Shown in pieces: positions 1-64,000 of a DNA stretch of 64,000 bases. Each line of letters opens with the position of its first letter. The first letter of the stretch is position 1. The stretch is from positions 372,001-436,000 of the forward strand of contig NZ_CP026100.1 of NCBI RefSeq assembly GCF_003722335.1, written 5' to 3'. Both the position numbers and the translations under genes were made by a program. Under the pieces are notes generated by a model that worked only from the letters and a program-made list of their open reading frames with translations, did no database searches and was not told the origin of the DNA. This stretch comes from Caulobacter flavus. Lineage in GTDB: Bacteria; Pseudomonadota; Alphaproteobacteria; Caulobacterales; Caulobacteraceae.

Positions 1-192
1 GCAGACCCTGACCGGGCGGTTGCTGCCGACGACACGCTCGCGACGGCAGACGACGCCGTCCTTCTTCTTCTCGGCCTTCTTGTCGACGGCGGCGGCGGCC
101 GGCGCGGCGGCGTCGGCGGGCGCGGCGGTCTGAGCGGCGGCCGAACCGGCCACGGCGATGGAGATCAGGGCGGAAACGACGAGGGCGCGCAT
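1..192 (-). CDS. secreted hypothetical protein, partial (runs off left edge)
   Basis: The minus-strand frame opens with ATG at 190-192 and is open to the window edge (64 codons seen). It begins MRALVVSALISIAVAGSAAA, a clear signal peptide with an Ala-rich cleavage region. An Ala/Pro linker, a Lys-rich stretch (DKKAEKKKD) and a Cys/Arg-rich segment ending in NRPVRVC follow. Small secreted proteins with a C-terminal CR.E...GS...R.C pattern are common in Caulobacterales and sphingomonads, and their function is unknown. The C-terminus is not visible. Confidence 0.6.
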   Translation of the reverse strand, partial: MRALVVSALISIAVAGSAAAQTAAPADAAAPAAAAVDKKAEKKKDGVVCRRERVVGSNRPVRVC

Positions 193-360
193 CACGGCTC
201 AATGGCTAAGCTGAAGGATGCAGCGATAAGCTGTCAGGCCGCGCGAGGTGTCAACCGACGGTGCATCGCGGGCGCCCGATCACCTCGCGCGATGCAGGAG
301 AGCGTTGCCGCCCGCCCGGGCTGGCCTTAAGTCCTAGCGGCAGCAAAGGGAGCGACGCGT

Positions 361-1122
361 ATGACGGCCAGCAAGGATCGGGTGACGGCGGCGGTGCTGA
401 TCATCGGCGACGAGATCCTGTCGGGCCGCACCCAGGACGTGAACCTCAACGCCATCGCCAGGTACCTGGCGACCTACGGCGTCGACCTGGCCGAGGCCCG
501 CGTGGTGCCCGACGTCGAGCAGGAGATCGTCGACGCGGTCAACGCGCTGCGGACCAGGTACGACTACGTCGTCACCACCGGCGGCATCGGCCCCACCCAC
601 GACGACATCACCGCCGATTCGGTGGCCAAGGCCTTCGGCGTGACGGCGCCCGAGCACCCCGAGATCATGGCCATGCTGCGCGAGCGCTGGGGCGAGCCCA
701 ACGCCGCCCGCCGCCGCATGGCCCACGTGCCCGAGGGCGGCAGCCTGGTGAAGAACCCGGTGCAGGGTCCGCCCGGCTTCCAGAAGGAGAACGTGTTCGT
801 GCTGGCCGGGGTGCCGGCGATCATGCGCGGCATGCTCGACGACGTCGGCCCGCGCCTGCGCACCGGCGCGGTCGTGGTCGCGACCACCGTCCGGGTCACC
901 GGCACCGGCGAGGGCACGATCGCCGCGCCGCTGGAAGCGGTGGCCAAGGCCCACCCGGACCTGTCTATCGGCAGCTATCCGTTCTTCGCCCCGCCCGACG
1001 TCTACGGCGCGAGCCTGGTGATCCGTGGCCGCGATCCGGCGCAGGTCGAGGCCGCCGCCGTCGAGCTGGAAAAGGCCCTGGCCGAGCTGGGCGTCGAGAA
1101 CGTCTCGCGGCTGGAGGCGTAG
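361..1122 (+). CDS. CinA-type competence/damage-inducible protein, molybdopterin-binding domain only
   Basis: A 253-aa protein opening with the MoaB/Mog-like fold of the CinA family: AAVLIIGDEILSGRTQD near the N-terminus and TTGGIGPTHDD around residue 80, both family signatures. It has only this N-terminal domain and lacks the C-terminal nicotinamide-nucleotide amidase domain, so it matches the short class annotated as competence/damage-inducible protein A. The biochemical role of the short class is poorly defined (nucleotide or molybdopterin-like ligand binding). The ATG at 361 is the first in frame after the intergenic region. The next gene is convergent and only 7 bp away. Confidence 0.85.
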   Translation: MTASKDRVTAAVLIIGDEILSGRTQDVNLNAIARYLATYGVDLAEARVVPDVEQEIVDAVNALRTRYDYVVTTGGIGPTHDDITADSVAKAFGVTAPEHPEIMAMLRERWGEPNAARRRMAHVPEGGSLVKNPVQGPPGFQKENVFVLAGVPAIMRGMLDDVGPRLRTGAVVVATTVRVTGTGEGTIAAPLEAVAKAHPDLSIGSYPFFAPPDVYGASLVIRGRDPAQVEAAAVELEKALAELGVENVSRLEA

Positions 1123-1129
1123 GGCGCCC

Positions 1130-1504
1130 CTAGTCCTCTTCCGCCGCCAGCAGCGACTGGGCCAGGCCCAGCAGCGCCCGCTGGGTCTTGGGGCCGGCGT
1201 TGGCGTAGGCGTGAAGCAGGTCCAGCGCGCCCGGCAGGGTCAGCGCCGCCAGCATGGCCGAATCCTCGCCCGACGGCGCGTCCTCGCCCACCAGGGCCGC
1301 GACCGAGGTGTCCAGCCGGCCGGCGATGCGCACCAGCATCGAGGCCGACACCCGGTTCTCGCCCCGCTCGTACTTCTGGATCTGCTGGAAGGTCAGGCCC
1401 AGCGCCGCGGCCAGGTCGTCCTGGCTGACCTTCAGATAACGACGACGAATACGGATGCGGGTTCCGACCGCGAGGTCGATAGGATCCGGGCCGGTTGTCG
1501 TCAT
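1130..1504 (-). CDS. XRE-family transcriptional regulator
   Basis: A 124-aa protein with an N-terminal helix-turn-helix of the Cro/CI type: residues about 15-70 read [20 protein letters not shown], then [13 protein letters not shown], the classic recognition-helix region. The C-terminal half is helical and probably mediates dimerization. Similar short XRE proteins are abundant in Caulobacter. It is divergent from the LuxR-like gene at 1610 across a 105-bp gap that probably holds both promoters. Its regulon is not predictable from sequence. Confidence 0.85.
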
Positions 1505-1609
1505 CGAAATTATCCGAAGCTCACAGAACTCGGCTATCTATCGACGTAGCCGTCACCGGCCGCAACGCACCTCCCTCTTAGATCGAGTAGTTTCCTTCCG
1601 CTCGCCCTC

Positions 1610-2461
1610 ATGCCCGACACGCCCAACATCGCCGCCGGCCTCGAACTCTTGACCAAGCGCGAACGCGAAGCCCTTCGGCTGGTCAGCGAGCACCGGCTTT
1701 CCAAGGAGATCGGCCCGCTGATGGGGGTTTCCAAGTCGCGCGCCGACGCCCTGGTGGAAAGCGCCTGCCGCAAGCTGGGCGTCAACGGCCGACGCGCCGC
1801 CGCCCGGGTTCTGAGCGAGCACGAGCGCGTCGCCGCGGGCGTGGCCAGCGCTGTGGGATTCGCCGCCGGCGACTATGGGATTCGATCCCACCCCGACCCA
1901 ATCGGACTGGCGGCCGTCCCGCCGTCGCCGCCACCGTCGGCCTCGCAATCAACCGAGGCCTTCGACACCAGTGAAAGAGTTTCCCGACAACGCCATCCCG
2001 ACGTCGGCCGGCCCGACCAGCCTGCAGGAGCACCGACTGGGCCTGCTGGTCTGGAAGGCCCGTCAGATCCGCCAGGCGGTGACCGCCTTCGAGCAGAGCT
2101 GGCCGCCCCTGCCACCGGAACCGGCCGTCCCGACCTTCGGCTGGTCCCAGCTGCAGCGCCAGCTGACCGACCTGGCCCCGCCGGAACTGCAGCCGCTGGT
2201 GGCCGACCTGGTCTCGGCGATCCGCAAGGAATCGGCGGCCAAGCCGGCCGAGATGGTGCTGAGGGAGATCCTGACCATCACCGCCACGGTGCTGGACGAT
2301 GGCTTCCGCGAGAAATACGCGGAGGATCCGACCATGCTCTGACCCCCGCCTTCCGCCTCCTGGCCGTCCTGGCCATCGCGCTCGGCTTCGCCATGCTGAT
2401 CGGCGGGCTGCTCAGCGCCCGCCAGGTGGTCGAGCTCTTCCAGAACCTGCGCCACGGCTGA
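1610..2461 (+). CDS. LuxR-type HTH protein with C-terminal membrane helix (reading frame interpretation uncertain)
   Basis: The N-terminal part (residues 1-70) is a LuxR/GerE-like DNA-binding domain: LTKREREALRLVSEHRLSKE, then a recognition region and RKLGVNGRRAAARVL. The last 40 residues form one strong transmembrane helix (LLAVLAIALGFAMLIGGLL). HTH plus a C-terminal membrane anchor is a known architecture in this clade. The connecting stretch (about residues 120-242) is Pro/Gly/Ala/Arg-rich with poor codon usage, while another frame over the same DNA (1971-2342) has excellent codon usage. So either this is one 283-aa protein with an overlapping gene in its linker, or two compensating frame changes have occurred. 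The first 120 codons and the last 40 are convincingly coding. Confidence 0.5.
   Translation: MPDTPNIAAGLELLTKREREALRLVSEHRLSKEIGPLMGVSKSRADALVESACRKLGVNGRRAAARVLSEHERVAAGVASAVGFAAGDYGIRSHPDPIGLAAVPPSPPPSASQSTEAFDTSERVSRQRHPDVGRPDQPAGAPTGPAGLEGPSDPPGGDRLRAELAAPATGTGRPDLRLVPAAAPADRPGPAGTAAAGGRPGLGDPQGIGGQAGRDGAEGDPDHHRHGAGRWLPREIRGGSDHALTPAFRLLAVLAIALGFAMLIGGLLSARQVVELFQNLRHG
1971..2342 (+). CDS. hypothetical protein nested in another frame of the HTH gene
   Basis: A 123-aa frame starting with GTG at 1971 and ending in TGA at 2340-2342. Nearly every codon ends in G or C, and the composition is that of a normal soluble helical protein, with Trp, Phe, Glu and Lys well represented (for example LQEHRLGLLVWKARQIRQAV). 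No family is recognised. No clear Shine-Dalgarno precedes the GTG. It lies inside the 1610-2461 frame and ends right where that frame regains good codon usage. It could be a separate protein or the true central segment of the HTH protein after a frameshift. Confidence 0.5.
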   Translation: MKEFPDNAIPTSAGPTSLQEHRLGLLVWKARQIRQAVTAFEQSWPPLPPEPAVPTFGWSQLQRQLTDLAPPELQPLVADLVSAIRKESAAKPAEMVLREILTITATVLDDGFREKYAEDPTML

Positions 2462-2555
2462 GGCCGCCCTCCCCCAGGAGGCGCCCGCCGGCGCCTTCGA
2501 TCATCGTCCGGACCGCGCCTGCCGGAGCGCCGGACCTCCGAGGGGACACCGCTTC

Positions 2556-2903
2556 ATGAACCGCCGCATCGTCGCCGAGCACCTCGCCACCCGCCTGTTC
2601 ACCGCCGAGGAGGCGGTAGACAACACCCTGGCCGCCATGGGCGAGTTGATCGCCGCCATGCCCCGGGCCCGCCTGCAGGCCAGGGTAGCCGCCGGGGTCG
2701 GCCAGCAGGCCGTCGACCACGTGATGGAGGCCGCCTCCGGCCTGGCCGACGTCCGCCGCTCTCTGATCGCCGCCCACGGCGCCCTGGCCGACGCCAAGGA
2801 CCAGATCGGTCTGCGCCGCGTCACCCTGGTCGGCGGCGGCGACAAGGGCGAGGACGCCGACCCCACCCGCACCGGCTTCCTGGAGGTGGTGAAGTCGGCC
2901 TGA
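2556..2903 (+). CDS. conserved hypothetical protein, helical
   Basis: A 115-aa mostly helical protein with strong GC3. It begins MNRRIVAEHLATRLFTAEEAV and ends with GGGDKGEDADP and a short tail. I recall similar small proteins next to HTH genes in sphingomonads and Caulobacter, but no function is known to me. There is no signal peptide or membrane segment. It follows the HTH/TM gene by 94 bp in the same direction and may be co-transcribed with it. Confidence 0.65.
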   Translation: MNRRIVAEHLATRLFTAEEAVDNTLAAMGELIAAMPRARLQARVAAGVGQQAVDHVMEAASGLADVRRSLIAAHGALADAKDQIGLRRVTLVGGGDKGEDADPTRTGFLEVVKSA

Positions 2904-2989
2904 GCCTGACCTTGGTCGACTAGCCGACACCTCTTCCGACCGTCGCGATTCGTGGCGACAATGGCCCCCGGACACTGTTCGGGGGCCTC

Positions 2990-3415
2990 ATGTTCAGCAT
3001 CCTGCCGACCCAGCTCGGCGCCGGCGCGATGTTCGTGGTCTGCGGCGTGGCGCTGTGGATGGGCGGCCGGCTCGAGCGCATGCTGGCGATCGCCACGATG
3101 CTGGCCTGGGTCGGCTCGGCCCTGGCCGAGATCGAGGACCACAGCATCACCCAGTGGGGCATCTTCGCCGTCGATCTGGTCTATCTCAGCGTGCTGGTCG
3201 GCCTGACCCTGTTCGATCGCCGGATCTGGCTGCTGTTCATGACCGCCTTCCAGCTACTGATCGTGCTGACCCACGTCGCCTTCGCGCTGGACCGCTCGCT
3301 GCGGCAGTGGGGCTTCTTCTCGGCCTACTACCTGTGGAGCTACGCCGAGCTCGTGGCGTTCGCGGCCGGGCTCGCGATGCTGGCTTGGCGACGGCGGAGA
3401 GTCCGCAGGCGCTGA
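2990..3415 (+). CDS. small integral membrane protein of unknown function
   Basis: A 141-aa protein with four to five hydrophobic helices (about residues 8-25, 30-46, 57-75, 82-100 and 115-133) and a basic C-terminal tail RRRRVRRR. This would place the tail in the cytoplasm. No catalytic motif or recognisable family was seen. ATG 2990 is chosen because a frame opening upstream at 2952 reads an unlikely Ser/Ala-rich peptide in another phase. It is the last chromosomal gene before the island boundary. Confidence 0.65.
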   Translation: MFSILPTQLGAGAMFVVCGVALWMGGRLERMLAIATMLAWVGSALAEIEDHSITQWGIFAVDLVYLSVLVGLTLFDRRIWLLFMTAFQLLIVLTHVAFALDRSLRQWGFFSAYYLWSYAELVAFAAGLAMLAWRRRRVRRR

Positions 3416-3422
3416 GCGCCTC

Positions 3423-3480
3423 TGGTGCGGGCAGCCGGGGTCGAACCGGCATAGCCTTGCGGCTGGCGGATTTTAAGTCC
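3423..3480 (-). pseudogene. 3' half of tRNA-Leu(UAA), separated from its 5' half by the island
   Basis: Read on the minus strand, this gives the anticodon loop and 3' strand of the anticodon stem (CTTAAAATCCGC), the variable arm, T arm, acceptor 3' strand TGCCCGC and an encoded ACCA. The matching 5' half, with acceptor GCGGGCA and anticodon-stem strand GCGGA, lies at 39523-39564. The acceptor and anticodon stems pair perfectly between the two pieces, so they are one interrupted host gene of 87 nt. DNA beyond the core at 3481 is not tRNA, so this half is non-functional. Confidence 0.9.
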
Positions 3481-3481
3481 G
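3468..3481. repeat. left attachment core (direct repeat)
   Basis: GGATTTTAAGTCCG is identical to the sequence at 39523-39536. On the minus strand it is the anticodon arm GGACTTAAAATCC of tRNA-Leu(UAA). Tyrosine integrases commonly use anticodon arms as crossover cores. Confidence 0.85.
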
Positions 3482-3516
3482 GTGTTGGTGTTGATTTTAA
3501 AGGGGAATTTCGGTCT

Positions 3517-3539
3517 TTGTGCTAACCGTTGTGCTAACC
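3517..3539 (+). repeat. candidate integrase arm-type sites, left end
   Basis: Two tandem copies of TTGTGCTAACC (3517-3527 and 3529-3539) lie about 40 bp inside the left core. Three related TGTGCTA copies in the same orientation lie just inside the right core (about 39411-39450). Repeats at both ends of an element near the core fit arm-type binding sites for a tyrosine integrase. This is inference only. Confidence 0.45.
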
Positions 3540-3591
3540 ACGAGCGCGGGGCGAGTATCCGCTCCTTGCCTGTGGTTGTCGAGCAAGGTCC

Positions 3592-3858
3592 TCACTGGAT
3601 CGAGGGCAGAGGGCCTCGCACTTCAGTAGCGCGCTTGTACATGAGCGCCCCGAGTTGCAGGGCCATCTCCTGATCAGGCCCAGATTCGCTTCTGGCGAGG
3701 AAGACCGTTGCAAGCGCCTCCCACTGGTCAGGATTGCTCGGGTCGATTTCAACGTCGCCAATCTCTAGGACGAGCGTCTCCAATTCCAGTCGATCCGGGC
3801 CAGGGATCTGGGCCACGACGGCCTCCCACCAAGTCAGGTTATCGAGTTCGTGTTTCAC
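3592..3858 (-). CDS. small hypothetical protein
   Basis: An acidic protein of about 88 aa (with GTG start at 3858; an upstream ATG at 3891 is also in frame). It begins KHELDNLTWWEAVVAQIPGP and contains LETLVLEIGDVEID. The GTG lies inside the last codons of the sigma-like gene (stop at 3839-3841), an overlap typical of translational coupling. No family is recognised. As the third gene of a coupled trio with a Tat-signal protein and a sigma region-4-like protein, it may be a regulatory partner. Confidence 0.5.
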   Translation of the reverse strand: MKHELDNLTWWEAVVAQIPGPDRLELETLVLEIGDVEIDPSNPDQWEALATVFLARSESGPDQEMALQLGALMYKRATEVRGPLPSIQ

Positions 3859-4144
3859 GGTTCGGCTCCAGGCTCTCGATGAAGTCGACAACTCGGGAGA
3901 GCCTCAGGAGCGCAGCAGCAAGCCGGGCTTCGACTTCCGCTGTCGTGAGGTCTAGGTGTCGACCGATCTGAAGGTAGTCCCACGCTTCAATGGCGTTCAG
4001 TACGAAAACGTCCCTTTCCGCCGCTGGCATCCGGAGTATGGCGTATTCGAAGATGCTGGCCTTGTCCGTGCGATCAAAGCAGCCTCCCAGCCAGAGGCTG
4101 GGATAGTGCAGCCGCCATTGCTGATCCGGCCTAAAGAGCCACAT
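3839..4144 (-). CDS. sigma-70 region 4-like helix-turn-helix protein
   Basis: A 101-aa protein. The segment ILRMPAAERDVFVLNAIEAW followed by DYLQIGRHLDLTTAEVEARL resembles region 4 of ECF sigma factors (an L-P-x-x-x-R-x-V-F motif, then an HTH). A region 2 is absent, so it is not a complete sigma factor. It could be a degenerate or stand-alone DNA-binding protein. It overlaps the preceding Tat-signal gene by 14 bp and the following small gene by about 20 bp. This arrangement indicates one operon at the left end of the island. Confidence 0.55.
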   Translation of the reverse strand: MWLFRPDQQWRLHYPSLWLGGCFDRTDKASIFEYAILRMPAAERDVFVLNAIEAWDYLQIGRHLDLTTAEVEARLAAALLRLSRVVDFIESLEPNRETRTR

Positions 4145-4346
4145 CTACACGGGTGTCCAGCACAAGCCGACGCTGTCGACGGGCCTGACGGACTAGATCC
4201 CGACCGATCTTGTGTTCTACGTCGCGCAAGTTCTCCTCGACCGTGGAGCAGGCCTCTTCCCGCAAAGGCCCCGCTAGAGGCAAGCCGGCTGCGCCCAACA
4301 AAAGGCGGCGCGAAACGACGTTTGAGCTTTTCTTACGGGTAGACAT
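4131..4346 (-). CDS. short protein with Tat-like signal
   Basis: ATG at 4346 gives a 71-aa protein starting MSTRKKSSNVVSRRLLLGAA, that is, a twin-arginine with a hydrophobic stretch (SRRLLLGAAGLPLAG). A basic, helical region follows (ENLRDVEHKIGRDLVRQARRQ). Tat export or membrane anchoring is suggested, but the protein is too short to hold a cofactor. A longer frame from 4448 exists but adds an unlikely Cys/His-rich leader. It is translationally linked to the sigma-like gene downstream. Confidence 0.45.
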   Translation of the reverse strand: MSTRKKSSNVVSRRLLLGAAGLPLAGPLREEACSTVEENLRDVEHKIGRDLVRQARRQRRLVLDTRVDVAL

Positions 4347-4481
4347 GCATGGGCTCCCGGCGCAGGCGCTCGGTCCGATCAGCATGCTAATCGGTAGAGT
4401 TGGTGAACAGTGTGCGTAATAATGAGCACACCGCTCCGACAATGTCAATGCGTAGTGCGGTGATCTGAGTACGAGGTATCG

Positions 4482-4712
4482 ATGATCACGCCGATGCAGA
4501 TAAAGTTGGCCCGGACGGCACTTGGCTTGGGTGTCCGCGAACTGGCGACGATTGCGGAGATTGCGCCCTCAACCATTCATCGGTTCGAGACTGACAAGGG
4601 AAGCATGCATTCGCGCACGCTTGATCGTGTGCAGCAGGTGCTTGAGGAGCGCGGGGTCATCTTCATCTCGGCTGATGAGAATGCCGGCCCGGGTATTCGG
4701 ACGCGGAAATAG
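4482..4712 (+). CDS. XRE-family HTH regulator (short)
   Basis: A 76-aa protein with one Cro/CI-type HTH: QIKLARTALGLGVRELATIA, then APSTIHRFETDKG. It ends with GVIFISADENAGPGIRTRK, a C-terminal pattern I associate with small XRE regulators of alphaproteobacterial plasmids and islands. It is divergent from the 4346-3592 operon, and 135 bp lie between them, so it may control that operon or element functions. Confidence 0.75.
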   Translation: MITPMQIKLARTALGLGVRELATIAEIAPSTIHRFETDKGSMHSRTLDRVQQVLEERGVIFISADENAGPGIRTRK

Positions 4713-4792
4713 GTTCCTAGAGCAGAGCAATTGAACCTACGTCAGTGGTTAAGCCGCGTGCCCGACTTCGATTGCGCTCGCCTATATAGGCG

Positions 4793-6355
4793 TTGATAAC
4801 TAACTTTTCACGTAAGCGCAGGCTTATCTTCGCTATGCGCCCTCTCAAGATTGGTGACATCCACGCGCTTGCGATCGAGCGCAGTGGAACTTGTCTTTCA
4901 ACTGAATATAAGAACTGCAACGAGCCCTTAAGTTGGCGTTGCAGCAAGGGCCACGAATGGGAAGCGCCTGTTCGCCACATCAAGTATTCAGGTTCCTGGT
5001 GCCCATTTTGCGCCGGGCGACGCCATAGCCTTGAAGAACTTAATAGTATTGCTGAGCAGCGCGGAGGAGGCTGCCTCTCCACGCGCTATGACGGCATGCA
5101 AACAAAGCACAGGTGGATCTGCCGACATGGCCACGAGTGGGAAGCAACGCCCGCCGGCATACTGATCGCTGGCTCGTGGTGTCCAGATTGCTCGGCCGGG
5201 CTTGGCGAGCGGCTTACCCGTGCAGTGTTCGAACACGTATTTGGGGAAGTTTTTGAGAAGGCGCGCCCTGAGTGGCTGATCAGCTCAAGAGGCACGCGAC
5301 TTGAACTTGATGGCTATAGCGACCGTCTTCGCATCGCGTTCGAACATCAGGGAGTCCAACACTACCGTCAGGCCTTCCACTCGGCGGACGAACGGAAATT
5401 CGCGATCCGTCTCGCAGACGACGAGGCGAAGAGAAAGCTCTGCAGGGAACAGGGCGTGCTGTTGATCGAAGTGCCGCAGGTCGGAGGAACTGACTTCGAG
5501 GATGGTATTCAGAGCCTCATTCGCAAGGCGACTGCGCAGCTTGATGTTTTTCTCCCGGGCCTCGGTAAGCCTGCTGACCTCTCACGTGCTTACAGCACTA
5601 ATGGCAGTCAGGAGTACCTTGAGCGGATGAGAAACCTCGCCCGGGAGAACGGCGGCGAGTGCGTTGAGCCTCACTATCTCGGCAATAAGGCGCGTCACCG
5701 TTTCCGGTGCGCTGCCGGGCATGAATGGAAAACACCGGCGGATTCCATTCTCCGTGGGACCTGGTGCCCTTTCTGTTCGGCCCGGAACAAGGCCGACGTG
5801 TACCGAAACCGAGCTTCGAAGCTGGAAAGCTTGGCCAAGACAAGGGGCGGGCGATGTGTCGAGCCGACCGCTTATGTATCCGGCCGGCTCCCTATCGAAT
5901 GGGAGTGTGATCGGGGGCACCGATGGCATGCCAATTTCAACAGTATTCAGCGCGGAAAATGGTGTCCTGTATGTGCGAGATGGAGCATTCCAGAACTCGC
6001 TGAGTTAGCCCGCAAGCGCGGAGGGCGTCTCCACTCAACGAAAATTGTGACTATACGGGATCATCTCGAATGGGAATGCGAGAGGGGGCATCGGTGGCGC
6101 GCTGACGCTCACAATGTTCTCCATGGAACTTGGTGTCCGAGCTGTGCCGGCAATGTCCGAAAATCGATCGCTGATATGATCGAATTGGCTCAGGCAAGAG
6201 GCGGACAATGCCTCTCAAAAACGTACGTAAACGCAAAAACGAAGCTGCTCTGGAACTGCGCATACGGCCACGAATGGACTGCTGTACCCTCCGCGATCAA
6301 GGCAGGGTCGTGGTGTCCCGCCTGCGCAGGGCGCAAGACGTGGGGCCATGTGTAG
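4793..6355 (+). CDS. multi-zinc-finger protein with PD-(D/E)XK/Vsr-like nuclease domain
   Basis: A 520-aa protein with six copies of a treble-clef-like zinc motif (W.C..GH.W......I..G.WCP.C). Two lie before and four lie after a central domain at about residues 140-250. The central part has the look of a Vsr/PD-(D/E)XK fold: LTRAVFEHVFGEVFEKARPEW, then LELDGYSDRLRIAFEHQG (acidic D/E on strands) and GVLLIEVPQ. Proteins with repeats of this finger linked to a nuclease-like domain are known from phages and islands. DNA cleavage is inferred. The start is ATG 4793; ATG 4835 is also possible. Codon usage is less GC3-rich than the chromosome, indicating recent acquisition. Confidence 0.65.
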   Translation: MITNFSRKRRLIFAMRPLKIGDIHALAIERSGTCLSTEYKNCNEPLSWRCSKGHEWEAPVRHIKYSGSWCPFCAGRRHSLEELNSIAEQRGGGCLSTRYDGMQTKHRWICRHGHEWEATPAGILIAGSWCPDCSAGLGERLTRAVFEHVFGEVFEKARPEWLISSRGTRLELDGYSDRLRIAFEHQGVQHYRQAFHSADERKFAIRLADDEAKRKLCREQGVLLIEVPQVGGTDFEDGIQSLIRKATAQLDVFLPGLGKPADLSRAYSTNGSQEYLERMRNLARENGGECVEPHYLGNKARHRFRCAAGHEWKTPADSILRGTWCPFCSARNKADVYRNRASKLESLAKTRGGRCVEPTAYVSGRLPIEWECDRGHRWHANFNSIQRGKWCPVCARWSIPELAELARKRGGRLHSTKIVTIRDHLEWECERGHRWRADAHNVLHGTWCPSCAGNVRKSIADMIELAQARGGQCLSKTYVNAKTKLLWNCAYGHEWTAVPSAIKAGSWCPACAGRKTWGHV

Positions 6356-6449
6356 TGACCTCCAGGCTATGGTCGAGCGCACTGGCGTCGCGGACTCGAC
6401 CCGCGCAAATCCCAGTGTGATAGCGCGGGCCGTTTAAAGGGCCGTGCGA

Positions 6450-8744
6450 CTAGGCCGGGTCCTCGAAGGTTTGACCGAAGTCAGCTATCAACGGCGCCAA
6501 TGCCGAAGGGACGACATCTTGCTCGGTGGTCAGGCCAAGATAAGTCGCCGCCCGTGTCGTGCCCACATAGAGGAACTTGTCGAACAGGTCGGGGCTGTTT
6601 TCGGCCAGGACGTCGATGCCGACGAAGAACACCGCCTCGAACTCCAGGCCCTTGATGTGCTGGACGTCGAAGACGCGAACGTTGTTGTCCTTGCCTCGCG
6701 ACTGGCCCCGTACGCAGGCCTCGCACCGGATATTAAGGCGCTCCACCAGTGCCTCGTCCAGAGCGGCTGCCACTGGCTCGACCTCAGCTTCATCGTTCAC
6801 CAAGACCGCGATTGAGGGAAAGCGGCCGGTAATGTGCTCGATCTCGGCGATGCGATCGGTCAGCCATTGTGCCAGCGCCGGCGTGTCCAGACCTATCGCT
6901 AGGACCGGACGGGGGCCGTCGTTGGAGAGGTGATCGGGCAGTTGCGCGGCCTGACCCGCGCTTGGAGTCATGGCGCTTAGCTTGGTCGCCAGATCGGCCA
7001 AAGGCCGGCTATGGCGATAGGTGACGATGATCGGTCGGATTTGCAGGTCAGAAAACACCCAATGCAAATCAGCCTCCGAGCGGCTGCCCCAAGGTGTGAT
7101 GCGCTGGTTGAAGTCGCCGCAGGCGACGAAAGATCCGATTGCGGGATCCGATAGCTGGCCCATGCAGGCCAACTGGATGGGCGAGAAATCGGTGGCCTCA
7201 TCGACCACCACCTGATTGCGCAGCAAGGCGCGGATGCTGCGGATGATCGCGTAACGAGGTTCATCGACACTGGCGAGCAACCGTCGATCGCTCAACATGC
7301 CCCGTCCGGCGCGCAGCATGGCCAGCACGACCAGATCTACCTCCAGCGGTGACAGTTCACCGGCCGACAGTACCGCTTCGTTATACCAGCGGTTCTGAAC
7401 GATCCGGTCGCGCCGGAACCGGCCGTACCGCGCACGCATACGAGCGACGTACTGGCGGACGGGATTGGCGAACTGACGTAGCGCCTGACGCTGCACCTCC
7501 GCCTCACCCACTTCCTTCTGCGAGGCTTCAGGAAGGCCGCGCTGTCCTAGCCACTCCAAGATCCGTCCATCACGGGACTTGGGGCTCAGGCTGCGCTTGA
7601 GGACGATCGAGCGAGCCAACCGGCGCTGGGCGTTCACATATATGGCGATGGCTTCTTCGCGGTTACCTCGCGGCGGCGGCGCTTCGTCGTCCTCGTCATC
7701 GCCGTCATCCAAGTCGTCGATCACCTCGGGCGCATCACGAGCTGTCTTGGCGAAGGCGTGGAGTTTATCCAGGAAGGCATTGTCCTGTCGGGCGTGGGGA
7801 ACGATCGAAACCCGCACCTTCTGTTCAGTGGCTGATTTGAGTTCGTCTTCCAACGTGGCCACGTCGCGTTGCAAGTCTCCAAATGCAAGTAGCGCCGAGG
7901 CGCTGACTTCGTCGCGGCTGGCTGGTAGCAAGGTGCGCAAACGCTGTCCCAGGGCGCGAACGCGTGCGTCGCCGGCCGTAGCCAGCGTCTCGGCGTGGCG
8001 CTCCAGCTCCGCCCAAAATTCCTCCGCCTGCCAGGCGTGGAAGTCATCGAACCAAGCCGCTTGATCCTGCACAGTTGCGGCCAGGAGGTTCTGGGCTTTG
8101 GGGCGATATTGTGCGCCGCTAGAGGTGCCGCTTCGCAATACGCCCAGGCGATTGCGCGCCAGATCCATGCGAAAATCGTCCCAAGTCTGCACAGTAAGGT
8201 CGGACGCGGGCACGCCTTCGCGTCCGAGCGCCTCGACCACGTAGCGCTTTAGCAACTCGTTGGGTGTGAACATCAGCCAGCTATCAGCGTGGCCCGACAC
8301 CCCCGCCGCTGACACTGCCACCTGTCGCCGCTCATCCTCGTCCAGATAGTTGGTGTCGATCTTCTGGCGCAGGCGTTTGATCAGGGTCGTGGTCTTGCCA
8401 GTTCCGGGCGGGCCTAGGATGGCCAGGCGTGTATCGAGCGGGAGGCGGAATATATCGTCCTGGTAGATGTCCAGAACCGAGCGTTGCCTTAGCTCCATCT
8501 TCTCGATGACCGCGCGGCGAAGCCCGTCGACGATGTTGTCGGCGGTTGGGTCGCCAGCTATCAGCTGCGCTAGATAGTCGTCGTCGCCGATCTCCACGCC
8601 GATTGCGCGCAGCGCCGTGCGCAGAGATCGGACCGTGACGGGACCGGCGCTGAGGCTTTCGAACACGGTGTCGATCGCGTCCCATTCGTCCTTCTGCTTG
8701 GACGGGGTCAGGATCGCGCGTTCGACCACCTCGAAGCTTCGCAC
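6450..8744 (-). CDS. UvrD/Rep-like superfamily 1 helicase, main part (frameshifted from its N-terminus)
   Basis: A 764-aa frame with Walker A GPPGTGKT (about residues 111-118), a Walker B-type DEATD motif (VVVDEATDFSPIQLACMGQ), helicase motif IV-like VTYRHSRPL and C-terminal VFDVQHIKGLEFEAVFFVG, plus YVGTTRA. These are SF1 motifs I, II, V and VI of UvrD-like enzymes. The family normally has an additional N-terminal region, which is encoded in another phase at 8708-9178, so the gene is split by a -1 frame change near 8730. The frame could still start at GTG 8744 and yield an active helicase core. It follows traA and the DUF6118 gene in one direction, a known gene order in alphaproteobacterial mobilizable islands. 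Confidence 0.75.
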   Translation of the reverse strand: MRSFEVVERAILTPSKQKDEWDAIDTVFESLSAGPVTVRSLRTALRAIGVEIGDDDYLAQLIAGDPTADNIVDGLRRAVIEKMELRQRSVLDIYQDDIFRLPLDTRLAILGPPGTGKTTTLIKRLRQKIDTNYLDEDERRQVAVSAAGVSGHADSWLMFTPNELLKRYVVEALGREGVPASDLTVQTWDDFRMDLARNRLGVLRSGTSSGAQYRPKAQNLLAATVQDQAAWFDDFHAWQAEEFWAELERHAETLATAGDARVRALGQRLRTLLPASRDEVSASALLAFGDLQRDVATLEDELKSATEQKVRVSIVPHARQDNAFLDKLHAFAKTARDAPEVIDDLDDGDDEDDEAPPPRGNREEAIAIYVNAQRRLARSIVLKRSLSPKSRDGRILEWLGQRGLPEASQKEVGEAEVQRQALRQFANPVRQYVARMRARYGRFRRDRIVQNRWYNEAVLSAGELSPLEVDLVVLAMLRAGRGMLSDRRLLASVDEPRYAIIRSIRALLRNQVVVDEATDFSPIQLACMGQLSDPAIGSFVACGDFNQRITPWGSRSEADLHWVFSDLQIRPIIVTYRHSRPLADLATKLSAMTPSAGQAAQLPDHLSNDGPRPVLAIGLDTPALAQWLTDRIAEIEHITGRFPSIAVLVNDEAEVEPVAAALDEALVERLNIRCEACVRGQSRGKDNNVRVFDVQHIKGLEFEAVFFVGIDVLAENSPDLFDKFLYVGTTRAATYLGLTTEQDVVPSALAPLIADFGQTFEDPA

Positions 8745-9178
8745 GCCCTCGGGGTGGGGACGTCCGCGTCCCTGCCTACCGGCAGTGCAGCTAGGCGTCC
8801 CATCGGCGACAGATAGCTGGCGCTGAAGGGTTCACCTGGTTCACGCGGAAGTGGCGTGGCGCGGGTGATGAAGATTGTCTTGCTGGTTCCAGCTTCGTCC
8901 GCGACTACGAGGCGAGCGATTGCCGGCTCGCGTGCCAGCTCGCTCAAACCCTGGTGGCCTTGGTCGAAGATCTCCGCAAGGTTCTGGCCCGCGCTCGAGG
9001 TCAGCGAATTGGTAGAGGCAAAAGCCGTTGCCGCATCGGGGCGCGCGTCTGCCAGCTTGGCTTCGGCGCGACTCGCCGTTCGGGTCAGCTGATCGAGAGT
9101 TTCGCCGGCAATATCGCGAATCTGCTCCTCAACAGGCGCGCCCTCGACTTCGCCCTCAAGCTTCTCTGCGACTGGCAT
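8708..9178 (-). pseudogene. N-terminal part of the same helicase gene, out of frame
   Basis: It starts at ATG 9178 (MPVAEKLEGEVEGAPVEEQI). It contains a family-typical N-terminal block (PAIARLVVADEAGTSKTIFI, then PMGRLAALPVG) that in homologues runs straight into FEVVERAIL. Here that continuation is in the next phase. Frame A ends 36 bp after frame B opens. Restoring one base in the ACCCCGAGGGCG region (around 8730) would join the frames. No canonical slippery heptamer is evident, so a mutation or sequencing error is more likely than programmed frameshifting. Confidence 0.65.
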
Positions 9179-9312
9179 GGATCCCCCGTATGCTCATCGG
9201 GCACCCGCCCCCGGCACTGCTAAGCTGGCGTGGCAGTGATTGAGGGTCAACCACTGCTTGTGACGGAGGGGGTGCTACGCGTGCGGAGAAGGCTGCAGGC
9301 CGCGCTGCATCG

Positions 9313-9996
9313 CTAACGCGACGTCTGCACCGGTCGCAGGGGGACTTTGCAGGTTGAGCTTGCTCGTGCGCGGCACGCGTCCAGCGTTGCACGATTGTCG
9401 TCAGCGAACCTCAAGTCTTCGACCATGGTGCGCCAAGCCTGCGGGTTGGATTTCTCCATGAGCCGTTGTCCGGCCGACCAGCGGTCCCTTCGCAATATTG
9501 CTGCTGCAAGTCGCTCGGGGGCCTGCCAACTATCAGGCAGGACACGGGCGACGGGACCGGAGAGGCCAAGCCAAACGAAAATACCCAAAAGGAAACCGAC
9601 AGCCCCCGCACCAGATAACCATCGACGCTGCTCGCGCGCCTCGCGCGGACGCGGGATGACCTGGTCGAGGGTCCGGACGGCGTCGTCCAGTCCCCGTTGC
9701 AGTCGCGACCAATCACCCTGCGCCTCCTGACGAGCACGCGCTGTCGCGGCCTGAACCTCTCCGGCCACGCGGCTAGGTGTGAGGCTCAACAAGGGCGACT
9801 GGGCCAAGGCCTCGATACGGTTGTCTACCGCCGCGAGCTGCTCGGCCATCTTTCCCAATGTCGGACCGTAGTCGATAGCTTCGTGACGCTCTCCCGCTAC
9901 TGCGAGGCCCTCGACCGCCCGTCGTAATAGGGCGACCTCGGTCCGCAATTGGCCAAACGCTTCCTCGGCTGGATCGCCATACGCCTCGTCTGTCAC
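9313..9996 (-). CDS. DUF6118-type protein of mobilizable elements
   Basis: A 227-aa protein with an N-terminal coiled-coil-like region (EEAFGQLRTEVALLRRAVEG, then DYGPTLGKMAEQLAAVDNRI). A single membrane helix (LSGAGAVGFLLGIFVWLGLS, about residues 126-145) precedes a C-terminal domain. This layout matches the DUF6118 family, always found next to Ti-type TraA in alphaproteobacteria. The function is unknown; an inner-membrane accessory role in transfer is plausible. It lies 6 bp downstream of traA, so it is co-transcribed. Confidence 0.7.
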   Translation of the reverse strand: MTDEAYGDPAEEAFGQLRTEVALLRRAVEGLAVAGERHEAIDYGPTLGKMAEQLAAVDNRIEALAQSPLLSLTPSRVAGEVQAATARARQEAQGDWSRLQRGLDDAVRTLDQVIPRPREAREQRRWLSGAGAVGFLLGIFVWLGLSGPVARVLPDSWQAPERLAAAILRRDRWSAGQRLMEKSNPQAWRTMVEDLRFADDNRATLDACRARASSTCKVPLRPVQTSR

Positions 9997-10002
9997 GCCA
10001 CG

Positions 10003-12690
10003 CTACCTTTCCCAACCACGATCGCGGTCGCGGCTCTTAAGCGGCTCATCGCCAGGGCCACGCTCGCGATCATGATCCGTGCCCTTGGCCAAAGACCGCG
10101 CCTTCTCGGGAGCCAGCCGCTCCGCCTTCATGGCCGCCAGGGCTGCGCCCGTGCGCCCCTGGGCCGCCGCTGCCAATAGGCCAGGGCTTTTCTCCACCGC
10201 GCTGGCCAGGTGCTTTGCCGCACCCGGCCATAAGCCCGCAACCGCCTGAGCGCCGCGCTCCAGTCCAAGCTTCTGGTGCTCCAGGACCGGCAAGCCGGCT
10301 TGCCGCATACGCTGCGCGTCCATCGTGGCCGACGCGTAGGCGCGCACCGCGCGATGAGCGGTCCGTTCATCCTGGGCGATATCCGACGCCTTGCTCTGAT
10401 CGGGTTTCGGGTTGAACCCGGCGAACCGGCCCCTCCCGTCGCCAACGGCCTGACCGTCGATCTGCCGCCGAGCCGCGAAAGCGTTGGGATAGTCGAGCGC
10501 CATCTCCTTCGGCCGATCGCGGCCCAAGGTTCGCACGAGATCGCACCGCTCGGCGAAGTCCTGGCGGCTGTAGTGCAGCGCCATCCCGTCGCGGTGCCGG
10601 CTGAGCGCCACATACGCCGCGTGCCGGTCCATGTGTCCGCTGGCGAGGACATGGGTGCGATCCACGGTGACGCCCTGCGACTTGTGGATGGTGGCCGCGT
10701 AGCCGTGATCCAGATCGTTATAGGTCTTGAGATCGACGCTGATGTGCCGGCCGTCATCGAGGCGGACTCCCACCGCGCCTTGTCTGACCGTTTCGACTGT
10801 TCCGAGCGTGCCGTTCTTCACGCCCAGCGAACGCTCATTGCGCAGGAACATCACCCGATCCTGGGCGGCGAAGTCGCGCACGCCGCGCGTGGTCTTAACA
10901 CCGTGACCTGGCCCAAGCTCGCCGTCGGCCTTCATCCGCTCGCGGGCCAGGGCGTTGAGCGCTGCCACATCGTCGCGGGTGTAGGCGAGCATCATCCGCG
11001 ACGCCGTCGGATCGGCTTTGCGTTCGTTCGCCCAACCTTCGATCAAGGCGCCGCGCGCCGCGTCCTTGCTGTCATGGCCGTGGACCATGCCGGCCGCTTC
11101 ATAGGCGGCCAGCGCCTGATCCGTGCGCCCGGTCGCCAGATGTCGCGTGGCCTGGCGTTGCCAGTCCTGGCGCTGGCGACGAATCTGGCTGATCTCGACG
11201 GCGCCATGCCGCTCAGTCAGCGCGCGGAACGCCGCGCCGGCCTCGATCGCCTGGAGCTGCTCGGCGTCGCCGACCATCACCACCTTGGCTCCAGCCTTCT
11301 CGGCGTGATCCAAGACCCGCTGCATCTGTCGAGAGCCGACCAGACCGGCCTCATCGATCACCAGCACGTCGTTGGCCGACAGCTGATCGCGACCGCGCGC
11401 CCAGCCATACTCCAAACTGGCGAGCGTCCGCGACGGGATGGCCGATCCGCCCTCCAGGTTCTCGGCGGCGATGCCGGAAAGAGCCGCGCCCTGAACCCGA
11501 TAGCCCTGCGCCTCCCAAGCATCCCTGGCGACGCCCAGCATGGCGCTCTTGCCGCTGCCCGCGTAGCCGACGACCAACGCTAGCCGCTCGCGGTCGGTGA
11601 CATGATCGAAGGCGTCCCGCTGCTCCTCCGACAAGGTAAGGCCAGACGCTGTGCTCTTGGCGAGAGCGGCCTCTCGACGACCCGCGCCGATGCCATGATC
11701 GCGGCGCTCGCCCAGCGCTTGCGCCGACTGCTCCAAGCTCCGCTCGACATCGAGCATCTCGCGGCTGGTGAAGCGCTGGCGGCCCTGGCCGTCGCGGCCC
11801 AGCGCCATCAACTCCGGTGACGTCCTGATAGCGCTTCTGACCTGATCGAATTGGTCCTTGCCGTCGCTGTGGCGGTGAGCGAAGCGGGCCAGGTCGTGCT
11901 CGGTGAATGTCGCCTGCTGATGGGTAATTGCCGACAGCGCGACCCTCGGATCGGCGATGATCCGTTCGCCATTGCGCCGCGCGATCTCGCGATGGTCCTG
12001 AGCGCGCTGCGCAGCCTCGCCACGCTCATCACGGCGCGACCCGGCTGGGCCAATCTTGTCCTGCGGCTCCAAGGCGATGCCTTGGTCCTTGAACGAGCGG
12101 TGGTCGATCCGAGCTTCCAGCCCGAGTTGGGCTAGCCGCTCGTTGACATGCTCGCTCCAGGCGCCGCGCCAATGGGTGAGCAGCTCGGTGCTGTTCCAGT
12201 CGCGGACCTTGGCGCCGAACGCCGCCGATTCATCGTCGCGCAGAGCGACCTCCCGCATGGTGAGCATGACATGCGCGTGCGGCTTCGGGCTGCCATCCTC
12301 GGCGATGTCCCAATGCACGTTGAGGTCGGCGATCATGCCGCGATCGACGAACTCGCGCTGCACGAAGTCGCGAGCCAGGGCCACGCCCTGCTGCTGATCC
12401 ATCTCTCGCGGAATGGAGAACTCGACCTCGCGGGCGAGTTGGGCGTCCTTGCGCTTCTCGCTAGCTTCGACGGCGTTCCACAAATGCGCCTGATCTGGCC
12501 AAGCCTCGCGTGCCGCCTCATTGGGCGCGAGGATCTCGGAGTGAACGACGCCGGCCTTATTGGTAAAGTCGTGTGGTCGATCGAGTCGCTCGTCATGCAG
12601 ACGGGAGGCTGAGCGATACGCGGCGGCGGCCACCGCGCTGGAGCCGTTGGCGCGGCTGATCACCTTGGCTGAGAAGTGATAGATCGCCAT
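10003..12690 (-). CDS. traA: Ti-type conjugative relaxase TraA (MobQ) with helicase domain
   Basis: An 895-aa protein beginning MAIYHFSAKVISRANGSSAV, the signature of the Ti/MobQ relaxase family. Residues about 100-160 hold the metal-binding HUH-type motif (KPHAHVMLTMR), and a RecD/TraI-like SF1 helicase follows, with Walker A GYAGSGKS at residues 375-382 and VLVIDEAGLVGSRQM as Walker B. The family nicks one strand at oriT, stays covalently bound through a Tyr and unwinds the strand for transfer. It is shorter than plasmid TraA (about 1100 aa) because the C-terminal extension is reduced. The divergent traC/traD/traG operon begins 175 bp away with the candidate oriT between. Confidence 0.92.
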   Translation of the reverse strand: MAIYHFSAKVISRANGSSAVAAAAYRSASRLHDERLDRPHDFTNKAGVVHSEILAPNEAAREAWPDQAHLWNAVEASEKRKDAQLAREVEFSIPREMDQQQGVALARDFVQREFVDRGMIADLNVHWDIAEDGSPKPHAHVMLTMREVALRDDESAAFGAKVRDWNSTELLTHWRGAWSEHVNERLAQLGLEARIDHRSFKDQGIALEPQDKIGPAGSRRDERGEAAQRAQDHREIARRNGERIIADPRVALSAITHQQATFTEHDLARFAHRHSDGKDQFDQVRSAIRTSPELMALGRDGQGRQRFTSREMLDVERSLEQSAQALGERRDHGIGAGRREAALAKSTASGLTLSEEQRDAFDHVTDRERLALVVGYAGSGKSAMLGVARDAWEAQGYRVQGAALSGIAAENLEGGSAIPSRTLASLEYGWARGRDQLSANDVLVIDEAGLVGSRQMQRVLDHAEKAGAKVVMVGDAEQLQAIEAGAAFRALTERHGAVEISQIRRQRQDWQRQATRHLATGRTDQALAAYEAAGMVHGHDSKDAARGALIEGWANERKADPTASRMMLAYTRDDVAALNALARERMKADGELGPGHGVKTTRGVRDFAAQDRVMFLRNERSLGVKNGTLGTVETVRQGAVGVRLDDGRHISVDLKTYNDLDHGYAATIHKSQGVTVDRTHVLASGHMDRHAAYVALSRHRDGMALHYSRQDFAERCDLVRTLGRDRPKEMALDYPNAFAARRQIDGQAVGDGRGRFAGFNPKPDQSKASDIAQDERTAHRAVRAYASATMDAQRMRQAGLPVLEHQKLGLERGAQAVAGLWPGAAKHLASAVEKSPGLLAAAAQGRTGAALAAMKAERLAPEKARSLAKGTDHDRERGPGDEPLKSRDRDRGWER

Positions 12691-12721
12691 CGCGGCGTTC
12701 CTTCAGCTTCAACCTTCGTGC

Positions 12722-12749
12722 ACGTCGGAACGACGTATAAGCGCGCACT
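12722..12749 (+). other. candidate oriT: inverted repeat plus MobQ-type nic sequence
   Basis: In the traA/traC divergent gap there is a perfect inverted repeat ACGTCG-GAA-CGACGT (12722-12736). One base later comes TAAGCGCGCACT (12738-12749), which matches 10 of 12 positions of the RSF1010-type nic region TAAGTGCGCCCT as I recall it. Ti-family elements keep oriT in exactly this gap. The strand and exact nick are not determined. Confidence 0.5.
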
Positions 12750-12865
12750 CCGATCGAAGATCGGCCTGACTTGCTGCACACGGCGACTTTAAACAACTTG
12801 CGCGGAAGCTACAACCTTTGGTATTTGTGGCGCGGGGCGGGCTCCATCGCAGGAGGCCTTGAGCT

Positions 12866-13174
12866 ATGCGCAAACCCCGCGACATCGACGCCGAGCTGAC
12901 GGCTCTGGCGGCGAAGGCGAAACAACTCAAAAGCCAGAAGATCAAGCAACTGGGCGAACTCGTCATCGCCACGGGTGCCGACGAACTCGACCCGGAGGTC
13001 TTGGCCGGCGCGCTCCTGACGGCGAAGGCCTCCAAGGACGTCAAGTCGCGGGAGGCCTGGAAGTCGGAAGGCGAGGCCTTCTTTCGCAAGGGCGCTGGCC
13101 GCAAGCTGGCGTCGGCGGCTGCTGGTGACGGTGCGGGCGCTGGCCAAGAACCTGGCACTGGTGCGACGGGCTGA
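12866..13174 (+). CDS. TraC-like conjugal transfer accessory protein
   Basis: A 102-aa basic helical protein (MRKPRDIDAELTALAAKAKQ, then LGELVIATGADELDPEVLAG). It occupies the traC position of the Ti-type traCDG operon. Its relatives are small DNA-binding relaxosome accessories that assist TraA at oriT. The last residues, rich in Gly/Ala, overlap the next gene by 50 bp, which supports coupled translation. Names in databases vary between TraC and TraD for this protein. Confidence 0.7.
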   Translation: MRKPRDIDAELTALAAKAKQLKSQKIKQLGELVIATGADELDPEVLAGALLTAKASKDVKSREAWKSEGEAFFRKGAGRKLASAAAGDGAGAGQEPGTGATG

Positions 13175-13451
13175 GGCCGTCGCCGCGCGCTTCGATACGA
13201 GAGCCTGGGTCGTGCAGCGCCGCGAGCGCACACATCACCTGATCGAACTTGGCGGCCTCGTCACCAAGGCCGGCCTAGTCGATCTCACCGACGACGACCG
13301 CGCGGCCCTGCTAGGCGGACTGCTCGAACTTGCCGACCAACTCCAGGACGCCGGCCGCGCCGACGTGCTTGCGCGGTGGCGACATCGCGGGCGGCACGTC
13401 TTTGAAGCCGATGCGCAGAACGATCGGGCGGAGCATGAGGCGGCGACATGA
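13125..13451 (+). CDS. traD: TraD-family conjugal transfer protein
   Basis: A 108-aa protein with the TraD family core: RRERTHHLIELGGLVTKAGL, then VDLTDDDRAALLGGLLELA. It belongs to the small Ti-type TraD family (not the F-plasmid coupling protein). The start is GTG 13125, inside the end of the preceding gene, and its stop overlaps traG by 4 bp. It probably helps relaxosome formation. Confidence 0.8.
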   Translation: MTVRALAKNLALVRRAEAVAARFDTRAWVVQRRERTHHLIELGGLVTKAGLVDLTDDDRAALLGGLLELADQLQDAGRADVLARWRHRGRHVFEADAQNDRAEHEAAT

Positions 13452-15016
13452 TCCGCACCATCACCCTCGTCGGCGCGATCCTGCTGGGCCTGTTCGTCGG
13501 GCGACTGATTGGCGGCTTCGTGCTCACCGTCATCGCCGCCGTTGGGCCGGTCGGGCCGGGCATGAGCATTCCGGTTCTCGTCGTCACGAGCCTGATCGGC
13601 GGTCTGATCGGTTTTCTAAGGTGGCGGCGCTGGTGGCCGGAGGGCGCGGTCTCCGACGCGCACGGGTCGGCTCGGTTCAGTCGCGAGGATGAGATCGCCC
13701 GGACGCTTGGTAGCGACGAGGGCCTGATCGTTGGCCGCTCGATACGGGGCAAGCTTCTTCGCTACAATGGTCCGGCGCACCTTCTGACCATTGCGCCGTC
13801 GCAGGCGGGCAAGGGCGTTGGGACGATCATTCCCAATCTACTCACCTTGCGCCGCTCGGTTCTCTGTGTGGATCCGAAGGGTGAGAACACGCGCATAACA
13901 GCGGCGACGCGCGCGCGAATGGGGCCGGTGTTCGCGCTGGATCCGTTCGACGTGTCGGGCCAGCCGTGCGCGGCGTTCAATCCGCTCTCAGCGCTGGACC
14001 CTGATAGCCTCGACCTTGTCGACGACGTGTCGGCGATCGCCGAGGCGCTGGTCTACGATCCACCCGGCCAAACCGGCGAAGCGCACTGGAACGAGGAAGC
14101 CAAGGCGCTGATCTCCGGCGTCATCCTCCATGTCGTGACGACGGCACCCGTCTATCTGCGCAGCCTGATCACGGTGCGGGATTTTCTCACCGCTGCGCCG
14201 GACGCCTTTGCGAAGATGCTGAAGGCAATGCAGGACAGCGGCGCGGCTGGCGGCCTTGTCGCGCGCGCGGCCAACCGCCATCTCGGCAAGAGCGATCGGG
14301 AAGCCGCGGGCGTGCTGTCCGCAGCGCAGCGGCATACCCACTTCCTCGACAGCCCGCGCATGGCGCGGGTGCTGGGGCGCTCGGATTTCTCTCTGAGCGA
14401 ATTGCAAACCGGGCTGGTGAGCGTGTTCCTGGTTCTGCCGCCTGAGCGGCTGCGAACCCATGCGCGCTGGCTTCGGCTGATGGTGGTGCAGACGATTGGG
14501 GCTTTGGCGCGCGGGCCGGTGGGGGCGGAACGCGACGGGCCTGACGTACTGCTCATGTTGGATGAGTTCTCCGCCCTTGGATATCTGGAGCCGGTCGAGC
14601 GGGCGTTTGGCCTCATGGCAGGGTATGGCCTCCAGATCTGGGCAATCCTGCAGGATCTTCACCAGCTCAAGAGCGCCTATGGCGATCACGCCGGGACCTT
14701 CCTGGCCAATGCCAGGGTCATTCAGGTTTTCAACGTCGCCGACATCGACACCGCGACCTGGGTCTCGCGGTCGATGGGCGTCACGACCGAAGTTTACAGC
14801 ACCAGCGGCCAGTCAAAGACTCAGGCCGGCGACAAGCTCTTTTCGACGCATGGCAGCTCGACCAACGTCAATCTCGCGCGTCGGGATCTCGTCACGCCGG
14901 ACGAGGTCATGCGGATGGATGGCGCGTCGCTGATCCTGCTCCGGCCCGGCGCGAGCCCTACGCTAGCGCGGAAGGTTCGCTACTATGCAGACGCTGAGTT
15001 CAAAGGCCTGTTCTGA
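13448..15016 (+). CDS. traG: TraG/VirD4-type coupling protein
   Basis: A 522-aa protein with two N-terminal membrane helices (residues about 5-25 and 32-58). Walker A in the family form APSQAGKGVG and Walker B LLMLDEFSALG follow, then NVADIDTATWVSRSMG near the C-terminus. It couples the TraA-DNA complex to a type IV secretion channel and powers DNA export. It is shorter than plasmid TraG (about 640 aa), chiefly at the C-terminus. No VirB/Trb genes accompany it, so the element must borrow a channel. Confidence 0.9.
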   Translation: MIRTITLVGAILLGLFVGRLIGGFVLTVIAAVGPVGPGMSIPVLVVTSLIGGLIGFLRWRRWWPEGAVSDAHGSARFSREDEIARTLGSDEGLIVGRSIRGKLLRYNGPAHLLTIAPSQAGKGVGTIIPNLLTLRRSVLCVDPKGENTRITAATRARMGPVFALDPFDVSGQPCAAFNPLSALDPDSLDLVDDVSAIAEALVYDPPGQTGEAHWNEEAKALISGVILHVVTTAPVYLRSLITVRDFLTAAPDAFAKMLKAMQDSGAAGGLVARAANRHLGKSDREAAGVLSAAQRHTHFLDSPRMARVLGRSDFSLSELQTGLVSVFLVLPPERLRTHARWLRLMVVQTIGALARGPVGAERDGPDVLLMLDEFSALGYLEPVERAFGLMAGYGLQIWAILQDLHQLKSAYGDHAGTFLANARVIQVFNVADIDTATWVSRSMGVTTEVYSTSGQSKTQAGDKLFSTHGSSTNVNLARRDLVTPDEVMRMDGASLILLRPGASPTLARKVRYYADAEFKGLF

Positions 15017-15028
15017 AAGCCACCGGCC

Positions 15029-15562
15029 TCATCGAGCCCAAAAGACGTGGAGCTCGTCATGAGCTGTCCGGAGCGTGAAGACGTCCCCGCTCAGCTCCGC
15101 GTCTCGTGCCATGGCTTCGTAGTCGATATAGAGGCGAAGGGCCTCGGGGATCGCGACCGTCTCCTCTGTTAGTTCCTGGAAGTAGTCGGAGAGGCTTTCG
15201 TAGGCGCCTCGATACCCGTCATCCAGCGCCGCGTTCGCGTCGTCGATACTCCCGCCGAGATGAGCGAGCGCCAGCGCGCCAAGCTGGCCACGCTCGCGCA
15301 GGAAAGAAGCGATCTCGACGACCCGGCCGATGTGCTCGTACTCGCCGATGTTCACGCCGCCAAAGCCGTCATGATCGTGGATGGCGAATTCCTCTGCGCC
15401 GGCGACGGGGGAGGCGTTCAGCATGGCCGCGATGGCACCCCTTACGACATCCTCGTCCTCGACTTCGATCCAGGCTCCGTGGAGGCGGCCTGCATTATAG
15501 GCCGCCAGACAAGCGACGTAGATCCTGGGCGATCGCAGGTTCGCTACGCTGGCCATGGTCAT
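15029..15562 (-). CDS. ardA: antirestriction protein ArdA
   Basis: A 177-aa highly acidic protein. It begins (after a possible alternative start at 15556) with PRIYVACLAAYNAGRLHGAW, has GAEEFAIHDHDGFGGVNIGE and EYEHIGRVVEIASFL in the middle, and contains the ArdA segment SLSDYFQELTEETVAIPEAL. ArdA mimics B-form DNA and blocks type I restriction enzymes, protecting incoming mobile DNA. It is convergent with traG (12 bp apart). The family assignment is firm. Confidence 0.9.
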   Translation of the reverse strand: MTMASVANLRSPRIYVACLAAYNAGRLHGAWIEVEDEDVVRGAIAAMLNASPVAGAEEFAIHDHDGFGGVNIGEYEHIGRVVEIASFLRERGQLGALALAHLGGSIDDANAALDDGYRGAYESLSDYFQELTEETVAIPEALRLYIDYEAMARDAELSGDVFTLRTAHDELHVFWAR

Positions 15563-15760
15563 CTCCTTCGGTCGTTGGGTTTGCAGACGCTAGAGGCGCG
15601 TCTGAAACCCGACGCCCGTCGGCGAGACCGGGGGTGCAAGTGGAGGAGCGGCTTCGCGGGGAACCAACTGCAGGCCCGGTGGGCCGAAGGTGGGCGGAAG
15701 TCGCTTCGCAGCGCGCTGGGGGCTGGCCCCAAGCTATTTCCAATTGATCCGGCCGCAGCC

Positions 15761-16024
15761 AATCCAAACCCAAAAATTCGTGAGGTATGGGCCGGAAAAT
15801 TTGTCTTTACCGGTCGCGGAGCAGTACCTGGATTGCTGCCCCACGGTCCGCACAACGTCCGCGACGTCCTTGCTACGCATATCCTGAAGCAGACTGGCTC
15901 TCACGAGCAGGCCAGCTACGCCATCCAGGACACGCCAGAGACTATCGCCGAGCACTATGGGCATTTCCTGCCTCAGGATAAGCCCGCCCTGGCAGCTCAG
16001 GTGCTCAATCAAGTTTGGCGGCAT
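15761..16024 (+). pseudogene. remnant of a tyrosine integrase (C-terminal end)
   Basis: In one plus-strand frame, about 85 residues match the end of phage-type integrases. The segment HNVRDVLATHILKQTGSHEQ followed by ASYAIQDTPETIAEHYGHFL carries the H..R..ATH motif and the terminal EHY tyrosine region. The N-terminal two thirds and the catalytic Arg I are missing, and the upstream sequence shows no integrase similarity. It ends about 57 bp before the tRNA-Leu 3' end, the usual place for an integrase of a tRNA-integrated element. It is therefore the scar of an earlier insertion. Confidence 0.7.
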
Positions 16025-16080
16025 AGCGCCCATCAGAGCGGACGACGCGGCAGCTGCGTTGTCCGCTCACGCCGTGGAGT

Positions 16081-16384
16081 TGGTGCGGGCGGCCGGGATC
16101 GAACCGGCATAGCCTTGCGGCTGACGGATTTTCATACCACTTCGACTTTCGCCGCCGCAGGGCCGTGGCGCTGCGTTCGTGGTCTGGACTATCCCTTCGC
16201 CGTGCCCCGAAGAGGGGTTTAGGCGCCGCCCGTCTAGTCTCTACACCTTCCCGCAAGGGGCTTGGCTCGGGATCGCCATTTTACAGGGTTCCCCGAATTT
16301 GAGCGGTTCTACGTCCTGGATTTCCCCAAGCGCACTCAATCCTTGGCTTAAGTCCGTTGCGTCTACCAGTTTCGCCACGCCCGC
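16081..16384 (-). tRNA. tRNA-Leu(UAA) interrupted by a group I intron, carried by the island
   Basis: Exon 1 is 16384-16350 (35 nt, acceptor GCGGGCG, ends GGACTT). Exon 2 is 16132-16081 (52 nt, starts AAAATCCGT, ends CGCCCGC ACCA). Together they give an 87-nt tRNA with an 8-base-perfect acceptor region, an ACGGA/TCCGT anticodon stem and loop CTTAAAA, so the anticodon is TAA. The intron sits after U34, the same position as the cyanobacterial and plastid tRNA-Leu introns. It differs from the split host tRNA-Leu at five exon bases, and those in stems are compensated. Because the host copy is cut in two, this is the only complete tRNA-Leu(UAA) in the window. Confidence 0.9.
16133..16349 (-). ncRNA. 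group I intron (tRNA-Leu type, 217 nt)
   Basis: On the minus strand the intron starts AAGCC and ends GGTATG with the required terminal G. The 5' exon end ACUU pairs with GAGU at intron positions 13-16, giving the obligatory U.G pair at the 5' splice site (P1). Core elements are visible: AGAGACUAGACGG with GACUA pairing to UAGUC in GGGAUAGUCC (P7), GAUCCCGAGCCAAGCC (P4/P5-like region) and a CCCC-UCUUC-GGGG hairpin (P8). The order and wording of these blocks closely resemble cyanobacterial tRNA-Leu introns (subgroup IC3). No open reading frame lies inside, so there is no homing endonuclease. Self-splicing is inferred. Confidence 0.88.
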
Positions 16385-16399
16385 CTAAACCGAGGCGAG

Positions 16400-17611
16400 C
16401 TATAGTCGGCCCGGCGCTGAGCGTCGAGCCTTTCGCACGGGCTTTGCCGATTTGCGGTCTGCCCGCTTCGCATCGCCGCGATCCCTTCGAACATTGACTG
16501 CAGCGGCGTCGATGACGTCCTTGATATGTGCTGCGTAGAAGGTTTCGATCATCTCGACGCTGGTGCGGCAATTCTTGGCGACCTGATAGATATCGGCCCC
16601 CTCGATGAGGCGCATGCTGATGTACGTATGTCTGAGGCTATAGGCTGTCCTCCGCCGGCCCTCGCGATCGAACTTGAGGTCTATCGCCTGAAGCGTGGCA
16701 TTCAATGCGGAGCGCAGCGGGATAGGAAAGAGCCGATCGGTTGGCTGGCCGTCGTAGCGTTCTCGCAGTCGTTGGAGCGGCACGACGGCGCCTGGCATGC
16801 TCTTGCACCAGCCGACGCCCCGCTTGCCGCGAACAGCGATTTCGAGAATTTGGTCTCCAGTTGTTTGGTCCAGCACGATCGCGACATCGCGATACTCCAG
16901 GTGCGAGGCCTCATCGGGCCGCAGTCCCGTGTTGACCATGAAGAGCACGAAATCATGCAGGTCCTTCGCGGCGGGCAAGGCGCCGCGAGCTTGCGCCTGC
17001 TGGCGCGTCGTCGTGTAGAGAAGCTTATAGTCGTCCGGTGATAGCCAAGCCCGGTGGGATACCTTCGACGAGCCACGAAAAGGCGTTGATAGATCTGGAA
17101 GTTGGTCTAGCCAGCGACGACGGTTTGCGGCCTTTAGGACCTGGCGCAGGCATACGATCTCCTGGTGCAGGGTGCTGGCGGCGGGAGTCCTTCCTGAGCT
17201 GCCCGGACGGAGGCGATGGATGCGGTAGTCCTGCACCATGCCCGCCGTGATCTCGCCGAGCACGGTGTCGCCGAAAAATGGAACGAGATAGTTGGCGAGG
17301 CGTGCCCGGTGGCCCTGGACGTAGACCGGGCTCCTCTCGCCTCGCGTGATCACCTCGAACTCGTCAATGAAGCGTTCGGCCGCCTCGGCGAACGTCTTGC
17401 CAGGCTTCAAGTCGCCGACGCGGTATTTTCCCAGGAGGCCCAGGTACCAGTCCTGCGCAAAGTCCTTGGCGCGCGACAGGCTCTCCTCGTGGGTTGTCAC
17501 GCGACGCTGGCGGCCGGCGACCGTGCAGGAGCATTGCCAATGGGGACTACCCGGTCGTCGGTAGATCTGGACCCGACCGTCTATCAATGTGTGACGCGCA
17601 GCTTCCGGCAT
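16400..17611 (-). CDS. tyrosine site-specific integrase
   Basis: A 403-aa integrase. An N-terminal arm/zinc-like segment (QIYRRPGSPHWQCSCTVAGR) and a core-binding SAM-like domain (about residues 70-150) are followed by the catalytic domain: NTGLRPDEASHLEYRD (Arg I), YSLRHTYISMRL (His-x-x-Arg region) and the terminal tyrosine segment VEMIETFYAAHI. It is homologous along its length to the integrase at 38142-39521. Its stop lies 15 bp upstream of the 5' end of the intron-bearing tRNA-Leu. It could drive the right arm alone or be a vestige of a fused second element. Confidence 0.88.
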   Translation of the reverse strand: MPEAARHTLIDGRVQIYRRPGSPHWQCSCTVAGRQRRVTTHEESLSRAKDFAQDWYLGLLGKYRVGDLKPGKTFAEAAERFIDEFEVITRGERSPVYVQGHRARLANYLVPFFGDTVLGEITAGMVQDYRIHRLRPGSSGRTPAASTLHQEIVCLRQVLKAANRRRWLDQLPDLSTPFRGSSKVSHRAWLSPDDYKLLYTTTRQQAQARGALPAAKDLHDFVLFMVNTGLRPDEASHLEYRDVAIVLDQTTGDQILEIAVRGKRGVGWCKSMPGAVVPLQRLRERYDGQPTDRLFPIPLRSALNATLQAIDLKFDREGRRRTAYSLRHTYISMRLIEGADIYQVAKNCRTSVEMIETFYAAHIKDVIDAAAVNVRRDRGDAKRADRKSAKPVRKARRSAPGRL

Positions 17612-17798
17612 GTCGCCGACCTAGATACTGGCACGCTAAGGCGCGAGCGGAATGGTGAACTCTATCCAGGATGGCGCAATTGGCCAGGGGCAACGCAGCC
17701 CGCTAAGGCATGCGACCGTTTCGGACGTATGGGTAACGCAGGTTCGGATCGCGAGGCGACATCACAGTCGCTTCTCTCAATGAAAGAGGGCGGTCGCG

Positions 17799-19235
17799 GT
17801 GGGCTTGCAACTAGAGGAAAAGTGCGCTCCCAGGCTAGACCTTTCGCGCATGAACCTAGATTGTGCCTCGGGGGCGCTTGGATGGCTTGCTAGCAAGGAA
17901 ATATCCTCCCCCAGATCGAATCGATGTGGGTGCGAATTGGGTACGGGTTTGGCTAGCGAGGAAAACGCTCCGGTTTTCATTGATGCCTTCGCGGGATGCG
18001 GTGGCCTCAGCCTCGGCTTGCTTAGGGCCGGATGGCGGGGATTGTTCGCCATCGAGAAGGATGCCTTTGCGTTCGAAACGCTGAAGACCAACCTCATCCA
18101 TGGCCCACGGCAACGTTTTGCCTGGCCGAGCTGGCTTGAACAGCAGCCCTGGACCATCGAGTCCTTGATGGAAAAGCACGGCGCCGAACTCGGCAAGCTG
18201 CGCGGGAAGGTGGACCTGCTAGCGGGCGGGCCGCCTTGCCAGGGCTTTTCGAGTGCGGGACGGCGGCGGCCGGGAGATCTCCGCAACCAACTCGTGGAGC
18301 GCTACTTGGAGTTTGTCGAGCTGGTGCAGCCCGGCATGGTGTTGATCGAGAACGTCCGGGGCATCACGTACGATTTTGTCAGCACGGACGAGGAAGGCGA
18401 AGGCGAAACCCGACGCAACTTCGCCGAGGAATTGCTGTCGCGCCTGGGGCAACTCTATCACGTGTACTACGACACCATCCGGTGTTCGGAGTTCGGTGTC
18501 CCCCAAAAGCGTCCCCGCTTTTTCGTTGTCGGAATCCTCAAGTCTCCAAAGGCGAAGCGGCTCCCCAAGGGGCAGGACCCGTTCGCCCGGCTACGCGGCG
18601 GCAAGGTCAAGTTCCTGGAGCGAAAGGGACTCAAGCCGCAGGTCAGCTGCAAGCAGGCTATTTCCGACCTTGAGATCGAGCACGCCGGCAAGATCGAGAG
18701 CCCCGATACGAAGGGTTACGAGGCGATCAAGACTGCGTCTGCAAAGACAGATTACCAGCGCGTGATGCGCGATGGCCATGTCGGGCCGCTTACGGACACG
18801 CGCCTAGCTCGTCACCGACCTCATATCGTCGAGCGGTTCGGAAAGATCATCGCCGAGTGCAAGGCAGAGGGGCGGCTTAGCGTCCAACTGAACAGCGAGA
18901 TGCGAAATCGCCACGGCATCAACAAGATGGCGACCCGGGTCCTCGACCCTAGCTTGTGCGCTCCCACCATCACGAGCATGCCTGACGATCTCCTCCACTA
19001 TGCTGAGCCTAGGACGCTCACCGTCCGGGAAAACGCGCGACTGCAGACCTTCCCCGACTGGTTTGCATTCCAAGGCAAGTACACGACCGGGGGAGAGCGC
19101 CGGGCGCGAGAGGTGCCCCGGTTCACCCAGGTCGCCAACGCAGTGCCGCCCCTGATCGCCGAGATGTGGGGCCAAGTCCTGTTGTCCTACGTGAAGGAAG
19201 CCTCAGCGTTGCGCCGACTCGACCAGGCCGCATGA
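17799..19235 (+). CDS. C5-cytosine DNA methyltransferase (Dcm type)
   Basis: Catalytic core: motif I FIDAFAGCGGLSLGLLRAGW, motif IV GGPPCQGFSSAGRRR with the nucleophile Cys (residue 147 from GTG 17799), motif VI LIENVRGI, motif VIII QKRPRFFVVG and terminal motif X VANAVPPLIAEMWG. It transfers methyl from SAM to C5 of cytosine. The target domain between VIII and IX is long (about 170 aa). The first 50 residues before motif I look non-conserved, and ATG 17850 is another possible start. It overlaps the ATPase gene by the ATGA motif, the first of four coupled junctions in this operon. Confidence 0.92.
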   Translation: MGLQLEEKCAPRLDLSRMNLDCASGALGWLASKEISSPRSNRCGCELGTGLASEENAPVFIDAFAGCGGLSLGLLRAGWRGLFAIEKDAFAFETLKTNLIHGPRQRFAWPSWLEQQPWTIESLMEKHGAELGKLRGKVDLLAGGPPCQGFSSAGRRRPGDLRNQLVERYLEFVELVQPGMVLIENVRGITYDFVSTDEEGEGETRRNFAEELLSRLGQLYHVYYDTIRCSEFGVPQKRPRFFVVGILKSPKAKRLPKGQDPFARLRGGKVKFLERKGLKPQVSCKQAISDLEIEHAGKIESPDTKGYEAIKTASAKTDYQRVMRDGHVGPLTDTRLARHRPHIVERFGKIIAECKAEGRLSVQLNSEMRNRHGINKMATRVLDPSLCAPTITSMPDDLLHYAEPRTLTVRENARLQTFPDWFAFQGKYTTGGERRAREVPRFTQVANAVPPLIAEMWGQVLLSYVKEASALRRLDQAA

Positions 19236-21316
19236 GCGACAGCGGTCCGCCTCCTCCATTTCCAGCGCAGCTCCGCAACTGGAGCGGCCATCGCTCCGGC
19301 GGGGTGCGCCGGTTGTTCGACGATGCAAGCGGGCGCCCCGGGGAGGTCGTGTTCAACACGAGCCTGCTCGCCCGCCTCCGGGGCTGGGCCGCAGCCCATG
19401 CGAACAGGACGCCATCGACCCCCCGCCTCGTTTTGCTCGTGGGAGGCCCGGGCAATGGCAAGACGGAAGCGATCGAGTCGACCATCCGGTGGCTCGACGA
19501 GGAACTTGGCTCCGACGCTCGGCTCGTTGAGCAACTGAGGCCGCAGTACAATCCTCCCGACGGCCTCGTCCCGCGCGTGGCCCAAGCCTCCCTTGGTTCC
19601 GGGCGGTCGCTGGTCATTGTCCAGGATGCGACCACCGTCATTGCGCCCGAAACGCGCACGGCGGCACAGCTGCTGCTCGCCGAGCTCGAAGTTGCGCTTG
19701 CGCAGCCGAGCGAGGCCTACCTCTGCTGCGTCAACCGAGGGGTCCTCGATGATGCCCTCGTGGAGGCCATTGATACTGGCGCAACCGAAGTCTGCGCGTT
19801 GCTCGAAGCCGTCACGCGCGCTGTTGGCCTCTTTCCGGATGCATCCGCCTGTTGGCCGCTGGACAAGTTTCCCGAGGTCAATGTCTGGCCGATGGATGCC
19901 GAGAGCTTGCTTCTTCCCTCCGAAGAGGGAGGGGAGCCTCCGGCCGCCTCGCTATTCGATGCAGCGCTGGAAGCTCGAAAGTGGCCGGCACAAGGTACCT
20001 GCGCGGCTGGGGCCTGGTGCCCATTCTGCAATAGCAGGGAGCAGCTATCCCGTGAGCGGGAACAGGCTTCGCTGCTTCGCATGCTGCGGTGGTACGAGGT
20101 CGCGTCCGGCAAGCGGTGGAGCTTTCGCGACCTATTTTCCCTCGCCTCCTACCTTCTGGCGGGAGGGCACGCAGACCAAGGAAGCAACTCGTCCCCGTGC
20201 GAATGGGCGAGGGACCTGATCGCCCGGGACGAAGTGGCGAAGCGCAAGGGCAAGCCGACCCAGGCTTCGTCCACTGCGATCTTCCAACTTGCCTCGGCCC
20301 AGTACCAGCACGCCCTTTTCCATTCTTGGCCGCAAGATGCAGGGCCAAGGCTCCTTCGTGACCTGAAGGACCTTGCCCTCGATGACGACAACACCGGCAT
20401 GGGCCTGGCCTGGTTCCTCCAGGGACGCCGCGCGCAATACCTCCCGACGGTGATCAGTTCGGCGCTGGAGGGCGTCGTCGAGATCATGGATCCGGGACTG
20501 GCGAGCCCAGACGTCAAGGTCCAGGCCACCTTGCGGACCGCGTTCTGGCTGCGCGACATCGACGTGCGATTCAGTCGGTCCGTAAGCGAAGGCCTCGACT
20601 ACGTCCGGCGGCAGCAGGTGCTTTCGAAGGTCGAGGTCGAGTTGCTTGAGCGCCTCTCCGCGCTCGACGCCGAACTCTCGCGGCCAGCAGTTCGCCGAAA
20701 GCGTCCGGCTGTGGCGACGCGAGTCCAGCGCCTTGTACGCGACTTCGCTTGCCGACTGGTTCGACGTGCGTTGGGCGCTCGCACCGCGTCGGTCAGGGAC
20801 GCCAATCTCCTGGACGAATTCCAGCGCGTCCTTGAGGACGCCAGCGGAGACGAACTCTATGACGTCGCCCTGGATGTCGAGAAGCTGCTGAACAACAACC
20901 AAGAGTTCGAGATCTCGCTTACCACAACGTTCGGCCAGCCGCTTCCACCGCCGATGCACCGGGCGACGCTCGTCGTACCGGCCAGACCAGTGCGAGCCTA
21001 CGACGCCGTTGCGTTGAACAGGCCCAAGACCCCGATCGCATTCCTCCGGGTCGGGCAGGGGGCGTCCGCAAAGTCCATCGCGCTGACCTACGAGCTTTTC
21101 CGTGCGGTGAAGGAGCTTAAGCGCGGGCTGTCGCCAGCCTCGTTGCCTCGTACCGTCCTCGCGCTCCTGGACACGACCCGGGCGCGCTTGTCTGGACCGA
21201 TCGTTCGCGATTGCCAGATCCTGGAGCGTGCTTCCATCAAGATCGGCGAAGGCGGCGTCACGGTGAGCGAACGGCGCCAAGGATTTGCTGCGCGGAAAGA
21301 GGAGCCGGGCCGGTGA
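19232..21316 (+). CDS. large P-loop ATPase of a restriction-like operon (DptF-like by position)
   Basis: A 694-aa protein starting at ATG 19232 in an ATGA overlap with the methyltransferase. Walker A is LVGGPGNGKT (core G71-T78), and SLVIVQDATTV is a Walker B candidate. A Cys-rich segment (CAAGAWCPFCNS, about residues 255-266) could bind zinc. The remaining two thirds is helical and matches no family I can name. Size, first position and partnership with a 500-aa protein and a giant HerA-like ATPase parallel DptF/DndF of phosphorothioate-dependent restriction. That parallel is inference from gene order. Confidence 0.7.
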   Translation: MSDSGPPPPFPAQLRNWSGHRSGGVRRLFDDASGRPGEVVFNTSLLARLRGWAAAHANRTPSTPRLVLLVGGPGNGKTEAIESTIRWLDEELGSDARLVEQLRPQYNPPDGLVPRVAQASLGSGRSLVIVQDATTVIAPETRTAAQLLLAELEVALAQPSEAYLCCVNRGVLDDALVEAIDTGATEVCALLEAVTRAVGLFPDASACWPLDKFPEVNVWPMDAESLLLPSEEGGEPPAASLFDAALEARKWPAQGTCAAGAWCPFCNSREQLSREREQASLLRMLRWYEVASGKRWSFRDLFSLASYLLAGGHADQGSNSSPCEWARDLIARDEVAKRKGKPTQASSTAIFQLASAQYQHALFHSWPQDAGPRLLRDLKDLALDDDNTGMGLAWFLQGRRAQYLPTVISSALEGVVEIMDPGLASPDVKVQATLRTAFWLRDIDVRFSRSVSEGLDYVRRQQVLSKVEVELLERLSALDAELSRPAVRRKRPAVATRVQRLVRDFACRLVRRALGARTASVRDANLLDEFQRVLEDASGDELYDVALDVEKLLNNNQEFEISLTTTFGQPLPPPMHRATLVVPARPVRAYDAVALNRPKTPIAFLRVGQGASAKSIALTYELFRAVKELKRGLSPASLPRTVLALLDTTRARLSGPIVRDCQILERASIKIGEGGVTVSERRQGFAARKEEPGR

Positions 21317-22815
21317 GCCTCGATAAATTCCACGAGGAGCCCTGGAAGACCTCCCATCGGACCTACGAGACATCGGCACTGGCGATCGCGCCGGCACCGG
21401 AATACGCGAGTTCGGAGGTCCTACTTTCGTCCCTCTACCGTGCAGTCGGCTTTGAGGGACACTCCGAGAGTTCAGTTCCTACGCGAGGGCGAGAGCTTGA
21501 TCGCGATGTTCTCGCTTTCCGGAACAAGCGGGAACGAAAGACGGGGGCCGTGCTGGACGCGGATTCCCTGCACATGATGCTGCACTCGGCATTGGAAAGT
21601 CCGAAGCTTCCAAACCAGTCGGCAAAGCGCTTTCTACAAGTTACGCCGCTCGTGCCGCAGGTGGCGGTGTTTTCCGGCTCCGCGCGCCTTGCCGGCAACC
21701 CCTGGCCTGCGGGTGCGCTGGTGCGCCGGATGATCTGGCTTGGAGCGCGGGACGCCGTTGAGGCCGCCGGTGTCTGGGAAGGCCTGTTTGAAGCGCTCTC
21801 CGTGAGCGCCGACGATGATGTCTTCGCGCGCTTCCTACAGGCCGAACTGGCCACCTGGGCGCCGGAACCTCAATGGGCCAGCTCCGAACCAAAGCCGCTT
21901 CCCGTCCTTCGCCATGAGGATCGAGAGGGCCTGTCCTATCCCGCCCGTCAATTCGTGACCGACCTCCAGGCCATTGTTGCGGCCAAGACCGCCATGACGC
22001 GGCGGCAGTGGACGAGTCTTCTCGAAGCCATCGTTCGGATCGGCACCGTCTCGCATGTGCTTTGGCTATGCGATGTCCACGACAACATGTGGTCGATGGT
22101 TCGGCGCTCGGCTACGGGCGACTGTCCTGCTGATGTTTCGGAAGTCCGGACGCTTCTGTTTGGCCGTCGCGCGGGCCGGCTACCCTATGGCGACCGAGCA
22201 CTTCCTTTGGCCAAGGACAGGGTCTCGGCCTTCCTTCAAGCGCGCCTAGGGCTGAACCAAGTCCTGTGGGCGCTTGAGGCGGCGGGCGGCCTGTCGGGAG
22301 GGCTTTCGACCTCCGAGGAAGTGTTCCAGCTTTGCGAAGCTGCTCGCGATGCTGCGGCGCGTGACGGGGCAGAGGCCTTGCTGAGCGGGCTTTCGGAGAC
22401 GCGAGAGCGTGAGAACCGGACCGTGCTCTGCCGCAAGGGCATTGGCTCGAACCTCCTTGAGTTTGTTCGCCACGCCCTTGGCCAGCGCCAGACGGCGAAC
22501 GCAGCGCTGCGGGGCTACGACCAAGGATTTGTCCTGCGAAAGAAGGGGGCGGCAGCATCGAGCCCGTGGATCGTTTCCCTGGGACCCGTTGCCGTCCTAG
22601 CGCTCGTGCACTGCTCCTTGGCCAAGACCTCGGGGCCACGCTCCGTCCGGTACCTAGCCCAACACATGTCCGGCTACGGCATAATGATCGACCATCAGGA
22701 AATCGCCGAGAGCGACCTCGGTCACCAACTACGCATGCTCGGCTTGGTGCTGGATAGCCCCGACGCGGAGAGCGGAATGCTCCTGGTGCCACCGTTTGCG
22801 GAGCAAGCCGCTTGA
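21313..22815 (+). CDS. unknown protein, middle member of the ATPase operon (DptG-like by position)
   Basis: A 500-aa soluble protein from GTG 21313 (4-bp GTGA overlap with the ATPase stop). It starts SLDKFHEEPWKTSHRTYETS. It has no P-loop, nuclease motif or membrane segment that I can see. Regions such as RRQWTSLLEAIVRIGTVSHV and GVLLVPPF-like endings suggest a helical scaffold. Its place between the two ATPases recalls DptG/DndG, an adaptor of similar length. The function is unknown. Translational coupling on both sides argues for a fixed stoichiometric complex. Confidence 0.65.
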   Translation: MSLDKFHEEPWKTSHRTYETSALAIAPAPEYASSEVLLSSLYRAVGFEGHSESSVPTRGRELDRDVLAFRNKRERKTGAVLDADSLHMMLHSALESPKLPNQSAKRFLQVTPLVPQVAVFSGSARLAGNPWPAGALVRRMIWLGARDAVEAAGVWEGLFEALSVSADDDVFARFLQAELATWAPEPQWASSEPKPLPVLRHEDREGLSYPARQFVTDLQAIVAAKTAMTRRQWTSLLEAIVRIGTVSHVLWLCDVHDNMWSMVRRSATGDCPADVSEVRTLLFGRRAGRLPYGDRALPLAKDRVSAFLQARLGLNQVLWALEAAGGLSGGLSTSEEVFQLCEAARDAAARDGAEALLSGLSETRERENRTVLCRKGIGSNLLEFVRHALGQRQTANAALRGYDQGFVLRKKGAAASSPWIVSLGPVAVLALVHCSLAKTSGPRSVRYLAQHMSGYGIMIDHQEIAESDLGHQLRMLGLVLDSPDAESGMLLVPPFAEQAA

Positions 22816-25800
22816 GTTCCATTGCCTCAACCCTTGCCGGCCTGATCCGCGAACGCGTGACGGCGGATGCGCAGGACGCCTCCGCAGAGATCCGCCTGAT
22901 CTTCCATGGCCCACCGCTGGAAATCCTGGACGACGTCTTCGCTGCATTGGAAGCGGGCGTGGCCGAAGGGCGTGTCCCCGTGGTCCTCCAGGTGCCTTCG
23001 CTCGCACCAGGAGAGCCGAACCCACCGATTGGCCAGTCGGGACGTTGCAACGAAACTCACCTCCTGAATCTCCGCAACTCCCCTGCGGAGCCAAACTACG
23101 TGGCATTGGTTCCTCCGGGACGACATGCAATCAAGTCGATCGCGACCACCAGCGGGGACTTTGGCGTCGCGGTTGCGAACAACGCCGGCAACGCACCCTT
23201 TGAAAACTGGTGGGGAGATGCGTTTGTCCAGGAACTCGTCGGCCGTGCGATCCGAAGCATGGGCTTTGGTGAGGACGAGGAGGAAGCTGCCCGTTCCATC
23301 GTCCAGAATGCTGCGGAAGCGGCCGACAGCGTAGAGGCCATGCGGGAAGCCAGGATTGGAGCCTGGCGCGTGATTGCGAGACTTCATGCCGCCGCTAGCG
23401 GGCCGGCAGGCCTGACCCCAGCCGGCCGGCTGGCGCTGGCATGCGGGGTCCCGCCGATGGCTGGCGGCGCTTTCGATGCGAAGGCCCAGCTCTCGACCCT
23501 GGACAAGCTCGCCGACGCCCTGAGCGAGGGCTTCTCGACGGGCATTTCAAAGGCGATCGAGACTGCCGGCGGCGCGGACGCAGGCAATCTCGCCAAGTTC
23601 CTGTCCCATCTCGAGGGTGTCTGCGAGCTACCGACCTCGTTCGAGCGATCTCCGGCCGCGTACTATGTTCCCACGACGGGGCGTGACCTGCCGGATCCCC
23701 CAGTGTGGTGGACCTTCCTGACCGTCGAGAAGTGGGCCGAGTACCTCGCGGAGGAAAGCGCCCAGGCTGGCGACATCGTCATGTCGTGCCTCAATGCCCT
23801 CATGCCTGTCTCCAAGGGCATGCCCATCCTGGTGGAAGGCGAGGTAGAGCTAGGCTTCACTACTGTCGGCGGCACGGGCTCGGAGGTCCTCGTCACGATC
23901 GAGCGGACACCGGGTGGTCCCGAAGGCAAGCAAATCGGCGAGATTACTCCCGACACCGGACAATACTTCGTAGACGACGCCCCGCCCGTCCACCGCGCAC
24001 CAATGCGCTACGTGGCAAGCGCGGATGGCTTCAAGCCTGGAACCCTCAAGGTCGTATCAATGGCGACATGGGGGCCTGGCCTCTATGTGGCCTGCCGGGG
24101 CGCCAGGAAGTTGTCGCCCCCCAAGCGCCGGAAAGGCAAGCGCGGCCCCGAGTATGAGGCGGGCCTCATCGTGTCGGGCGCCGGTCGCTACGAGCTTCTC
24201 CTGCTGGCCTCGCCGGGCGTGACGATCCATGACACGGCGATGGGAAGCACCGACGACGCTGCCGAACGAGGCGATGTCGCGCACCAGCTTGCCGTCCGCA
24301 CCGGTGCGCACTTCAAGCACCTGGAGATCGAGACAGACGGCAACTATCAGGTCGACATCGGCTTCGAGCGGGAGGGCTCGGACGGCAAGAAGACGACGGA
24401 AACTTGCCGCGTATTCCTGACTGTCGAGGAGGTTGCCCAGCAAGGCTGCAGGAGTGAGTTCGAGCGGCTGATCAGGGCCAATCGAAGGGTTCTCCAGCCG
24501 GCTGACGCGAAGCCAGTCATCAATCCCAACCGATATGCACGGTCGACGACGCTCCAGGAATGGATCATCTCGTCGGAGGCGGTGGCTCGCTCCTACCTGC
24601 CATCCGTGCTTGGGGAAGACTATGTTGACGCATGGGCCCAGCCATCCTGGAGCGAACGTGGCCCAATCTTCTCGACCGGCCAGTTCCTGAAGGATCCCCG
24701 TCCAAGTCCCGAAGAGTTCATCCCGCCAGAAGGCTTCGTCGAATCTCGCGAGCTGATCGCCTCCCGGATCCGGGGCGGCGGGGACGAGACGGGCGTCATC
24801 GAGATGGCCCAACTCGGACGCTGGCTCATCGACGATGCCGAGTTCAAGGCTGCCGTCGAGCTATACCTCTCGGCATACAACACCTGGCTCGCCAACGATC
24901 CGGATGTTGCTTGCTGGGTCGACGCCATTGTCGTGGCGTCTTTCGAGCACGATGGCCATACCATCTCGCGCACGCCGGACGCGATCCTCCTGTCGCCGCT
25001 CCACCCGCTCCGCATCGCCTGGCACTGCGTCGCGCAACAAGTCCTGCGAGAATCCGAGCTGACCGAGCGGCCGTGCCCCGCTGCGAGCGTCTTCGACCCT
25101 GATTGTGTGCCCGACATCCTGTCCCTGGCACTCCGTTCGCCTGCCGGCATCGACCACGTCGACTTCGTCGCTGTCGAGAATGGCACCGACTATTGGTCGG
25201 TCCTTTGGAATGGAAGCAAGCTCAAGGGCCTCCCCGAACGGTCGAGGCGCGCGCCCTTTGGCGAAGCCTTCGGCGTCACGGTCGGAGGGATCTCTGCAGG
25301 ATTCAGCGCAGCGCAGGTCGGGCGCGCCCTTGAGGATGTTTCTGACCTCCTCGCGGCCAAGCCTGCAATCGGCGTCGCGGTGGCTAGCGCAGGCGGTGCG
25401 ACCGATGCATGCAATGAAGGCCTGATCAGTTGGACGTCCGATCGCTTTGGCGAGAGTGATCGCAAGCCGCCGGTCCTGGCGGCCGGATCCCGTGTCGTCG
25501 AGATCTTCGACGATCGCGCGGCGACGGCTCGGCCAGACGACGCCACGATCGCCAACCTGTCCGAGGATACGAACAATTGCGTCCGTTGGTTCGTTGGGCA
25601 GCCTCAGGGCGTGGTCCCCGACCTCGGCATCATCGCCCAGCTCGACATGTCCGAGCCAGAAACCATTCCAGTCGCCAACCGGACGCCCATCGGCTTGGGC
25701 GGCCTGATCCGGCATCGAGTTCGCCGACAACTGCCGGGCCATTTCCTGAGCGAGTCTCGGCAGGCGCTGCCTGGTCCCAAGACCGGGGATGACCTGGCCG

Positions 25801-28250
25801 ACGACGTCGCGGCTGTGCTCGCCAGGATGGAGAACCTCGGTGAGGCGCGGATTGGGCTAAGCTTCGCACCGAACGTCAACGCCGTGCGCAACATGCTGAC
25901 GGTCCGGAAAACGGACTTCGTCGCGGTTTCTTCGTCTGCCATCGATCCAGCATGCTTCCTCGGCGGGTGGCTGGAGGGCACCTATCTCTGGGACTACGAC
26001 CTCCCATCCTATTCCCATCGCGCGGGCGACACGAACGGCTACTACCTGCTCTCGCAGGTCAAGGAAGCCGACCGCGAAGCCCTGGCCAAGGCCCTTGGCC
26101 GACTTCCGGGCTGCGAGGCGATGCCTCCTGGCGACGTCGAGGAAGTCCTCCTGGAAGTGGCCAGGCGCGGTATCCCGACCATCCGGGGCCTCGCTGGCGA
26201 CGACTCCGGCGCCACCGGCGACCTCGGCTTGTTCCTCGCGGTTCGATTGCTCCAGGATCGTTTCCGCAAGTCCGGCGACTTCGAGAGCTTGCTCCCAGTA
26301 GTCTCGGACAAGGAGGACGATGACGTCCTGGCGATCGTCGTGCCGGTGGATCCCTTCCGTGGCTACCTTTCAGACCTTTCGCGCTCCCTTGGGCGCGATC
26401 GGAAAGAAGGAGGCCAATCAAGGCCGGACTTGCTGGTCATCGGCATGCGTTGCAATGCCTCGGGCGTCCAACTCCACCTGACGCCAGTCGAGGTAAAGTG
26501 TCGCCCGAAGTCGACCTTCCCTGCGAGCGAGGTGTCCGACGCCCTGGATCAAGCCAAGAACCTTTGCGGGCTCCTCGGCGAGATGCTCCCTCGCAAGGAG
26601 CAGCCCCGTGCCTGGGCGCTGGCCTTCCAGCATCTTCTCTTGTCGATCGTCGGCTTTGGCATGCGGGTCTACAGCCAGCATCCGGACGTCGTGGACCAAG
26701 ATCGTTGGTCCAGGCTCCACGAACAGGTTGCCGCGTCCATACTCTCGGCCGAAGCGAGCATTACGGTCGACGAGCGAGGCCGTTTGATCGTTATCGACGA
26801 GAGTCCGAGAAGTGTCCCTCGTGACCGCGATGGCGATGGGTTTGACGAGACCATCACCATCACAACCGAGGACGCGACTACGATCGTGTCCGGCGACCCA
26901 GCCGCGTTCTACGCCTCCGTGCGCGAACGGGTTGGAAACTGGCAGTTGCTGCCTGGGCAGCAAGTCCATCGGCAAATGCCAGAAGCCGCCTCTTTCGAGT
27001 CTCTTCCTGTTGAAGTTGCCGAGGAGCAAGAAGCCCTAGAGCCTGAGGTGGTGCAGCCGCCCAGTCCAGATGCTGGCGGCGCTCCGCCAGTGGATAGTGG
27101 CCAGCAGCCTGTCGCGGACGCCAAGGGGATCGTCCTGAACGTGGGCAGCACCGTTGATGGCTTCCAGCCTCGCAAGCTCACGCTGAACATATCGGATACG
27201 CGGCTCAGCCACATGAACATGGGGGTTGTCGGTGACCTTGGGACGGGCAAGACCCAATTCCTCAAGTCGCTGATTACCCAGGTATCCGCCGCTGCGCAGG
27301 AGAACCGGGGCATCAAGCCGCGCTTCCTGATCCTCGACTACAAGCGGGACTACAGCAGCCCGGATTTTGTCGAGGCAACGGGCGCTCGTGTCGTGAAGCC
27401 GCACAACCTGCCGCTCAACCTGTTCGACACGTCCTCCATGGAGGACGCCAATGCTCCATGGCTCCAGCGCTTCTTCTTCTTCCGGGATGTGCTCGACAAG
27501 ATCTACTCGGGCATCGGCCCGGTCCAAGGCGAGCGCCTGAAGCGTGCGGTGAAGGCCGCCTATGCTGCCGCTGCGCCCGGCGAGGCGCCAACGCTTGATG
27601 CGGTCCACGCCGAGTACGAGACGATCGTCGATGGCAAGCCGGACTCGGTGTCCTCGATCATGAGCGACCTCGTGGACATGGGAGTGTTTGCTTCCGACCA
27701 GCGCAAGATCCAGCCATTTAGCGAGTTCCTGGATGGCGTGGTGGTCCTTTCTCTGGACGCCCTCGGCCAGGATGACCGGAACAAGAACATGGTCGTGGCG
27801 ATCATGCTGAACTTGTTCTTCGAGAACATGCTCAAGACGCCAAAGCGCGAGTTCCTCGGCAGCGACCCCCAACTGCGCGCCATCGACTCGTTCCTTCTCG
27901 TCGACGAGGCCGACAACATCATGCAGTACGAGTTCGACGTTCTGAAGAAGCTGCTGCTTCAAGGGCGCGAGTTCGGCACGGGCATCATCCTGGCCTCCCA
28001 GTACCTGAAGCACTTCAAGGTCAATGCAACGGACTATCGCGATCCATTGCTGACCTGGTTCGTACATAAGGTGCCCAATGTCACCCCGGCCGAACTCGCG
28101 GCGTTGGGTCTGACGGGCCAGTTGTCGGAACTGGCGGACAGGGTGAAGGCGTTGAAGAACCACCAGTGCCTGTTCAAGTCCTTCAACGCCCTAGGCGGCG
28201 AGGTCATTCGGGGTCTGCCGTTCTTCGAGCTGAAGGATGCGCAAGACTAG
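22812..28250 (+). CDS. giant HerA/FtsK-type ATPase with internal PD-(D/E)XK-like segment (DptH-like)
   Basis: A 1812-aa protein from TTG 22812 (TTGA overlap with the preceding stop). The C-terminal 350 residues are a HerA/FtsK translocase: Walker A GDLGTGKT (1474-1481), LILDYKRDYSS after it, Walker B FLLVDEADN (1694-1702) and sensor-like IILASQYLKHF. About 250 residues upstream, PDLLVIG (P1205 D1206) followed by TPVEVKCRP (E1227, K1229) has the D...ExK spacing of a PD-(D/E)XK nuclease. The first 1150 residues match nothing I recognise. The size and C-terminal ATPase match DptH. A translocase that also cuts DNA is the simplest reading. Confidence 0.75.
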   Translation: MSSIASTLAGLIRERVTADAQDASAEIRLIFHGPPLEILDDVFAALEAGVAEGRVPVVLQVPSLAPGEPNPPIGQSGRCNETHLLNLRNSPAEPNYVALVPPGRHAIKSIATTSGDFGVAVANNAGNAPFENWWGDAFVQELVGRAIRSMGFGEDEEEAARSIVQNAAEAADSVEAMREARIGAWRVIARLHAAASGPAGLTPAGRLALACGVPPMAGGAFDAKAQLSTLDKLADALSEGFSTGISKAIETAGGADAGNLAKFLSHLEGVCELPTSFERSPAAYYVPTTGRDLPDPPVWWTFLTVEKWAEYLAEESAQAGDIVMSCLNALMPVSKGMPILVEGEVELGFTTVGGTGSEVLVTIERTPGGPEGKQIGEITPDTGQYFVDDAPPVHRAPMRYVASADGFKPGTLKVVSMATWGPGLYVACRGARKLSPPKRRKGKRGPEYEAGLIVSGAGRYELLLLASPGVTIHDTAMGSTDDAAERGDVAHQLAVRTGAHFKHLEIETDGNYQVDIGFEREGSDGKKTTETCRVFLTVEEVAQQGCRSEFERLIRANRRVLQPADAKPVINPNRYARSTTLQEWIISSEAVARSYLPSVLGEDYVDAWAQPSWSERGPIFSTGQFLKDPRPSPEEFIPPEGFVESRELIASRIRGGGDETGVIEMAQLGRWLIDDAEFKAAVELYLSAYNTWLANDPDVACWVDAIVVASFEHDGHTISRTPDAILLSPLHPLRIAWHCVAQQVLRESELTERPCPAASVFDPDCVPDILSLALRSPAGIDHVDFVAVENGTDYWSVLWNGSKLKGLPERSRRAPFGEAFGVTVGGISAGFSAAQVGRALEDVSDLLAAKPAIGVAVASAGGATDACNEGLISWTSDRFGESDRKPPVLAAGSRVVEIFDDRAATARPDDATIANLSEDTNNCVRWFVGQPQGVVPDLGIIAQLDMSEPETIPVANRTPIGLGGLIRHRVRRQLPGHFLSESRQALPGPKTGDDLADDVAAVLARMENLGEARIGLSFAPNVNAVRNMLTVRKTDFVAVSSSAIDPACFLGGWLEGTYLWDYDLPSYSHRAGDTNGYYLLSQVKEADREALAKALGRLPGCEAMPPGDVEEVLLEVARRGIPTIRGLAGDDSGATGDLGLFLAVRLLQDRFRKSGDFESLLPVVSDKEDDDVLAIVVPVDPFRGYLSDLSRSLGRDRKEGGQSRPDLLVIGMRCNASGVQLHLTPVEVKCRPKSTFPASEVSDALDQAKNLCGLLGEMLPRKEQPRAWALAFQHLLLSIVGFGMRVYSQHPDVVDQDRWSRLHEQVAASILSAEASITVDERGRLIVIDESPRSVPRDRDGDGFDETITITTEDATTIVSGDPAAFYASVRERVGNWQLLPGQQVHRQMPEAASFESLPVEVAEEQEALEPEVVQPPSPDAGGAPPVDSGQQPVADAKGIVLNVGSTVDGFQPRKLTLNISDTRLSHMNMGVVGDLGTGKTQFLKSLITQVSAAAQENRGIKPRFLILDYKRDYSSPDFVEATGARVVKPHNLPLNLFDTSSMEDANAPWLQRFFFFRDVLDKIYSGIGPVQGERLKRAVKAAYAAAAPGEAPTLDAVHAEYETIVDGKPDSVSSIMSDLVDMGVFASDQRKIQPFSEFLDGVVVLSLDALGQDDRNKNMVVAIMLNLFFENMLKTPKREFLGSDPQLRAIDSFLLVDEADNIMQYEFDVLKKLLLQGREFGTGIILASQYLKHFKVNATDYRDPLLTWFVHKVPNVTPAELAALGLTGQLSELADRVKALKNHQCLFKSFNALGGEVIRGLPFFELKDAQD

Positions 28251-28256
28251 GAGACG

Positions 28257-28703
28257 ATGGCAGACTTCCTGACGCCAGCGCAGCGTTCTGAGCGGATGTC
28301 CCGGATCAAGTCGCGGGACACCAAGCCCGAACTGGTCCTGCGCAGCGCCATGCATAGGAAGGGCTTCCGGTTCCGCGTCAACGACACGCGGCTGCCTGGC
28401 AAGCCGGACATCGTGTTTCCAAAGTACCGCGCCGCCGTGTTCGTGCATGGGTGCTTTTGGCATCGGCATCCCGGTTGCTCGATCGCGACGACGCCAAAGA
28501 GCAATACGGCGTTCTGGATGGAGAAGTTCGACCGGAACGTCGCCCGGGATGCTCGGTCCAGGGAGGCGCTGGAAGCGAGCGGCTGGCGCGTGTTCACGGT
28601 GTGGGAGTGCGACCTCAAGTCGTCGGCGAAGATCGCTGAGGCCGCCGCGCGCCTCGCGGAACAGCTTCTTGCATCCCGACCGACCGGACATGCCGAAGTG
28701 TAG
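28257..28703 (+). CDS. Vsr-type very-short-patch repair endonuclease
   Basis: A 148-aa protein with all Vsr hallmarks: MSRIKSRDTKPELVLRSAMH, then LPGKPDIVFPKYRAAVFVHG with the catalytic Asp, HGCFWHRHPGC with metal/His residues, KSNTAFWMEKFDRNVARD, and WRVFTVWECDLK. Vsr nicks at T.G mismatches that arise from deaminated 5-methylcytosine. This fits the methyltransferase at the head of the operon, 9 kb upstream. It starts 6 bp after the giant ATPase stop, so it is in the same transcript. A direct role in restriction rather than repair is also possible in this setting. Confidence 0.92.
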   Translation: MADFLTPAQRSERMSRIKSRDTKPELVLRSAMHRKGFRFRVNDTRLPGKPDIVFPKYRAAVFVHGCFWHRHPGCSIATTPKSNTAFWMEKFDRNVARDARSREALEASGWRVFTVWECDLKSSAKIAEAAARLAEQLLASRPTGHAEV

Positions 28704-28752
28704 TCCAGGATGCTAAGGGTACGGTCGTGGCGATGATCCTCTTGGAATCCTC

Positions 28753-29523
28753 ATGGCATACTCTGAACACCTGAAAGACCTGAAGGCAGTCTGGGGCGAC
28801 TCCTGCCACGCGATGTGGGCCGAGTTGCTCTGCATCGCGATGGCAGAAAGCCACGTGGTATCCAACTACAAGGACATCCCGGCGTCGAAGTCGATCGACG
28901 AGATGTTCTACGCTCCTGAACTGAGGGGGCGGATCAACGCCCTGACTCGGGACACGTTTCTTGAGCGAACGCCAAGTTATCGCCACGCAGTCGTCACCAA
29001 CCGCATCGTGATCCTGTCGGCCTCGTTCGAGGCCTATTTTTCCAGTTTCCTAGACGCCTACATCCAAAGTCGAGCCAAGCTCTTCGATGCCGCGATCGGC
29101 TCCCGGACGCCCGCCGGCGACAAGCTTTATGGCGAGGTGCGCAAGGTGCGAGGGCTCGTCCAGCGCATACAGGCTTTCTCGGAGCATACCGGTTCGGGCA
29201 TCAAGAAGATCGAGCCCTACCTATCCTACCTGGGGGACGTCTACACGCTCCGGAACGTACTGGCTCACCGTGCCGGCTTGGTCGACGATCACGCGTCCAG
29301 GGAACTGGTCAACGTTCGCATCGCATCGGGCGAAAAGGTCATATTGAGCCCGGCAGTGCTCATCGATCTCGCCGCGCCAGTAATGAGCATTGCTGATCTT
29401 CTGGACCGCAAGATTGTCAGCGAGTACGACCCGTCTACGGGGCGGCACCGGCCAGAACACATCGCCGAGACGGGGCGGCGGCGTCCGCCGAAAATCCGCC
29501 CGTCGCGCAAGGCAAAATCCTAG
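28753..29523 (+). CDS. HEPN-like protein (RiboL-PSP type)
   Basis: A 256-aa protein. VVTNRIVILSASFEAYFSSF and YTLRNVLAHRAGLVDDHASR (R167-x4-H172) resemble the RiboL-PSP HEPN family, where R-x4-6-H is the RNase site. The C-terminus is basic (RRRPPKIRPSRKAKS). HEPN RNases are common abortive effectors. It lies 50 bp after vsr in the same direction and may be the sixth gene of the operon. An NTase-HEPN gene originally faced it convergently (see the transposon entry). An inactive structural role cannot be excluded. Confidence 0.6.
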   Translation: MAYSEHLKDLKAVWGDSCHAMWAELLCIAMAESHVVSNYKDIPASKSIDEMFYAPELRGRINALTRDTFLERTPSYRHAVVTNRIVILSASFEAYFSSFLDAYIQSRAKLFDAAIGSRTPAGDKLYGEVRKVRGLVQRIQAFSEHTGSGIKKIEPYLSYLGDVYTLRNVLAHRAGLVDDHASRELVNVRIASGEKVILSPAVLIDLAAPVMSIADLLDRKIVSEYDPSTGRHRPEHIAETGRRRPPKIRPSRKAKS

Positions 29524-29565
29524 TGGCAAGTGGGCGGCGACTACATCGCCGACGCGTGCCCTAGG

Positions 29566-29725
29566 TGTAGCGGCGCGCAATAGTGAACGGCTCGACGCGA
29601 GATACAAGGCGTGTTTCGACGCATATTAGCTGAGACGTCTGTGCCTACTCGGCGCACATTGTGTGAGACTGAAACCACAATGGTTGAGACCGACGCGCGC
29701 TATTTGAGACCGACGCACGGTCGAT
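29566..29725 (+). repeat. left terminal inverted repeat of the transposon
   Basis: Matches the reverse complement of 36862-37019 over most of its length, with blocks AATAGTGAACGGCTCGACGC, TAGCTGAGACGT, GCACATTGTGTGAGACTGA and TTGAGACCGACGC. The hexamer TGAGAC recurs about six times, a pattern expected for multiple transposase-binding sites. It includes the region between the HEPN gene and the ATPase gene. Confidence 0.8.
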
Positions 29726-29733
29726 GAGACGCT

Positions 29734-30705
29734 TCAGAGCGGCAGGCCCGCGGCGCGCATCTCCTCCATCAACTCCGTCGAGCGGGCGGGATCGAGCCCG
29801 CCGCGGAACAACTGCCGGATCTCTGCCGGCTTGGCGTCGAACAATTCCGCGAGAGACTTGAGATCGTAGCCGTGCCGCGTCAACTGCGGCTCTAGATCGT
29901 CGGCGCGGCGCGACAAGACGGTCTCGACGATCGCCTTGTCGATCGGCTTCACGCCAGCCTCGAAACCGGCCTCGAACACCCGCACCAGCGAACTGCTGAG
30001 CTGCAACGGCGTCTTCAGACGCACCGCAAGCAAAGTGGCGGCTTCCTCTGTGATGACGTCTTCAGGTTGGGCGTCGGAGTGGAGGGAACTCTTGAGGGTC
30101 CAGTCGAGAAAGTCACGCTGCCGTTCGCGCAACCCTCCGAACTCGAAAACAGTCGTCCGGTCGCCGACCTCTTCCATGCTGGGCCGCCGCAGGTCATTTT
30201 TGAGCTTGGGGTGGCCGACCAGAACGACGGAGAGTTGTCCGCCGCCTTCCACGACGAGTTCGATGAGACGTTTGAGCGCGGTCAGCGTCTTGGGGTGCAA
30301 GGCGTGGGCGTCGTCGATGAATAGGGCCACTGGCTTCTTGGCCTTGCGAAACAGTTCCTGAAGGTCGCGCTCACGTCGTTCACTCTGGCGGGAAATGACG
30401 ACGGCCTTGTCCGACGACAGATCGTAGAACAGTGCGGAGATCAGCAGGGGAACCGTGATCTTCACCTTGTCCACCGTCAGGGACCTGGAGACGATGACCC
30501 GCCCTTCACGCTCAAGTTCGGTCCGAAGCTGACGCGATAGCACCGTCTTGCCGGACCCGATGACGGCGGTGAGCGCGATCAGCCGACCGCTCATGATCGC
30601 TGTGCGCAGGTCGCGCGAGATCTGAGCGTGGTGATCAGTCTCGAAGAATTCGACATCGACCGGCGATCGTTCGAGGCCGTAATATTCCATCACTTCGGTC
30701 AGCAT
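29734..30705 (-). CDS. AAA ATPase transposition protein (TniB/ExeA-like)
   Basis: A 323-aa protein with Walker A AVIGSGKTVLSRQL, Walker B VALFIDDAHALHPKTL and a sensor-like VVLVGHPKLKN, ending in a helical domain (LKSLAELFDAKPAEIRQLFRGG). ATPases of this type activate and target DDE transposases (TniB, TnsC, IS21 IstB relatives). The start codon lies within the end of the transposase gene, so the two are translated together. Confidence 0.85.
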   Translation of the reverse strand: MLTEVMEYYGLERSPVDVEFFETDHHAQISRDLRTAIMSGRLIALTAVIGSGKTVLSRQLRTELEREGRVIVSRSLTVDKVKITVPLLISALFYDLSSDKAVVISRQSERRERDLQELFRKAKKPVALFIDDAHALHPKTLTALKRLIELVVEGGGQLSVVLVGHPKLKNDLRRPSMEEVGDRTTVFEFGGLRERQRDFLDWTLKSSLHSDAQPEDVITEEAATLLAVRLKTPLQLSSSLVRVFEAGFEAGVKPIDKAIVETVLSRRADDLEPQLTRHGYDLKSLAELFDAKPAEIRQLFRGGLDPARSTELMEEMRAAGLPL

Positions 30706-32366
30706 CCGTAGAGCCCTCCTCGGCGCCCTTGGGGAAATCGCTCGCGTATCGCCGCCAAAATCTCCGGCCTAGCCAGCGTCCGGCGAAGCAGGTCATCGAC
30801 AAAGCGGCGGTCGTCATCGGACAGCTTGGCCAGCGGGAAGCGCACTTCGTCAGCGATGGCCCGCCGGGCCGCCAGAACGCTCGGAAAGGCCAACTCGTGG
30901 AAGGGGTCGGGGTCGCGGAACGGTCTGGATGGAAGCGCGGCCGAATCCTGTTGAACGCCGATCATCACCACATCGTCTTCGCCGCTCAGCGCCGAACGCG
31001 GGAGCTTGAGCTGCGCCGCCAGCTCTCCGACCTTGTCGGCGCGAACCTCGCAACGACCCTTGCGATGTTTTCGATAGCGATGAAGGGGGATCGGGCCACC
31101 GACCGGGGTGTAGGGTCCGAAGCGCTCCTCGCCCTGTTCGACGAATAGCTCCTGATCGAAGAGGCCCCACCAGACGACAACGGTCTCGCCCGCCAGGTCA
31201 GGATCGACCTCATAGGTGACGCCGGCCACCGTGATCCGGCAGTCGATGCCGACCGCGCGTCGTTCGGGTTCACGGGCGAAGGTGCAAAACCGCTCCCAAG
31301 CGCACATCTGGCGCACGCCATCGGGCGGCAGATTGCCGAGCCAGTCATGAAGGCGGCTGTGCGGCTCGGATCGATGATCGCCGCTGTTGTAGGTGGCGAT
31401 ATAGCGGGCGAGCCAGCGGTTGGCCTCTTCCTCGGTTTCGGGCTGATGGAAGTGATAAAGCGTTTCGTGGGCGTCCTTCACGGTCCTGAACGGCCGCTCG
31501 ACCTTGCCCTTGGCCCGGGCTGTGGTCCGCCGGCCATCGCTACCGGCTGGCATGTGGATTATCGCCTCGATGTTGAGGCTCTCCATCACGCGCTGAAACA
31601 CCCCGGATTTCGCGACCGGGCCATTGTCGAGATAGAGCGTCGTGGGGACGCCCTGGAATGGATTGGCCTCGTCCGGCTTGGCCGACATGGCGTTGAACAA
31701 GAAACGCAGCGCCGATTCAGCGTCCTCGCCATAGACACAACGATATTCCTGATAGGCGACGCCGGAGCGGTCATCGACCACGCTGAACAACATCAGCGTC
31801 GGCGCGCCGTTCCGATCAGGATCGATCCAGGGCGGGACGGCGAGTTGCTTCAGCTCCGAAGGGCTCATGTCGAAATGCCACAACGCGTTCGACTGCTCGG
31901 CTTGAAACCGCACTGCTGGCGGCGGCCGGGTCATCCGCTCGTTGTCGTAGCCGAGGCGACGCATGTGACGGTTGATGGTCGAAGCGGTCAGCTTGCCAGG
32001 TGGAAGCTTCTGCAGGCCGTCCGGGGTCTCGACCCCATGCTTCTCTAGTAATTCGAGAATGCGGACCGTTGAGAGATGTCGCCCTTTTCGGTTGGTGGTT
32101 CGCACCTTCATCGCCGCGATGATCTCGCACCAACCTTCGACTTCGGCGCCCGACAAGACCCGCGGCCGGCCACGGTCGGCGCGATGTGCATGGCGGGGAT
32201 GGCCGCCCCCACGGAGCAGACGATACAGCGTAGCCCGGCTGACGCCGTAGAGCGTGCCTGTGGAGAGCAAGAGTTGCTGACGATCAGGGTGTTTGGCCGG
32301 CAAGGCGGCCAGACGCCGACGGAGCATCACCAGCGCCTCAACGGGGACGCTGGTGCTCGGCGCCAT
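30699..32366 (-). CDS. DDE transposase (rve core, TniA/Mu-type)
   Basis: A 555-aa protein. The N-terminal HTH region reads LYGVSRATLYRLLRGGG. The retroviral-integrase-like core has the catalytic triad in WHFDMSP, LYLDNGPVAKSG and KGKVERPFRTVK. The C-terminal Mu-type beta barrel includes GVTYEVDPDLAGETVVVWWG. It catalyses end cleavage and strand transfer. ATG overlaps the resolvase stop (TGATG). Confidence 0.9.
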   Translation of the reverse strand: MAPSTSVPVEALVMLRRRLAALPAKHPDRQQLLLSTGTLYGVSRATLYRLLRGGGHPRHAHRADRGRPRVLSGAEVEGWCEIIAAMKVRTTNRKGRHLSTVRILELLEKHGVETPDGLQKLPPGKLTASTINRHMRRLGYDNERMTRPPPAVRFQAEQSNALWHFDMSPSELKQLAVPPWIDPDRNGAPTLMLFSVVDDRSGVAYQEYRCVYGEDAESALRFLFNAMSAKPDEANPFQGVPTTLYLDNGPVAKSGVFQRVMESLNIEAIIHMPAGSDGRRTTARAKGKVERPFRTVKDAHETLYHFHQPETEEEANRWLARYIATYNSGDHRSEPHSRLHDWLGNLPPDGVRQMCAWERFCTFAREPERRAVGIDCRITVAGVTYEVDPDLAGETVVVWWGLFDQELFVEQGEERFGPYTPVGGPIPLHRYRKHRKGRCEVRADKVGELAAQLKLPRSALSGEDDVVMIGVQQDSAALPSRPFRDPDPFHELAFPSVLAARRAIADEVRFPLAKLSDDDRRFVDDLLRRTLARPEILAAIRERFPQGRRGGLYGC

Positions 32367-33016
32367 CAGCCAGCCACTTGAAGCTGGCGCGGCCGAACTG
32401 CCGCTGGCGCATCGAGTAGGGCCTGGCCCGCCGCCTTGGGCGTTCCATCGCCGTTGACGTAAACATAGAGGGTCGTGGTGGTCAGACCCAGGCGGCGGGC
32501 CACCTCCGTGGCTTTGGCCTCGCGGTCAGCCATCGCCGCCATGGCCATCATCAACGTCGCCCGGTCCATCTTGCGAGGTCGGCCGCCCATACGTCCCCTG
32601 GCCCGCGCTGCGGCCAGGCCTGCGTTGGTCCGTTCTGAGATCAGCTCGCGCTCAAACTCGGCGAAGGCCGCAAAGATGCCGAACGCCAAGCGGCCGTTGG
32701 CCGTCGTCGTATCGATCTGCGCGCCAGCTCCGGCGATGACCTTCAGGCCCACCCCGCGCGTCCGCAACTCATCGACAGTGTTGACCAGGTGGCGGAGATC
32801 TCGGCCGAGCCGGTCGAGTTTCCAGAGCACCAAGGTATTGCCAGGCTGGAGCGCCTTGAGGCAGGCCGCCAGTCCCGGCCGATCATCACGCCGGCCGGAG
32901 GCCAAATCCTCATAGATGCGGTCAGGTTCGACGCCGGCTGCGGCCATGGCGTCACGCTGCGGCGCCAACGTCTGGCTCCCGTCGGCTTTGGACACGCGAA
33001 CGTAACCCACCAGCAC
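32366..33016 (-). CDS. serine resolvase/invertase
   Basis: A 216-aa protein with the resolvase catalytic domain: MLVGYVRVSKADGSQT (active Ser9), VLWKLDRLGRDLRHLVNTV and FAEFERELISERTNAGL, plus a C-terminal HTH (EVARRLGLTTTTLYVYVNGD). It resolves cointegrates formed by replicative transposition. It is first in the transposition operon. The probable res site lies just upstream. Confidence 0.92.
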   Translation of the reverse strand: MLVGYVRVSKADGSQTLAPQRDAMAAAGVEPDRIYEDLASGRRDDRPGLAACLKALQPGNTLVLWKLDRLGRDLRHLVNTVDELRTRGVGLKVIAGAGAQIDTTTANGRLAFGIFAAFAEFERELISERTNAGLAAARARGRMGGRPRKMDRATLMMAMAAMADREAKATEVARRLGLTTTTLYVYVNGDGTPKAAGQALLDAPAAVRPRQLQVAG

Positions 33017-33125
33017 CCGGCCGCTCCGTCAGAAAAGACAGATCGGAGGGTGCAAGCTTGCGATCATTTCCGCAACGGGTTTTCTGGTGGCGCAGGATCA
33101 CTCCTGGGCCAATTGCGGCGACCGT

Positions 33126-33147
33126 CAGGAAACCGGCCGTTTTCCTG
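33126..33147. promoter_or_regulatory. candidate resolvase binding dyad (res subsite)
   Basis: CAGGAAA-CCGGCCG-TTTTCCTG is a 7-bp-arm dyad about 110 bp upstream of the resolvase start. Related half-sites (GTCAGAAAAG, GGTTTTCTGG) occur between it and the gene. Serine resolvases bind three such dyads next to their gene. Not tested. Confidence 0.35.
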
Positions 33148-33235
33148 GGGGGTGACGCGGGCGAGCCCATTGGCGTGATTAGCGTCTCAATGACGTCTCT
33201 GGTTTCGCGCGGCGCTGAAAGGCCAGGGCAATTGT

Positions 33236-33647
33236 TGCTGCGATTTCGTTGAGCTGCGCGAGGAACTGTTCGCCTGGAACTCCATGGTCCTGCACGAGGT
33301 GCATTTCGAAGGCTCGGCGAACGTGGCGCGCCGGTCGCACCGCTCGCGAGCGCCATCGAACGTGACTTCGGAAGCCACGATAGCTGGGCGGCGGAGTTCG
33401 CCGGCATGGGCAAGGCGCTCGGCGGCGGTTCCGGCTGGGTTCTGCTGGCCTGGAGCGAGCGCGACCAGCGGCTTGTCCATCAGTGGGCCTCCGACCACAC
33501 CCAAATCGCCGATGGCCGGCCGCTGCTTGCTTTGGACATGTACGAGCACGCCTATCACATGGACTACGGGGAGCTCACGTCGACGCCTACATGAAGGCGT
33601 TCTCCTGGGGAGGCGACAACGCGCGCTTCGCCCGCGCCGTCGCCTGA
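33236..33647 (+). pseudogene. decayed Fe/Mn superoxide dismutase (chrC-like)
   Basis: Stitching three phases gives a SOD C-terminal two thirds: LFAWNSMVLHEVHFEG, then ERDFGSHDSWAAEFAGMGKA, GWVLLAWSERDQRLVHQWAS, LLALDMYEHAYHMDYG and KAFSWGGDNARFARAVA. The metal-binding D..EHAYH region is present. One base is missing near 33320 and another change lies near 33575, and the N-terminus is absent. In known chromate transposons a SOD gene (chrC) accompanies chrA, so this is the dead member of the cargo. Confidence 0.75.
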
Positions 33648-34018
33648 TACGCATCGATGTCGAATCGTGAGCGGCTGTGGCCCTGACGGGCTGCGCGGCG
33701 CCAATTGGACGAGCAGGCCCTTCCAATCGCGCTTGCAAGGCGGTAGCTATCGCCCACCGGGCCATCGCGGATCGCCCGGTTAGACGGCCCGGTCGTCCAA
33801 GATCCGCTCCTTGGAGCGTGCGCGTAAGGCGCGCGCAGGGGAGCGTGTGCCTTGGATTTCGGTTTGTGCGTCGAGCCCGCGTGGGCTTCTTTTTTCCTAG
33901 CAAGCGAACGTCACCGCGAAAGCCGGGTCGGTCCGCCTTGCTTGGGCGATTTCGCGAGCCATCCTTCAGCGCGGCCACGCAATCGCGCGTGCGATCTGAG
34001 CCACAGCGGAGTGATGGC
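33648..34018. other. 371-bp gap between sod remnant and chrA, nothing recognised
   Basis: No tRNA, repeat or convincing reading frame. A frame extending chrA upstream from 33677 is open but Arg/Pro-rich with poor codon use. The gap may hold the chrA promoter. AGCGGAGTG just before 34019 can serve as a ribosome binding site. Confidence 0.4.
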
Positions 34019-35236
34019 ATGACCGCGTCTGCCGAACTCGATATGGCTGCCGAGCCGCAGCCGCCGGCGCTGAGCTATCCGCAGCTGTTCTTACGCTTCC
34101 TGCGATTCGGGCTGATGGCCTGGGGCGGGCCGGTGGCCCAGATCGCGATGCTACGGAAGGAACTGGTCGAGGAGGAACGCTGGATTTCCAGCGCGCGCTT
34201 CAATCGCCTGCTCGCTGTCATGCAGGTTCTCCCTGGGCCAGAGGCCCATGAGCTCTGTGTTCACCTTGGCATGCGCGCCAAGGGCCGGCTCGGAGGCATG
34301 CTCGCGGGGCTGGCGTTCATGCTTCCCGGCTTCCTGCTGATGTTCGCCTTGTCCTGGCTCTACTTCGCGATGGACATCCAGTCGTCTGCGCTCGGCGCCG
34401 CCTTCCTCGGCGTGCAGGTGGGCGTCGTCGCCATGATCGTGCGAGCGGTGCACCGGATCGGCGAACATGTGCTGAACGACCGGTGGCTCTGGGGCCTGGC
34501 CCTCGGCGTCGGGTTGGCATCGCTCCTAGGCGCGAGCTTTTGGGTCGTGCTGCCCATCGCCGGGGTGGTCTATGCGCTTGCTGCATCGGGTCGGCAATCT
34601 CTGGCGCTCGTGTGCGCGTTCATCGGGGTCGCCCTAGCGACCGCCGTCATCTGGTGGTCGCCGGGCGTTCAACCGGGCGATGTGCAAGCCGTCGGCGCAT
34701 CGGCTGGTCCGATGGCTCTCTTCCTCTCCGGTCTCAAAGCCGGGTTGCTGACGTTCGGCGGAGCGTACACGGCCATCCCGTTTCTCCGGAACGACGCGGT
34801 GGGGCGGGGTTGGATGACCGACGGTCAGTTCCTCGACGGTCTGGCGCTCTCGGGCATCCTGCCGGCGCCGTTGATCATCTTCTCCACCTTCGTGGGCTAC
34901 GTCGGCGGCGGCCCGATTGGCGCCCTAGCCATGACCGCCGGGATTTTCCTGCCCGCCTTTGCGTTCTCGCTGATCCTCTACGATCGTCTGGAAGCCGTCC
35001 TGGAGGTCAAGCAGCTGCACGCGCTCCTGGAGGGCGTCGCTGCCGGCGTGGTGGGCCTGATAGCCGCAACGACGCTGCAGCTCGGGCAGGCGACGGCGGA
35101 ACGGGTCCCGGTGCTCTGGCCAGCCCTGGTCATCTTTGCTGGCGCGCTTGCCATCCTTTATCTTTGGAAGAGCAAGCTCAACATCGTGGCCGTGATCTTC
35201 GCCGCCGGGGCGGCGGGCTGGTTCGCCTATGGGTGA
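34019..35236 (+). CDS. chrA: chromate efflux transporter ChrA
   Basis: A 405-aa membrane protein with about 10-12 helices and the duplicated CHR domain. First half: FLRFGLMAWGGPVAQIAMLR and VMQVLPGPEAHELCVHLGM. Second half: LKAGLLTFGGAYTAIPFLRN and ALSGILPAPLIIFSTFVGYV. The paired G(G)P/GG(A) motifs are the family signature. It exports chromate from the cytoplasm. The start at ATG 34019 (MTASAELDMAAEPQ) has an AGCGGAGTG sequence just before it. A chrB regulator, usual in such cargo, is absent. Confidence 0.92.
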   Translation: MTASAELDMAAEPQPPALSYPQLFLRFLRFGLMAWGGPVAQIAMLRKELVEEERWISSARFNRLLAVMQVLPGPEAHELCVHLGMRAKGRLGGMLAGLAFMLPGFLLMFALSWLYFAMDIQSSALGAAFLGVQVGVVAMIVRAVHRIGEHVLNDRWLWGLALGVGLASLLGASFWVVLPIAGVVYALAASGRQSLALVCAFIGVALATAVIWWSPGVQPGDVQAVGASAGPMALFLSGLKAGLLTFGGAYTAIPFLRNDAVGRGWMTDGQFLDGLALSGILPAPLIIFSTFVGYVGGGPIGALAMTAGIFLPAFAFSLILYDRLEAVLEVKQLHALLEGVAAGVVGLIAATTLQLGQATAERVPVLWPALVIFAGALAILYLWKSKLNIVAVIFAAGAAGWFAYG

Positions 35237-35371
35237 GCAAAGCCCCCCCGCGGGGTCAGACGCCAGTCTGGACGCCCACGTCCCCATAGCCGGCCCAACA
35301 AGTTGTTGACTGTCGAAACCGTGTTGATGAGCCGCAGCGCACTGGCGCTGCGGCGAACGAGGAGAATATCT

Positions 35372-36259
35372 ATGAAGCGAATTACGCTGACGCTGACGCT
35401 CGTCGCCGGCGCCTTTTTTGGCCAAGCCGCGAGCGCGGCCCCTGACTGGGCCGCCGTGGGCCGCGCACTGGGCAAAGAGGGCGCTGTGCAGCCCGGCGGA
35501 GTCTATCGAGTCGGGATGCCGCGGACCGATCTCAAGGTGACCCTGGACGGGGTGCCGATCAGGCCTGCGCTGGCGCTCGGATCCTGGCTTGCGTTCCAGG
35601 ACATGGGCGACCACGCCATGGTCATGGGCGACCTGGTTCTCACGCACGAGGAGGTGAACCCGGTCATGAAGGTTCTCGTCGAAAACGGCCTCGAAGTGAC
35701 CGCGCTCCACAACCACCTTCTGCGGTCCTCGCCGGCCACGATGTACATGCACGTAGGTGGTCACGGAGATCCGGTGAAGCTTGCCGCGGCGCTGCAGAAG
35801 GCGATCACGCAAAGCAAGACCCCGATGGGGGCGGCATCCACGGTCGCGCCCGCTACGCCCGCTCCCGCGATCGACACGGCCGGCCTTGACCGCACGCTGG
35901 GCTACAAGGGCAAGGCCACGGGCGGCATCTACCAGTTCAGTGTTCCGCGCGCGGAGCCGGTTCGGGAAGCCGGCGCTGTGGTGCCCGAAGCCATGGGCTC
36001 GGCCACGGTCATCAACTTCCAGCCCACCGGCGGCGGCAAGGCCGCCATCACCGGTGACTTCGTCCTGACGTCCGACGAAGTGAACCCGGTGATCCGGGCG
36101 CTTCGGGCGAACGGCATAGAGGTCACCGCGCTCCACAACCACATGCTGGACGACGAGCCGCGACTGTTCTTCATGCATTTCTGGGCGAACGACGACGCGC
36201 TGATGCTCGGGCGCGGGCTTCGGTCGGCGCTGGATCACGTCAAGGCCGCCAAGCCATGA
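35372..36259 (+). CDS. secreted DUF1259 (LppY/LpqO-type) protein
   Basis: A 295-aa protein with a signal peptide (MKRITLTLTLVAGAFFGQAA, cleavage after ASA) and two tandem DUF1259 domains. Each carries GDLVLTHEEVNPVMKVL / GDFVLTSDEVNPVIRAL followed by ALHNHLL/ALHNHML and a M(Y/F)MH(V/F) histidine motif. The conserved histidines suggest metal binding in the periplasm. The family is often found beside chromate or other metal resistance genes. ATG 35372 follows an AGGAGAA ribosome site. Its stop overlaps the next gene. Confidence 0.85.
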   Translation: MKRITLTLTLVAGAFFGQAASAAPDWAAVGRALGKEGAVQPGGVYRVGMPRTDLKVTLDGVPIRPALALGSWLAFQDMGDHAMVMGDLVLTHEEVNPVMKVLVENGLEVTALHNHLLRSSPATMYMHVGGHGDPVKLAAALQKAITQSKTPMGAASTVAPATPAPAIDTAGLDRTLGYKGKATGGIYQFSVPRAEPVREAGAVVPEAMGSATVINFQPTGGGKAAITGDFVLTSDEVNPVIRALRANGIEVTALHNHMLDDEPRLFFMHFWANDDALMLGRGLRSALDHVKAAKP

Positions 36260-36660
36260 GGACCTGGGCCGGCATGGCGGCGACGGCGGTCTTGGCCGCC
36301 GCGCTCTCCAGCGGAGTGACTTGGGCCGTGGCGGGCAAGGATCGTGAGCCGACAGCGTTGCAGGGGGTAGGCCCGAACGGGCCACCGCTCACCATGACTG
36401 TGGCGGGGCTCCAGGCCGTTTGCGAGGTCAATGGCTCAGACCCTCGGAGCTGGTGCGCCGGCTACCTCATGGCCGCCGCCGACACGCTGCAGGCTTTCGG
36501 CGCAGGAGGGCACAAGGCCGGGACCTGTGCTGTCTCCTACCGGGTGGAGGATCTGGCGCCCCTCTACACGGGATGGGCGCGCCGATCCCCGCAGGCTGCG
36601 GATCTGCCGATGCTCGCCGGGGTCAGTCTGGCATTCCGCGAAGCCTGGCCCTGCCCCTAA
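36256..36660 (+). CDS. small secreted protein, Rap1a/Tai-like
   Basis: A 134-aa protein with an N-terminal signal anchor (MRTWAGMAATAVLAAALSSG). A short domain follows with Cys residues and AVCEVNGSDPRSWCAGYLMA, resembling the Rap1a/Tai immunity fold (C...C.GY). ATGA overlap with the DUF1259 gene implies co-translation. The function in chromate cargo is unknown. Confidence 0.6.
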   Translation: MRTWAGMAATAVLAAALSSGVTWAVAGKDREPTALQGVGPNGPPLTMTVAGLQAVCEVNGSDPRSWCAGYLMAAADTLQAFGAGGHKAGTCAVSYRVEDLAPLYTGWARRSPQAADLPMLAGVSLAFREAWPCP

Positions 36661-36861
36661 GGCTTCACGGGGACACTCGGACAAGGCGCTAGGTCTCTTG
36701 CAAAGGCGCTCGCCCCGGCGTTTACGTGCGTTTCGAGGTGATACTCGTTCCGACCGATCCAGTTCAGATATCCGGCGCGCAGCGGTCGTCGGATTGCGGA
36801 GGATCGTCGCACACGCCATGGCGATCACCCGCAATGCCTCCCGCTCTGAGACGCGTCTCAC

Positions 36862-37019
36862 CGACCGTGGGTCGGTCTCAAATAGTGCGCGTCGGTCTCA
36901 ATCATTGTGATCTCAGTCTCACACAATGTGCGCCCCGGAGCGGCGAACGTCTCAGCTAATGTGCGTCGAAAGGCGTCATGAATCTCGCGTCGAGCCGTTC
37001 ACTATTGCGCGTCCCTACA
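36862..37019 (-). repeat. right terminal inverted repeat of the transposon
   Basis: Inverted counterpart of 29566-29725, with the same repeated TGAGAC/GTCTCA hexamers. The outermost 64 bp also encode the last 21 codons of the NTase-HEPN gene, supplying its stop codon. Confidence 0.8.
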
Positions 37020-37918
37020 CCTAGGGCTTCAATTCGTTCGGTGGCGATCGTCGATACGGCAGCTTGAAGAACTCCAACCCGCTCTGTCAGCCAAGCGAGT
37101 TGCTCGTCCGATATTGAGTAGTCTGGCGAGTACCGTGCTTCGATGTAGGCGCGCTGGAGCAAGTTGAAGCACTTGCGGTCAAACTTCCTTTCGCGTGGCC
37201 AGAGGCCCCTCAGCCGTTCATCGAGGGCCTCGGCACGATCACGCAGCAAAGTTAGGCGGTGGGTCCTGGCGCTGTAGCGCGTGAGGATCAAGATCAAACC
37301 GTGGTAGGCCTTTTCGGCGGCTTGATGCAGGAGGAACGCCGCTTCCCTCGGACGGGATAGCTCCTGGGCTGTGCTGGCCAGCTTTGATAACGCGCGGCTG
37401 CTGGGTAGCCAGTCATCGACATAGCGCTTTGCCTCCGAGCATGCCGCCGCTGCTGGAATGGCGGTGGGCGCGGCGAAGGGGAAATCGGGTTCCTCGAAGA
37501 GGATGACACCCTCGCGGAGCATCTCGGTGAAGAACAGGCGACCGGACCGGAGCTGTTCGTTCACATCATCGAGGTCGTGGACGATGAAGTTGGTCTGGGT
37601 GCGCAGCCGATTGCCGTTGCTCAGTTCATCCAGGAAGGCGCAATCGGCCTTTGACCAGAATTCGTCGAGGTCCGTGAGGTCGGGGTGGTTCACGACGACT
37701 AGGAGGTCGTAGCTGGAAAAATACCTCCCGGCCGGGTCCTCGATCCAGTCGCCGCGAGCGTAGCTGTCGAACAGCACGATCTTGAGCAACCTGCCGTTTC
37801 GGTATCGTTGCTGCGTCCTGTGGGCAATGGCCCTGGCAAAGGTCGCTTGCAGGGTCTCCACGACGAACGCTAGCTCGCGGCGTTTTCCGTCGGGCAGATG
37901 ATCAAGGCTTTGCTTCAT
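36956..37918 (-). CDS. nucleotidyltransferase-HEPN fusion, 3' end rewritten by the transposon
   Basis: A 320-aa protein. The N-terminal MNT-type NTase reads KIVLFDSYARGDWIEDPAGR, then YFSSYDLLVVVNHPD; the usual LFGS glycine is Asp here. The C-terminal HEPN domain reads EAAFLLHQAAEKAYHGLILI, RYSARTHRL (R-x5-H) and a helical tail. Separate MntA/HepT pairs are toxin-antitoxin systems in which the NTase AMPylates the HEPN RNase, and fused forms are known. ATG 37918 is preferred over the long upstream frame, which is Arg/Pro-rich. The last 21 residues are read from the transposon end. Before insertion the gene ended a few codons later at 29541 (see findings). Confidence 0.75.
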   Translation of the reverse strand: MKQSLDHLPDGKRRELAFVVETLQATFARAIAHRTQQRYRNGRLLKIVLFDSYARGDWIEDPAGRYFSSYDLLVVVNHPDLTDLDEFWSKADCAFLDELSNGNRLRTQTNFIVHDLDDVNEQLRSGRLFFTEMLREGVILFEEPDFPFAAPTAIPAAAACSEAKRYVDDWLPSSRALSKLASTAQELSRPREAAFLLHQAAEKAYHGLILILTRYSARTHRLTLLRDRAEALDERLRGLWPRERKFDRKCFNLLQRAYIEARYSPDYSISDEQLAWLTERVGVLQAAVSTIATERIEALGVGTRNSERLDARFMTPFDAH

Positions 37919-38141
37919 TGGACGTCTCTCGGGTTTTGGCCGAAGTGCAAGTAAAGCGAGTTTCGATGGCGTTCTGAACCAATGGGATAGTGAGAGTCGG
38001 GAAAGCTGTCGGCACGCTGGGTTCTGGCCTGGGGGCGAGTGGCTGCGCTCCGTGCGGAGCGCGGGCGCCAGCGGGATGGACCGTTCGGCCCATCCCTTCG
38101 TTGGCCGCGTCGGCCGGTCCCGGCCTTTTGGCGGCCAAGGA

Positions 38142-39521
38142 TCACGGCGCGGGCGATGCGCCGGAAGGGGATGGACGAAGCTTGCGGACATTGATCGCCG
38201 AGGCGTCGATCACGTTCTTGATGTGGGCGGCGTAGTAAGTCTCGATCATCTCGACGCTGGTGCGGCAGTTCTTGGCGACCTGATAGATGTCAGCCCCGTT
38301 CATCAGGCGCGTGCAGATGTAGGTGTGGCGCAGGCTATAGGCGGTGCGTCGCCGGCCCTCGCGGTCGGTCTTCATGCGCAGTTCGTCGAGGATGGCGTTG
38401 AAGAGTTCGCGCTGGAAGGCAGGGAAGAGGCGATCGAGCGGTTGCCCGGCATTGCGTTCCTTGAGTCTGCTGAACGGCTCCACAGCTTCGGGCATGCTCT
38501 TGCACCAGCCGACGCCTCGCTTGCCACGGACGGCGATTTCAAGGATGCGCTCGCCGGTAGCCCCGTCGGAGATTACCGCGACGTCTCGATACTCCAGGCG
38601 CAGGGCCTCGTCTGGACGCAGGCCCGTGTTGATCATGATGAGTGCGTAGTCGCGCAGGTTTTCGCCGGCCTCGCGCCAGCGCTCCTTCCGGGGGCGCGCG
38701 ACGCGATCATGAAGCGCCGCCTCGAACAGCCCCCATTCCTCGGGCGAGAACCAGGCCCTGTGCGAGATCTTGCCGGACCGGCCATAAGGCGCTGAAAGGT
38801 CGGGAAGGTGGTCGATCCAGCGCAGCCGGATCGCCGTCTTGAGGACCTGGCGCAGGCAGACGATTTCCTGGTGCAGGGTGCTGCGAGCGGGTGGCGTGCC
38901 GCGATGGCGGTCGCCCATGCGCATGACGCGATACTCGGCGATCACGCCTGCATCGATTTCGCGCACGCTCATCATTCCAAAGAATGGGATCAGGTGGTTG
39001 GCCAGCCGCGCGCGATGGCCAGCAACATAGATCGGGTTGCGTTGGCCTTGGGTCAGGGCCTCGAACTCGACCATGAAGCGGCTCGCTGCTTCCCGAAAGG
39101 TTTGACGTGGCGCGCTGGCGGCCGAACGCAGGCCACGTCGGCTCGTGAGTGGCGCGGGGCGGGCGACCGGCTGGCCCGTCGTGCGGCCGGAGCCGATGGC
39201 CTCGCCGTTGGCCAGCGACAGATACCAGTCGTGGGCAAAGGCGGCAGCTCGGGTGAGGCCATCCTCGCCAGTGTTGGCGCGGTGCTGGCGCCCGCCGACC
39301 GAGCACGCGCACTGCCAGTTGGGACTACCACTGCGCAGGTAAAGCTGAACCTTGCCGTCCAGGATCGCGTGGCGGCCGTCGCGAGGTGGCGAAAGTCCGA
39401 TAGATTGGGATTGTGCTACTGCGGCAGCGGAGTGTGCTAGCTCTGTGCTAAGCGCTGCCTTGGAGTGGCGATAAGAAGTTGTTGTTTGTAGGGTTTTTCT
39501 AGCTTTGGCGGTGGAGCGCAT
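38142..39521 (-). CDS. tyrosine integrase at the right end of the island
   Basis: A 459-aa integrase homologous to the one at 16400-17611: VQLYLRSGSPNWQCACSVGG, core-binding domain AASRFMVEFEALTQGQRNPI, catalytic NTGLRPDEALRLEYRD, YSLRHTYICTRL and VEMIETYYAAHI. It begins at ATG 39521, two bases from the attachment core, so in the integrated state it is preceded directly by the 5' half of the host tRNA-Leu. No other ATG, GTG or TTG occurs in the first 55 codons. It is the most likely recombinase for the tRNA-Leu(UAA) anticodon site. Confidence 0.88.
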   Translation of the reverse strand: MRSTAKARKTLQTTTSYRHSKAALSTELAHSAAAVAQSQSIGLSPPRDGRHAILDGKVQLYLRSGSPNWQCACSVGGRQHRANTGEDGLTRAAAFAHDWYLSLANGEAIGSGRTTGQPVARPAPLTSRRGLRSAASAPRQTFREAASRFMVEFEALTQGQRNPIYVAGHRARLANHLIPFFGMMSVREIDAGVIAEYRVMRMGDRHRGTPPARSTLHQEIVCLRQVLKTAIRLRWIDHLPDLSAPYGRSGKISHRAWFSPEEWGLFEAALHDRVARPRKERWREAGENLRDYALIMINTGLRPDEALRLEYRDVAVISDGATGERILEIAVRGKRGVGWCKSMPEAVEPFSRLKERNAGQPLDRLFPAFQRELFNAILDELRMKTDREGRRRTAYSLRHTYICTRLMNGADIYQVAKNCRTSVEMIETYYAAHIKNVIDASAINVRKLRPSPSGASPAP

Positions 39522-39522
39522 A

Positions 39523-39536
39523 GGATTTTAAGTCCG
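39523..39536. repeat. right attachment core (direct repeat)
   Basis: GGATTTTAAGTCCG, identical to 3468-3481. The distance between the copies is 36,055 bp. Three TGTGCTA repeats lie about 75-125 bp inside (39411-39450). Confidence 0.85.
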
Positions 39537-39564
39537 CTGCGTCTACCAGTTTCGCCATGCCCGC
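39523..39564 (-). pseudogene. 5' half of the host tRNA-Leu(UAA)
   Basis: The minus-strand sequence runs from acceptor GCGGGCA through the D arm (TGGCGAAACTGGTAGACGC) to GCGGACTTAAAATCC, then passes directly into integrase codons. It pairs with the 3' half at 3423-3480. It is non-functional as a tRNA, although its promoter (upstream, beyond 39564) may still be active. Confidence 0.9.
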
Positions 39565-39742
39565 ACTGGTGCAACCGCCTTAGCGCACAGGGGGTCGGGC
39601 GTCGAGACTCGGCCTTGGCGGGCCAGCCCCCGCGCACGCCGCCCCGCCCGCGTCCACCCCGCCTCTCACGAAATCAGTTGCAGCCCACGCGAGATTAGCT
39701 CAACTATTCATCAACCCCTGATCCTCTCGGGAGTGAGCCAAG

Positions 39743-41131
39743 ATGTTTTCCCCATCCGTGCTCCCAGATATCGATCGGCACCCCTGCCTGTGCGGGGAGT
39801 CTTCCCATCCCTATGTGGATCACGGGCGCAGACTTTTCGCTCGCAGCGGCGGCTATACGGCTCAGCTTTTCTGCTGCACCGCTTGCGGTCACAAGAACTT
39901 CACGCCACCCCCGCCGCCGACGGCGCTCAACGAAGTCTATTCGACCGCCTATTTCAACGACGACGCCGAACGCACGCTCTACGCCCAGCGGTATGCGGCG
40001 CCCTCGTTCGACATGGCCGACGACCTCGCCGTGCCGCTGGCCCAGCACGCGGGCCGCGCCGCCCGCGTTCACGAGTTCGGCTGCGGCACCGGCCTGACCG
40101 TGCACCACCTGCGCAAGCGTGGCTTCGACGCCAGCGGATCCGACTGGTCGGAGGAAGCCATCGCCTTCGGCCGGAAGATGGGCAACGACCATCTCATCCA
40201 CGAATCCCCGACCCGGCCCGCCGATATCCACGACCTGGACGTCGCCCTGTCGAACCACGTGATCGAGCACGTGAACGACCCCATCCAGTTCATGCGCGAC
40301 ATGGCCGCGAAGCTGAGCCCCGGCGGCGTGCTGCTGCTGCGATGCCCGAACGGCGACGGCGCGATCGCCCGGCGCATGGGCATGCTGTTCGACCCGCTGT
40401 TCTACTATCCCCACCACATCCACTATTTCAGCGCCTACTCGCTGGCCGCCTGCGCCAGGGCCGCGGGGCTCAAGATCATCTCCATCACCGCGACCTCGCG
40501 CTTCACGCCGGGCCTGCGCGAGGCCGTCTTCCCGCCGGTGTTCGGCGACGACGACGACCTCCTCCGCGCGGCCTCGACGGCGTTCGAGAGCGAGGAACTG
40601 CAGCTCGTGGCCGGACTGCCGTCGCACCCGGCCGTCTCCGTCGACCTGTCGCTGACCTCGCCCGCGCCTTCGGCCAGGAGCCTGGAGACCTACGACAGCC
40701 ACGAGAGCTTCCACCTGGGCGGCCCGTGGTCCTACGACCTGCTCCACGAGACGCTCGAAGGCTGCTGCCCCATGGAATGGAGCGCCGAGCACGCCTACTG
40801 GTATTTTGGCCGCTGCTTCATCAACGATCACTGGATGGCGCACTACGGCACGGAGTACCGCCCGGGCCTGTCGTTCGTCGCGCCGTCGGACGGAACCTAC
40901 GAGTTCGAGATCGTATCGGCCCTGCGCCACGCCTGGCTGCCGGAAGTACGCCTGATCATCGACGCCCGCCGTAACGAGACCAGGCACTGGATCGAAAGCC
41001 CGGCCCCGCGAACCTTCATCAGGCGCGCCAGCCTGGCCACCGGCGAGCGGTTCACCATCGCCGTCGAGAACCCGCATCCGACCGAGCAGAAGCTCGTCAC
41101 CCTGGTTCGCGCCCGCAAGATCGCCGGCTAG
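39743..41131 (+). CDS. SAM-dependent methyltransferase with N-terminal zinc ribbon
   Basis: A 462-aa protein. Cysteines at CLCG and FCCTACGHKNF form a zinc ribbon in the first 60 residues. The class I methyltransferase motif I is RVHEFGCGTGLTVHHLRKRG, and motif IV is DVALSNHVIEHVNDPIQF. A C-terminal beta-rich domain of about 170 residues follows. This arrangement occurs in methyltransferases of sugar or surface polysaccharide pathways, but the substrate is unknown. It is the first complete gene right of the island, after 178 bp of intergenic DNA with no other feature seen. Confidence 0.8.
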   Translation: MFSPSVLPDIDRHPCLCGESSHPYVDHGRRLFARSGGYTAQLFCCTACGHKNFTPPPPPTALNEVYSTAYFNDDAERTLYAQRYAAPSFDMADDLAVPLAQHAGRAARVHEFGCGTGLTVHHLRKRGFDASGSDWSEEAIAFGRKMGNDHLIHESPTRPADIHDLDVALSNHVIEHVNDPIQFMRDMAAKLSPGGVLLLRCPNGDGAIARRMGMLFDPLFYYPHHIHYFSAYSLAACARAAGLKIISITATSRFTPGLREAVFPPVFGDDDDLLRAASTAFESEELQLVAGLPSHPAVSVDLSLTSPAPSARSLETYDSHESFHLGGPWSYDLLHETLEGCCPMEWSAEHAYWYFGRCFINDHWMAHYGTEYRPGLSFVAPSDGTYEFEIVSALRHAWLPEVRLIIDARRNETRHWIESPAPRTFIRRASLATGERFTIAVENPHPTEQKLVTLVRARKIAG

Positions 41132-41132
41132 A

Positions 41133-41897
41133 TCAGTCGGCCGTCCAGCCGCCGTCGACGACCAGCGAACTGCCGGTCATCAGGGCGCTGGCGTCGCTCG
41201 CCAGGAACACCACCGCCCCCATCAGGTCTTCCACCTGGCCCAGACGGCCCAGCTTGATCTTGGAAAGCACGCTGTCGAGGAAGGCCTTGTCCTCGAAGAA
41301 CGGCCTGGTCAGCGGGGTCTCGATGAAGGTCGGGGCGATGGTGTTCACCCGGATCCCGTGCGGCGCCAGGTCCAGGGCCATGGCCTTGGACAGGCCCTCC
41401 AGCCCCCACTTGCTGGCGCAGTAGAGGCTGCGCCGCGCGCCGCCCACATGGCCCATCTGCGAGGTCAGGTTGACGATCGAGCCCTTGGTCCCGGCCTCGA
41501 CCATCCGCGCCGCCACGGCCTGGGCGACGAAGAAGGCGGCCTTCAGATTGAGGTCGAGCACGGCGTCGTAGTCGTCCTGCGTCACCTCGACGAAGGGCTT
41601 GGGACGGTTGGTGCCGGCGTTGTTGACCAGCACGTCGAAGGCCGGCGCGGCGGCCATGGCGGCTCTGACCGCCGGCAGGTCGCCGACGTCGAGCACGAGC
41701 GCTTGCGCCTGGCCGCCTTGGCCGCGGATTGCTTCGGCCGCCGCCTCGATCTCGCCGGCCGAGCGCGCGGCCAGAGTCACCGCCGCGCCGGCCTGGGCCA
41801 GGGCCGCGGCGGCGGCCAGGCCGATACCGCGCCCCGCCCCCGTCACGAGGGCCCGGCGGCCGTCCAGGCGGAACGAGGGCGTGCGCGGCAGCTCCAA
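41133..41897 (-). CDS. short-chain dehydrogenase/reductase
   Basis: A 254-aa classical SDR: cofactor motif ALVTGAGRGIGLAAA, LVNNAGTNRP, catalytic Ser in NLTSQMG and YCASKWG (YxxxK), and a C-terminal SLVVDGGWTAD. The start is inferred as TTG 41897, 5 bp after the upstream stop with GGAG in the overlap; no ATG or GTG fits. It follows the HisD-like gene in one operon and probably oxidises a product or substrate of the same catabolic pathway. Confidence 0.85.
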   Translation of the reverse strand: MELPRTPSFRLDGRRALVTGAGRGIGLAAAAALAQAGAAVTLAARSAGEIEAAAEAIRGQGGQAQALVLDVGDLPAVRAAMAAAPAFDVLVNNAGTNRPKPFVEVTQDDYDAVLDLNLKAAFFVAQAVAARMVEAGTKGSIVNLTSQMGHVGGARRSLYCASKWGLEGLSKAMALDLAPHGIRVNTIAPTFIETPLTRPFFEDKAFLDSVLSKIKLGRLGQVEDLMGAVVFLASDASALMTGSSLVVDGGWTAD

Positions 41898-41902
41898 GCC
41901 CC

Positions 41903-43228
41903 CTACTCCGCCGCCGGCGCCGGCGAGGCCGCGCCGGCATAGGGCACCTCGCGGCCGCCGTAGCGGCGCACGCGGATGTTGGCCTGCTCGCCGTGGCCGG
42001 CAAAGCCCTCCAGGGCGCACAGGCGCGAGCAGTATTCGCCGACCAGAGCGCTGGCCTCGTCGGTCAGCACCTTCTGATAGGTGCAGGTCTTGAGGAACTT
42101 GCCCACCCACAGGCCGCCGGTGTAGCGGGCCGCCAGCTTGGTCGGCAGGGTGTGGTTGGTGCCGATCACCTTGTCGCCGTAGGAGACGTTGGTGCGCTCC
42201 CCTAAGAACAGCGCGCCGTAGTTGGTCATGTGGCGCAGGAAGTAGTCCGGGTCGGCGGTCATCACCTGCACGTGCTCGGAGGCGATCTTGTCGGCGATCT
42301 CGACCATCTCGGCGTCGCTGTCGGCGAGGATCACCTGGCCGAAGCTCTCCCAGGCCCGGCGGGCGATGGCGGCCGTCGGCAGAACCTGCAGCAGCTTCTC
42401 GATCCAGGCGATGGTGTCCTCGGCCAGCCTGCGCGAGGTGGTCAGCAGGATCGCCGGGCTGTCGGGGCCGTGCTCGGCCTGGCCCAGCAGGTCGGTGGCG
42501 CACAGCTCGCCGTCCACCGTGTCGTCGGCGATGACCAGGGTCTCGGTCGGGCCGGCGAAGAGGTCGATGCCGACGCGGCCGAACAGCTGGCGCTTGGCCT
42601 CGGCCACATAGGCGTTGCCGGGACCGACCAGCATGTCGACCGGGGCGATGGTCTGAGTGCCGAGCGCCATGGCCGCCACGGCCTGAACGCCGCCCAGGCA
42701 GTAGATCTCGTCGGCGCCGGCTAGGGCCTGGGCCGCGACGATCGCGGGCGCCGGCTTGCCGCCGAACGGCGGGGCGCAGGTGACCACGCGCGGCACGCCG
42801 GCCACCTTGGCCGTCAGCACCGACATGTGGGCCGAGGCCAGCAGCGGATACTTGCCGCCGGGCACGTAGCAGCCGGCCGCGTTCACCGGGATGTGCTTGT
42901 GGCCCAGCACCACACCGGGCAGGGTCTCGACCTCCAGGTCCAGCAGCGTCTCGCGCTGCTTCTGGGCGAAGCCCTTGACCTGGGCCTGGGCGAACTCGAT
43001 GTCGGCCAGGTCGCGCGGCGACAGCTGGTCGATGCAGGCCTGGATCTCGGCCGGCGACAGGCGGTAGCTTTCGCGGTCCCAGCCGTCGAACTTCACCGAC
43101 AGGTCGCGCACCGCCGCGTCGCCGCGAGCGGCCACGTCGGCGAGAATGCCCTCCACCGTCTCGCGCACCGCCTTGTCGGCGCTCGCCACCGCGCCGGCGT
43201 CTGCGCCGGTCTTCAACCATCTGGCCAT
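41903..43228 (-). CDS. histidinol dehydrogenase-family enzyme, probably catabolic (HpsN-like)
   Basis: A 441-aa protein with the HisD fold and conserved catalytic residues: [44 protein letters not shown] (zinc ligands), [10 protein letters not shown] (catalytic Glu-His) and [10 protein letters not shown]. The sequence style ([31 protein letters not shown]) is closer to the sulfopropanediol dehydrogenase HpsN branch than to biosynthetic HisD. It lies outside any his operon and beside an SDR, as in hps-type clusters. Substrate assignment is inference. The start is ATG 43228. Confidence 0.8.
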
Positions 43229-43326
43229 GGCCGTCCTCCTGGAAACTCCCGAGGCGGTGTGTGGCCTGGATGGGCGCGGCTGGCGCGACCTTCGGCGGGA
43301 ACGGTCGCTGGGCGGAGAGCCGGCGC

Positions 43327-44010
43327 TCAGGACCCCGGCGCGGGCGCCGCCGCCAGCGGGCCCAGGCCATGCCGTTGGGCCGCCTTGACCACATAGACGA
43401 GCCAACCCATCCCGTCGCCCGCATTGGAGAGGAATTCGGCGTTTGACGCCTCGCCGCTCATCCGCAGCTTGATCTCCCAACCGGCGATCGGCGCCACCGA
43501 GACGCTTTCGTAGGTTTTGCCGTCGATGAAGCGCTCGGTGCGACTGGGCGGGATCTTGCCCGACGCCTGCATCATGGCGACCAGTTGCGAACTCTTGCCG
43601 CGATAGGGCTTGGCCTTGGGGTGCTTGGCCTTCAGGGCCGCCACCGCCATGCCCATGGCCTGGTCCAGCGTCAGGTCCGACTTCGTCGCATAGACGGTGC
43701 GGCTGTCGGCGAAGGTGACGACGTGGCAACCGACGTCGGTTCCGTCCGGCTTGAACAGGATCACCTCGTTGCCCTCGCGACCCGGGGTGAACACGCAGTG
43801 CAGCCCCGACTCCTTGTGCTGAAGGGTGATGCCCGTCTCGCCCTCGCGGTCGCTGAGATTGTCGAAGAACGCCGCGGCGCCGGCCTTGGCCAGCATGGCG
43901 TCGCCCTCGGCCTTGGCCGCGGCCCGCTGCTCGGGCGTCTGCTCGGCCCAGGCCAGGGCCGGCGCCGTCGCCAGCACGGCCGCGCAGGCCAGCATCACCA
44001 TCCGCTTCAT
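43327..44010 (-). CDS. secreted hypothetical protein
   Basis: A 227-aa protein with a signal peptide ([20 protein letters not shown], cleavage at AWA). The mature part reads [20 protein letters not shown] and [20 protein letters not shown] and is of mixed alpha/beta composition. No family is recognised. It is located between the HisD-like gene and the AraC gene, all on the minus strand, with about 90-bp gaps. Confidence 0.65.
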
Positions 44011-44099
44011 CGTCGCCTCCCCCCAGGTTTCGCAACGTCGAGCTTTGCAGCTTTCGGTGGAGATGGCGAGGCGACTTCGCCCTATCCGGACGGCCCCGT

Positions 44100-44654
44100 T
44101 CAGGCCGCCAGGCGGTTGGCCCGGCGCCAGGCCTGGGGCGCCATCCCCGCCGAGCGGCGGAACAGGCGGCACAGGTGCGACTGGTCGGCGAAGCCGCACT
44201 GGTAGGCGATCTGGCTGAGCGGATCGCGGGTGGCCAGCATCAGGTCCTTGGCCGCCTCCAGCCGGCGGCGGGTGACGTAGGCGTGCGGCGTCTCGCCGAA
44301 GGTGGCCTTGAAGGCCCGGCCGAAATAGCTGGCGCTGAGGGCGACAATTTCCCCGAGCACGGCCGTGGTCAGGGTCCCGTCGAGGTTCTCGTCGATGTGC
44401 TTGCGCAGCTTGCGCGCCTGCCAGGGGGCCAGGCCGCCCTGGATCGGCGCGGCCGGAGATGCGCCGACGACGATGGCCGAGGCCCGGGCCAGCAGCGCGC
44501 GGGCGGCCTGGGCGTCGGTCTCCAGCGAGCGCTCCAGCGCCGCCAGAACCTCGCGCAGGTCCTCAAAGCCGCGCGGCTCGCCCGCCAGGTCGTGGAGAAG
44601 GCCCAGGCCCGCGACGGGCGTGGCGGAAACGGTGTCGACGGCGAGGACGGACAT
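44100..44654 (-). CDS. AraC-family transcriptional regulator
   Basis: A 184-aa protein whose C-terminal 100 residues form the double HTH of AraC/Xyl[21 protein letters not shown], then [20 protein letters not shown] and [19 protein letters not shown]. The N-terminal part is short and lacks the cupin sensor, so effector binding is unclear. ATG 44654 was chosen over the upstream extension, which is Arg-rich. Confidence 0.88.
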
Positions 44655-44819
44655 GGTTTCGATCCCTGGCTGGAGCGCCCCCCAAGGGCCCTCTCTTTTT
44701 CGAGGATCATTGTTCGTCCGGCGCCCGCCGCACCGCCATCGCACCTGGGCTTATCGTCGCGCTCCCTGGGTGTGGCGGCCTCATACCCAGGTATGAGGCC
44801 GCGAGCGCCCGGGGTGGTG

Positions 44820-45875
44820 CTACGCCTTGGCCAGCGAGGCGCTGTCGATCACGAAGCGGTACTTCACGTCGCTCTTCTGCATGCGCTCGTAGGCGGTCTC
44901 GATCTCCTGGATGTCGATCGTCTCGATCTCCGAGACGATGCCGTGCTCGGCGCAGAAATCGAGCATCTCCTGGGTCTCGGCGATGCCGCCGATCAGCGAG
45001 CCGGCGATGGCGCGACGCTTGAAGATCAGGGCCGCCACGTCCGGGCTGGGGTGGGCGTGTTCCGGCACGCCGACCAGGCACAGGGTCCCGTCGCGCTTCA
45101 GCAGGGCCGTGAAGGCGTCGAGGCTGTGGCTGGCCGAGACGGTGTTGAGGATGAAGTCGAACGAGTTGGCGTGAGCGGCCATCTCGCCTTCGTTGCGCGA
45201 CACCACAACCTCGTCGGCGCCCAGGTCCAGGGCGTCCTGGCGCTTGGCTTCCGAGGTCGTGAAGGCCACGACGTGCGCGCCCAGGGCGTGAGCCAGCTTG
45301 ACGCCCATGTGGCCCAGGCCCCCGATGCCGACGATCCCGACCTTCTTGCCCGGGCCGACGTTCCAGTGGCGCAGCGGCGACCAGGTAGTGATGCCGGCGC
45401 ACAGCAGCGGGGCGACGGCGGCCAGCTGTTCCTCGGGGTGGCGGATCTTCAGCACGAAGTCGTCCTTGACGACGATCTGCTGCGAATAGCCGCCCAGGGT
45501 GTGGCCGGGGGCGTCCGGCGTCGGGCCGTTGTAGGTGCCCACGAAGCCGTTCTCGCAGTACTGCTCCAGGCCCTCGTCGCACGAGTGGCAGTGCTTGCAG
45601 CTGTCGACCAGGCAGCCGACGCCGACGACGTCGCCTTCCTTGAAGCGGCTGACCTGGCCGCCGACGGCTGAGACGCGGCCGACGATCTCGTGACCGGGCA
45701 CGCAGGGAAACAGGGTGCCGGCCCATTCCGAGCGCACGGTGTGCAGGTCGGAGTGGCAGACGCCGCAGTAGGCGATCTCGATCTGGACGTCATTCGGGCC
45801 GACCGCGCGGCGCGTGATGTCCATCGCTTCCAGCGGCTTGTCGGCGGCGAAGGCGCCATAGGCTTTGATGGCCAT
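44820..45875 (-). CDS. zinc-dependent alcohol/aldehyde reductase (YahK/AdhA-type)
   Basis: A 351-aa MDR-family enzyme. Catalytic zinc ligands lie in YCGVCHSDLH and PGHEIVGRV, and structural zinc cysteines in CLVDSCKHCHSCDEG. The Rossmann motif is VGIVGIGGLGHMGVK. It matches NADP-dependent cinnamyl-alcohol or broad aldehyde reductases (YahK). The length is typical. It is a single-gene unit upstream of the AraC gene in the same direction, with 165 bp between. Confidence 0.9.
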   Translation of the reverse strand: MAIKAYGAFAADKPLEAMDITRRAVGPNDVQIEIAYCGVCHSDLHTVRSEWAGTLFPCVPGHEIVGRVSAVGGQVSRFKEGDVVGVGCLVDSCKHCHSCDEGLEQYCENGFVGTYNGPTPDAPGHTLGGYSQQIVVKDDFVLKIRHPEEQLAAVAPLLCAGITTWSPLRHWNVGPGKKVGIVGIGGLGHMGVKLAHALGAHVVAFTTSEAKRQDALDLGADEVVVSRNEGEMAAHANSFDFILNTVSASHSLDAFTALLKRDGTLCLVGVPEHAHPSPDVAALIFKRRAIAGSLIGGIAETQEMLDFCAEHGIVSEIETIDIQEIETAYERMQKSDVKYRFVIDSASLAKA

Positions 45876-46078
45876 GTGCAGGATATTCCGATTGGCTTTT
45901 TGGGGAGGCGGAGGCCCGCGCGGGGTCTCGCGAAGCCAAACTAGCGCGCGCGCGACCGTAAAATTAGCCGCTCAGCTTTGCACGGGCTGATGAGCATATT
46001 TCATCAATCCACCCCTTGCGGATCGCCCGCGCGGGGCAGGCTGCCCCGCGCGCGAAGCCGACGGACGCCTGAGGGCGA

Positions 46079-46306
46079 TCAGGCCGGTCTGACCGGCCGC
46101 AGGAAGGTCCCCGCCCCCTGGCGCCGCTCGATCACGCCCTCCCGCGCGAGCTCGTCCAGGGCCTTGCGTACGGTGACCCGCGCCAGCCTCAGCCCGCTGG
46201 CCCACTGCCGCTCGGTGGGCAGGCGTCCGCGCAGGGCCGGGCCGCTGGCCTCGCGAACGATCTGCGCCAGCTGCCGATAGAGCGGCCGGCGCGGGTCGTC
46301 CCGCAC
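46079..46306 (-). CDS. GntR-type DNA-binding domain protein, probably truncated
   Basis: From GTG 46306, 75 residues form only the winged HTH of GntR regulators: RPLYRQLAQIVREASGPALR, GRLPTERQWASGLRLARVTV and KALDELAREGVIERRQGAGT. The frame stops at once after the wing, so the effector domain (UTRA-like) is absent. The upstream coding frame continues without a plausible start. This may be a degraded regulator gene, or a small HTH-only protein. Confidence 0.5.
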   Translation of the reverse strand: MRDDPRRPLYRQLAQIVREASGPALRGRLPTERQWASGLRLARVTVRKALDELAREGVIERRQGAGTFLRPVRPA

Positions 46307-46514
46307 CAGGCGCAGGCCGATCCAGTCGAGATCGATGCGGATGGCCGGCGCGCCATCGCGGCATGATACCCATGCCCGCCGGGCGCGCCACCCGCCAAGA
46401 CCGGCCACGCCGACCCCGGCCATCGCCGAAACCCGCCAGCACCCAGCAATACCAAGCCCGCCCCAAGCGCCCACGGCGCCATCGGCAAAGCGTCTGATTG
46501 TCTTGAAAGAAGAA

Positions 46515-46591
46515 TGGCGCGCCCGGAACGATTCGAACGTCCGACCCTCAGATTCGTAGTCTGATGCTCTATCCAGCTGAGCTACGGGCGC
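46515..46591 (-). tRNA. tRNA-Arg(ACG)
   Basis: 77 nt with encoded CCA. Acceptor GCGCCCG/CGGGCGC, D arm TAGCTCAGCTGGATAGAGC, anticodon loop CTACGAA (anticodon ACG) and T arm TTCGAATC. It is identical to the copy at 54405-54481, which is in the opposite orientation. Confidence 0.95.
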
Positions 46592-46877
46592 GCACTGCCT
46601 TGCGGCGAGGCGGGGGAGATACCCCGTACCCCTGGGGTGCGCAAGCGTCTTGTCGCAAGAAAGTCGTCAAGTCCGGTGGATAACTGCGCGATCCCTTGGG
46701 GGATAAGGGTTTTGGGAGTTGAAAAAGATGTCGCAGGGGCGCGCGCGGGCGATTTTTCGCGAGCGTGGTGGCGGCGTCGGGGGCATGGTTCGTCGAATCT
46801 CCGTCGTCCGAGTCGGATTTCCGACGTGGCGGACGACCCGTTTCGCGCCCAATGCCCGCGCCGCCGAAGGATCCGCC

Positions 46878-48644
46878 ATGCGCCTGCCCGTTCTCGCCGC
46901 CCTCGCCGTCCTCACCGCTTGCGGAGGGATCGCCGGCTGCGCGACGCAGGCGGGGCCCCAGGCGGCGCAGCCCGCGGCGGTCGCGCCGGCGACAGGGCCG
47001 AAGACCGCCGGTTCGGCGGCCGCCTACAACCCGCGCGGCATGGTGGTCTCGGCCAACCCGCTGGCCACGGAAGCCGGCCTTCGGGTGCTGCGCGAAGGCG
47101 GCTCGGCCGTCGACGCGGCGGTGGCCGTGCAGGCGGTGCTGGGCCTGGTCGAGCCGCAGAGCTCGGGCCTGGGCGGCGGCTCGTTCATGGTCTTCTACGA
47201 CGCCAAGACCGGCAAGGTGACGGCCTATGACGGCCGCGAGACCGCGCCGGCCGGCGCGACGCCCGCCCTGTTCCTGGGCGAGGACGGCAAGCCGGTGTCG
47301 TTCGTCGCCGCGGTGCTGTCGGGCCGCTCGACCGGCGTGCCGGGCGCGGTGGCCATGCTGGCCCAGGCCCAGAAGGAGCACGGCGCCATCGGCTGGGACC
47401 GGCTGTTCCTCGACGCCGAGAAGCTGGCCGACCAGGGCTTCGTGGTGAGCCCGCGCCTGGCCTCGATGATCAACGGCCGTTCGCCCCAGGGCCAGACGGC
47501 CGACGCGGCCGCCTACTTCACCAAGCCCGACGGCCGACGCTACCAGGCCGGCGAGACGTTGAAGAACCCGGCCTACGCCGCCACCGTGCGCCGCCTGGCC
47601 GCCGAGGGCGCGTCGGCTCTATATGAAGGCCCGCTGGCGGAAGCCATCGTCGCCAAGCTGCACGAGGGCGAGCGGCCCTCGGCCATGACCCTGGCCGATC
47701 TGGCGGCCTACAAGCCCCGCTCGGCCGACGCCCTCTGCCGCCCGTGGAAGGTGTACAGCGTCTGCGTGCCCAATCCGTCGTCGAGCGGCGTGTCGCTGCT
47801 GCAGGCCCTCTTGATGCTCGAGCACACCGACATCGCCAAGCGCGGGCCCAGGGATCCGATCGCCTGGACCCAGATCGCCGAGGCCGAACGGGTCATGTAC
47901 GCCGACCGCGACCGCTATGTCGGCGACCCGGCCAAGGTGACCGTGCCTGTCGAGGGGCTGCTGGAGCCGGCCTACGTCAAGCAGCGCGCCAAGCTGATCG
48001 GCGAGACGGCCGGCCCGGCCCCGAGCTTCGGCCTGCCCAAGGGCGCGCCCAAGGTCGGCCCGGATACGACCATCGAGCCCGGCGGCACCACCCACTTCGT
48101 CATCGTCGACGCGGCCGGCAACGTGGTGTCGATGACCACCACGGTCGAGAGCATCTTCGGCTCGGGCCGGATGGTCGGCGGCTTCTTCCTCAACAACCAG
48201 CTGACCGACTTCAACTTCGCCCCGACCGACAAGGACGGCCTGCCCGGCGCCAACGCCGTGGCCGGGGGCAAGCGCCCGCGCTCGTCGATGTCGCCGGTGG
48301 TGGTGCTGGACGGGAAGGGCAAGTTCCTGGCCGCCGTCGGCTCGCCGGGCGGTTCGGCCATCCTGTCCTACAACCTGAAAGCCATGGTCGGGGTGTTCGA
48401 CTGGGGCCTGTCGATGCAGGACGCCGTGGCCCTGCCCAACCTGGTGGCGCGCGGCGACACGTTCTCGGGCGAGGTGAACCGCTTCGGCCCCGAGTTGACG
48501 GCCGCCCTGCAGGCGCGCGGCGTAATGGTCAAGGAAGGCCAGAACGAGAATTCGGGCCTGCACGGCGTGATCGTGCGTCCCGGCGGCAAGCTTGAGGGCG
48601 GCGCGGATCCGCGCCGCGAGGGCGTGGCCAAGGGGCTGGAGTAG
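46878..48644 (+). CDS. ggt: gamma-glutamyltransferase, lipoprotein-type signal
   Basis: A 588-aa Ntn hydrolase. Large-subunit motifs include GMVVSANPLATEAGLRVL, GGSAVDAAVAVQ and QSSGLGGGSFM. The autoprocessing/nucleophile Thr lies in EPGGTTHFVIVDA, and the small subunit has SSMSPVVVLDGKG and GSPGGSAI. It cleaves the gamma-glutamyl bond of glutathione in the periplasm. The N-terminus MRLPVLAALAVLTACGG contains a lipobox-like LTAC, so lipid anchoring is likely. ATG 46878 is used; the longer upstream frame crosses Arg-rich non-coding sequence. Confidence 0.92.
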   Translation: MRLPVLAALAVLTACGGIAGCATQAGPQAAQPAAVAPATGPKTAGSAAAYNPRGMVVSANPLATEAGLRVLREGGSAVDAAVAVQAVLGLVEPQSSGLGGGSFMVFYDAKTGKVTAYDGRETAPAGATPALFLGEDGKPVSFVAAVLSGRSTGVPGAVAMLAQAQKEHGAIGWDRLFLDAEKLADQGFVVSPRLASMINGRSPQGQTADAAAYFTKPDGRRYQAGETLKNPAYAATVRRLAAEGASALYEGPLAEAIVAKLHEGERPSAMTLADLAAYKPRSADALCRPWKVYSVCVPNPSSSGVSLLQALLMLEHTDIAKRGPRDPIAWTQIAEAERVMYADRDRYVGDPAKVTVPVEGLLEPAYVKQRAKLIGETAGPAPSFGLPKGAPKVGPDTTIEPGGTTHFVIVDAAGNVVSMTTTVESIFGSGRMVGGFFLNNQLTDFNFAPTDKDGLPGANAVAGGKRPRSSMSPVVVLDGKGKFLAAVGSPGGSAILSYNLKAMVGVFDWGLSMQDAVALPNLVARGDTFSGEVNRFGPELTAALQARGVMVKEGQNENSGLHGVIVRPGGKLEGGADPRREGVAKGLE

Positions 48645-48648
48645 CAAT

Positions 48649-48756
48649 CCTCCCCCTGAAGGGGGAGGTGGCCCAAAGGGCCGGAGGGGGAAGCGGCTGC
48701 TGAAGCGCCGCTGGAACTTCCCCCTCAGTCGCTCCGCGACAGCTCCCCCTTCAGGG
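48649..48756. repeat. intergenic palindromic repeat, terminator-like
   Basis: Begins with the perfect hairpin CCTCCCCC-TGAA-GGGGGAGG (48649-48668). The right half carries the inverted counterpart (CTTCCCCCTCAG, CTCCCCCTTCAGGGAGAG). It sits between the convergent ggt and thioesterase genes. Such GC-rich dyads recur in Caulobacter intergenic DNA and can act as bidirectional terminators. Confidence 0.65.
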
Positions 48757-48767
48757 AGAGCATCTTT

Positions 48768-49199
48768 CTAAGGCAGCGGGCGCGGCTTGCGGTCTTCGCC
48801 GATGGCGACGAACGTGAACACGCCCTGCGTCACCTTGTGGGCCTTTTCGCCGTCGCGGCGACGGCGCCAGGCCTCGACCTCGACCTTCAGCGAGGTGCGG
48901 CCGGTGTGGACGATGCGGGCGAACAGACTGACCTCGTCGCCGACGAACACCGGGCTGATGAATACCATGCCGTCGACGGCGATGGTGGCGCAGCGGCCGG
49001 CCGCCCGGTGAAAGGCGATCGAGGCCGCGGCCAGGTCCATCTGCGACAGCAGCCAGCCGCCGAAGATGTCGCCTTCGGGGTTGGTGTCCGAGGGCATGGC
49101 GATGGCGCGCAGGACCGGCGGGTCGTGCGGCCATTCGGCGGCTTCCCAGGCCTTGGCGAGGGTCTCGGCGCGCGGGCCGGAGAGCGAGGAATCGTCCAT
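48768..49199 (-). CDS. acyl-CoA thioesterase (YciA-type hotdog)
   Basis: A 143-aa single hotdog-fold protein: PPVLRAIAMPSDTNPEGDIF, then GGWLLSQMDLAAASIAFHRA (catalytic Asp and helix), and FISPVFVGDEVSLFARIVHT. It hydrolyses acyl-CoA thioesters in the cytoplasm. ATG 49199 gives the family length; the upstream frame is Arg-rich. Confidence 0.88.
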   Translation of the reverse strand: MDDSSLSGPRAETLAKAWEAAEWPHDPPVLRAIAMPSDTNPEGDIFGGWLLSQMDLAAASIAFHRAAGRCATIAVDGMVFISPVFVGDEVSLFARIVHTGRTSLKVEVEAWRRRRDGEKAHKVTQGVFTFVAIGEDRKPRPLP

Positions 49200-49216
49200 C
49201 TTGGCGTCAGGCGGCC

Positions 49217-49507
49217 TCAGTGGCCGCCCGGGCCTTCGTAGACGCCGGGGGCCAGGCGCTCGTCCTCGTCGTGGCCGGCGTGGGTCGAGGCGACGAAGCG
49301 GCGGTCGCAATAGGGGCAGTCGACCGATCCGGCCGCGCCCATCTCCAGCCACACGCGCGGGTGGCCCAGGGCGCCGCCGACGCCGTCGCAGGCGATGCGG
49401 TGCGAATGGACGTGGATGATCTCGGGAGCGGGACCGGCGCCGACTTCGACCACGGCGACATCCATGGCGGTGGGGGCGGTCGGAGCTTCGGACTTGGCCT
49501 TGGCCAT
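49217..49507 (-). CDS. CHCC-type zinc-finger domain protein
   Basis: A 96-aa protein with the zf-CHCC pattern: IIHVHSHRIACDGVGGALGH, then WLEMG and VDCPYCDRRFVA. The C...H...CPYC residues bind zinc. The domain is related to the mitochondrial complex I subunit NDUFS6, and bacterial versions are stand-alone proteins of unclear role. It starts 17 bp upstream of the thioesterase gene and is probably co-transcribed. Confidence 0.85.
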   Translation of the reverse strand: MAKAKSEAPTAPTAMDVAVVEVGAGPAPEIIHVHSHRIACDGVGGALGHPRVWLEMGAAGSVDCPYCDRRFVASTHAGHDEDERLAPGVYEGPGGH

Positions 49508-49658
49508 GGGGAACTACCTTCGAATTCTGAGCGCGGCCTTGGCTAGGCGGCGAACGAGGCATACCTATGCGACGCGTCGGCGCCGCGTCAATTCGACGAA
49601 GCCGCGCACGCCCCTGTTTTCAAGGCCTTCGGCCGATTTGGCCCCGATTGGACGCTTC

Positions 49659-50621
49659 ATGGACCTGCCTGCCTACGCGATCGAAGCCGAGGGCCTGTTC
49701 AAGACCTACCCCGCCACCAAGACCGCGCCGGAAAAGCGCGCGCTGAACGGCATCGACCTGAAGGTGCCGCGCGGCTCGATCTTCGGCCTGCTGGGCCCGA
49801 ACGGGGCGGGCAAGTCGACCTTCATCAACATCCTGGCCGGCCTGACGCGCAAGTCGAGCGGCACGGTGAAGATCTGGGGCCGCGACATCGACGAGCGCCC
49901 CCGCGACGCCCGCGCGGCCATCGGCGTGGTGCCGCAGGAACTGGCCGCCGACGTCTTCTTCACCCCGCGCGAGTCGCTGGAGGTGCAGGCCGGCTATTAC
50001 GGCGTGCCCAAGAACGAGCGCCGCACCGACGAACTGCTCAATGCGCTGGGCCTGGGCGACAAGGCGAATGCTTACGTCCGCCAGCTGTCGGGCGGCATGA
50101 AGCGGCGCCTGATGGTGGCCAAAGCCATGGTCCACCAGCCGCCGGTGCTGATCCTCGACGAGCCGACCGCCGGCGTCGACGTCGAGCTGCGCCGCCAGCT
50201 GTGGGAATATGTGAAGGGCCTGCACGAGTTGGGCGTGACCATTGTGCTGACCACCCATTACCTGGAAGAGGCCCAGGAGCTGTGCGACCAGATCGCCATC
50301 GTCAACCGCGGCGAGGTGGTGGTGTGCGAGCCGACCCCCGTGCTGCTGCGCCGCATGGACATCCGCAACGTGGTGGTGACGCCCGAAGCGCCGCTCGACG
50401 TCGCCCCGGTGCTGCAGGGTTTCGAGACCAAGGGCCGCACCGGCGGGGCCTTCTCGGTCAGCTACCGCACCGGCCAGTCCAGCGTCGAGCACGTGCTGGC
50501 GGCGGTGCGCGCGGCCGGCGTGTCGATCAAGGACATCGCGACGGAAGATCCGGACCTGGAGGACGTGTTCGTGTCGCTGACCTACGGCGATCCGAACGCC
50601 AAGGATCCGTTGAAGACCTGA
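49659..50621 (+). CDS. ABC transporter ATP-binding protein
   Basis: A 320-aa ABC ATPase: Walker A GLLGPNGAGKSTFINIL, Q-loop VVPQELAAD, signature LSGGMKRRLMVAKAM, Walker B VLILDEPTAGVD and H-loop TTHYLEEAQ. It resembles the CcmA/NodI-like ATPases of ABC-2 exporters. A matching permease gene is not next to it: a repeat and a divergent nucleosidase gene follow. The partner must be elsewhere. Confidence 0.9.
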   Translation: MDLPAYAIEAEGLFKTYPATKTAPEKRALNGIDLKVPRGSIFGLLGPNGAGKSTFINILAGLTRKSSGTVKIWGRDIDERPRDARAAIGVVPQELAADVFFTPRESLEVQAGYYGVPKNERRTDELLNALGLGDKANAYVRQLSGGMKRRLMVAKAMVHQPPVLILDEPTAGVDVELRRQLWEYVKGLHELGVTIVLTTHYLEEAQELCDQIAIVNRGEVVVCEPTPVLLRRMDIRNVVVTPEAPLDVAPVLQGFETKGRTGGAFSVSYRTGQSSVEHVLAAVRAAGVSIKDIATEDPDLEDVFVSLTYGDPNAKDPLKT

Positions 50622-50635
50622 GGTCGACCAAGAAA

Positions 50636-50809
50636 AACCTCTCCCATGGGGAGAGGGAGGGGCCCGCGCCGAAGGCGTGGGAGGGTGAGGGGATAAATCG
50701 CCTGCGGTCCCATCCCCCTTGCCCGCGCCCTATCCGGACAGTCTGAAACCCCTCACCCTCCCATGCTGCGCATGGGCCCCTCCCTCTCCCTCTCCCTCTG
50801 GGAGAGGTT
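50636..50809. repeat. large intergenic inverted repeat
   Basis: AACCTCTCCCATGGGGAGAG and GGGAGGGGCCC at the left mirror GGGCCCCTCCCTCTCCC...CTGGGAGAGGTT at the right. Inside, GGGAGGGTGAGGGG mirrors CCCCTCACCCTCCC. The whole could fold into a long hairpin between the convergent ABC and nucleosidase genes. The same kind of GC-rich dyad occurs at 48649-48756 with a different core. Confidence 0.65.
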
Positions 50810-50837
50810 GATTTGGGGCTGGGCAAGGTCTGCGCGA

Positions 50838-51740
50838 CTAAGGCAAAGCCTTCACGAACGCCCGCACCACGGTGGCCGAATTGTCCGCCGCCAGGCGCAG
50901 GAACACCGGGAACTGGTTGGTGGCCGGATCGCCGCCCGCCAGATCCGACAGGCTGCGGAAGGCGATGAACGGGGTCTTGTTGACATAGGCCACCTGGGCG
51001 ACGGCGGCGCTCTCCATGTCGAGCACGCGGGCGCCGAAGGTCTTGTGGGCGTAGTCGCGGAAGGCGGCGTTGTCGACGAACACGGGGCCCGAGCCGCCGG
51101 CCCCGCCGACCACCACCTTGGGCGGCTTGGCCAGGCACTGGTCGGCCGCGCAGCGCTTCAGCACCAGGCCCTCCACCGACTTGCGGGCCAGCGCGATCAG
51201 CGCCGGATCGGCGGCGAACGACAGCCGGTCCTCGGGCGTCTTCGGATCCTGGGTCACCGTCACGGCGCGCGGATGCATCATGCCGAAATTGGGCAGGTCG
51301 CTGACCAGGCCCGGCGTGGGGGCGAAGCCGCCCGGAACCTCGCGGGCATAGGCCATTTCCGAGGTCTGGGCCCAGGTCTCGGGCGCCACCACGTCGCCGA
51401 CCTCGAGATCGGGATCCGCGCCGCCGGCCACGCCGGAGAACACGATGCGGCTGACGTGGAAGCGGTCCAGCGCCGCCTGGGTGGTCATCGAGGCGTTGAC
51501 CATGCTGATCCCCGAAAGGAACAGCACCACCGGCTTGCCCTCCAGCGTGCCGGTGACGAAACGCGTTCCGGCGGCCGTGAATTCCTTCTTGTTCGAGGTC
51601 GCCGCTTCCAGCGCCGCCATCTCCGGCGGGAAGGCGCTGACCACGGCTGTGCGCGGCGCGGTGTCGAAGCGCTCGGCGGCGGCCGCGCCGATCGGCGCCG
51701 ACAGCAGGACGAAGGCGAGAGCGGTCGAGGCGATACGCAT
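50838..51740 (-). CDS. secreted purine nucleoside phosphorylase/nucleosidase-family protein
   Basis: A 300-aa protein with a signal peptide (MRIASTALAFVLLSAPIGAA, cleavage at AAA). The PNP/MTA-SAH nucleosidase fold follows: AVVSAFPPEMAALEA, GISMVNASMTTQAALDRF, VFSGVAGG, VLDMESAAVAQVAY and FRSLSDLAGG. The MES and SD motifs contact the ribose and base. Periplasmic cleavage of nucleosides is likely. It is divergent from the NUP/permease pair, all pointing to purine use. Confidence 0.8.
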   Translation of the reverse strand: MRIASTALAFVLLSAPIGAAAAERFDTAPRTAVVSAFPPEMAALEAATSNKKEFTAAGTRFVTGTLEGKPVVLFLSGISMVNASMTTQAALDRFHVSRIVFSGVAGGADPDLEVGDVVAPETWAQTSEMAYAREVPGGFAPTPGLVSDLPNFGMMHPRAVTVTQDPKTPEDRLSFAADPALIALARKSVEGLVLKRCAADQCLAKPPKVVVGGAGGSGPVFVDNAAFRDYAHKTFGARVLDMESAAVAQVAYVNKTPFIAFRSLSDLAGGDPATNQFPVFLRLAADNSATVVRAFVKALP

Positions 51741-51876
51741 GGGCAGGCTTCCGGTGGTCGATTCGGCGGCAACCTAGCCTCGCGGACGGCGCCGCCGGAA
51801 GGCCGCAGTTCGCGGCTGTTGCATCGACTCCCCCAAGCGACGATTTTCGCGCCGTTTTTCAGCGAGCGGGGCAGGC

Positions 51877-52929
51877 ATGCGGGCTTGGATTCTCAGAACA
51901 TTGGTCGCTCTTGCGGCGCTCTTGGGGACTGTCGTCCCCGCCCTGGCGGCCTCCAGGCCCATCCCGATCAAGGTGGTGGTCGTCACCACCTTCGAGATCG
52001 GGGCCGACACCGGCGACGTCGCCGGCGAGTTCCAGCCCTGGGTCGAGGGCTGGCCGCTGAAGAAGGAAATCAAGGTGCCGGGCATCCGCCACGTCGCCCG
52101 CTATTCCGACGACGGCGTGCTGGCCATCGTCAGCGACATGCGCGGCCGCACCCGTGAAAGCGTCGCGGCCCTTATCCTGTCCAGCCAGTTCGACCTCTCC
52201 AAGGCCTACTGGATCGTCAGCGGCATCGCCGGGGTCGATCCGGGCGCGGCCTCGGTGGGCAGCGCCGCCTGGGCCCGCTACGTCGTCGACGCCGACCCGA
52301 TCTACGAGGTCGACGACCGCGAGATCCCGGCCGACTGGCCCTACGGCCTCTATTCCAACGACGCCGACCGCCCGAACGTGAAGGGCAAGGCCGAAGGCTC
52401 CAGCGCCATGGTCTGGACGCTGGATCGCGGCCTGGTCGACTGGGCCTACGACCTGACCAAGGACGTGGCGCTGCCCGACAATCCCGACCTGCAGAAGCTG
52501 CGCGCCGGCTATGTGAAGGAGCCGCAGGCCCAGCGCCCGCCGTTCGTGCTGCAGGGCGACGCCCTGGGCGCCGTGCGCTTCTGGCACGGCACGCACCGCA
52601 CCCAGTGGGCCCGCGACTGGGTCAGGCTCTGGACCGACGGCGCGGGGACCTTCACCATGAGCGACTGCGAAGACCAGGGGATCCTCGACGTGCTCGACGC
52701 CCATGCCGACAGCGGCCGCATCGACCGGCGCCGGGTGCTGGTGCTGCGCACCGCCAGCAACTACACCCGCCCGCCGCTGGGCGAGCCGACCTTCCCGCGC
52801 GTGCTGCACGACGACGGGGCCAAGGCCGCCTTCGAAGCCGAATTCCTGGTCGGGGGCGTCGTGGCCCGCGACCTCGTCAAGAACTGGGGCCGTCGCGCGA
52901 CGGCCCTGCCGCAAGTCGGAGCCCGATAG
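51877..52929 (+). CDS. purine nucleoside permease family protein (NUP)
   Basis: A 350-aa protein with a signal sequence (MRAWILRTLVALAALLGTVV). The NUP domain contains VVVVTTFEIGADTGDVAGEF, IVSGIAGVDPGAASVGSAAW and RTASNYTRPP. Despite its name from yeast NUP, the bacterial family is secreted and related to nucleoside phosphorylases. It ends 3 bp before the NCS2 permease gene, so the two form an operon: periplasmic processing, then base uptake. Confidence 0.85.
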   Translation: MRAWILRTLVALAALLGTVVPALAASRPIPIKVVVVTTFEIGADTGDVAGEFQPWVEGWPLKKEIKVPGIRHVARYSDDGVLAIVSDMRGRTRESVAALILSSQFDLSKAYWIVSGIAGVDPGAASVGSAAWARYVVDADPIYEVDDREIPADWPYGLYSNDADRPNVKGKAEGSSAMVWTLDRGLVDWAYDLTKDVALPDNPDLQKLRAGYVKEPQAQRPPFVLQGDALGAVRFWHGTHRTQWARDWVRLWTDGAGTFTMSDCEDQGILDVLDAHADSGRIDRRRVLVLRTASNYTRPPLGEPTFPRVLHDDGAKAAFEAEFLVGGVVARDLVKNWGRRATALPQVGAR

Positions 52930-52932
52930 GCC

Positions 52933-54249
52933 ATGCTCGAACGCCTCTTCAAGCTGCAGGCCCTGGGCGCCAACGTCCGCACCGAGGTGCTGGCCGGCTT
53001 CACCACCTTCATGACCATGGCCTACATCGTCGTGGTCAATCCGGCGATCCTCAGCGAGACCGGCATGCCGATCGCCGCCGTCGCCGCGGCCACCTGCCTG
53101 GCCGCCGGCCTCGGCTCGATCCTGATGGGGCTGATCGCCAACTACCCGCTGGCGCTCGCGCCCGGCATGGGCCTCAACGCCTACTTCACCTACACCGTGG
53201 TCAAGGGCATGGGCGTGCCGTGGGAGACCGCGCTGGGCTGCGTGTTCATCTCGGGCGTGGCCTTCCTGATCCTGACCGTGGCGGGCATCCGCCAGATGAT
53301 CGTGGCGGCCATCCCCCGGCCGCTGTTCTCGGCCGTCGCGGCGGGCGTTGGCTTGTTCATCGCCTTCATCGGCCTCAAGAGCGCCGGCGTCATCGTCGCC
53401 AACCCGGCCACGGCCGTGGCGCTGGGCGACCTGACCACGCCGTCGGCGGCGCTGGCCCTGATCGGCCTCGTCGCCATCGCCGCCCTTCAGGCCTGGCGGG
53501 TCAAGGGCGCGATCCTGATCGGCATCCTGCTGGCCGCCGCGGCCGGCTGGCTCCTGGGCCTGTCGAAGTTCACGCCCGGCGCCTACAGCCTGTCGGACCT
53601 GTCGGCGACCATGTTCAAGATGGACGTCGGCGCGGCCCTGCACCTGCAGGGCGGCATGGGCATCGCGCTGCTCGAGATCATCTTCGTCTTCCTGTTCGTC
53701 GACCTGTTCGACAACGTCGGCACCCTGGTGGCCGTCACCAAGAAGGCCGGCCTCGTCCAGCCCGACGGCACGATCCCGCGCCTCAACCGCATCCTCACCG
53801 CCGACTCGGCCGCCACCATGATCGGCGCGGCGGCCGGCACCAGCACCGTGTGCAGCTACATTGAGAGCGCCTCGGGCGTCACCGCCGGCGGCCGCACGGG
53901 CCTGACCGCCGTGGTGGTCGGGATCCTCTTCCTGGTCACCCTGTTCTTCGCCCCGCTGGTGCAGGCCATCCCGGCCGCCGCCACCGCCCCGGCCCTGGTG
54001 CTGGTGGGCGCGCTGATGATCGGTTCGCTGGCGGAAGTCGACTGGGCCGACCCCACGGTGGCCATCCCCGCCTTCCTGACGGTGATCACCATCCCGCTGA
54101 CCTTCTCGATCGCCAACGGCCTGGCGTTCGGCATCACCAGCTACGCCGTCCTCAAGGCCGTGACCGGCAAGCTGCGCAAGGGCGACTGGCTGCTCGTCGT
54201 GCTGGCGGCGCTGTTCGTGATCCGCTTCGTCTATCTGGCGAAAGGCTGA
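52933..54249 (+). CDS. NCS2-family purine (adenine/guanine/hypoxanthine) permease
   Basis: A 438-aa, about 12-helix transporter: YIVVVNPAILSETGMP near the N-terminus, LALAPGMGLNAYF, FLFVDLFDNVGTLVAVTKKA and AAGTSTVCSYIESASGV. These are hallmarks of the AzgA-like branch for adenine, guanine and hypoxanthine uptake by proton symport. The length is normal. Confidence 0.9.
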   Translation: MLERLFKLQALGANVRTEVLAGFTTFMTMAYIVVVNPAILSETGMPIAAVAAATCLAAGLGSILMGLIANYPLALAPGMGLNAYFTYTVVKGMGVPWETALGCVFISGVAFLILTVAGIRQMIVAAIPRPLFSAVAAGVGLFIAFIGLKSAGVIVANPATAVALGDLTTPSAALALIGLVAIAALQAWRVKGAILIGILLAAAAGWLLGLSKFTPGAYSLSDLSATMFKMDVGAALHLQGGMGIALLEIIFVFLFVDLFDNVGTLVAVTKKAGLVQPDGTIPRLNRILTADSAATMIGAAAGTSTVCSYIESASGVTAGGRTGLTAVVVGILFLVTLFFAPLVQAIPAAATAPALVLVGALMIGSLAEVDWADPTVAIPAFLTVITIPLTFSIANGLAFGITSYAVLKAVTGKLRKGDWLLVVLAALFVIRFVYLAKG

Positions 54250-54307
54250 CCAAAACCCTTTGCGCGAGCGCGGCTTTCGGCTAAGACCGCGCTTCCGCAA
54301 GGCGGAT

Positions 54308-54384
54308 GCACCCGTAGCTCAGCTGGATAGAGCGTTGCCCTCCGAAGGCAAAGGTCACACGTTCGAATCGTGTCGGGTGCGCCA
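54308..54384 (+). tRNA. tRNA-Arg(CCG)
   Basis: 77 nt with CCA: acceptor GCACCCG/CGGGTGC, anticodon loop CTCCGAA (anticodon CCG), T loop TTCGAATC. It is followed 20 bp later by tRNA-Arg(ACG), probably in one transcript. Confidence 0.95.
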
Positions 54385-54404
54385 GCCGTCTTGCCAAGAA
54401 ATGC

Positions 54405-54481
54405 GCGCCCGTAGCTCAGCTGGATAGAGCATCAGACTACGAATCTGAGGGTCGGACGTTCGAATCGTTCCGGGCGCGCCA
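54405..54481 (+). tRNA. tRNA-Arg(ACG), second copy and probable attachment site
   Basis: Identical over 77 nt to 46515-46591, in the opposite orientation. Its 3' part is overlapped by the 3' end of the serine recombinase gene on the other strand, as expected when a mobile element integrates into a tRNA. The tRNA itself is complete. Confidence 0.95.
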
Positions 54482-56113
54482 CTTCGGTCTAAAACTGCGA
54501 ACTTCCAGAATCGCTGTGTTTTCGCCCGTTGAGGCGGCCAGGGTTCGGAGCAGGTCAGTCCGATTTCCCATAATTTGGATCTCTTTCGTCGAAAGCACTT
54601 CGACGCGCTGAGCCACGGCGCGGACGTGTTCGCGGCGGTATGAGCCATCTTCGGCCCGAAGGCGCGCCTTTGCCGCCTGGGCGAAGGCTTTCAGCTTTTC
54701 GGGCGTGAGGCTTGGCCCCAGGCGCTCAATGGCCGCCTCTGCCCTGTCTGCATCTGCGCGAGCCTCGTCCCGCATGGAGGCAAGCTCCTTCATGCGATCC
54801 TTGAAGTCCTGGTCGGCCGTGTCGGCTACGCCGTCCTCGATCGCCTGGTAGAGCCGCGAGAGCTTTGCGGCGGCGGTGGCGGCCCGCCGACGCAGCTCGG
54901 TGACGTGGGCGTGCCGGCGGTCGATCCATTCGGCCCGGCGGTCCAGGACGTTCCCCAACAAGACCTCCAGACGCTCGCTGTGGAGCAGGCGCCGCTCCAG
55001 ATGATCAACGACGGCGTCGTCGAGCTTGTCCATCGGCACGGTGATTCCCGCGCACGCCTCCTTGCCCATCCGAGCCTTGGTCGAGCAGGTGTAGTAGCGA
55101 TAGGCGCCGTTCTTCCCGGTTCGCAGGGTCATGGCGCCGCCGCAGATTCCGCAAAAGCAGATGCCGCCCAGGAGGGTGCCGGGGGCTACGAAGCGCGGGC
55201 TCATGAATGAGGCATGGCGCAAGCGCAGCGAGTCCTGCACTGCCTGGAACTCCTCGACCGAGACGATGGCGGGCACAGCGCAGATCGCGTGTTCCTCCTC
55301 GGGCAGTTTGGTCTTGGTCTTGTGGTCCCTGGCGTTGAAGTGGTGCTCGCCCTTGTAGGTGGGGCGATTGAGGATCTTATGGATCGCATCAATGCCAAAC
55401 CGCCCGCCATCGCGGGTGCGGACGTTGTTGTCGTTGAGGTGATTACAGATGGCCTTGAAGCCCATCGGCCCGCAGCCATCCACGCCGAATAGGGCAAGCT
55501 TGTAGATCAGCCGGATCTTCTCGGCCTGGATGGGGTCGATCTCCAGCTTCTTCTTCAGCTTGGCCCCGCGCTCCTCGGCCACGACGACGCGATAGCCCAG
55601 CGGCGGGCGCGAACCGTTCCAGAAGCCCTGACGGGCGTTCTCCTTCATGGCCCGCAGAGTGTGCTTGGCGTTCTCGCGCGATTGGTACTCGTCGAAGAGG
55701 GCCATGATCTTGCGCATCATGGTGCTCATCGGATCATCGCCCAGCTCCTGGGTGATGGAGACCAGGCGCACGCCGTTCTTGGCCAGCTTTCGGACGTAGA
55801 ACTCGAACTGGAATTGGTCGCGGAAGAAGCGCGAGAACGAATGGACGATGATGACGTCGAACGCCGCCGGCTTGGCCATGGCCGCTTCGATCATGGCCTG
55901 AAACGAGGGCCTGCGATCGTCGGTTGCGGTGTTGCCGGGTTCGATGAACACCTCGCCCAAAGCCCAGCCCTTGCCGGCGCAATAGGCCTCAAGCTGGCGG
56001 CGCTGGTCTGGGATGGAGAGATCGCTTTCGGCCTGACGGCCGGTCGAGACGCGCAGGTACAGGGCGGCTCGCGACGCCGTGGAGGTCTGTTCGGGGACCA
56101 TCGCGTCGCGCAT
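54437..56113 (-). CDS. large serine recombinase (integrase), C-terminus read from tRNA-Arg
   Basis: A 558-aa protein. Catalytic domain: AALYLRVSTGRQAESDLSIP (active Ser), VIIVHSFSRFFRDQFQFEFY and FDEYQSRENAKHTLRAM. Recombinase domain: NRPTYKGEHHFNARD. Zinc ribbon: CFCGICGGAMTLRTGKNGAY, then YYTC and C. A coiled-coil region follows. The last 15 residues (KWRARNDSNVRPSDS) are the antisense of tRNA-Arg(ACG), so integration supplied the C-terminus. ATG 56113 and ATG 56101 are both possible starts. Confidence 0.9.
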   Translation of the reverse strand: MRDAMVPEQTSTASRAALYLRVSTGRQAESDLSIPDQRRQLEAYCAGKGWALGEVFIEPGNTATDDRRPSFQAMIEAAMAKPAAFDVIIVHSFSRFFRDQFQFEFYVRKLAKNGVRLVSITQELGDDPMSTMMRKIMALFDEYQSRENAKHTLRAMKENARQGFWNGSRPPLGYRVVVAEERGAKLKKKLEIDPIQAEKIRLIYKLALFGVDGCGPMGFKAICNHLNDNNVRTRDGGRFGIDAIHKILNRPTYKGEHHFNARDHKTKTKLPEEEHAICAVPAIVSVEEFQAVQDSLRLRHASFMSPRFVAPGTLLGGICFCGICGGAMTLRTGKNGAYRYYTCSTKARMGKEACAGITVPMDKLDDAVVDHLERRLLHSERLEVLLGNVLDRRAEWIDRRHAHVTELRRRAATAAAKLSRLYQAIEDGVADTADQDFKDRMKELASMRDEARADADRAEAAIERLGPSLTPEKLKAFAQAAKARLRAEDGSYRREHVRAVAQRVEVLSTKEIQIMGNRTDLLRTLAASTGENTAILEVRSFRPKWRARNDSNVRPSDS

Positions 56114-56127
56114 CGGGGGCTCCTGCT

Positions 56128-56286
56128 TTATCGTGGGAGATCACCGAACAAGTCGTCGAGCACGTCGGCGAAGAAGGCTTCGATGATCCGGGCTTCGTGG
56201 TCGGTCACCGGAACTGCTTGCGGCCAGTCGTCGGTGACGGTGATGGGGGTGTCGCGCTTCTGTCGCGGCGCTTGACGGTCGAGCAA
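56128..56286 (-). CDS. small protein upstream of the serine recombinase
   Basis: A frame ending in TAA at 56128-56130 encodes a 52-aa acidic C-terminus (TDHEARIIEAFFADVLDDLF, ending GDLPR). A TTG at 56286 is the only reasonable start; upstream the frame is open but has no ATG or GTG. Short acidic proteins of this kind directly precede large serine recombinases in alphaproteobacteria as far as I recall. The 14-bp spacing suggests coupling. Confidence 0.4.
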   Translation of the reverse strand: MLDRQAPRQKRDTPITVTDDWPQAVPVTDHEARIIEAFFADVLDDLFGDLPR

Positions 56287-56479
56287 GGGGGCGGGGGCGG
56301 AATGGCGCCTAGACGGGGTGAAACTGTACCTACAGCTTAGAGCGCGCGGTCCTGGCGGGGTGAGCGGCGGCGTTCCGGCGAGAGGCGAGGTTCACGGGGC
56401 ATGGCCGAGCGTTCCGTCCAAAGCGGGACGCCAAGCGTTGATCTATGGTGGCAGAGCCTCAATCACGCCCATGCCGCGC

Positions 56480-57103
56480 CTACCCACCCTCTGAGACCTT
56501 TCCGCCCTGATCCACGCGAGTGGACCAGTCGATCCAGGCCTCGGTCACCAACGGCTGATGACAGCCGGGGCAGCGCATGGCGGCCAGATCTCTGGCCGCG
56601 CCGCTCAGGAGGAAATGGACTTCCTGATGGTCGTCAGGATCTATGGCCTTGACCGCAGCCGCGATCTTGGCGGCCACGCCGGTCGGATCGGTGGCCGCAG
56701 TCCGGGGTAGCGCCTCTAACAGCTTCTGCCGTTCGCGAAACAGGCCAGTGAGCATCTTGTCGATACGGGCCATTTCCCGCCCCTGGGGAAGCTCCAGCTG
56801 CTCCCGGCGGGAAATCCCAAACCAGTTGTGGTTCTGGACGACGTCGCTCTCAAGATCGCCCCAGCGCACGAGGAGCCGGCGGATACGGATGTCCGCCAAC
56901 GACATGCCATGGCCATCATCAATGATGTTAATCCGCCAGCCCGCCGATGCGCTTGGCGGTGTGAATTCGACGATCACATATGAAGCGTCGGCGTCGTAGG
57001 CGTTCCTGGCCAGCTCGATAATCGCAGCCTCCGGGCCGCTTATCAGTTGATCCCCTACGGTCCGGATGATCCGCGCGCGCGGCTTGAATTCTAGTTGCTG
57101 CAT
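56480..57103 (-). CDS. truncated GHKL ATPase joined to an unrelated C-terminal segment
   Basis: A 207-aa protein from ATG 57103. Residues 1-70 are a Hsp90-like ATP-binding N-terminus: QLISGPEAAIIELARNAYDA (N-box Glu/Asn/Asp) and IDDGHGMS (G1 box). The G2/G3 boxes expected next are missing. Instead RRLLVRWGDLESDVVQNHNW begins an unrelated helical part ending with MRCPGCHQPL, a CxxC pair. The join looks like a deletion fusion in decayed mobile DNA. ATPase activity is unlikely. Confidence 0.5.
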   Translation of the reverse strand: MQQLEFKPRARIIRTVGDQLISGPEAAIIELARNAYDADASYVIVEFTPPSASAGWRINIIDDGHGMSLADIRIRRLLVRWGDLESDVVQNHNWFGISRREQLELPQGREMARIDKMLTGLFRERQKLLEALPRTAATDPTGVAAKIAAAVKAIDPDDHQEVHFLLSGAARDLAAMRCPGCHQPLVTEAWIDWSTRVDQGGKVSEGG

Positions 57104-57341
57104 TTCAAGCCCGACACACCCGAAGCTAGCGTCACCATAAGAGCCAAACCTACGGCTGTCGATTTTGCTCTGCCCATTTATGGTCCGTTCCACACCCTGG
57201 TCCAAGGCGAGGGCGTTGCGAGGTCCCTAGCCACAGGCACAGTCCGATCACAGGATGGTGAGGTCAGAATCGGCTCGGGCGCGAGGTCGAGGGCTGATTC
57301 TCCATCATGTAAAAGCGTGTAGAAGCCCCAAGCTGCCTACC

Positions 57342-57773
57342 ATGTCCGATGAATCCGAACCAATGCCGCCTAAGCGGCTCTACGACAAAGGCGAGCGTCG
57401 GCATAAGCATGTCGGGCGCACTGATGAGCCGGAGATCGAGTTCGTGCCAGGTAACCCTCGCATGTGGGTTGGCAAGTGTCCAAAATCACTGACGCCGGAC
57501 GACCATTCTCGGCTTGTGAATGAGGCCCTGGCAGGCAGCAACGGTGACCGGGACTTAGACTTCCCCAAGAAGATCTATGCCGTCCATGGCGGCGCCATCT
57601 ACGAAGGCCAGACCACCGATCAAGGCCGATCCTACCATGGCTACCCATATAGGGGTAAACTTGCGCAGGGCCTTATCGATGCCCTAAGGAAAGTCGCTGT
57701 CTCTAAGGGCTGCGACAAAGAGTTCGACGTTTGGACGAAGCGTCACATCGAGGTCCACGGCACATGGCGCTAG
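57342..57773 (+). CDS. unknown protein paired with an ImmA/IrrE-type peptidase
   Basis: A 143-aa protein from ATG 57342 (MSDESEPMPPKRLYDKGERR). It has Trp/Gly motifs (NPRMWVGKCPKSL, AVHGGAIYEGQTTDQGRSYH, GYPYRGKL) and no recognised domain. Its stop overlaps the start of the peptidase gene (ATGGCGCTAG), so the two are translated together. It could be a partner or substrate of the peptidase. Confidence 0.6.
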   Translation: MSDESEPMPPKRLYDKGERRHKHVGRTDEPEIEFVPGNPRMWVGKCPKSLTPDDHSRLVNEALAGSNGDRDLDFPKKIYAVHGGAIYEGQTTDQGRSYHGYPYRGKLAQGLIDALRKVAVSKGCDKEFDVWTKRHIEVHGTWR

Positions 57774-59194
57774 CCGCCCGACTCAAGTTCGATCTGCAGC
57801 CGCACGCTGAGCCTGAGCGGGTTACGACGCGCACCTTGTCGATCCTGGTCGACGACTTCGTTGTCTGGCCTGTCCGTGGTGAAGGCGACGTACGTCTTGA
57901 GATCCATGTTGACGACCTCCTCGCCCACCTCACCGACTTCTGGAAGCCTCTAATGCTCCGGCAAGTCTATCCCGTTGACGTCACACCGCTCAGGCCATCG
58001 GATCTTCGACGCGCCGCAGAACGTCGCTGGATCGATAATACCTCGGCGACGATGGAGGCTGAGGAAGAGGCGATCACCAACTTCGAGGAAGCCCACGACC
58101 TTTCCCACGCGTTCGCGGGCCTCTATGGGCTTCCGAGTTTTTGGCTCCTGCGAGCAGGCGACCAGTTCATGGTCGAGGCGCCAGGTTTCATGGATCGCCT
58201 GCCCTTCGCGGAGGTGCGCGCGGCTCTCACCCAGGTTGGTGACGAAATCTGCCAGATCCTCCGGGTCTCGGACGAGGCGCGTTGGGAAGCGGCGATCAAG
58301 GCATGGAAGGATCGCGACGCGGGCGACGCGGCGGCTCTGCTCGCCTGGTCGGCGGGTCTAGATCGCGGGACCGCTAAGAGCCTGATCGCCGACGGAGCCT
58401 TGACGGCACCTAGGAACTTCGAGGACGCCGCTAACGACGATGATCCAATCCGGATCGCGGCCCGAATGGCGGGTGCGCTGCCGCCTGAACAGATTCGTGC
58501 CATCCTGGATCTGGCGCGGCAATTCAAGGCCAACGGTGCCAATGCGCTTCGGGAGTTATCGGAGGCGTGTCTAGCGGATTTGTCCGAAAACTATCTCCGA
58601 GCACTTCCCTTTCAGCAAGGGGAGGCCGCCGCCCGGCTAGCGCGCGAAAAGCTTGAGCTCGGCGTTGATGACCCAGTTCCGGTTTTCGATATCGTGACCA
58701 AGCTTGGCGTCGAGTGGCGCACGGCCCCTGCTGAACCACACAGTCTTGATGGATTGGCGATCTGGGGGCCGGGGCACGGACCAGGTGTTTTCCTCAACAG
58801 CGCAAGCCGCAGAATCCTTCGAAGGGACGAACGCGACGTTCGGCAGAGCCCGAGCGCTCGGGTGACCATGGCTCACGAGCTCTGCCACTTGTTGCTCGAT
58901 GGAGGCCACGCTCTTTCGGCCGTGGAGGTCCTAAAGGCGCGAATGCCTGTCGGTGTCGAGCAACGTGCGAAGTCGTTTGCTGGCGAATTTCTGTTGCCTA
59001 CCCACGTGGCAGGATACCATTGGCATCAAGCCGGGCGCCCCCGTGATCGTGCAAGCCTCGATGAACTCGTGAGCAGTTTGGTCGAAGCATTTGCTGTCAC
59101 AAGGGCTGTGGCGAGTTGGAAGGTCGAACACGCCGCCAAAGCTGAGGATATCGACCTCACAGCCATCTTGGATTCGATTGCGCCGGGCCGGTAA
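57764..59194 (+). CDS. ImmA/IrrE-family metallopeptidase, large form
   Basis: A 476-aa protein from ATG 57764. The zinc-peptidase signature TMAHELCHLLLDGG (HExxH) lies at about residue 370, with AKSFAGEFLLPTHVAG (the third ligand region) after it. The first 280 residues have no recognised fold. ImmA/IrrE peptidases cleave repressors or antitoxins in mobile elements. No XRE repressor is fused or adjacent; the coupled 143-aa protein is the only obvious partner. Confidence 0.75.
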   Translation: MALAARLKFDLQPHAEPERVTTRTLSILVDDFVVWPVRGEGDVRLEIHVDDLLAHLTDFWKPLMLRQVYPVDVTPLRPSDLRRAAERRWIDNTSATMEAEEEAITNFEEAHDLSHAFAGLYGLPSFWLLRAGDQFMVEAPGFMDRLPFAEVRAALTQVGDEICQILRVSDEARWEAAIKAWKDRDAGDAAALLAWSAGLDRGTAKSLIADGALTAPRNFEDAANDDDPIRIAARMAGALPPEQIRAILDLARQFKANGANALRELSEACLADLSENYLRALPFQQGEAAARLAREKLELGVDDPVPVFDIVTKLGVEWRTAPAEPHSLDGLAIWGPGHGPGVFLNSASRRILRRDERDVRQSPSARVTMAHELCHLLLDGGHALSAVEVLKARMPVGVEQRAKSFAGEFLLPTHVAGYHWHQAGRPRDRASLDELVSSLVEAFAVTRAVASWKVEHAAKAEDIDLTAILDSIAPGR

Positions 59195-59519
59195 GCGGTC
59201 CTGATCGACTCTTCGCGAACCCCATGGCGTTCGCTTCAAGCGCTAGCGTCTAGAGGGCCATGGCATATGCATAGTTCTCAGTCCCGACCGCTTCAGCGCG
59301 CCATTTTCTCCCCATCCTGTTTTCAAGAGCTTAGCGCTTAGGCGTCGCGGGATGGTCGACCGCGGTCGGGCTCTCGCCGGCATCGTGGTCGGGGCTTCGA
59401 ATTCCCGGGGCCGCTCCCCTTCGTCCCATATCCGCGCGACGCGCCACGTGACGCTGGGTTGCAATGCGGCAACCTCTCGCCCTACCACTAACCTGGGCGT
59501 TGCGAACGGAGGGGCGACG
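59195..59519. other. 325-bp intergenic region, probable right edge of the tRNA-Arg mobile segment
   Basis: No complete gene. AGCGCGCCA at about 59307-59315 resembles the last bases of tRNA-Arg (GGCGCGCCA), but the match is too short to call an attachment site. The base composition returns to chromosomal style after about 59.34 kb. A promoter for the 59520 gene may lie here. Confidence 0.35.
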
Positions 59520-60383
59520 ATGCGCGGCTGGATGGCGGCGATCTGCATGGGGCTGGTCGGCTTGGCTTCGTTCGCGCCCGCGAGGGGATGGTCCGCGCCC
59601 AAGCGCGAGGCGGCCGACGCTCGCGACGCCGAGCTTCCGAGCTGCGCGACGCCCCTGGCGCGCGCGGTGGTGCTGCCGCCCAAGACCGCGTGGTGGACGG
59701 AGGCCGGCCTGTCCAATCCGGAGTCGATCGTGAAGCTGCTGGCGCTTCGCTCCGGCTGCCTACGGCTGATCGAACCGCCGGCGGCCGGCGCGCCGGCGCC
59801 CCGGTCGCCGGTGGACTACCAGCTCGTCCTCGACATCGGCGCGGCGGCCGGCGGCAAGGACAGCGGGGGCGGATCGGCCGGGATGGGCAAGCGCTTGAGC
59901 GCGGTCACCGGCGTGCTGCGGGGCAGGAAGGTCGACGCGCTCGCGCTGATCACGCTCGTGGAGACGCGCAATTCCGAACAGATCTACCTGGCGCAGGGCG
60001 CCGCGCGAAAGAAGGAGCTGGATTTCGATCGGGCCCGTCCTCCGGCCTGGGCCGCCATCGCCACGACCTATTCCAACACCGAGTTCGGCAAGGTCGTCGC
60101 GGCCGCCTACTTCAAGGCCTACGCCGATCTCGTGCGCTACCTGCAGGATCATCCGTCGGCCCCGACGGACCCCGGCGACGGCGCGGGCAAGGCCCATCGC
60201 GTGACCAAGACGATGATGATGCGAGAGCAACCTTCGCCTTCTTCGGTCGAGGTGCGGAGCCTTTCGTCGAACGACGTCGTTTATCCGACGGGCCAGAAGA
60301 ACGGCGTCTGGTGCGAAGTGGACGACGAGAACGGCAACCGGGGCTGGGTGTCGTCGGCGTTCATCACGCCGGACGGACGATAG
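59520..60383 (+). CDS. secreted CsgG-like protein with SH3-type domain
   Basis: A 287-aa protein with a signal peptide (MRGWMAAICMGLVGLASFAP). Residues about 55-200 resemble the CsgG/LpoB-like curli-assembly fold: ALRSGCLRLIE, VDYQLVLDIGAAAGG, VLRGRKVDALALITLVETRN. The C-terminal 70 residues form a bacterial SH3 domain (KTMMMREQPSPSSVEVRSLS and GVWCEVDDENGNRGWVSSAF). An envelope peptidoglycan-linked role is likely. Its closeness to the T6SS gene tssK suggests a part in that locus. Confidence 0.65.
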   Translation: MRGWMAAICMGLVGLASFAPARGWSAPKREAADARDAELPSCATPLARAVVLPPKTAWWTEAGLSNPESIVKLLALRSGCLRLIEPPAAGAPAPRSPVDYQLVLDIGAAAGGKDSGGGSAGMGKRLSAVTGVLRGRKVDALALITLVETRNSEQIYLAQGAARKKELDFDRARPPAWAAIATTYSNTEFGKVVAAAYFKAYADLVRYLQDHPSAPTDPGDGAGKAHRVTKTMMMREQPSPSSVEVRSLSSNDVVYPTGQKNGVWCEVDDENGNRGWVSSAFITPDGR

Positions 60384-60412
60384 GGCGGCTTCGGGGAAGG
60401 GCTGGGCTTGAG

Positions 60413-60949
60413 ATGATGAAGAACGGTGGTCGGTCGGCGTCGCGCTGGACGTCGGTCCTCTTTTCGGCGCTCTTCCTGGCGGCGGGCATGCACGGCGCGG
60501 CGGTCCAGGCGCAGAGCCGACCCGCCCGGCCGCCGGTCGCGGCGCCGCGCCCCGATCCGCAGAGCGCCCCGTCGACCGAACGCGAGTGGTTCATGTCCTT
60601 CGCCGACACGACCCTCGATCTCTGGTCGGCGGAGCTGCCGGCGAACGCCAAGGGCGTCTCGCGCCTGTTCGTCGGCCTGGTGACGGCCGGCTGCCAGGGG
60701 CCCGGGGGCGCCAACTGGTACAGCGGTTCGTACAAGGTCGTGTTCGACGAGTTCGCGGGATCGCCGCGCCTCCAGGCGTCGCCCGGGTCGCCGACCCTGC
60801 AGCTGGCCACGGTGCGCGGACGGGTTTCCCTGTCCTACGTCCGGCCGACCGGAGCGTCGATCAGCTGCATCGTGCGCGCGTCGAAGCCCTATGGCGTGGA
60901 CAACGCCAACGCCGGCGTCGAGCTCACTGACTTCCGCTATGGCAAGTGA
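60413..60949 (+). CDS. secreted hypothetical protein
   Basis: A 178-aa protein with a signal peptide (MMKNGGRSASRWTSVLFSAL, cleavage at VQA) and a Pro-rich linker. A small beta-rich domain follows (TTLDLWSAELPANAKGVSRL, ATVRGRVSLSYVRP, CIVRASKPYGV) with two Cys that could form a disulfide. No family is recognised. It follows the CsgG-like gene by 29 bp. Confidence 0.6.
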   Translation: MMKNGGRSASRWTSVLFSALFLAAGMHGAAVQAQSRPARPPVAAPRPDPQSAPSTEREWFMSFADTTLDLWSAELPANAKGVSRLFVGLVTAGCQGPGGANWYSGSYKVVFDEFAGSPRLQASPGSPTLQLATVRGRVSLSYVRPTGASISCIVRASKPYGVDNANAGVELTDFRYGK

Positions 60950-61003
60950 GCCGGCCTGAAGCCTAGAGCCTCTTAGCCTCTTAGCCTCGCATGGCGTCAT
61001 GCG

Positions 61004-61047
61004 TAGAGCGCGTCAGTCGGCGAAACACTTTCGCCCGACGCGCTCTA
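61004..61047. terminator. hairpin between convergent genes
   Basis: TAGAGCGCGTC (61004-61014) pairs perfectly with GACGCGCTCTA (61037-61047). An inner GGCGAAA/TTTCGCC extends the stem. It lies between the 60949 stop and the M23 gene stop. It fits a bidirectional terminator. Confidence 0.6.
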
Positions 61048-62490
61048 GAGCTGGGTCGTCCGGATCTTGTCGATGCGTCGGCGCTCGGCCAGGAAACGCT
61101 GCAGGTCGTCGCCCGTCAGCTTGTGGCCGACGCCGGAACCGGCGTCGACATAGCTCAGCGGATCGACCTGCTCTCCGTCGACGATCACCTCGTAGTGCAG
61201 GTGGGGTCCCGTCGAGATCCCGGAATTGCCCGACCAGGCGATCTGCTGGCCCTGCCTGACCGGGTCGCCGGGCCTCAGTCCCTCCACGAAACGGTCCAGG
61301 TGCGCGTAGGCGGTCGACAGGGACGGGCCGTGGCGCACCCGCAGGTAGTTGCCGTGGCCGCCGTGCGGACCCGCGAACTCGACCTGACCGTCCGCCGCTG
61401 CGAACACCGGCGTGTTCTTCGGCGCCCCGAAGTCGATCCCCTTGTGGGAGCGGAAGAAGCCCAGGACGGGGTGCAGGCGCAGGCCGAACACGGAGGTGAT
61501 GTGGCCGCCCTCGATGGGCGTCCGCATCAGGCTGCGGCGGGCCGGGCCGCCGTTGGCGTCGAACCAGCGCGGCTCTCCGTCCGAAGCCTGGCCCCAGCTG
61601 TAGAGCTCGGCGCTCTTGGCGCGATCCGACCTGACGCCGTCGGCTTCGGACACGCGGGCAAAAGCCCGGGGCACGTGATGGAAGCCGGCATAGAGCAGCC
61701 GGGGCTCGCCGACGACGACGCCGGAGGAATCCCGGCGCTCCTCGATCACCGCTTCGAACAGATCGCTCGGCGCCACCTCGCGCGCGAAGTCCAGATCATA
61801 GGACAGGGCCTTGGTGAACACCGGCACCAGGATGTCGTTCAAGCCCCGGGCCACCGCCGAACTGAAGAAGTCACGCTCGTCCATCTGGCCACGCACCACG
61901 CGGGCGGCCCACCCTCGCGGCGCATCGACCCTGGTCAATCTGAAGCCGTCCTGGACGCGACGAACATGCGCCGTCGCTCCATCGACCGCGGTCGCGTCCA
62001 GTCCGGACAGCTGGCGCAACGCCCCCGCGCCGCTGAAGCTGACCACGATCGAGGAGGGTCGCCCAAGGGCCTGTTCCACCAGGCCCGCGGCCTCGGCGGC
62101 CTCGGCGGAAGAGGCGCCCAGTCGCTCGATCGCCATGGCCAGGTCCTCGGAGTCGCGCAGGCTCACCGTCCTTCGCTCTTCCGGCGGCGCCGTTCGCGTG
62201 GACGTGGGCGCGGGCGTGGGAGCCGACGGCCTGGGCCGACGCAGGATCACCAGGCCGGCGCCGCCCGCCAACGCCAACCCTCCCAGGGCGATCAGCCCCC
62301 TGCGCCCTACCCGCCCGATCCGCGAAGGCCGCGCGGACGGCGTTCGAGCCGCTTCCTCCCTTGAAACCCAGGTGGTCGGGTCGAAGCTGGCCGAGCCCGC
62401 GTCGCCGCCGGCCTCGACGGTTTCCGAGCCGAGGACCCAGCGCCTGGGGTCGTATGACGCTGGCGTTTTCGAACGGTCACGCTCATTCAT
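61045..62490 (-). CDS. membrane-anchored M23 family peptidase
   Basis: A 481-aa protein: cytoplasmic N-terminus of about 65 residues, one membrane helix (GLIALGGLALAGGAGLVILR), a periplasmic linker domain, and a C-terminal LytM/M23 domain with zinc-site motifs SHKGIDFGAPKNTP and GPHLHYEVIVDGEQVDP. It is predicted to cleave peptidoglycan cross-links or to act as a regulator. Divergent from tssK with 101 bp between, it may open the wall for T6SS assembly or be unrelated. Confidence 0.88.
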   Translation of the reverse strand: MNERDRSKTPASYDPRRWVLGSETVEAGGDAGSASFDPTTWVSREEAARTPSARPSRIGRVGRRGLIALGGLALAGGAGLVILRRPRPSAPTPAPTSTRTAPPEERRTVSLRDSEDLAMAIERLGASSAEAAEAAGLVEQALGRPSSIVVSFSGAGALRQLSGLDATAVDGATAHVRRVQDGFRLTRVDAPRGWAARVVRGQMDERDFFSSAVARGLNDILVPVFTKALSYDLDFAREVAPSDLFEAVIEERRDSSGVVVGEPRLLYAGFHHVPRAFARVSEADGVRSDRAKSAELYSWGQASDGEPRWFDANGGPARRSLMRTPIEGGHITSVFGLRLHPVLGFFRSHKGIDFGAPKNTPVFAAADGQVEFAGPHGGHGNYLRVRHGPSLSTAYAHLDRFVEGLRPGDPVRQGQQIAWSGNSGISTGPHLHYEVIVDGEQVDPLSYVDAGSGVGHKLTGDDLQRFLAERRRIDKIRTTQL

Positions 62491-62591
62491 GCGACGGCCC
62501 TACCACAATCGAAGATAGCACTCACCTCGTAGCTCGCCTGTCATTCGAACATGGTCTATAGAGCTAAGCTTCAGGTCTTGAGGGGGGCGTG

Positions 62592-63926
62592 ATGGTGAGC
62601 GACGGGCGCGTGGCTTGGCGGGAGGGCCTGTTCCTGCGCCCGCAACATTTCCAGCAGCAAGATCGCCACCATGACGGCCTCCTTCACGCCCGCACCGAAG
62701 CCCTCCGCCCCTATCCTTGGGGCGTCACCCGACTGAAGATCGACCGCGAGCTCGCGAGCCAGGGGCTGTTCGGGCTGACCAGCTGCGCCGGCGTGCTGGA
62801 GGACGGCACGCCCTTCGCCTTCGACGACGGCGACACGAGGCCGGCGGCGATCGTCATCCCCCCGGACACGCGCGATCGCGTGATCTACCTGACCCTGCCG
62901 CGCCGATCGGCCGGAGAGCGCCTCGCCCGCGCCGATCTGGCGCCGAACGACGCCCGCTATCTCGTCTATGACCGCCAGGTCTCGGACACCTACGCCTCGG
63001 ATCCGAGGGCCGAGGACCTGGAGCTGTCCCGCCTGAACCTGTGTCTGGGCGTCAGCGACGAGCAACTGACCGGCCGCACGCTTCTGGGCGTCGCGCGGGT
63101 GCGCGAGGTGCTGAACGGCGCTATCGATTTCGACGACGCCTACATTCCGCCCTGCCTGGACATCCAGCCCACCCGACTGGCGGGCTATGCCGAGCACCTG
63201 CTCGCGCGCGCCAATCAGCAGATCGCCAGCCTGGCGACCATGGCCGTCGCGAACATCGACGCCGGCCGCGACGCCCTGGTCGATTTCCTGACCCTGCAGG
63301 CCCTCAATCGATGGGGCCAGGTGCTCACCCATCTCAGCGCGACGCGCTCCATCCATCCAGAGCGCCTCTACGAGACATTCGTCGCCATGCTCGGCGATCT
63401 TTCCGGCCTGCGCGAGAACGCCCGGCGTGTGGAAACCCCGCCCCCGCCCTACGATCACAAGCATCTGGCCGAGACGTTCGAGCCGATCCACACGCGGCTC
63501 GACATCCTGATCTCGGCGATCAGCAACCCTTCGGTGGGTGAGCTGCCTCTACGACTCATCGAGCCCAGCTACTACGGCGCGCACGTCAAGGACCCGACGA
63601 TGCTGCGCAACAACGCCTTCTATCTGGCCGTCACCGCCGATCACCCGCTGGACGAGATCCGGCATCACGCGCCGATGGAGCTGAAGATCGGCGCGGCGGC
63701 CCAGATCAGGGAGATGGTCCACAGATCACTGCACGGCATTCGCCTCAGCCCGGCTTCCCCGCCGCCGCAGATCCGACCTTTGAGCGGCTACGCCTATTTC
63801 GAACTCGATCGCACCGGGGCGGAGTGGGCCGACCTCGTCAAGAGCCCGACCTTCGGCCTGCACGTGGCCGGCCAGTGGCCGGGCCTGAAGCTGCAGCTCT
63901 GGTGGGTCAAGAAGGACGCTCAATGA
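62592..63926 (+). CDS. tssK: type VI secretion baseplate protein TssK
   Basis: A 444-aa protein with the TssK opening RVAWREGLFLRPQHFQQQDR and the typical later segments YDHKHLAETFEPIHTRLDIL and PLRLIEPSYYGAHVKDPTML. TssK trimers link the baseplate to the TssJLM membrane complex. ATG 62592 is preferred over GTG 62589. Its stop overlaps the next gene by ATGA, as in T6SS operons. Confidence 0.93.
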   Translation: MVSDGRVAWREGLFLRPQHFQQQDRHHDGLLHARTEALRPYPWGVTRLKIDRELASQGLFGLTSCAGVLEDGTPFAFDDGDTRPAAIVIPPDTRDRVIYLTLPRRSAGERLARADLAPNDARYLVYDRQVSDTYASDPRAEDLELSRLNLCLGVSDEQLTGRTLLGVARVREVLNGAIDFDDAYIPPCLDIQPTRLAGYAEHLLARANQQIASLATMAVANIDAGRDALVDFLTLQALNRWGQVLTHLSATRSIHPERLYETFVAMLGDLSGLRENARRVETPPPPYDHKHLAETFEPIHTRLDILISAISNPSVGELPLRLIEPSYYGAHVKDPTMLRNNAFYLAVTADHPLDEIRHHAPMELKIGAAAQIREMVHRSLHGIRLSPASPPPQIRPLSGYAYFELDRTGAEWADLVKSPTFGLHVAGQWPGLKLQLWWVKKDAQ

Positions 63927-64000
63927 GCCGGGGGGACGAAGAAAGCCGCCGCCCGCGAAGATCCTCGCCGCTGAAGAGGGCGCGGGAGACGCAGATCGGC
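63923..64000 (+). CDS. start of next T6SS gene, partial (tssL-type expected)
   Basis: ATG 63923 overlaps the tssK stop. Only 26 codons are visible: a basic, Arg-rich start (MSRGDEESRRPRR). In T6SS operons tssL (DotU/IcmH) usually follows tssK, but the visible part has no diagnostic motif. Confidence 0.4.
   Translation, partial: MSRGDEESRRPRRSSPLKRARETQIG

Follow-up and report, generated by a model that had tools for sequence, protein, structure and literature searches.

The window analysed here is a stretch of 64,000 nucleotides (bases 372001-436000 of a single-contig 5.66-Mb genome) and contains an island that is integrated in the anticodon arm of the host tRNA-Leu(UAA) gene (Table 1). The GC content of the island is 0.636, compared with 0.71 and 0.68 in the flanks. 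Its genes include a relaxase-helicase and a coupling protein, and a Pfam scan of 25 ORFs, 24 of which lie inside the island, detected no phage structural genes. A cytosine DNA methylase gene (17799-19235, plus strand) is followed by large ORFs, the last of which (22812-28250, plus strand) resembles DndH (PADLOC, E 2e-71) and may be part of an island-borne defence cluster. Genes for an AAA ATPase, an IS481-like transposase and a serine resolvase are arranged in a row (29734-33016, minus strand) and are likely to represent a transposon within the island. A chromate transporter gene (33677-35236, plus strand) contains a chrB-b RNA motif (33757-33807, plus strand, 43.2 bits) within the start of its open frame, so the true start of this gene is probably located further downstream. 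Elsewhere in the window, two identical tRNA-Arg(ACG) genes lie 8 kb apart in opposite orientation (46518-46591, minus strand, and 54405-54478, plus strand), and one of the copies adjoins a tRNA-Arg(CCG) gene.

Table 1. Features of the island and its attachment sites, in window coordinates.
Feature	Position	Strand	Basis or remark
attR: core and 3' half of broken host tRNA-Leu(UAA)	3423..3481	-	94% to spare tRNA
Island	~3468-39536		36 kb; integrated in anticodon arm of host tRNA-Leu(UAA); split halves at both ends
9-bp core GACTTAAAA in attR	3471..3479	-	sequence
Two TGTGCTA repeats, candidate arm-type sites	3518..3536 (3518, 3530)	+	sequence
MobA/MobL relaxase-helicase	10003..12690	-	Pfam MobA_MobL, E 1e-65
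TraG-type coupling protein	13448..15016	+	Pfam T4SS-DNA_transf, E 8e-76
Spare tRNA 3' exon, 52 nt including CCA	16081..16132	-	joined exons called tRNA-Leu(UAA) (ARAGORN)
Group I intron, 217 nt, last base G	16133..16349	-	Rfam Intron_gpI; splits core as GACTT^AAAA
Spare tRNA 5' exon, 35 nt, ending at U34	16350..16384	-	joined exons called tRNA-Leu(UAA) (ARAGORN)
Int1, tyrosine recombinase	16400..17611	-	PHROG integrase, E 4e-32; ends 15 bp before spare tRNA
Int2, tyrosine recombinase beside attL	38142..39389	-	PHROG integrase, E 7e-26; open frame to 39521
Three TGTGCTA repeats, candidate arm-type sites	39412..39450 (39412, 39433, 39444)	+	sequence
attL: 5' half of broken host tRNA-Leu(UAA) and core	39523..39564	-	95% to spare tRNA nt 1-42
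9-bp core GACTTAAAA in attL	39526..39534	-	sequence; length set by L162 vs L174

The two pieces of the host gene have the sequence CGGACTTAAAATCC in common and, when joined in silico, give an intact intronless tRNA-Leu(UAA) with stem bases that differ from those of the spare gene carried by the island, yet pair. ARAGORN calls a tRNA at neither of the junctions, which rules out the conventional arrangement, in which an island restores its tRNA target. Mapping of the two pieces bears out an earlier note on this DNA, according to which the host gene had been split in the anticodon arm and was restored at neither end. The same note had put the intron of the spare in the middle of a 14-bp core. The intron does split the core, but the core is shorter than was claimed: relatives share ~9 bp (GACTTAAAA), to which the 14 bp in the window add further matching bases. 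The shorter core is exact in L162, a relative in which each half of the broken gene is 100% identical to that of an intact relative. Neither attL nor attR has an intron in its core, the intron being confined to the separate spare. In two congeners (L168 and L169) the flanks of the island are syntenic on both sides and surround an intact intronless tRNA-Leu(UAA) gene, and these loci therefore represent the empty site that had been proposed as a check in close relatives, although the spacing from flank to tRNA in the window differs from theirs by 1-1.5 kb on each side, which counts against this assignment. A second host tRNA-Leu(UAA), likewise proposed as something to look for, was not found: whole-genome tRNA scanning, DNA searching and anticodon calls revealed no other intact copy in the genome, in which the remaining leucine tRNAs have the anticodons UAG, CAG, CAA and GAG. 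The UUA codon is decoded by tRNA(UAA) alone.

The spare tRNA-Leu(UAA) gene extends from 16384 to 16081 on the minus strand, exactly where it had first been read. Without its intron option, ARAGORN calls no tRNA at 16384-16081. Its call on the joined exons, in which the differing stem bases are paired, confirms that the island carries a complete and distinct tRNA-Leu(UAA). The Rfam model Intron_gpI matches over positions 1-253 (the full model) with 41.9 bits (E 2e-9), which is below the gathering score of 50, and this intron is the sole match in the whole genome; the gathering score is passed by relatives in 7 of 398 genomes of the host order and in 15 of 49 family genomes (for example L080, 61.8 bits). 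In P1 the sequence ACUU^AA pairs with UUGAGU, and a U-G pair at the splice site (columns 35-50) is present in 20/20 aligned copies, in all of which the terminal G before AAAA is also invariant. Both sides have changed in 27 of 82 pairs of this 20-copy alignment, a count that includes the tRNA stems. Folded as a single strand, the intron on its own does not outperform shuffled sequences (z -0.26), and this fold was dropped as evidence. The Intron_gpI match, the U-G pair and the terminal G confirm the earlier description of the 217-nt insert after U34 as a group I intron, and splicing of RNA from the spare is predicted to yield a functional tRNA. We take the insertion point to be the same as that of the tRNA-Leu(UAA) introns of cyanobacteria and plastids. 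Close to the spare tRNA, and convergent with it, a remnant resembling the C-terminal end of a tyrosine recombinase was read by eye (~15830-16020, plus strand); this remnant has no match in Pfam, NCBIfam or PHROG.

Two integrases are encoded within the island, one beside the spare (Int1) and one that starts ~137 bp inside attL (Int2). They are paralogues with 56% identity. Int1 itself lacks a Pfam match, Phage_integrase being matched by 16 of the 20 members of the Int1 alignment, and has no match in PDB. The motif TGTGCTA or its complement occurs five times in the whole window, in every case at the ends of the island and within ~115 bp of the cores; the position of Int2 and these repeats favour Int2 as the integrase that acts today. 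The genomes of L017, L018 and L019 share the order attL-Int2 followed by Int1-spare, with distances from attL to the intron of 13 kb, 25.6 kb and 2.9 kb respectively. An origin of the Int1 and Int2 pair from tandem elements was considered and rejected, since no core was seen upstream of Int1 in the window or in these three genomes. The Int2 gene contains three TTA codons, so that synthesis of Int2 would require the same tRNA whose gene is destroyed on integration. Decoding of UUA could in this way feed back on the island, and the intron could then be a switch on tRNA supply, with splicing as a sensor, instead of the shield that we propose below. We regard such a role as extremely improbable: only 9 TTA codons occur among the 6781 codons of 11 island genes, and there is no sign that the position of the core would matter for it.

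A profile scan of genome contigs with the integrase alignment returned at least 527 relatives, of which the best 80 were kept; the nearest of these loci suggest that the host is related to Caulobacter. Among these best 80 of at least 527, the integrase gene is followed on the same strand by a complete tRNA gene in 59, at a median distance of 98 bp; in 13 the tRNA (Phe, Arg or Met) is located upstream, which is the conventional place, and in 8 the scan detected no complete tRNA beside the integrase. With 54 tRNA hits in 5.66 Mb, the presence of a tRNA beside the integrase is not due to chance. The 59 downstream tRNAs comprise 33 Leu(UAA) with an intron, 22 intronless Leu(CAA) and one each of Leu(CAA) with an intron, Tyr, Leu(UAG) and intronless Leu(UAA). 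ARAGORN called 28 of the 33 as Leu(UAA); the Ser or Phe labels it gave to the other five (L023, L026, L047, L052 and L079) were rejected and the genes assigned to Leu(UAA), their shorter D loop having shifted the splice point. A broken tRNA 5' half with a core is found upstream of the integrase gene in 47 of the 59 loci by a strict regex, usually ~170 bp away. The 12 loci outside this regex are L017, L018, L019, L029, L037, L039, L045, L051, L053, L056, L080 and L094; in L017-L019 the broken 5' half is present but more distant from the integrase gene. The anticodon letters of the spare and of the core agree in 46 of the 47 loci, the exception being L035, in which the spare is Leu(CAA) and the core reads CTTAAAA. 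The co-occurrence of an intron-bearing spare with an interrupted host tRNA, which the earlier note had suggested be sought in related islands, is a widespread pattern in this family.

Representatives of the family are found in the Pseudomonadota and also in the Acidobacteriota, Planctomycetota and Bdellovibrionota, the latter three as MAGs only. In an integrase tree built by a quick method with SH-aLRT support only, well supported branches force at least 7 changes of the intron label. The counts include near-copies (L034/L040/L049, L027/L028, L073/L086, L060/L064/L065, L069/L074, L053/L056 and L038/L042), and the Fisher values given below, which assume independence, are therefore too small. 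A minimal example of the arrangement is found in L020 (9832-17170), where a compact element of ~7.3 kb contains both tRNA halves, the integrase gene and the intron-bearing spare. In L201 the family integrase is flanked on both sides by tRNA-Met(CAT) genes (1290-1366 and 2932-3008), perhaps representing an intermediate between restoring and replacing the target.

Across the host order, the intron is present in 37 of 398 genomes (33 of 353 good genomes; the filters used can lose weak matches), and an intact intronless Leu(UAA) gene was found in 333 of the 398 by a pattern that requires C32 and misses genes with other bases at this position. This pattern search replaced an order-wide DNA search with a tRNA query, in which few candidates were scored per genome. 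The intron and the intact gene occur together in 2 of the 37 genomes, both of which are MAG-like assemblies with 83-86% completeness. Among good genomes, the intact intronless gene is present in 0/33 with the intron vs 305/320 without it (Fisher 4e-35, independence assumed). The 33 element loci with a Leu(UAA) intron correspond to 32 genomes, as L051 is on the same contig as L049, and L019 and L072 are also in the order sample. An intact Leu(UAA) gene is also present in 4 of these 32 genomes, all of them MAGs, compared with 9 of 16 genomes with intronless spares. The intron model matches in 31 of the 32; matches are also seen in 5 of the 16 genomes with intronless spares (L029/L075, L045, L056, L060 and L088). 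The idea that the island tRNA rescues the cell from the loss of the host gene is well supported by the absence of a second intact Leu(UAA) in the genome and by the almost complete failure of intron-bearing and native copies to coexist across the order.

If the intron protects the spare, the DNA of intron-bearing spares should be devoid of the core that their joined exons would hold. Among the 47 loci with both parts, joining of the exons recreates the attL core in 29/29 intron-bearing spares, whereas their DNA holds it in 0/29. The intronless spares mostly lack the core (16/18), and two (L067 and L082) hold the attL core in their DNA; the association between intron and core match gives a Fisher value of 1e-10, with rows that are not independent. 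L090, which has the only intron-bearing Leu(CAA) spare (Intron_gpI, 51.1 bits), also has joined exons that match its own core. In three loci outside the regex (L029, L053 and L056), reading by eye shows an intronless spare that contains the core, which counts against a shield. Of 27 further loci, 16 have an intron-bearing spare and a readable attL core, and 16/16 agree with the pattern, the core being present in the joined exons and absent from the DNA; 14 of the 16 are new, as L138 and L163 are one and the same place and L106 shares its coordinates with the genome of L072. One part is lacking in the other 11 (L194-L199, L201, L202, L120, L122 and L156). The intron is thus strongly correlated with a spare whose exons match the core, as would be the case if it shielded the spare from the element's own integrase.

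Isotype is confounded with the intron, which is present in 33 of 34 Leu(UAA) spares vs 1 of 23 Leu(CAA) spares, and the lineage of the intron could therefore explain much of this correlation. Position 32 is variable in natural Leu(CAA) genes too, and the mismatched cores of intronless spares are therefore weaker evidence; we discarded the view that U32 proves a broken core in Leu(CAA) spares without an intron, because about a quarter of the natural Leu(CAA) genes listed have U32 (counted by eye). The main rival to the shield reading is that the replacement is real and the intron is a passenger that resides after U34 for reasons of its own, the core coinciding with the conserved anticodon loop. 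The near confinement of the intron to Leu(UAA) spares is as expected if P1 fits only that exon; also in favour of a passenger, element and non-element copies are mixed in the intron tree. Against this, the native Leu(UAA) gene is intronless in most genomes of the order and is absent from all good genomes with the intron, and the intron follows the identity of exon and core (29/29 vs 2/18), including in the sole Leu(CAA) case, L090. On balance we consider a passenger intron unlikely.

A further question is raised by the intron genes that have no integrase beside them. An integrase is adjacent to 10 of the 37 intron genes of the order and absent next door in 27, and these 27 loci were inspected together with as much as 20 kb of surrounding sequence. 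Both halves of the broken host gene are kept in L143 and L162, and the 5' half in L145, L157, L158 and L163 (E 1e-9 or better). A short tRNA piece in L156 at E 0.001 is at chance level, as such hits were given by 4 of 19 native control loci. L140 retains an integrase fragment in the right place. In L149 and L153 the native left flank is joined directly, and an additional ~2 and ~7 kb lie on the right side (L142 is less clear), and in these loci the integrase gene may have been deleted by recombination of the 5' half with the 5' exon of the spare. In most of the intron genes without a nearby integrase no broken-gene half was detected, and loci other than those named so far lack any trace of an island in the sequence read around them; several lie at the native locus without a trace of an integrase, and some intron genes may be chromosomal in origin. 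L186 (G392) has a broken tRNA 5' half at ~730 kb from the intron-bearing gene of the same genome, a distance that points to a rearrangement or a second event.

An alternative that we consider highly unlikely is that some lineages have long had the intron-bearing gene on the chromosome, where it guards the host against these integrases, and that elements captured it later. The large share of intron genes without an adjacent integrase, the presence of several at the native locus, the intermixing in the intron tree and the 5' exons of L140 and L156, which have unshared flanks and are identical to the 5' exon of an intronless congener, as intron gain would give, are all compatible with such a history. 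In contrast, the broken halves kept in the six loci described above and the integrase fragment in L140 argue for former islands, and L149 and L153 (L142 less clearly) look as expected of islands after loss of the integrase gene. Where intron loci share at least 14 flank ORFs with the native locus, the exons differ from those of the native gene in 10/10, which indicates that the whole gene was exchanged and not the intron alone. The earlier note had held that an ancestral, chromosomal intron-bearing gene in relatives would refute immunity of the spare; such an ancestry is contradicted for the 6 of 27 loci that clearly keep broken halves, whereas several others at the native locus without an integrase trace speak for it.

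Taken together, it is probable that the island split the only tRNA-Leu(UAA) gene of its host and carries a replacement whose intron interrupts the 9-bp core likely to be recombined by the integrase. Integration in the anticodon arm has split the host gene, which neither junction restores. No complete tRNA-Leu(UAA) other than the island copy was found in the genome, and this copy would preserve the decoding of UUA in the cell. Once the island is integrated, attL and the spare would form direct repeats around the integrase gene. A spare that held the core would be a substrate for recombination, with the result that the integrase gene would be deleted, or a circle captured or integrated at the wrong site. 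The intron would break the DNA target in the spare while the coding exons stay native and the RNA can be made whole; elements in which the core of the spare is mismatched would need no intron. As an island decays, the host would have to retain the intron-bearing spare, and the lineage would then be without an att core in that gene. Whether self-splicing introns act as DNA-level shields of recombination targets in this wider sense, such that the spares of decayed islands leave a lineage immune, in that gene, to the integrase family, seems to us evenly balanced.

The island has several features of tRNA-dependent integration, namely a tyrosine integrase at the att site, a short core with the tRNA rebuilt at neither junction, an isotype-matched tRNA in the element, and a host in which no other gene for this tRNA was found. 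In mycobacteriophages, tRNA-dependent lysogeny, whereby the tRNA of the element replaces that of the host, has been demonstrated by experiment, and the accessible part of the report describes related integrases that switch between rebuilding and replacing the tRNA (Guerrero-Bustamante and Hatfull 2024, PMC10865867). As in the family studied here, phage Gaia uses Leu(CAA), with the tRNA downstream of the integrase (PMC10865867, accessible part). The elements in that part of the report are temperate phages of Actinobacteria, without mention of an intron in the spare, whereas the element described here is a mobilisable island, and its family occurs in Pseudomonadota and, as MAGs, in other phyla. 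Prophages in two strains of Sinorhizobium meliloti disrupt the host tRNA-Leu(UAG) and carry a functionally similar tRNA; an intron is not mentioned in the accessible part of that account (PMC11476347). Anticodon-centred att sites are common among the 2083 islands of the Islander collection, which, as outlined in the accessible text, rebuild the tRNA at one junction (PMC4383910), in contrast to the island described here, which does so at neither.

Introns have been linked to attachment sites in the Archaea, where a tRNA intron at an att site was proposed to block integration (Sugahara 2012, PMC3293823, citing Randau and Soll), and an intron brought by an element was proposed to protect from later invaders, a tRNA fragment being left nearby (PMC3293823). 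As presented in the accessible part of that paper, the archaeal intron is of the bulge-helix-bulge type, lies inside attP and concerns one locus, whereas the intron here belongs to group I and resides in a separate spare. Group I introns in tRNA-Leu(UAA) are known from cyanobacteria and plastids (PMC4476775, PMC3984707), where, in the accessible portions of these sources, the gene is chromosomal or plastid and not the spare of an element. In the literature searched, which left out most subscription papers, a replacement tRNA carried by an element and interrupted by a group I intron is not described in any title or abstract. The earlier note had known of no case of a self-splicing intron that served as attachment-site immunity, and an intron as the shield of an element's own spare is indeed new in the literature searched; the claim has to be narrowed, as tRNA replacement is published (PMC10865867) and a block by an archaeal intron has been proposed (PMC3293823), at least as far as the accessible parts of these papers go. 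The replacement step would correspond to what is known as tRNA-dependent lysogeny, and what appears to be new is the proposed function of the intron as a shield.

These observations extend replacement, rather than rebuilding, of a host tRNA to an integrase family well outside the phages of Actinobacteria. The proposal that a tRNA intron acts as a guard is testable in bacteria, with intron-bearing and intronless spares as natural matched pairs within one integrase family. If true, a selectable job would be assigned to bacterial tRNA group I introns, which are usually viewed as neutral passengers, and the patchy occurrence of group I introns in the host order could be explained.
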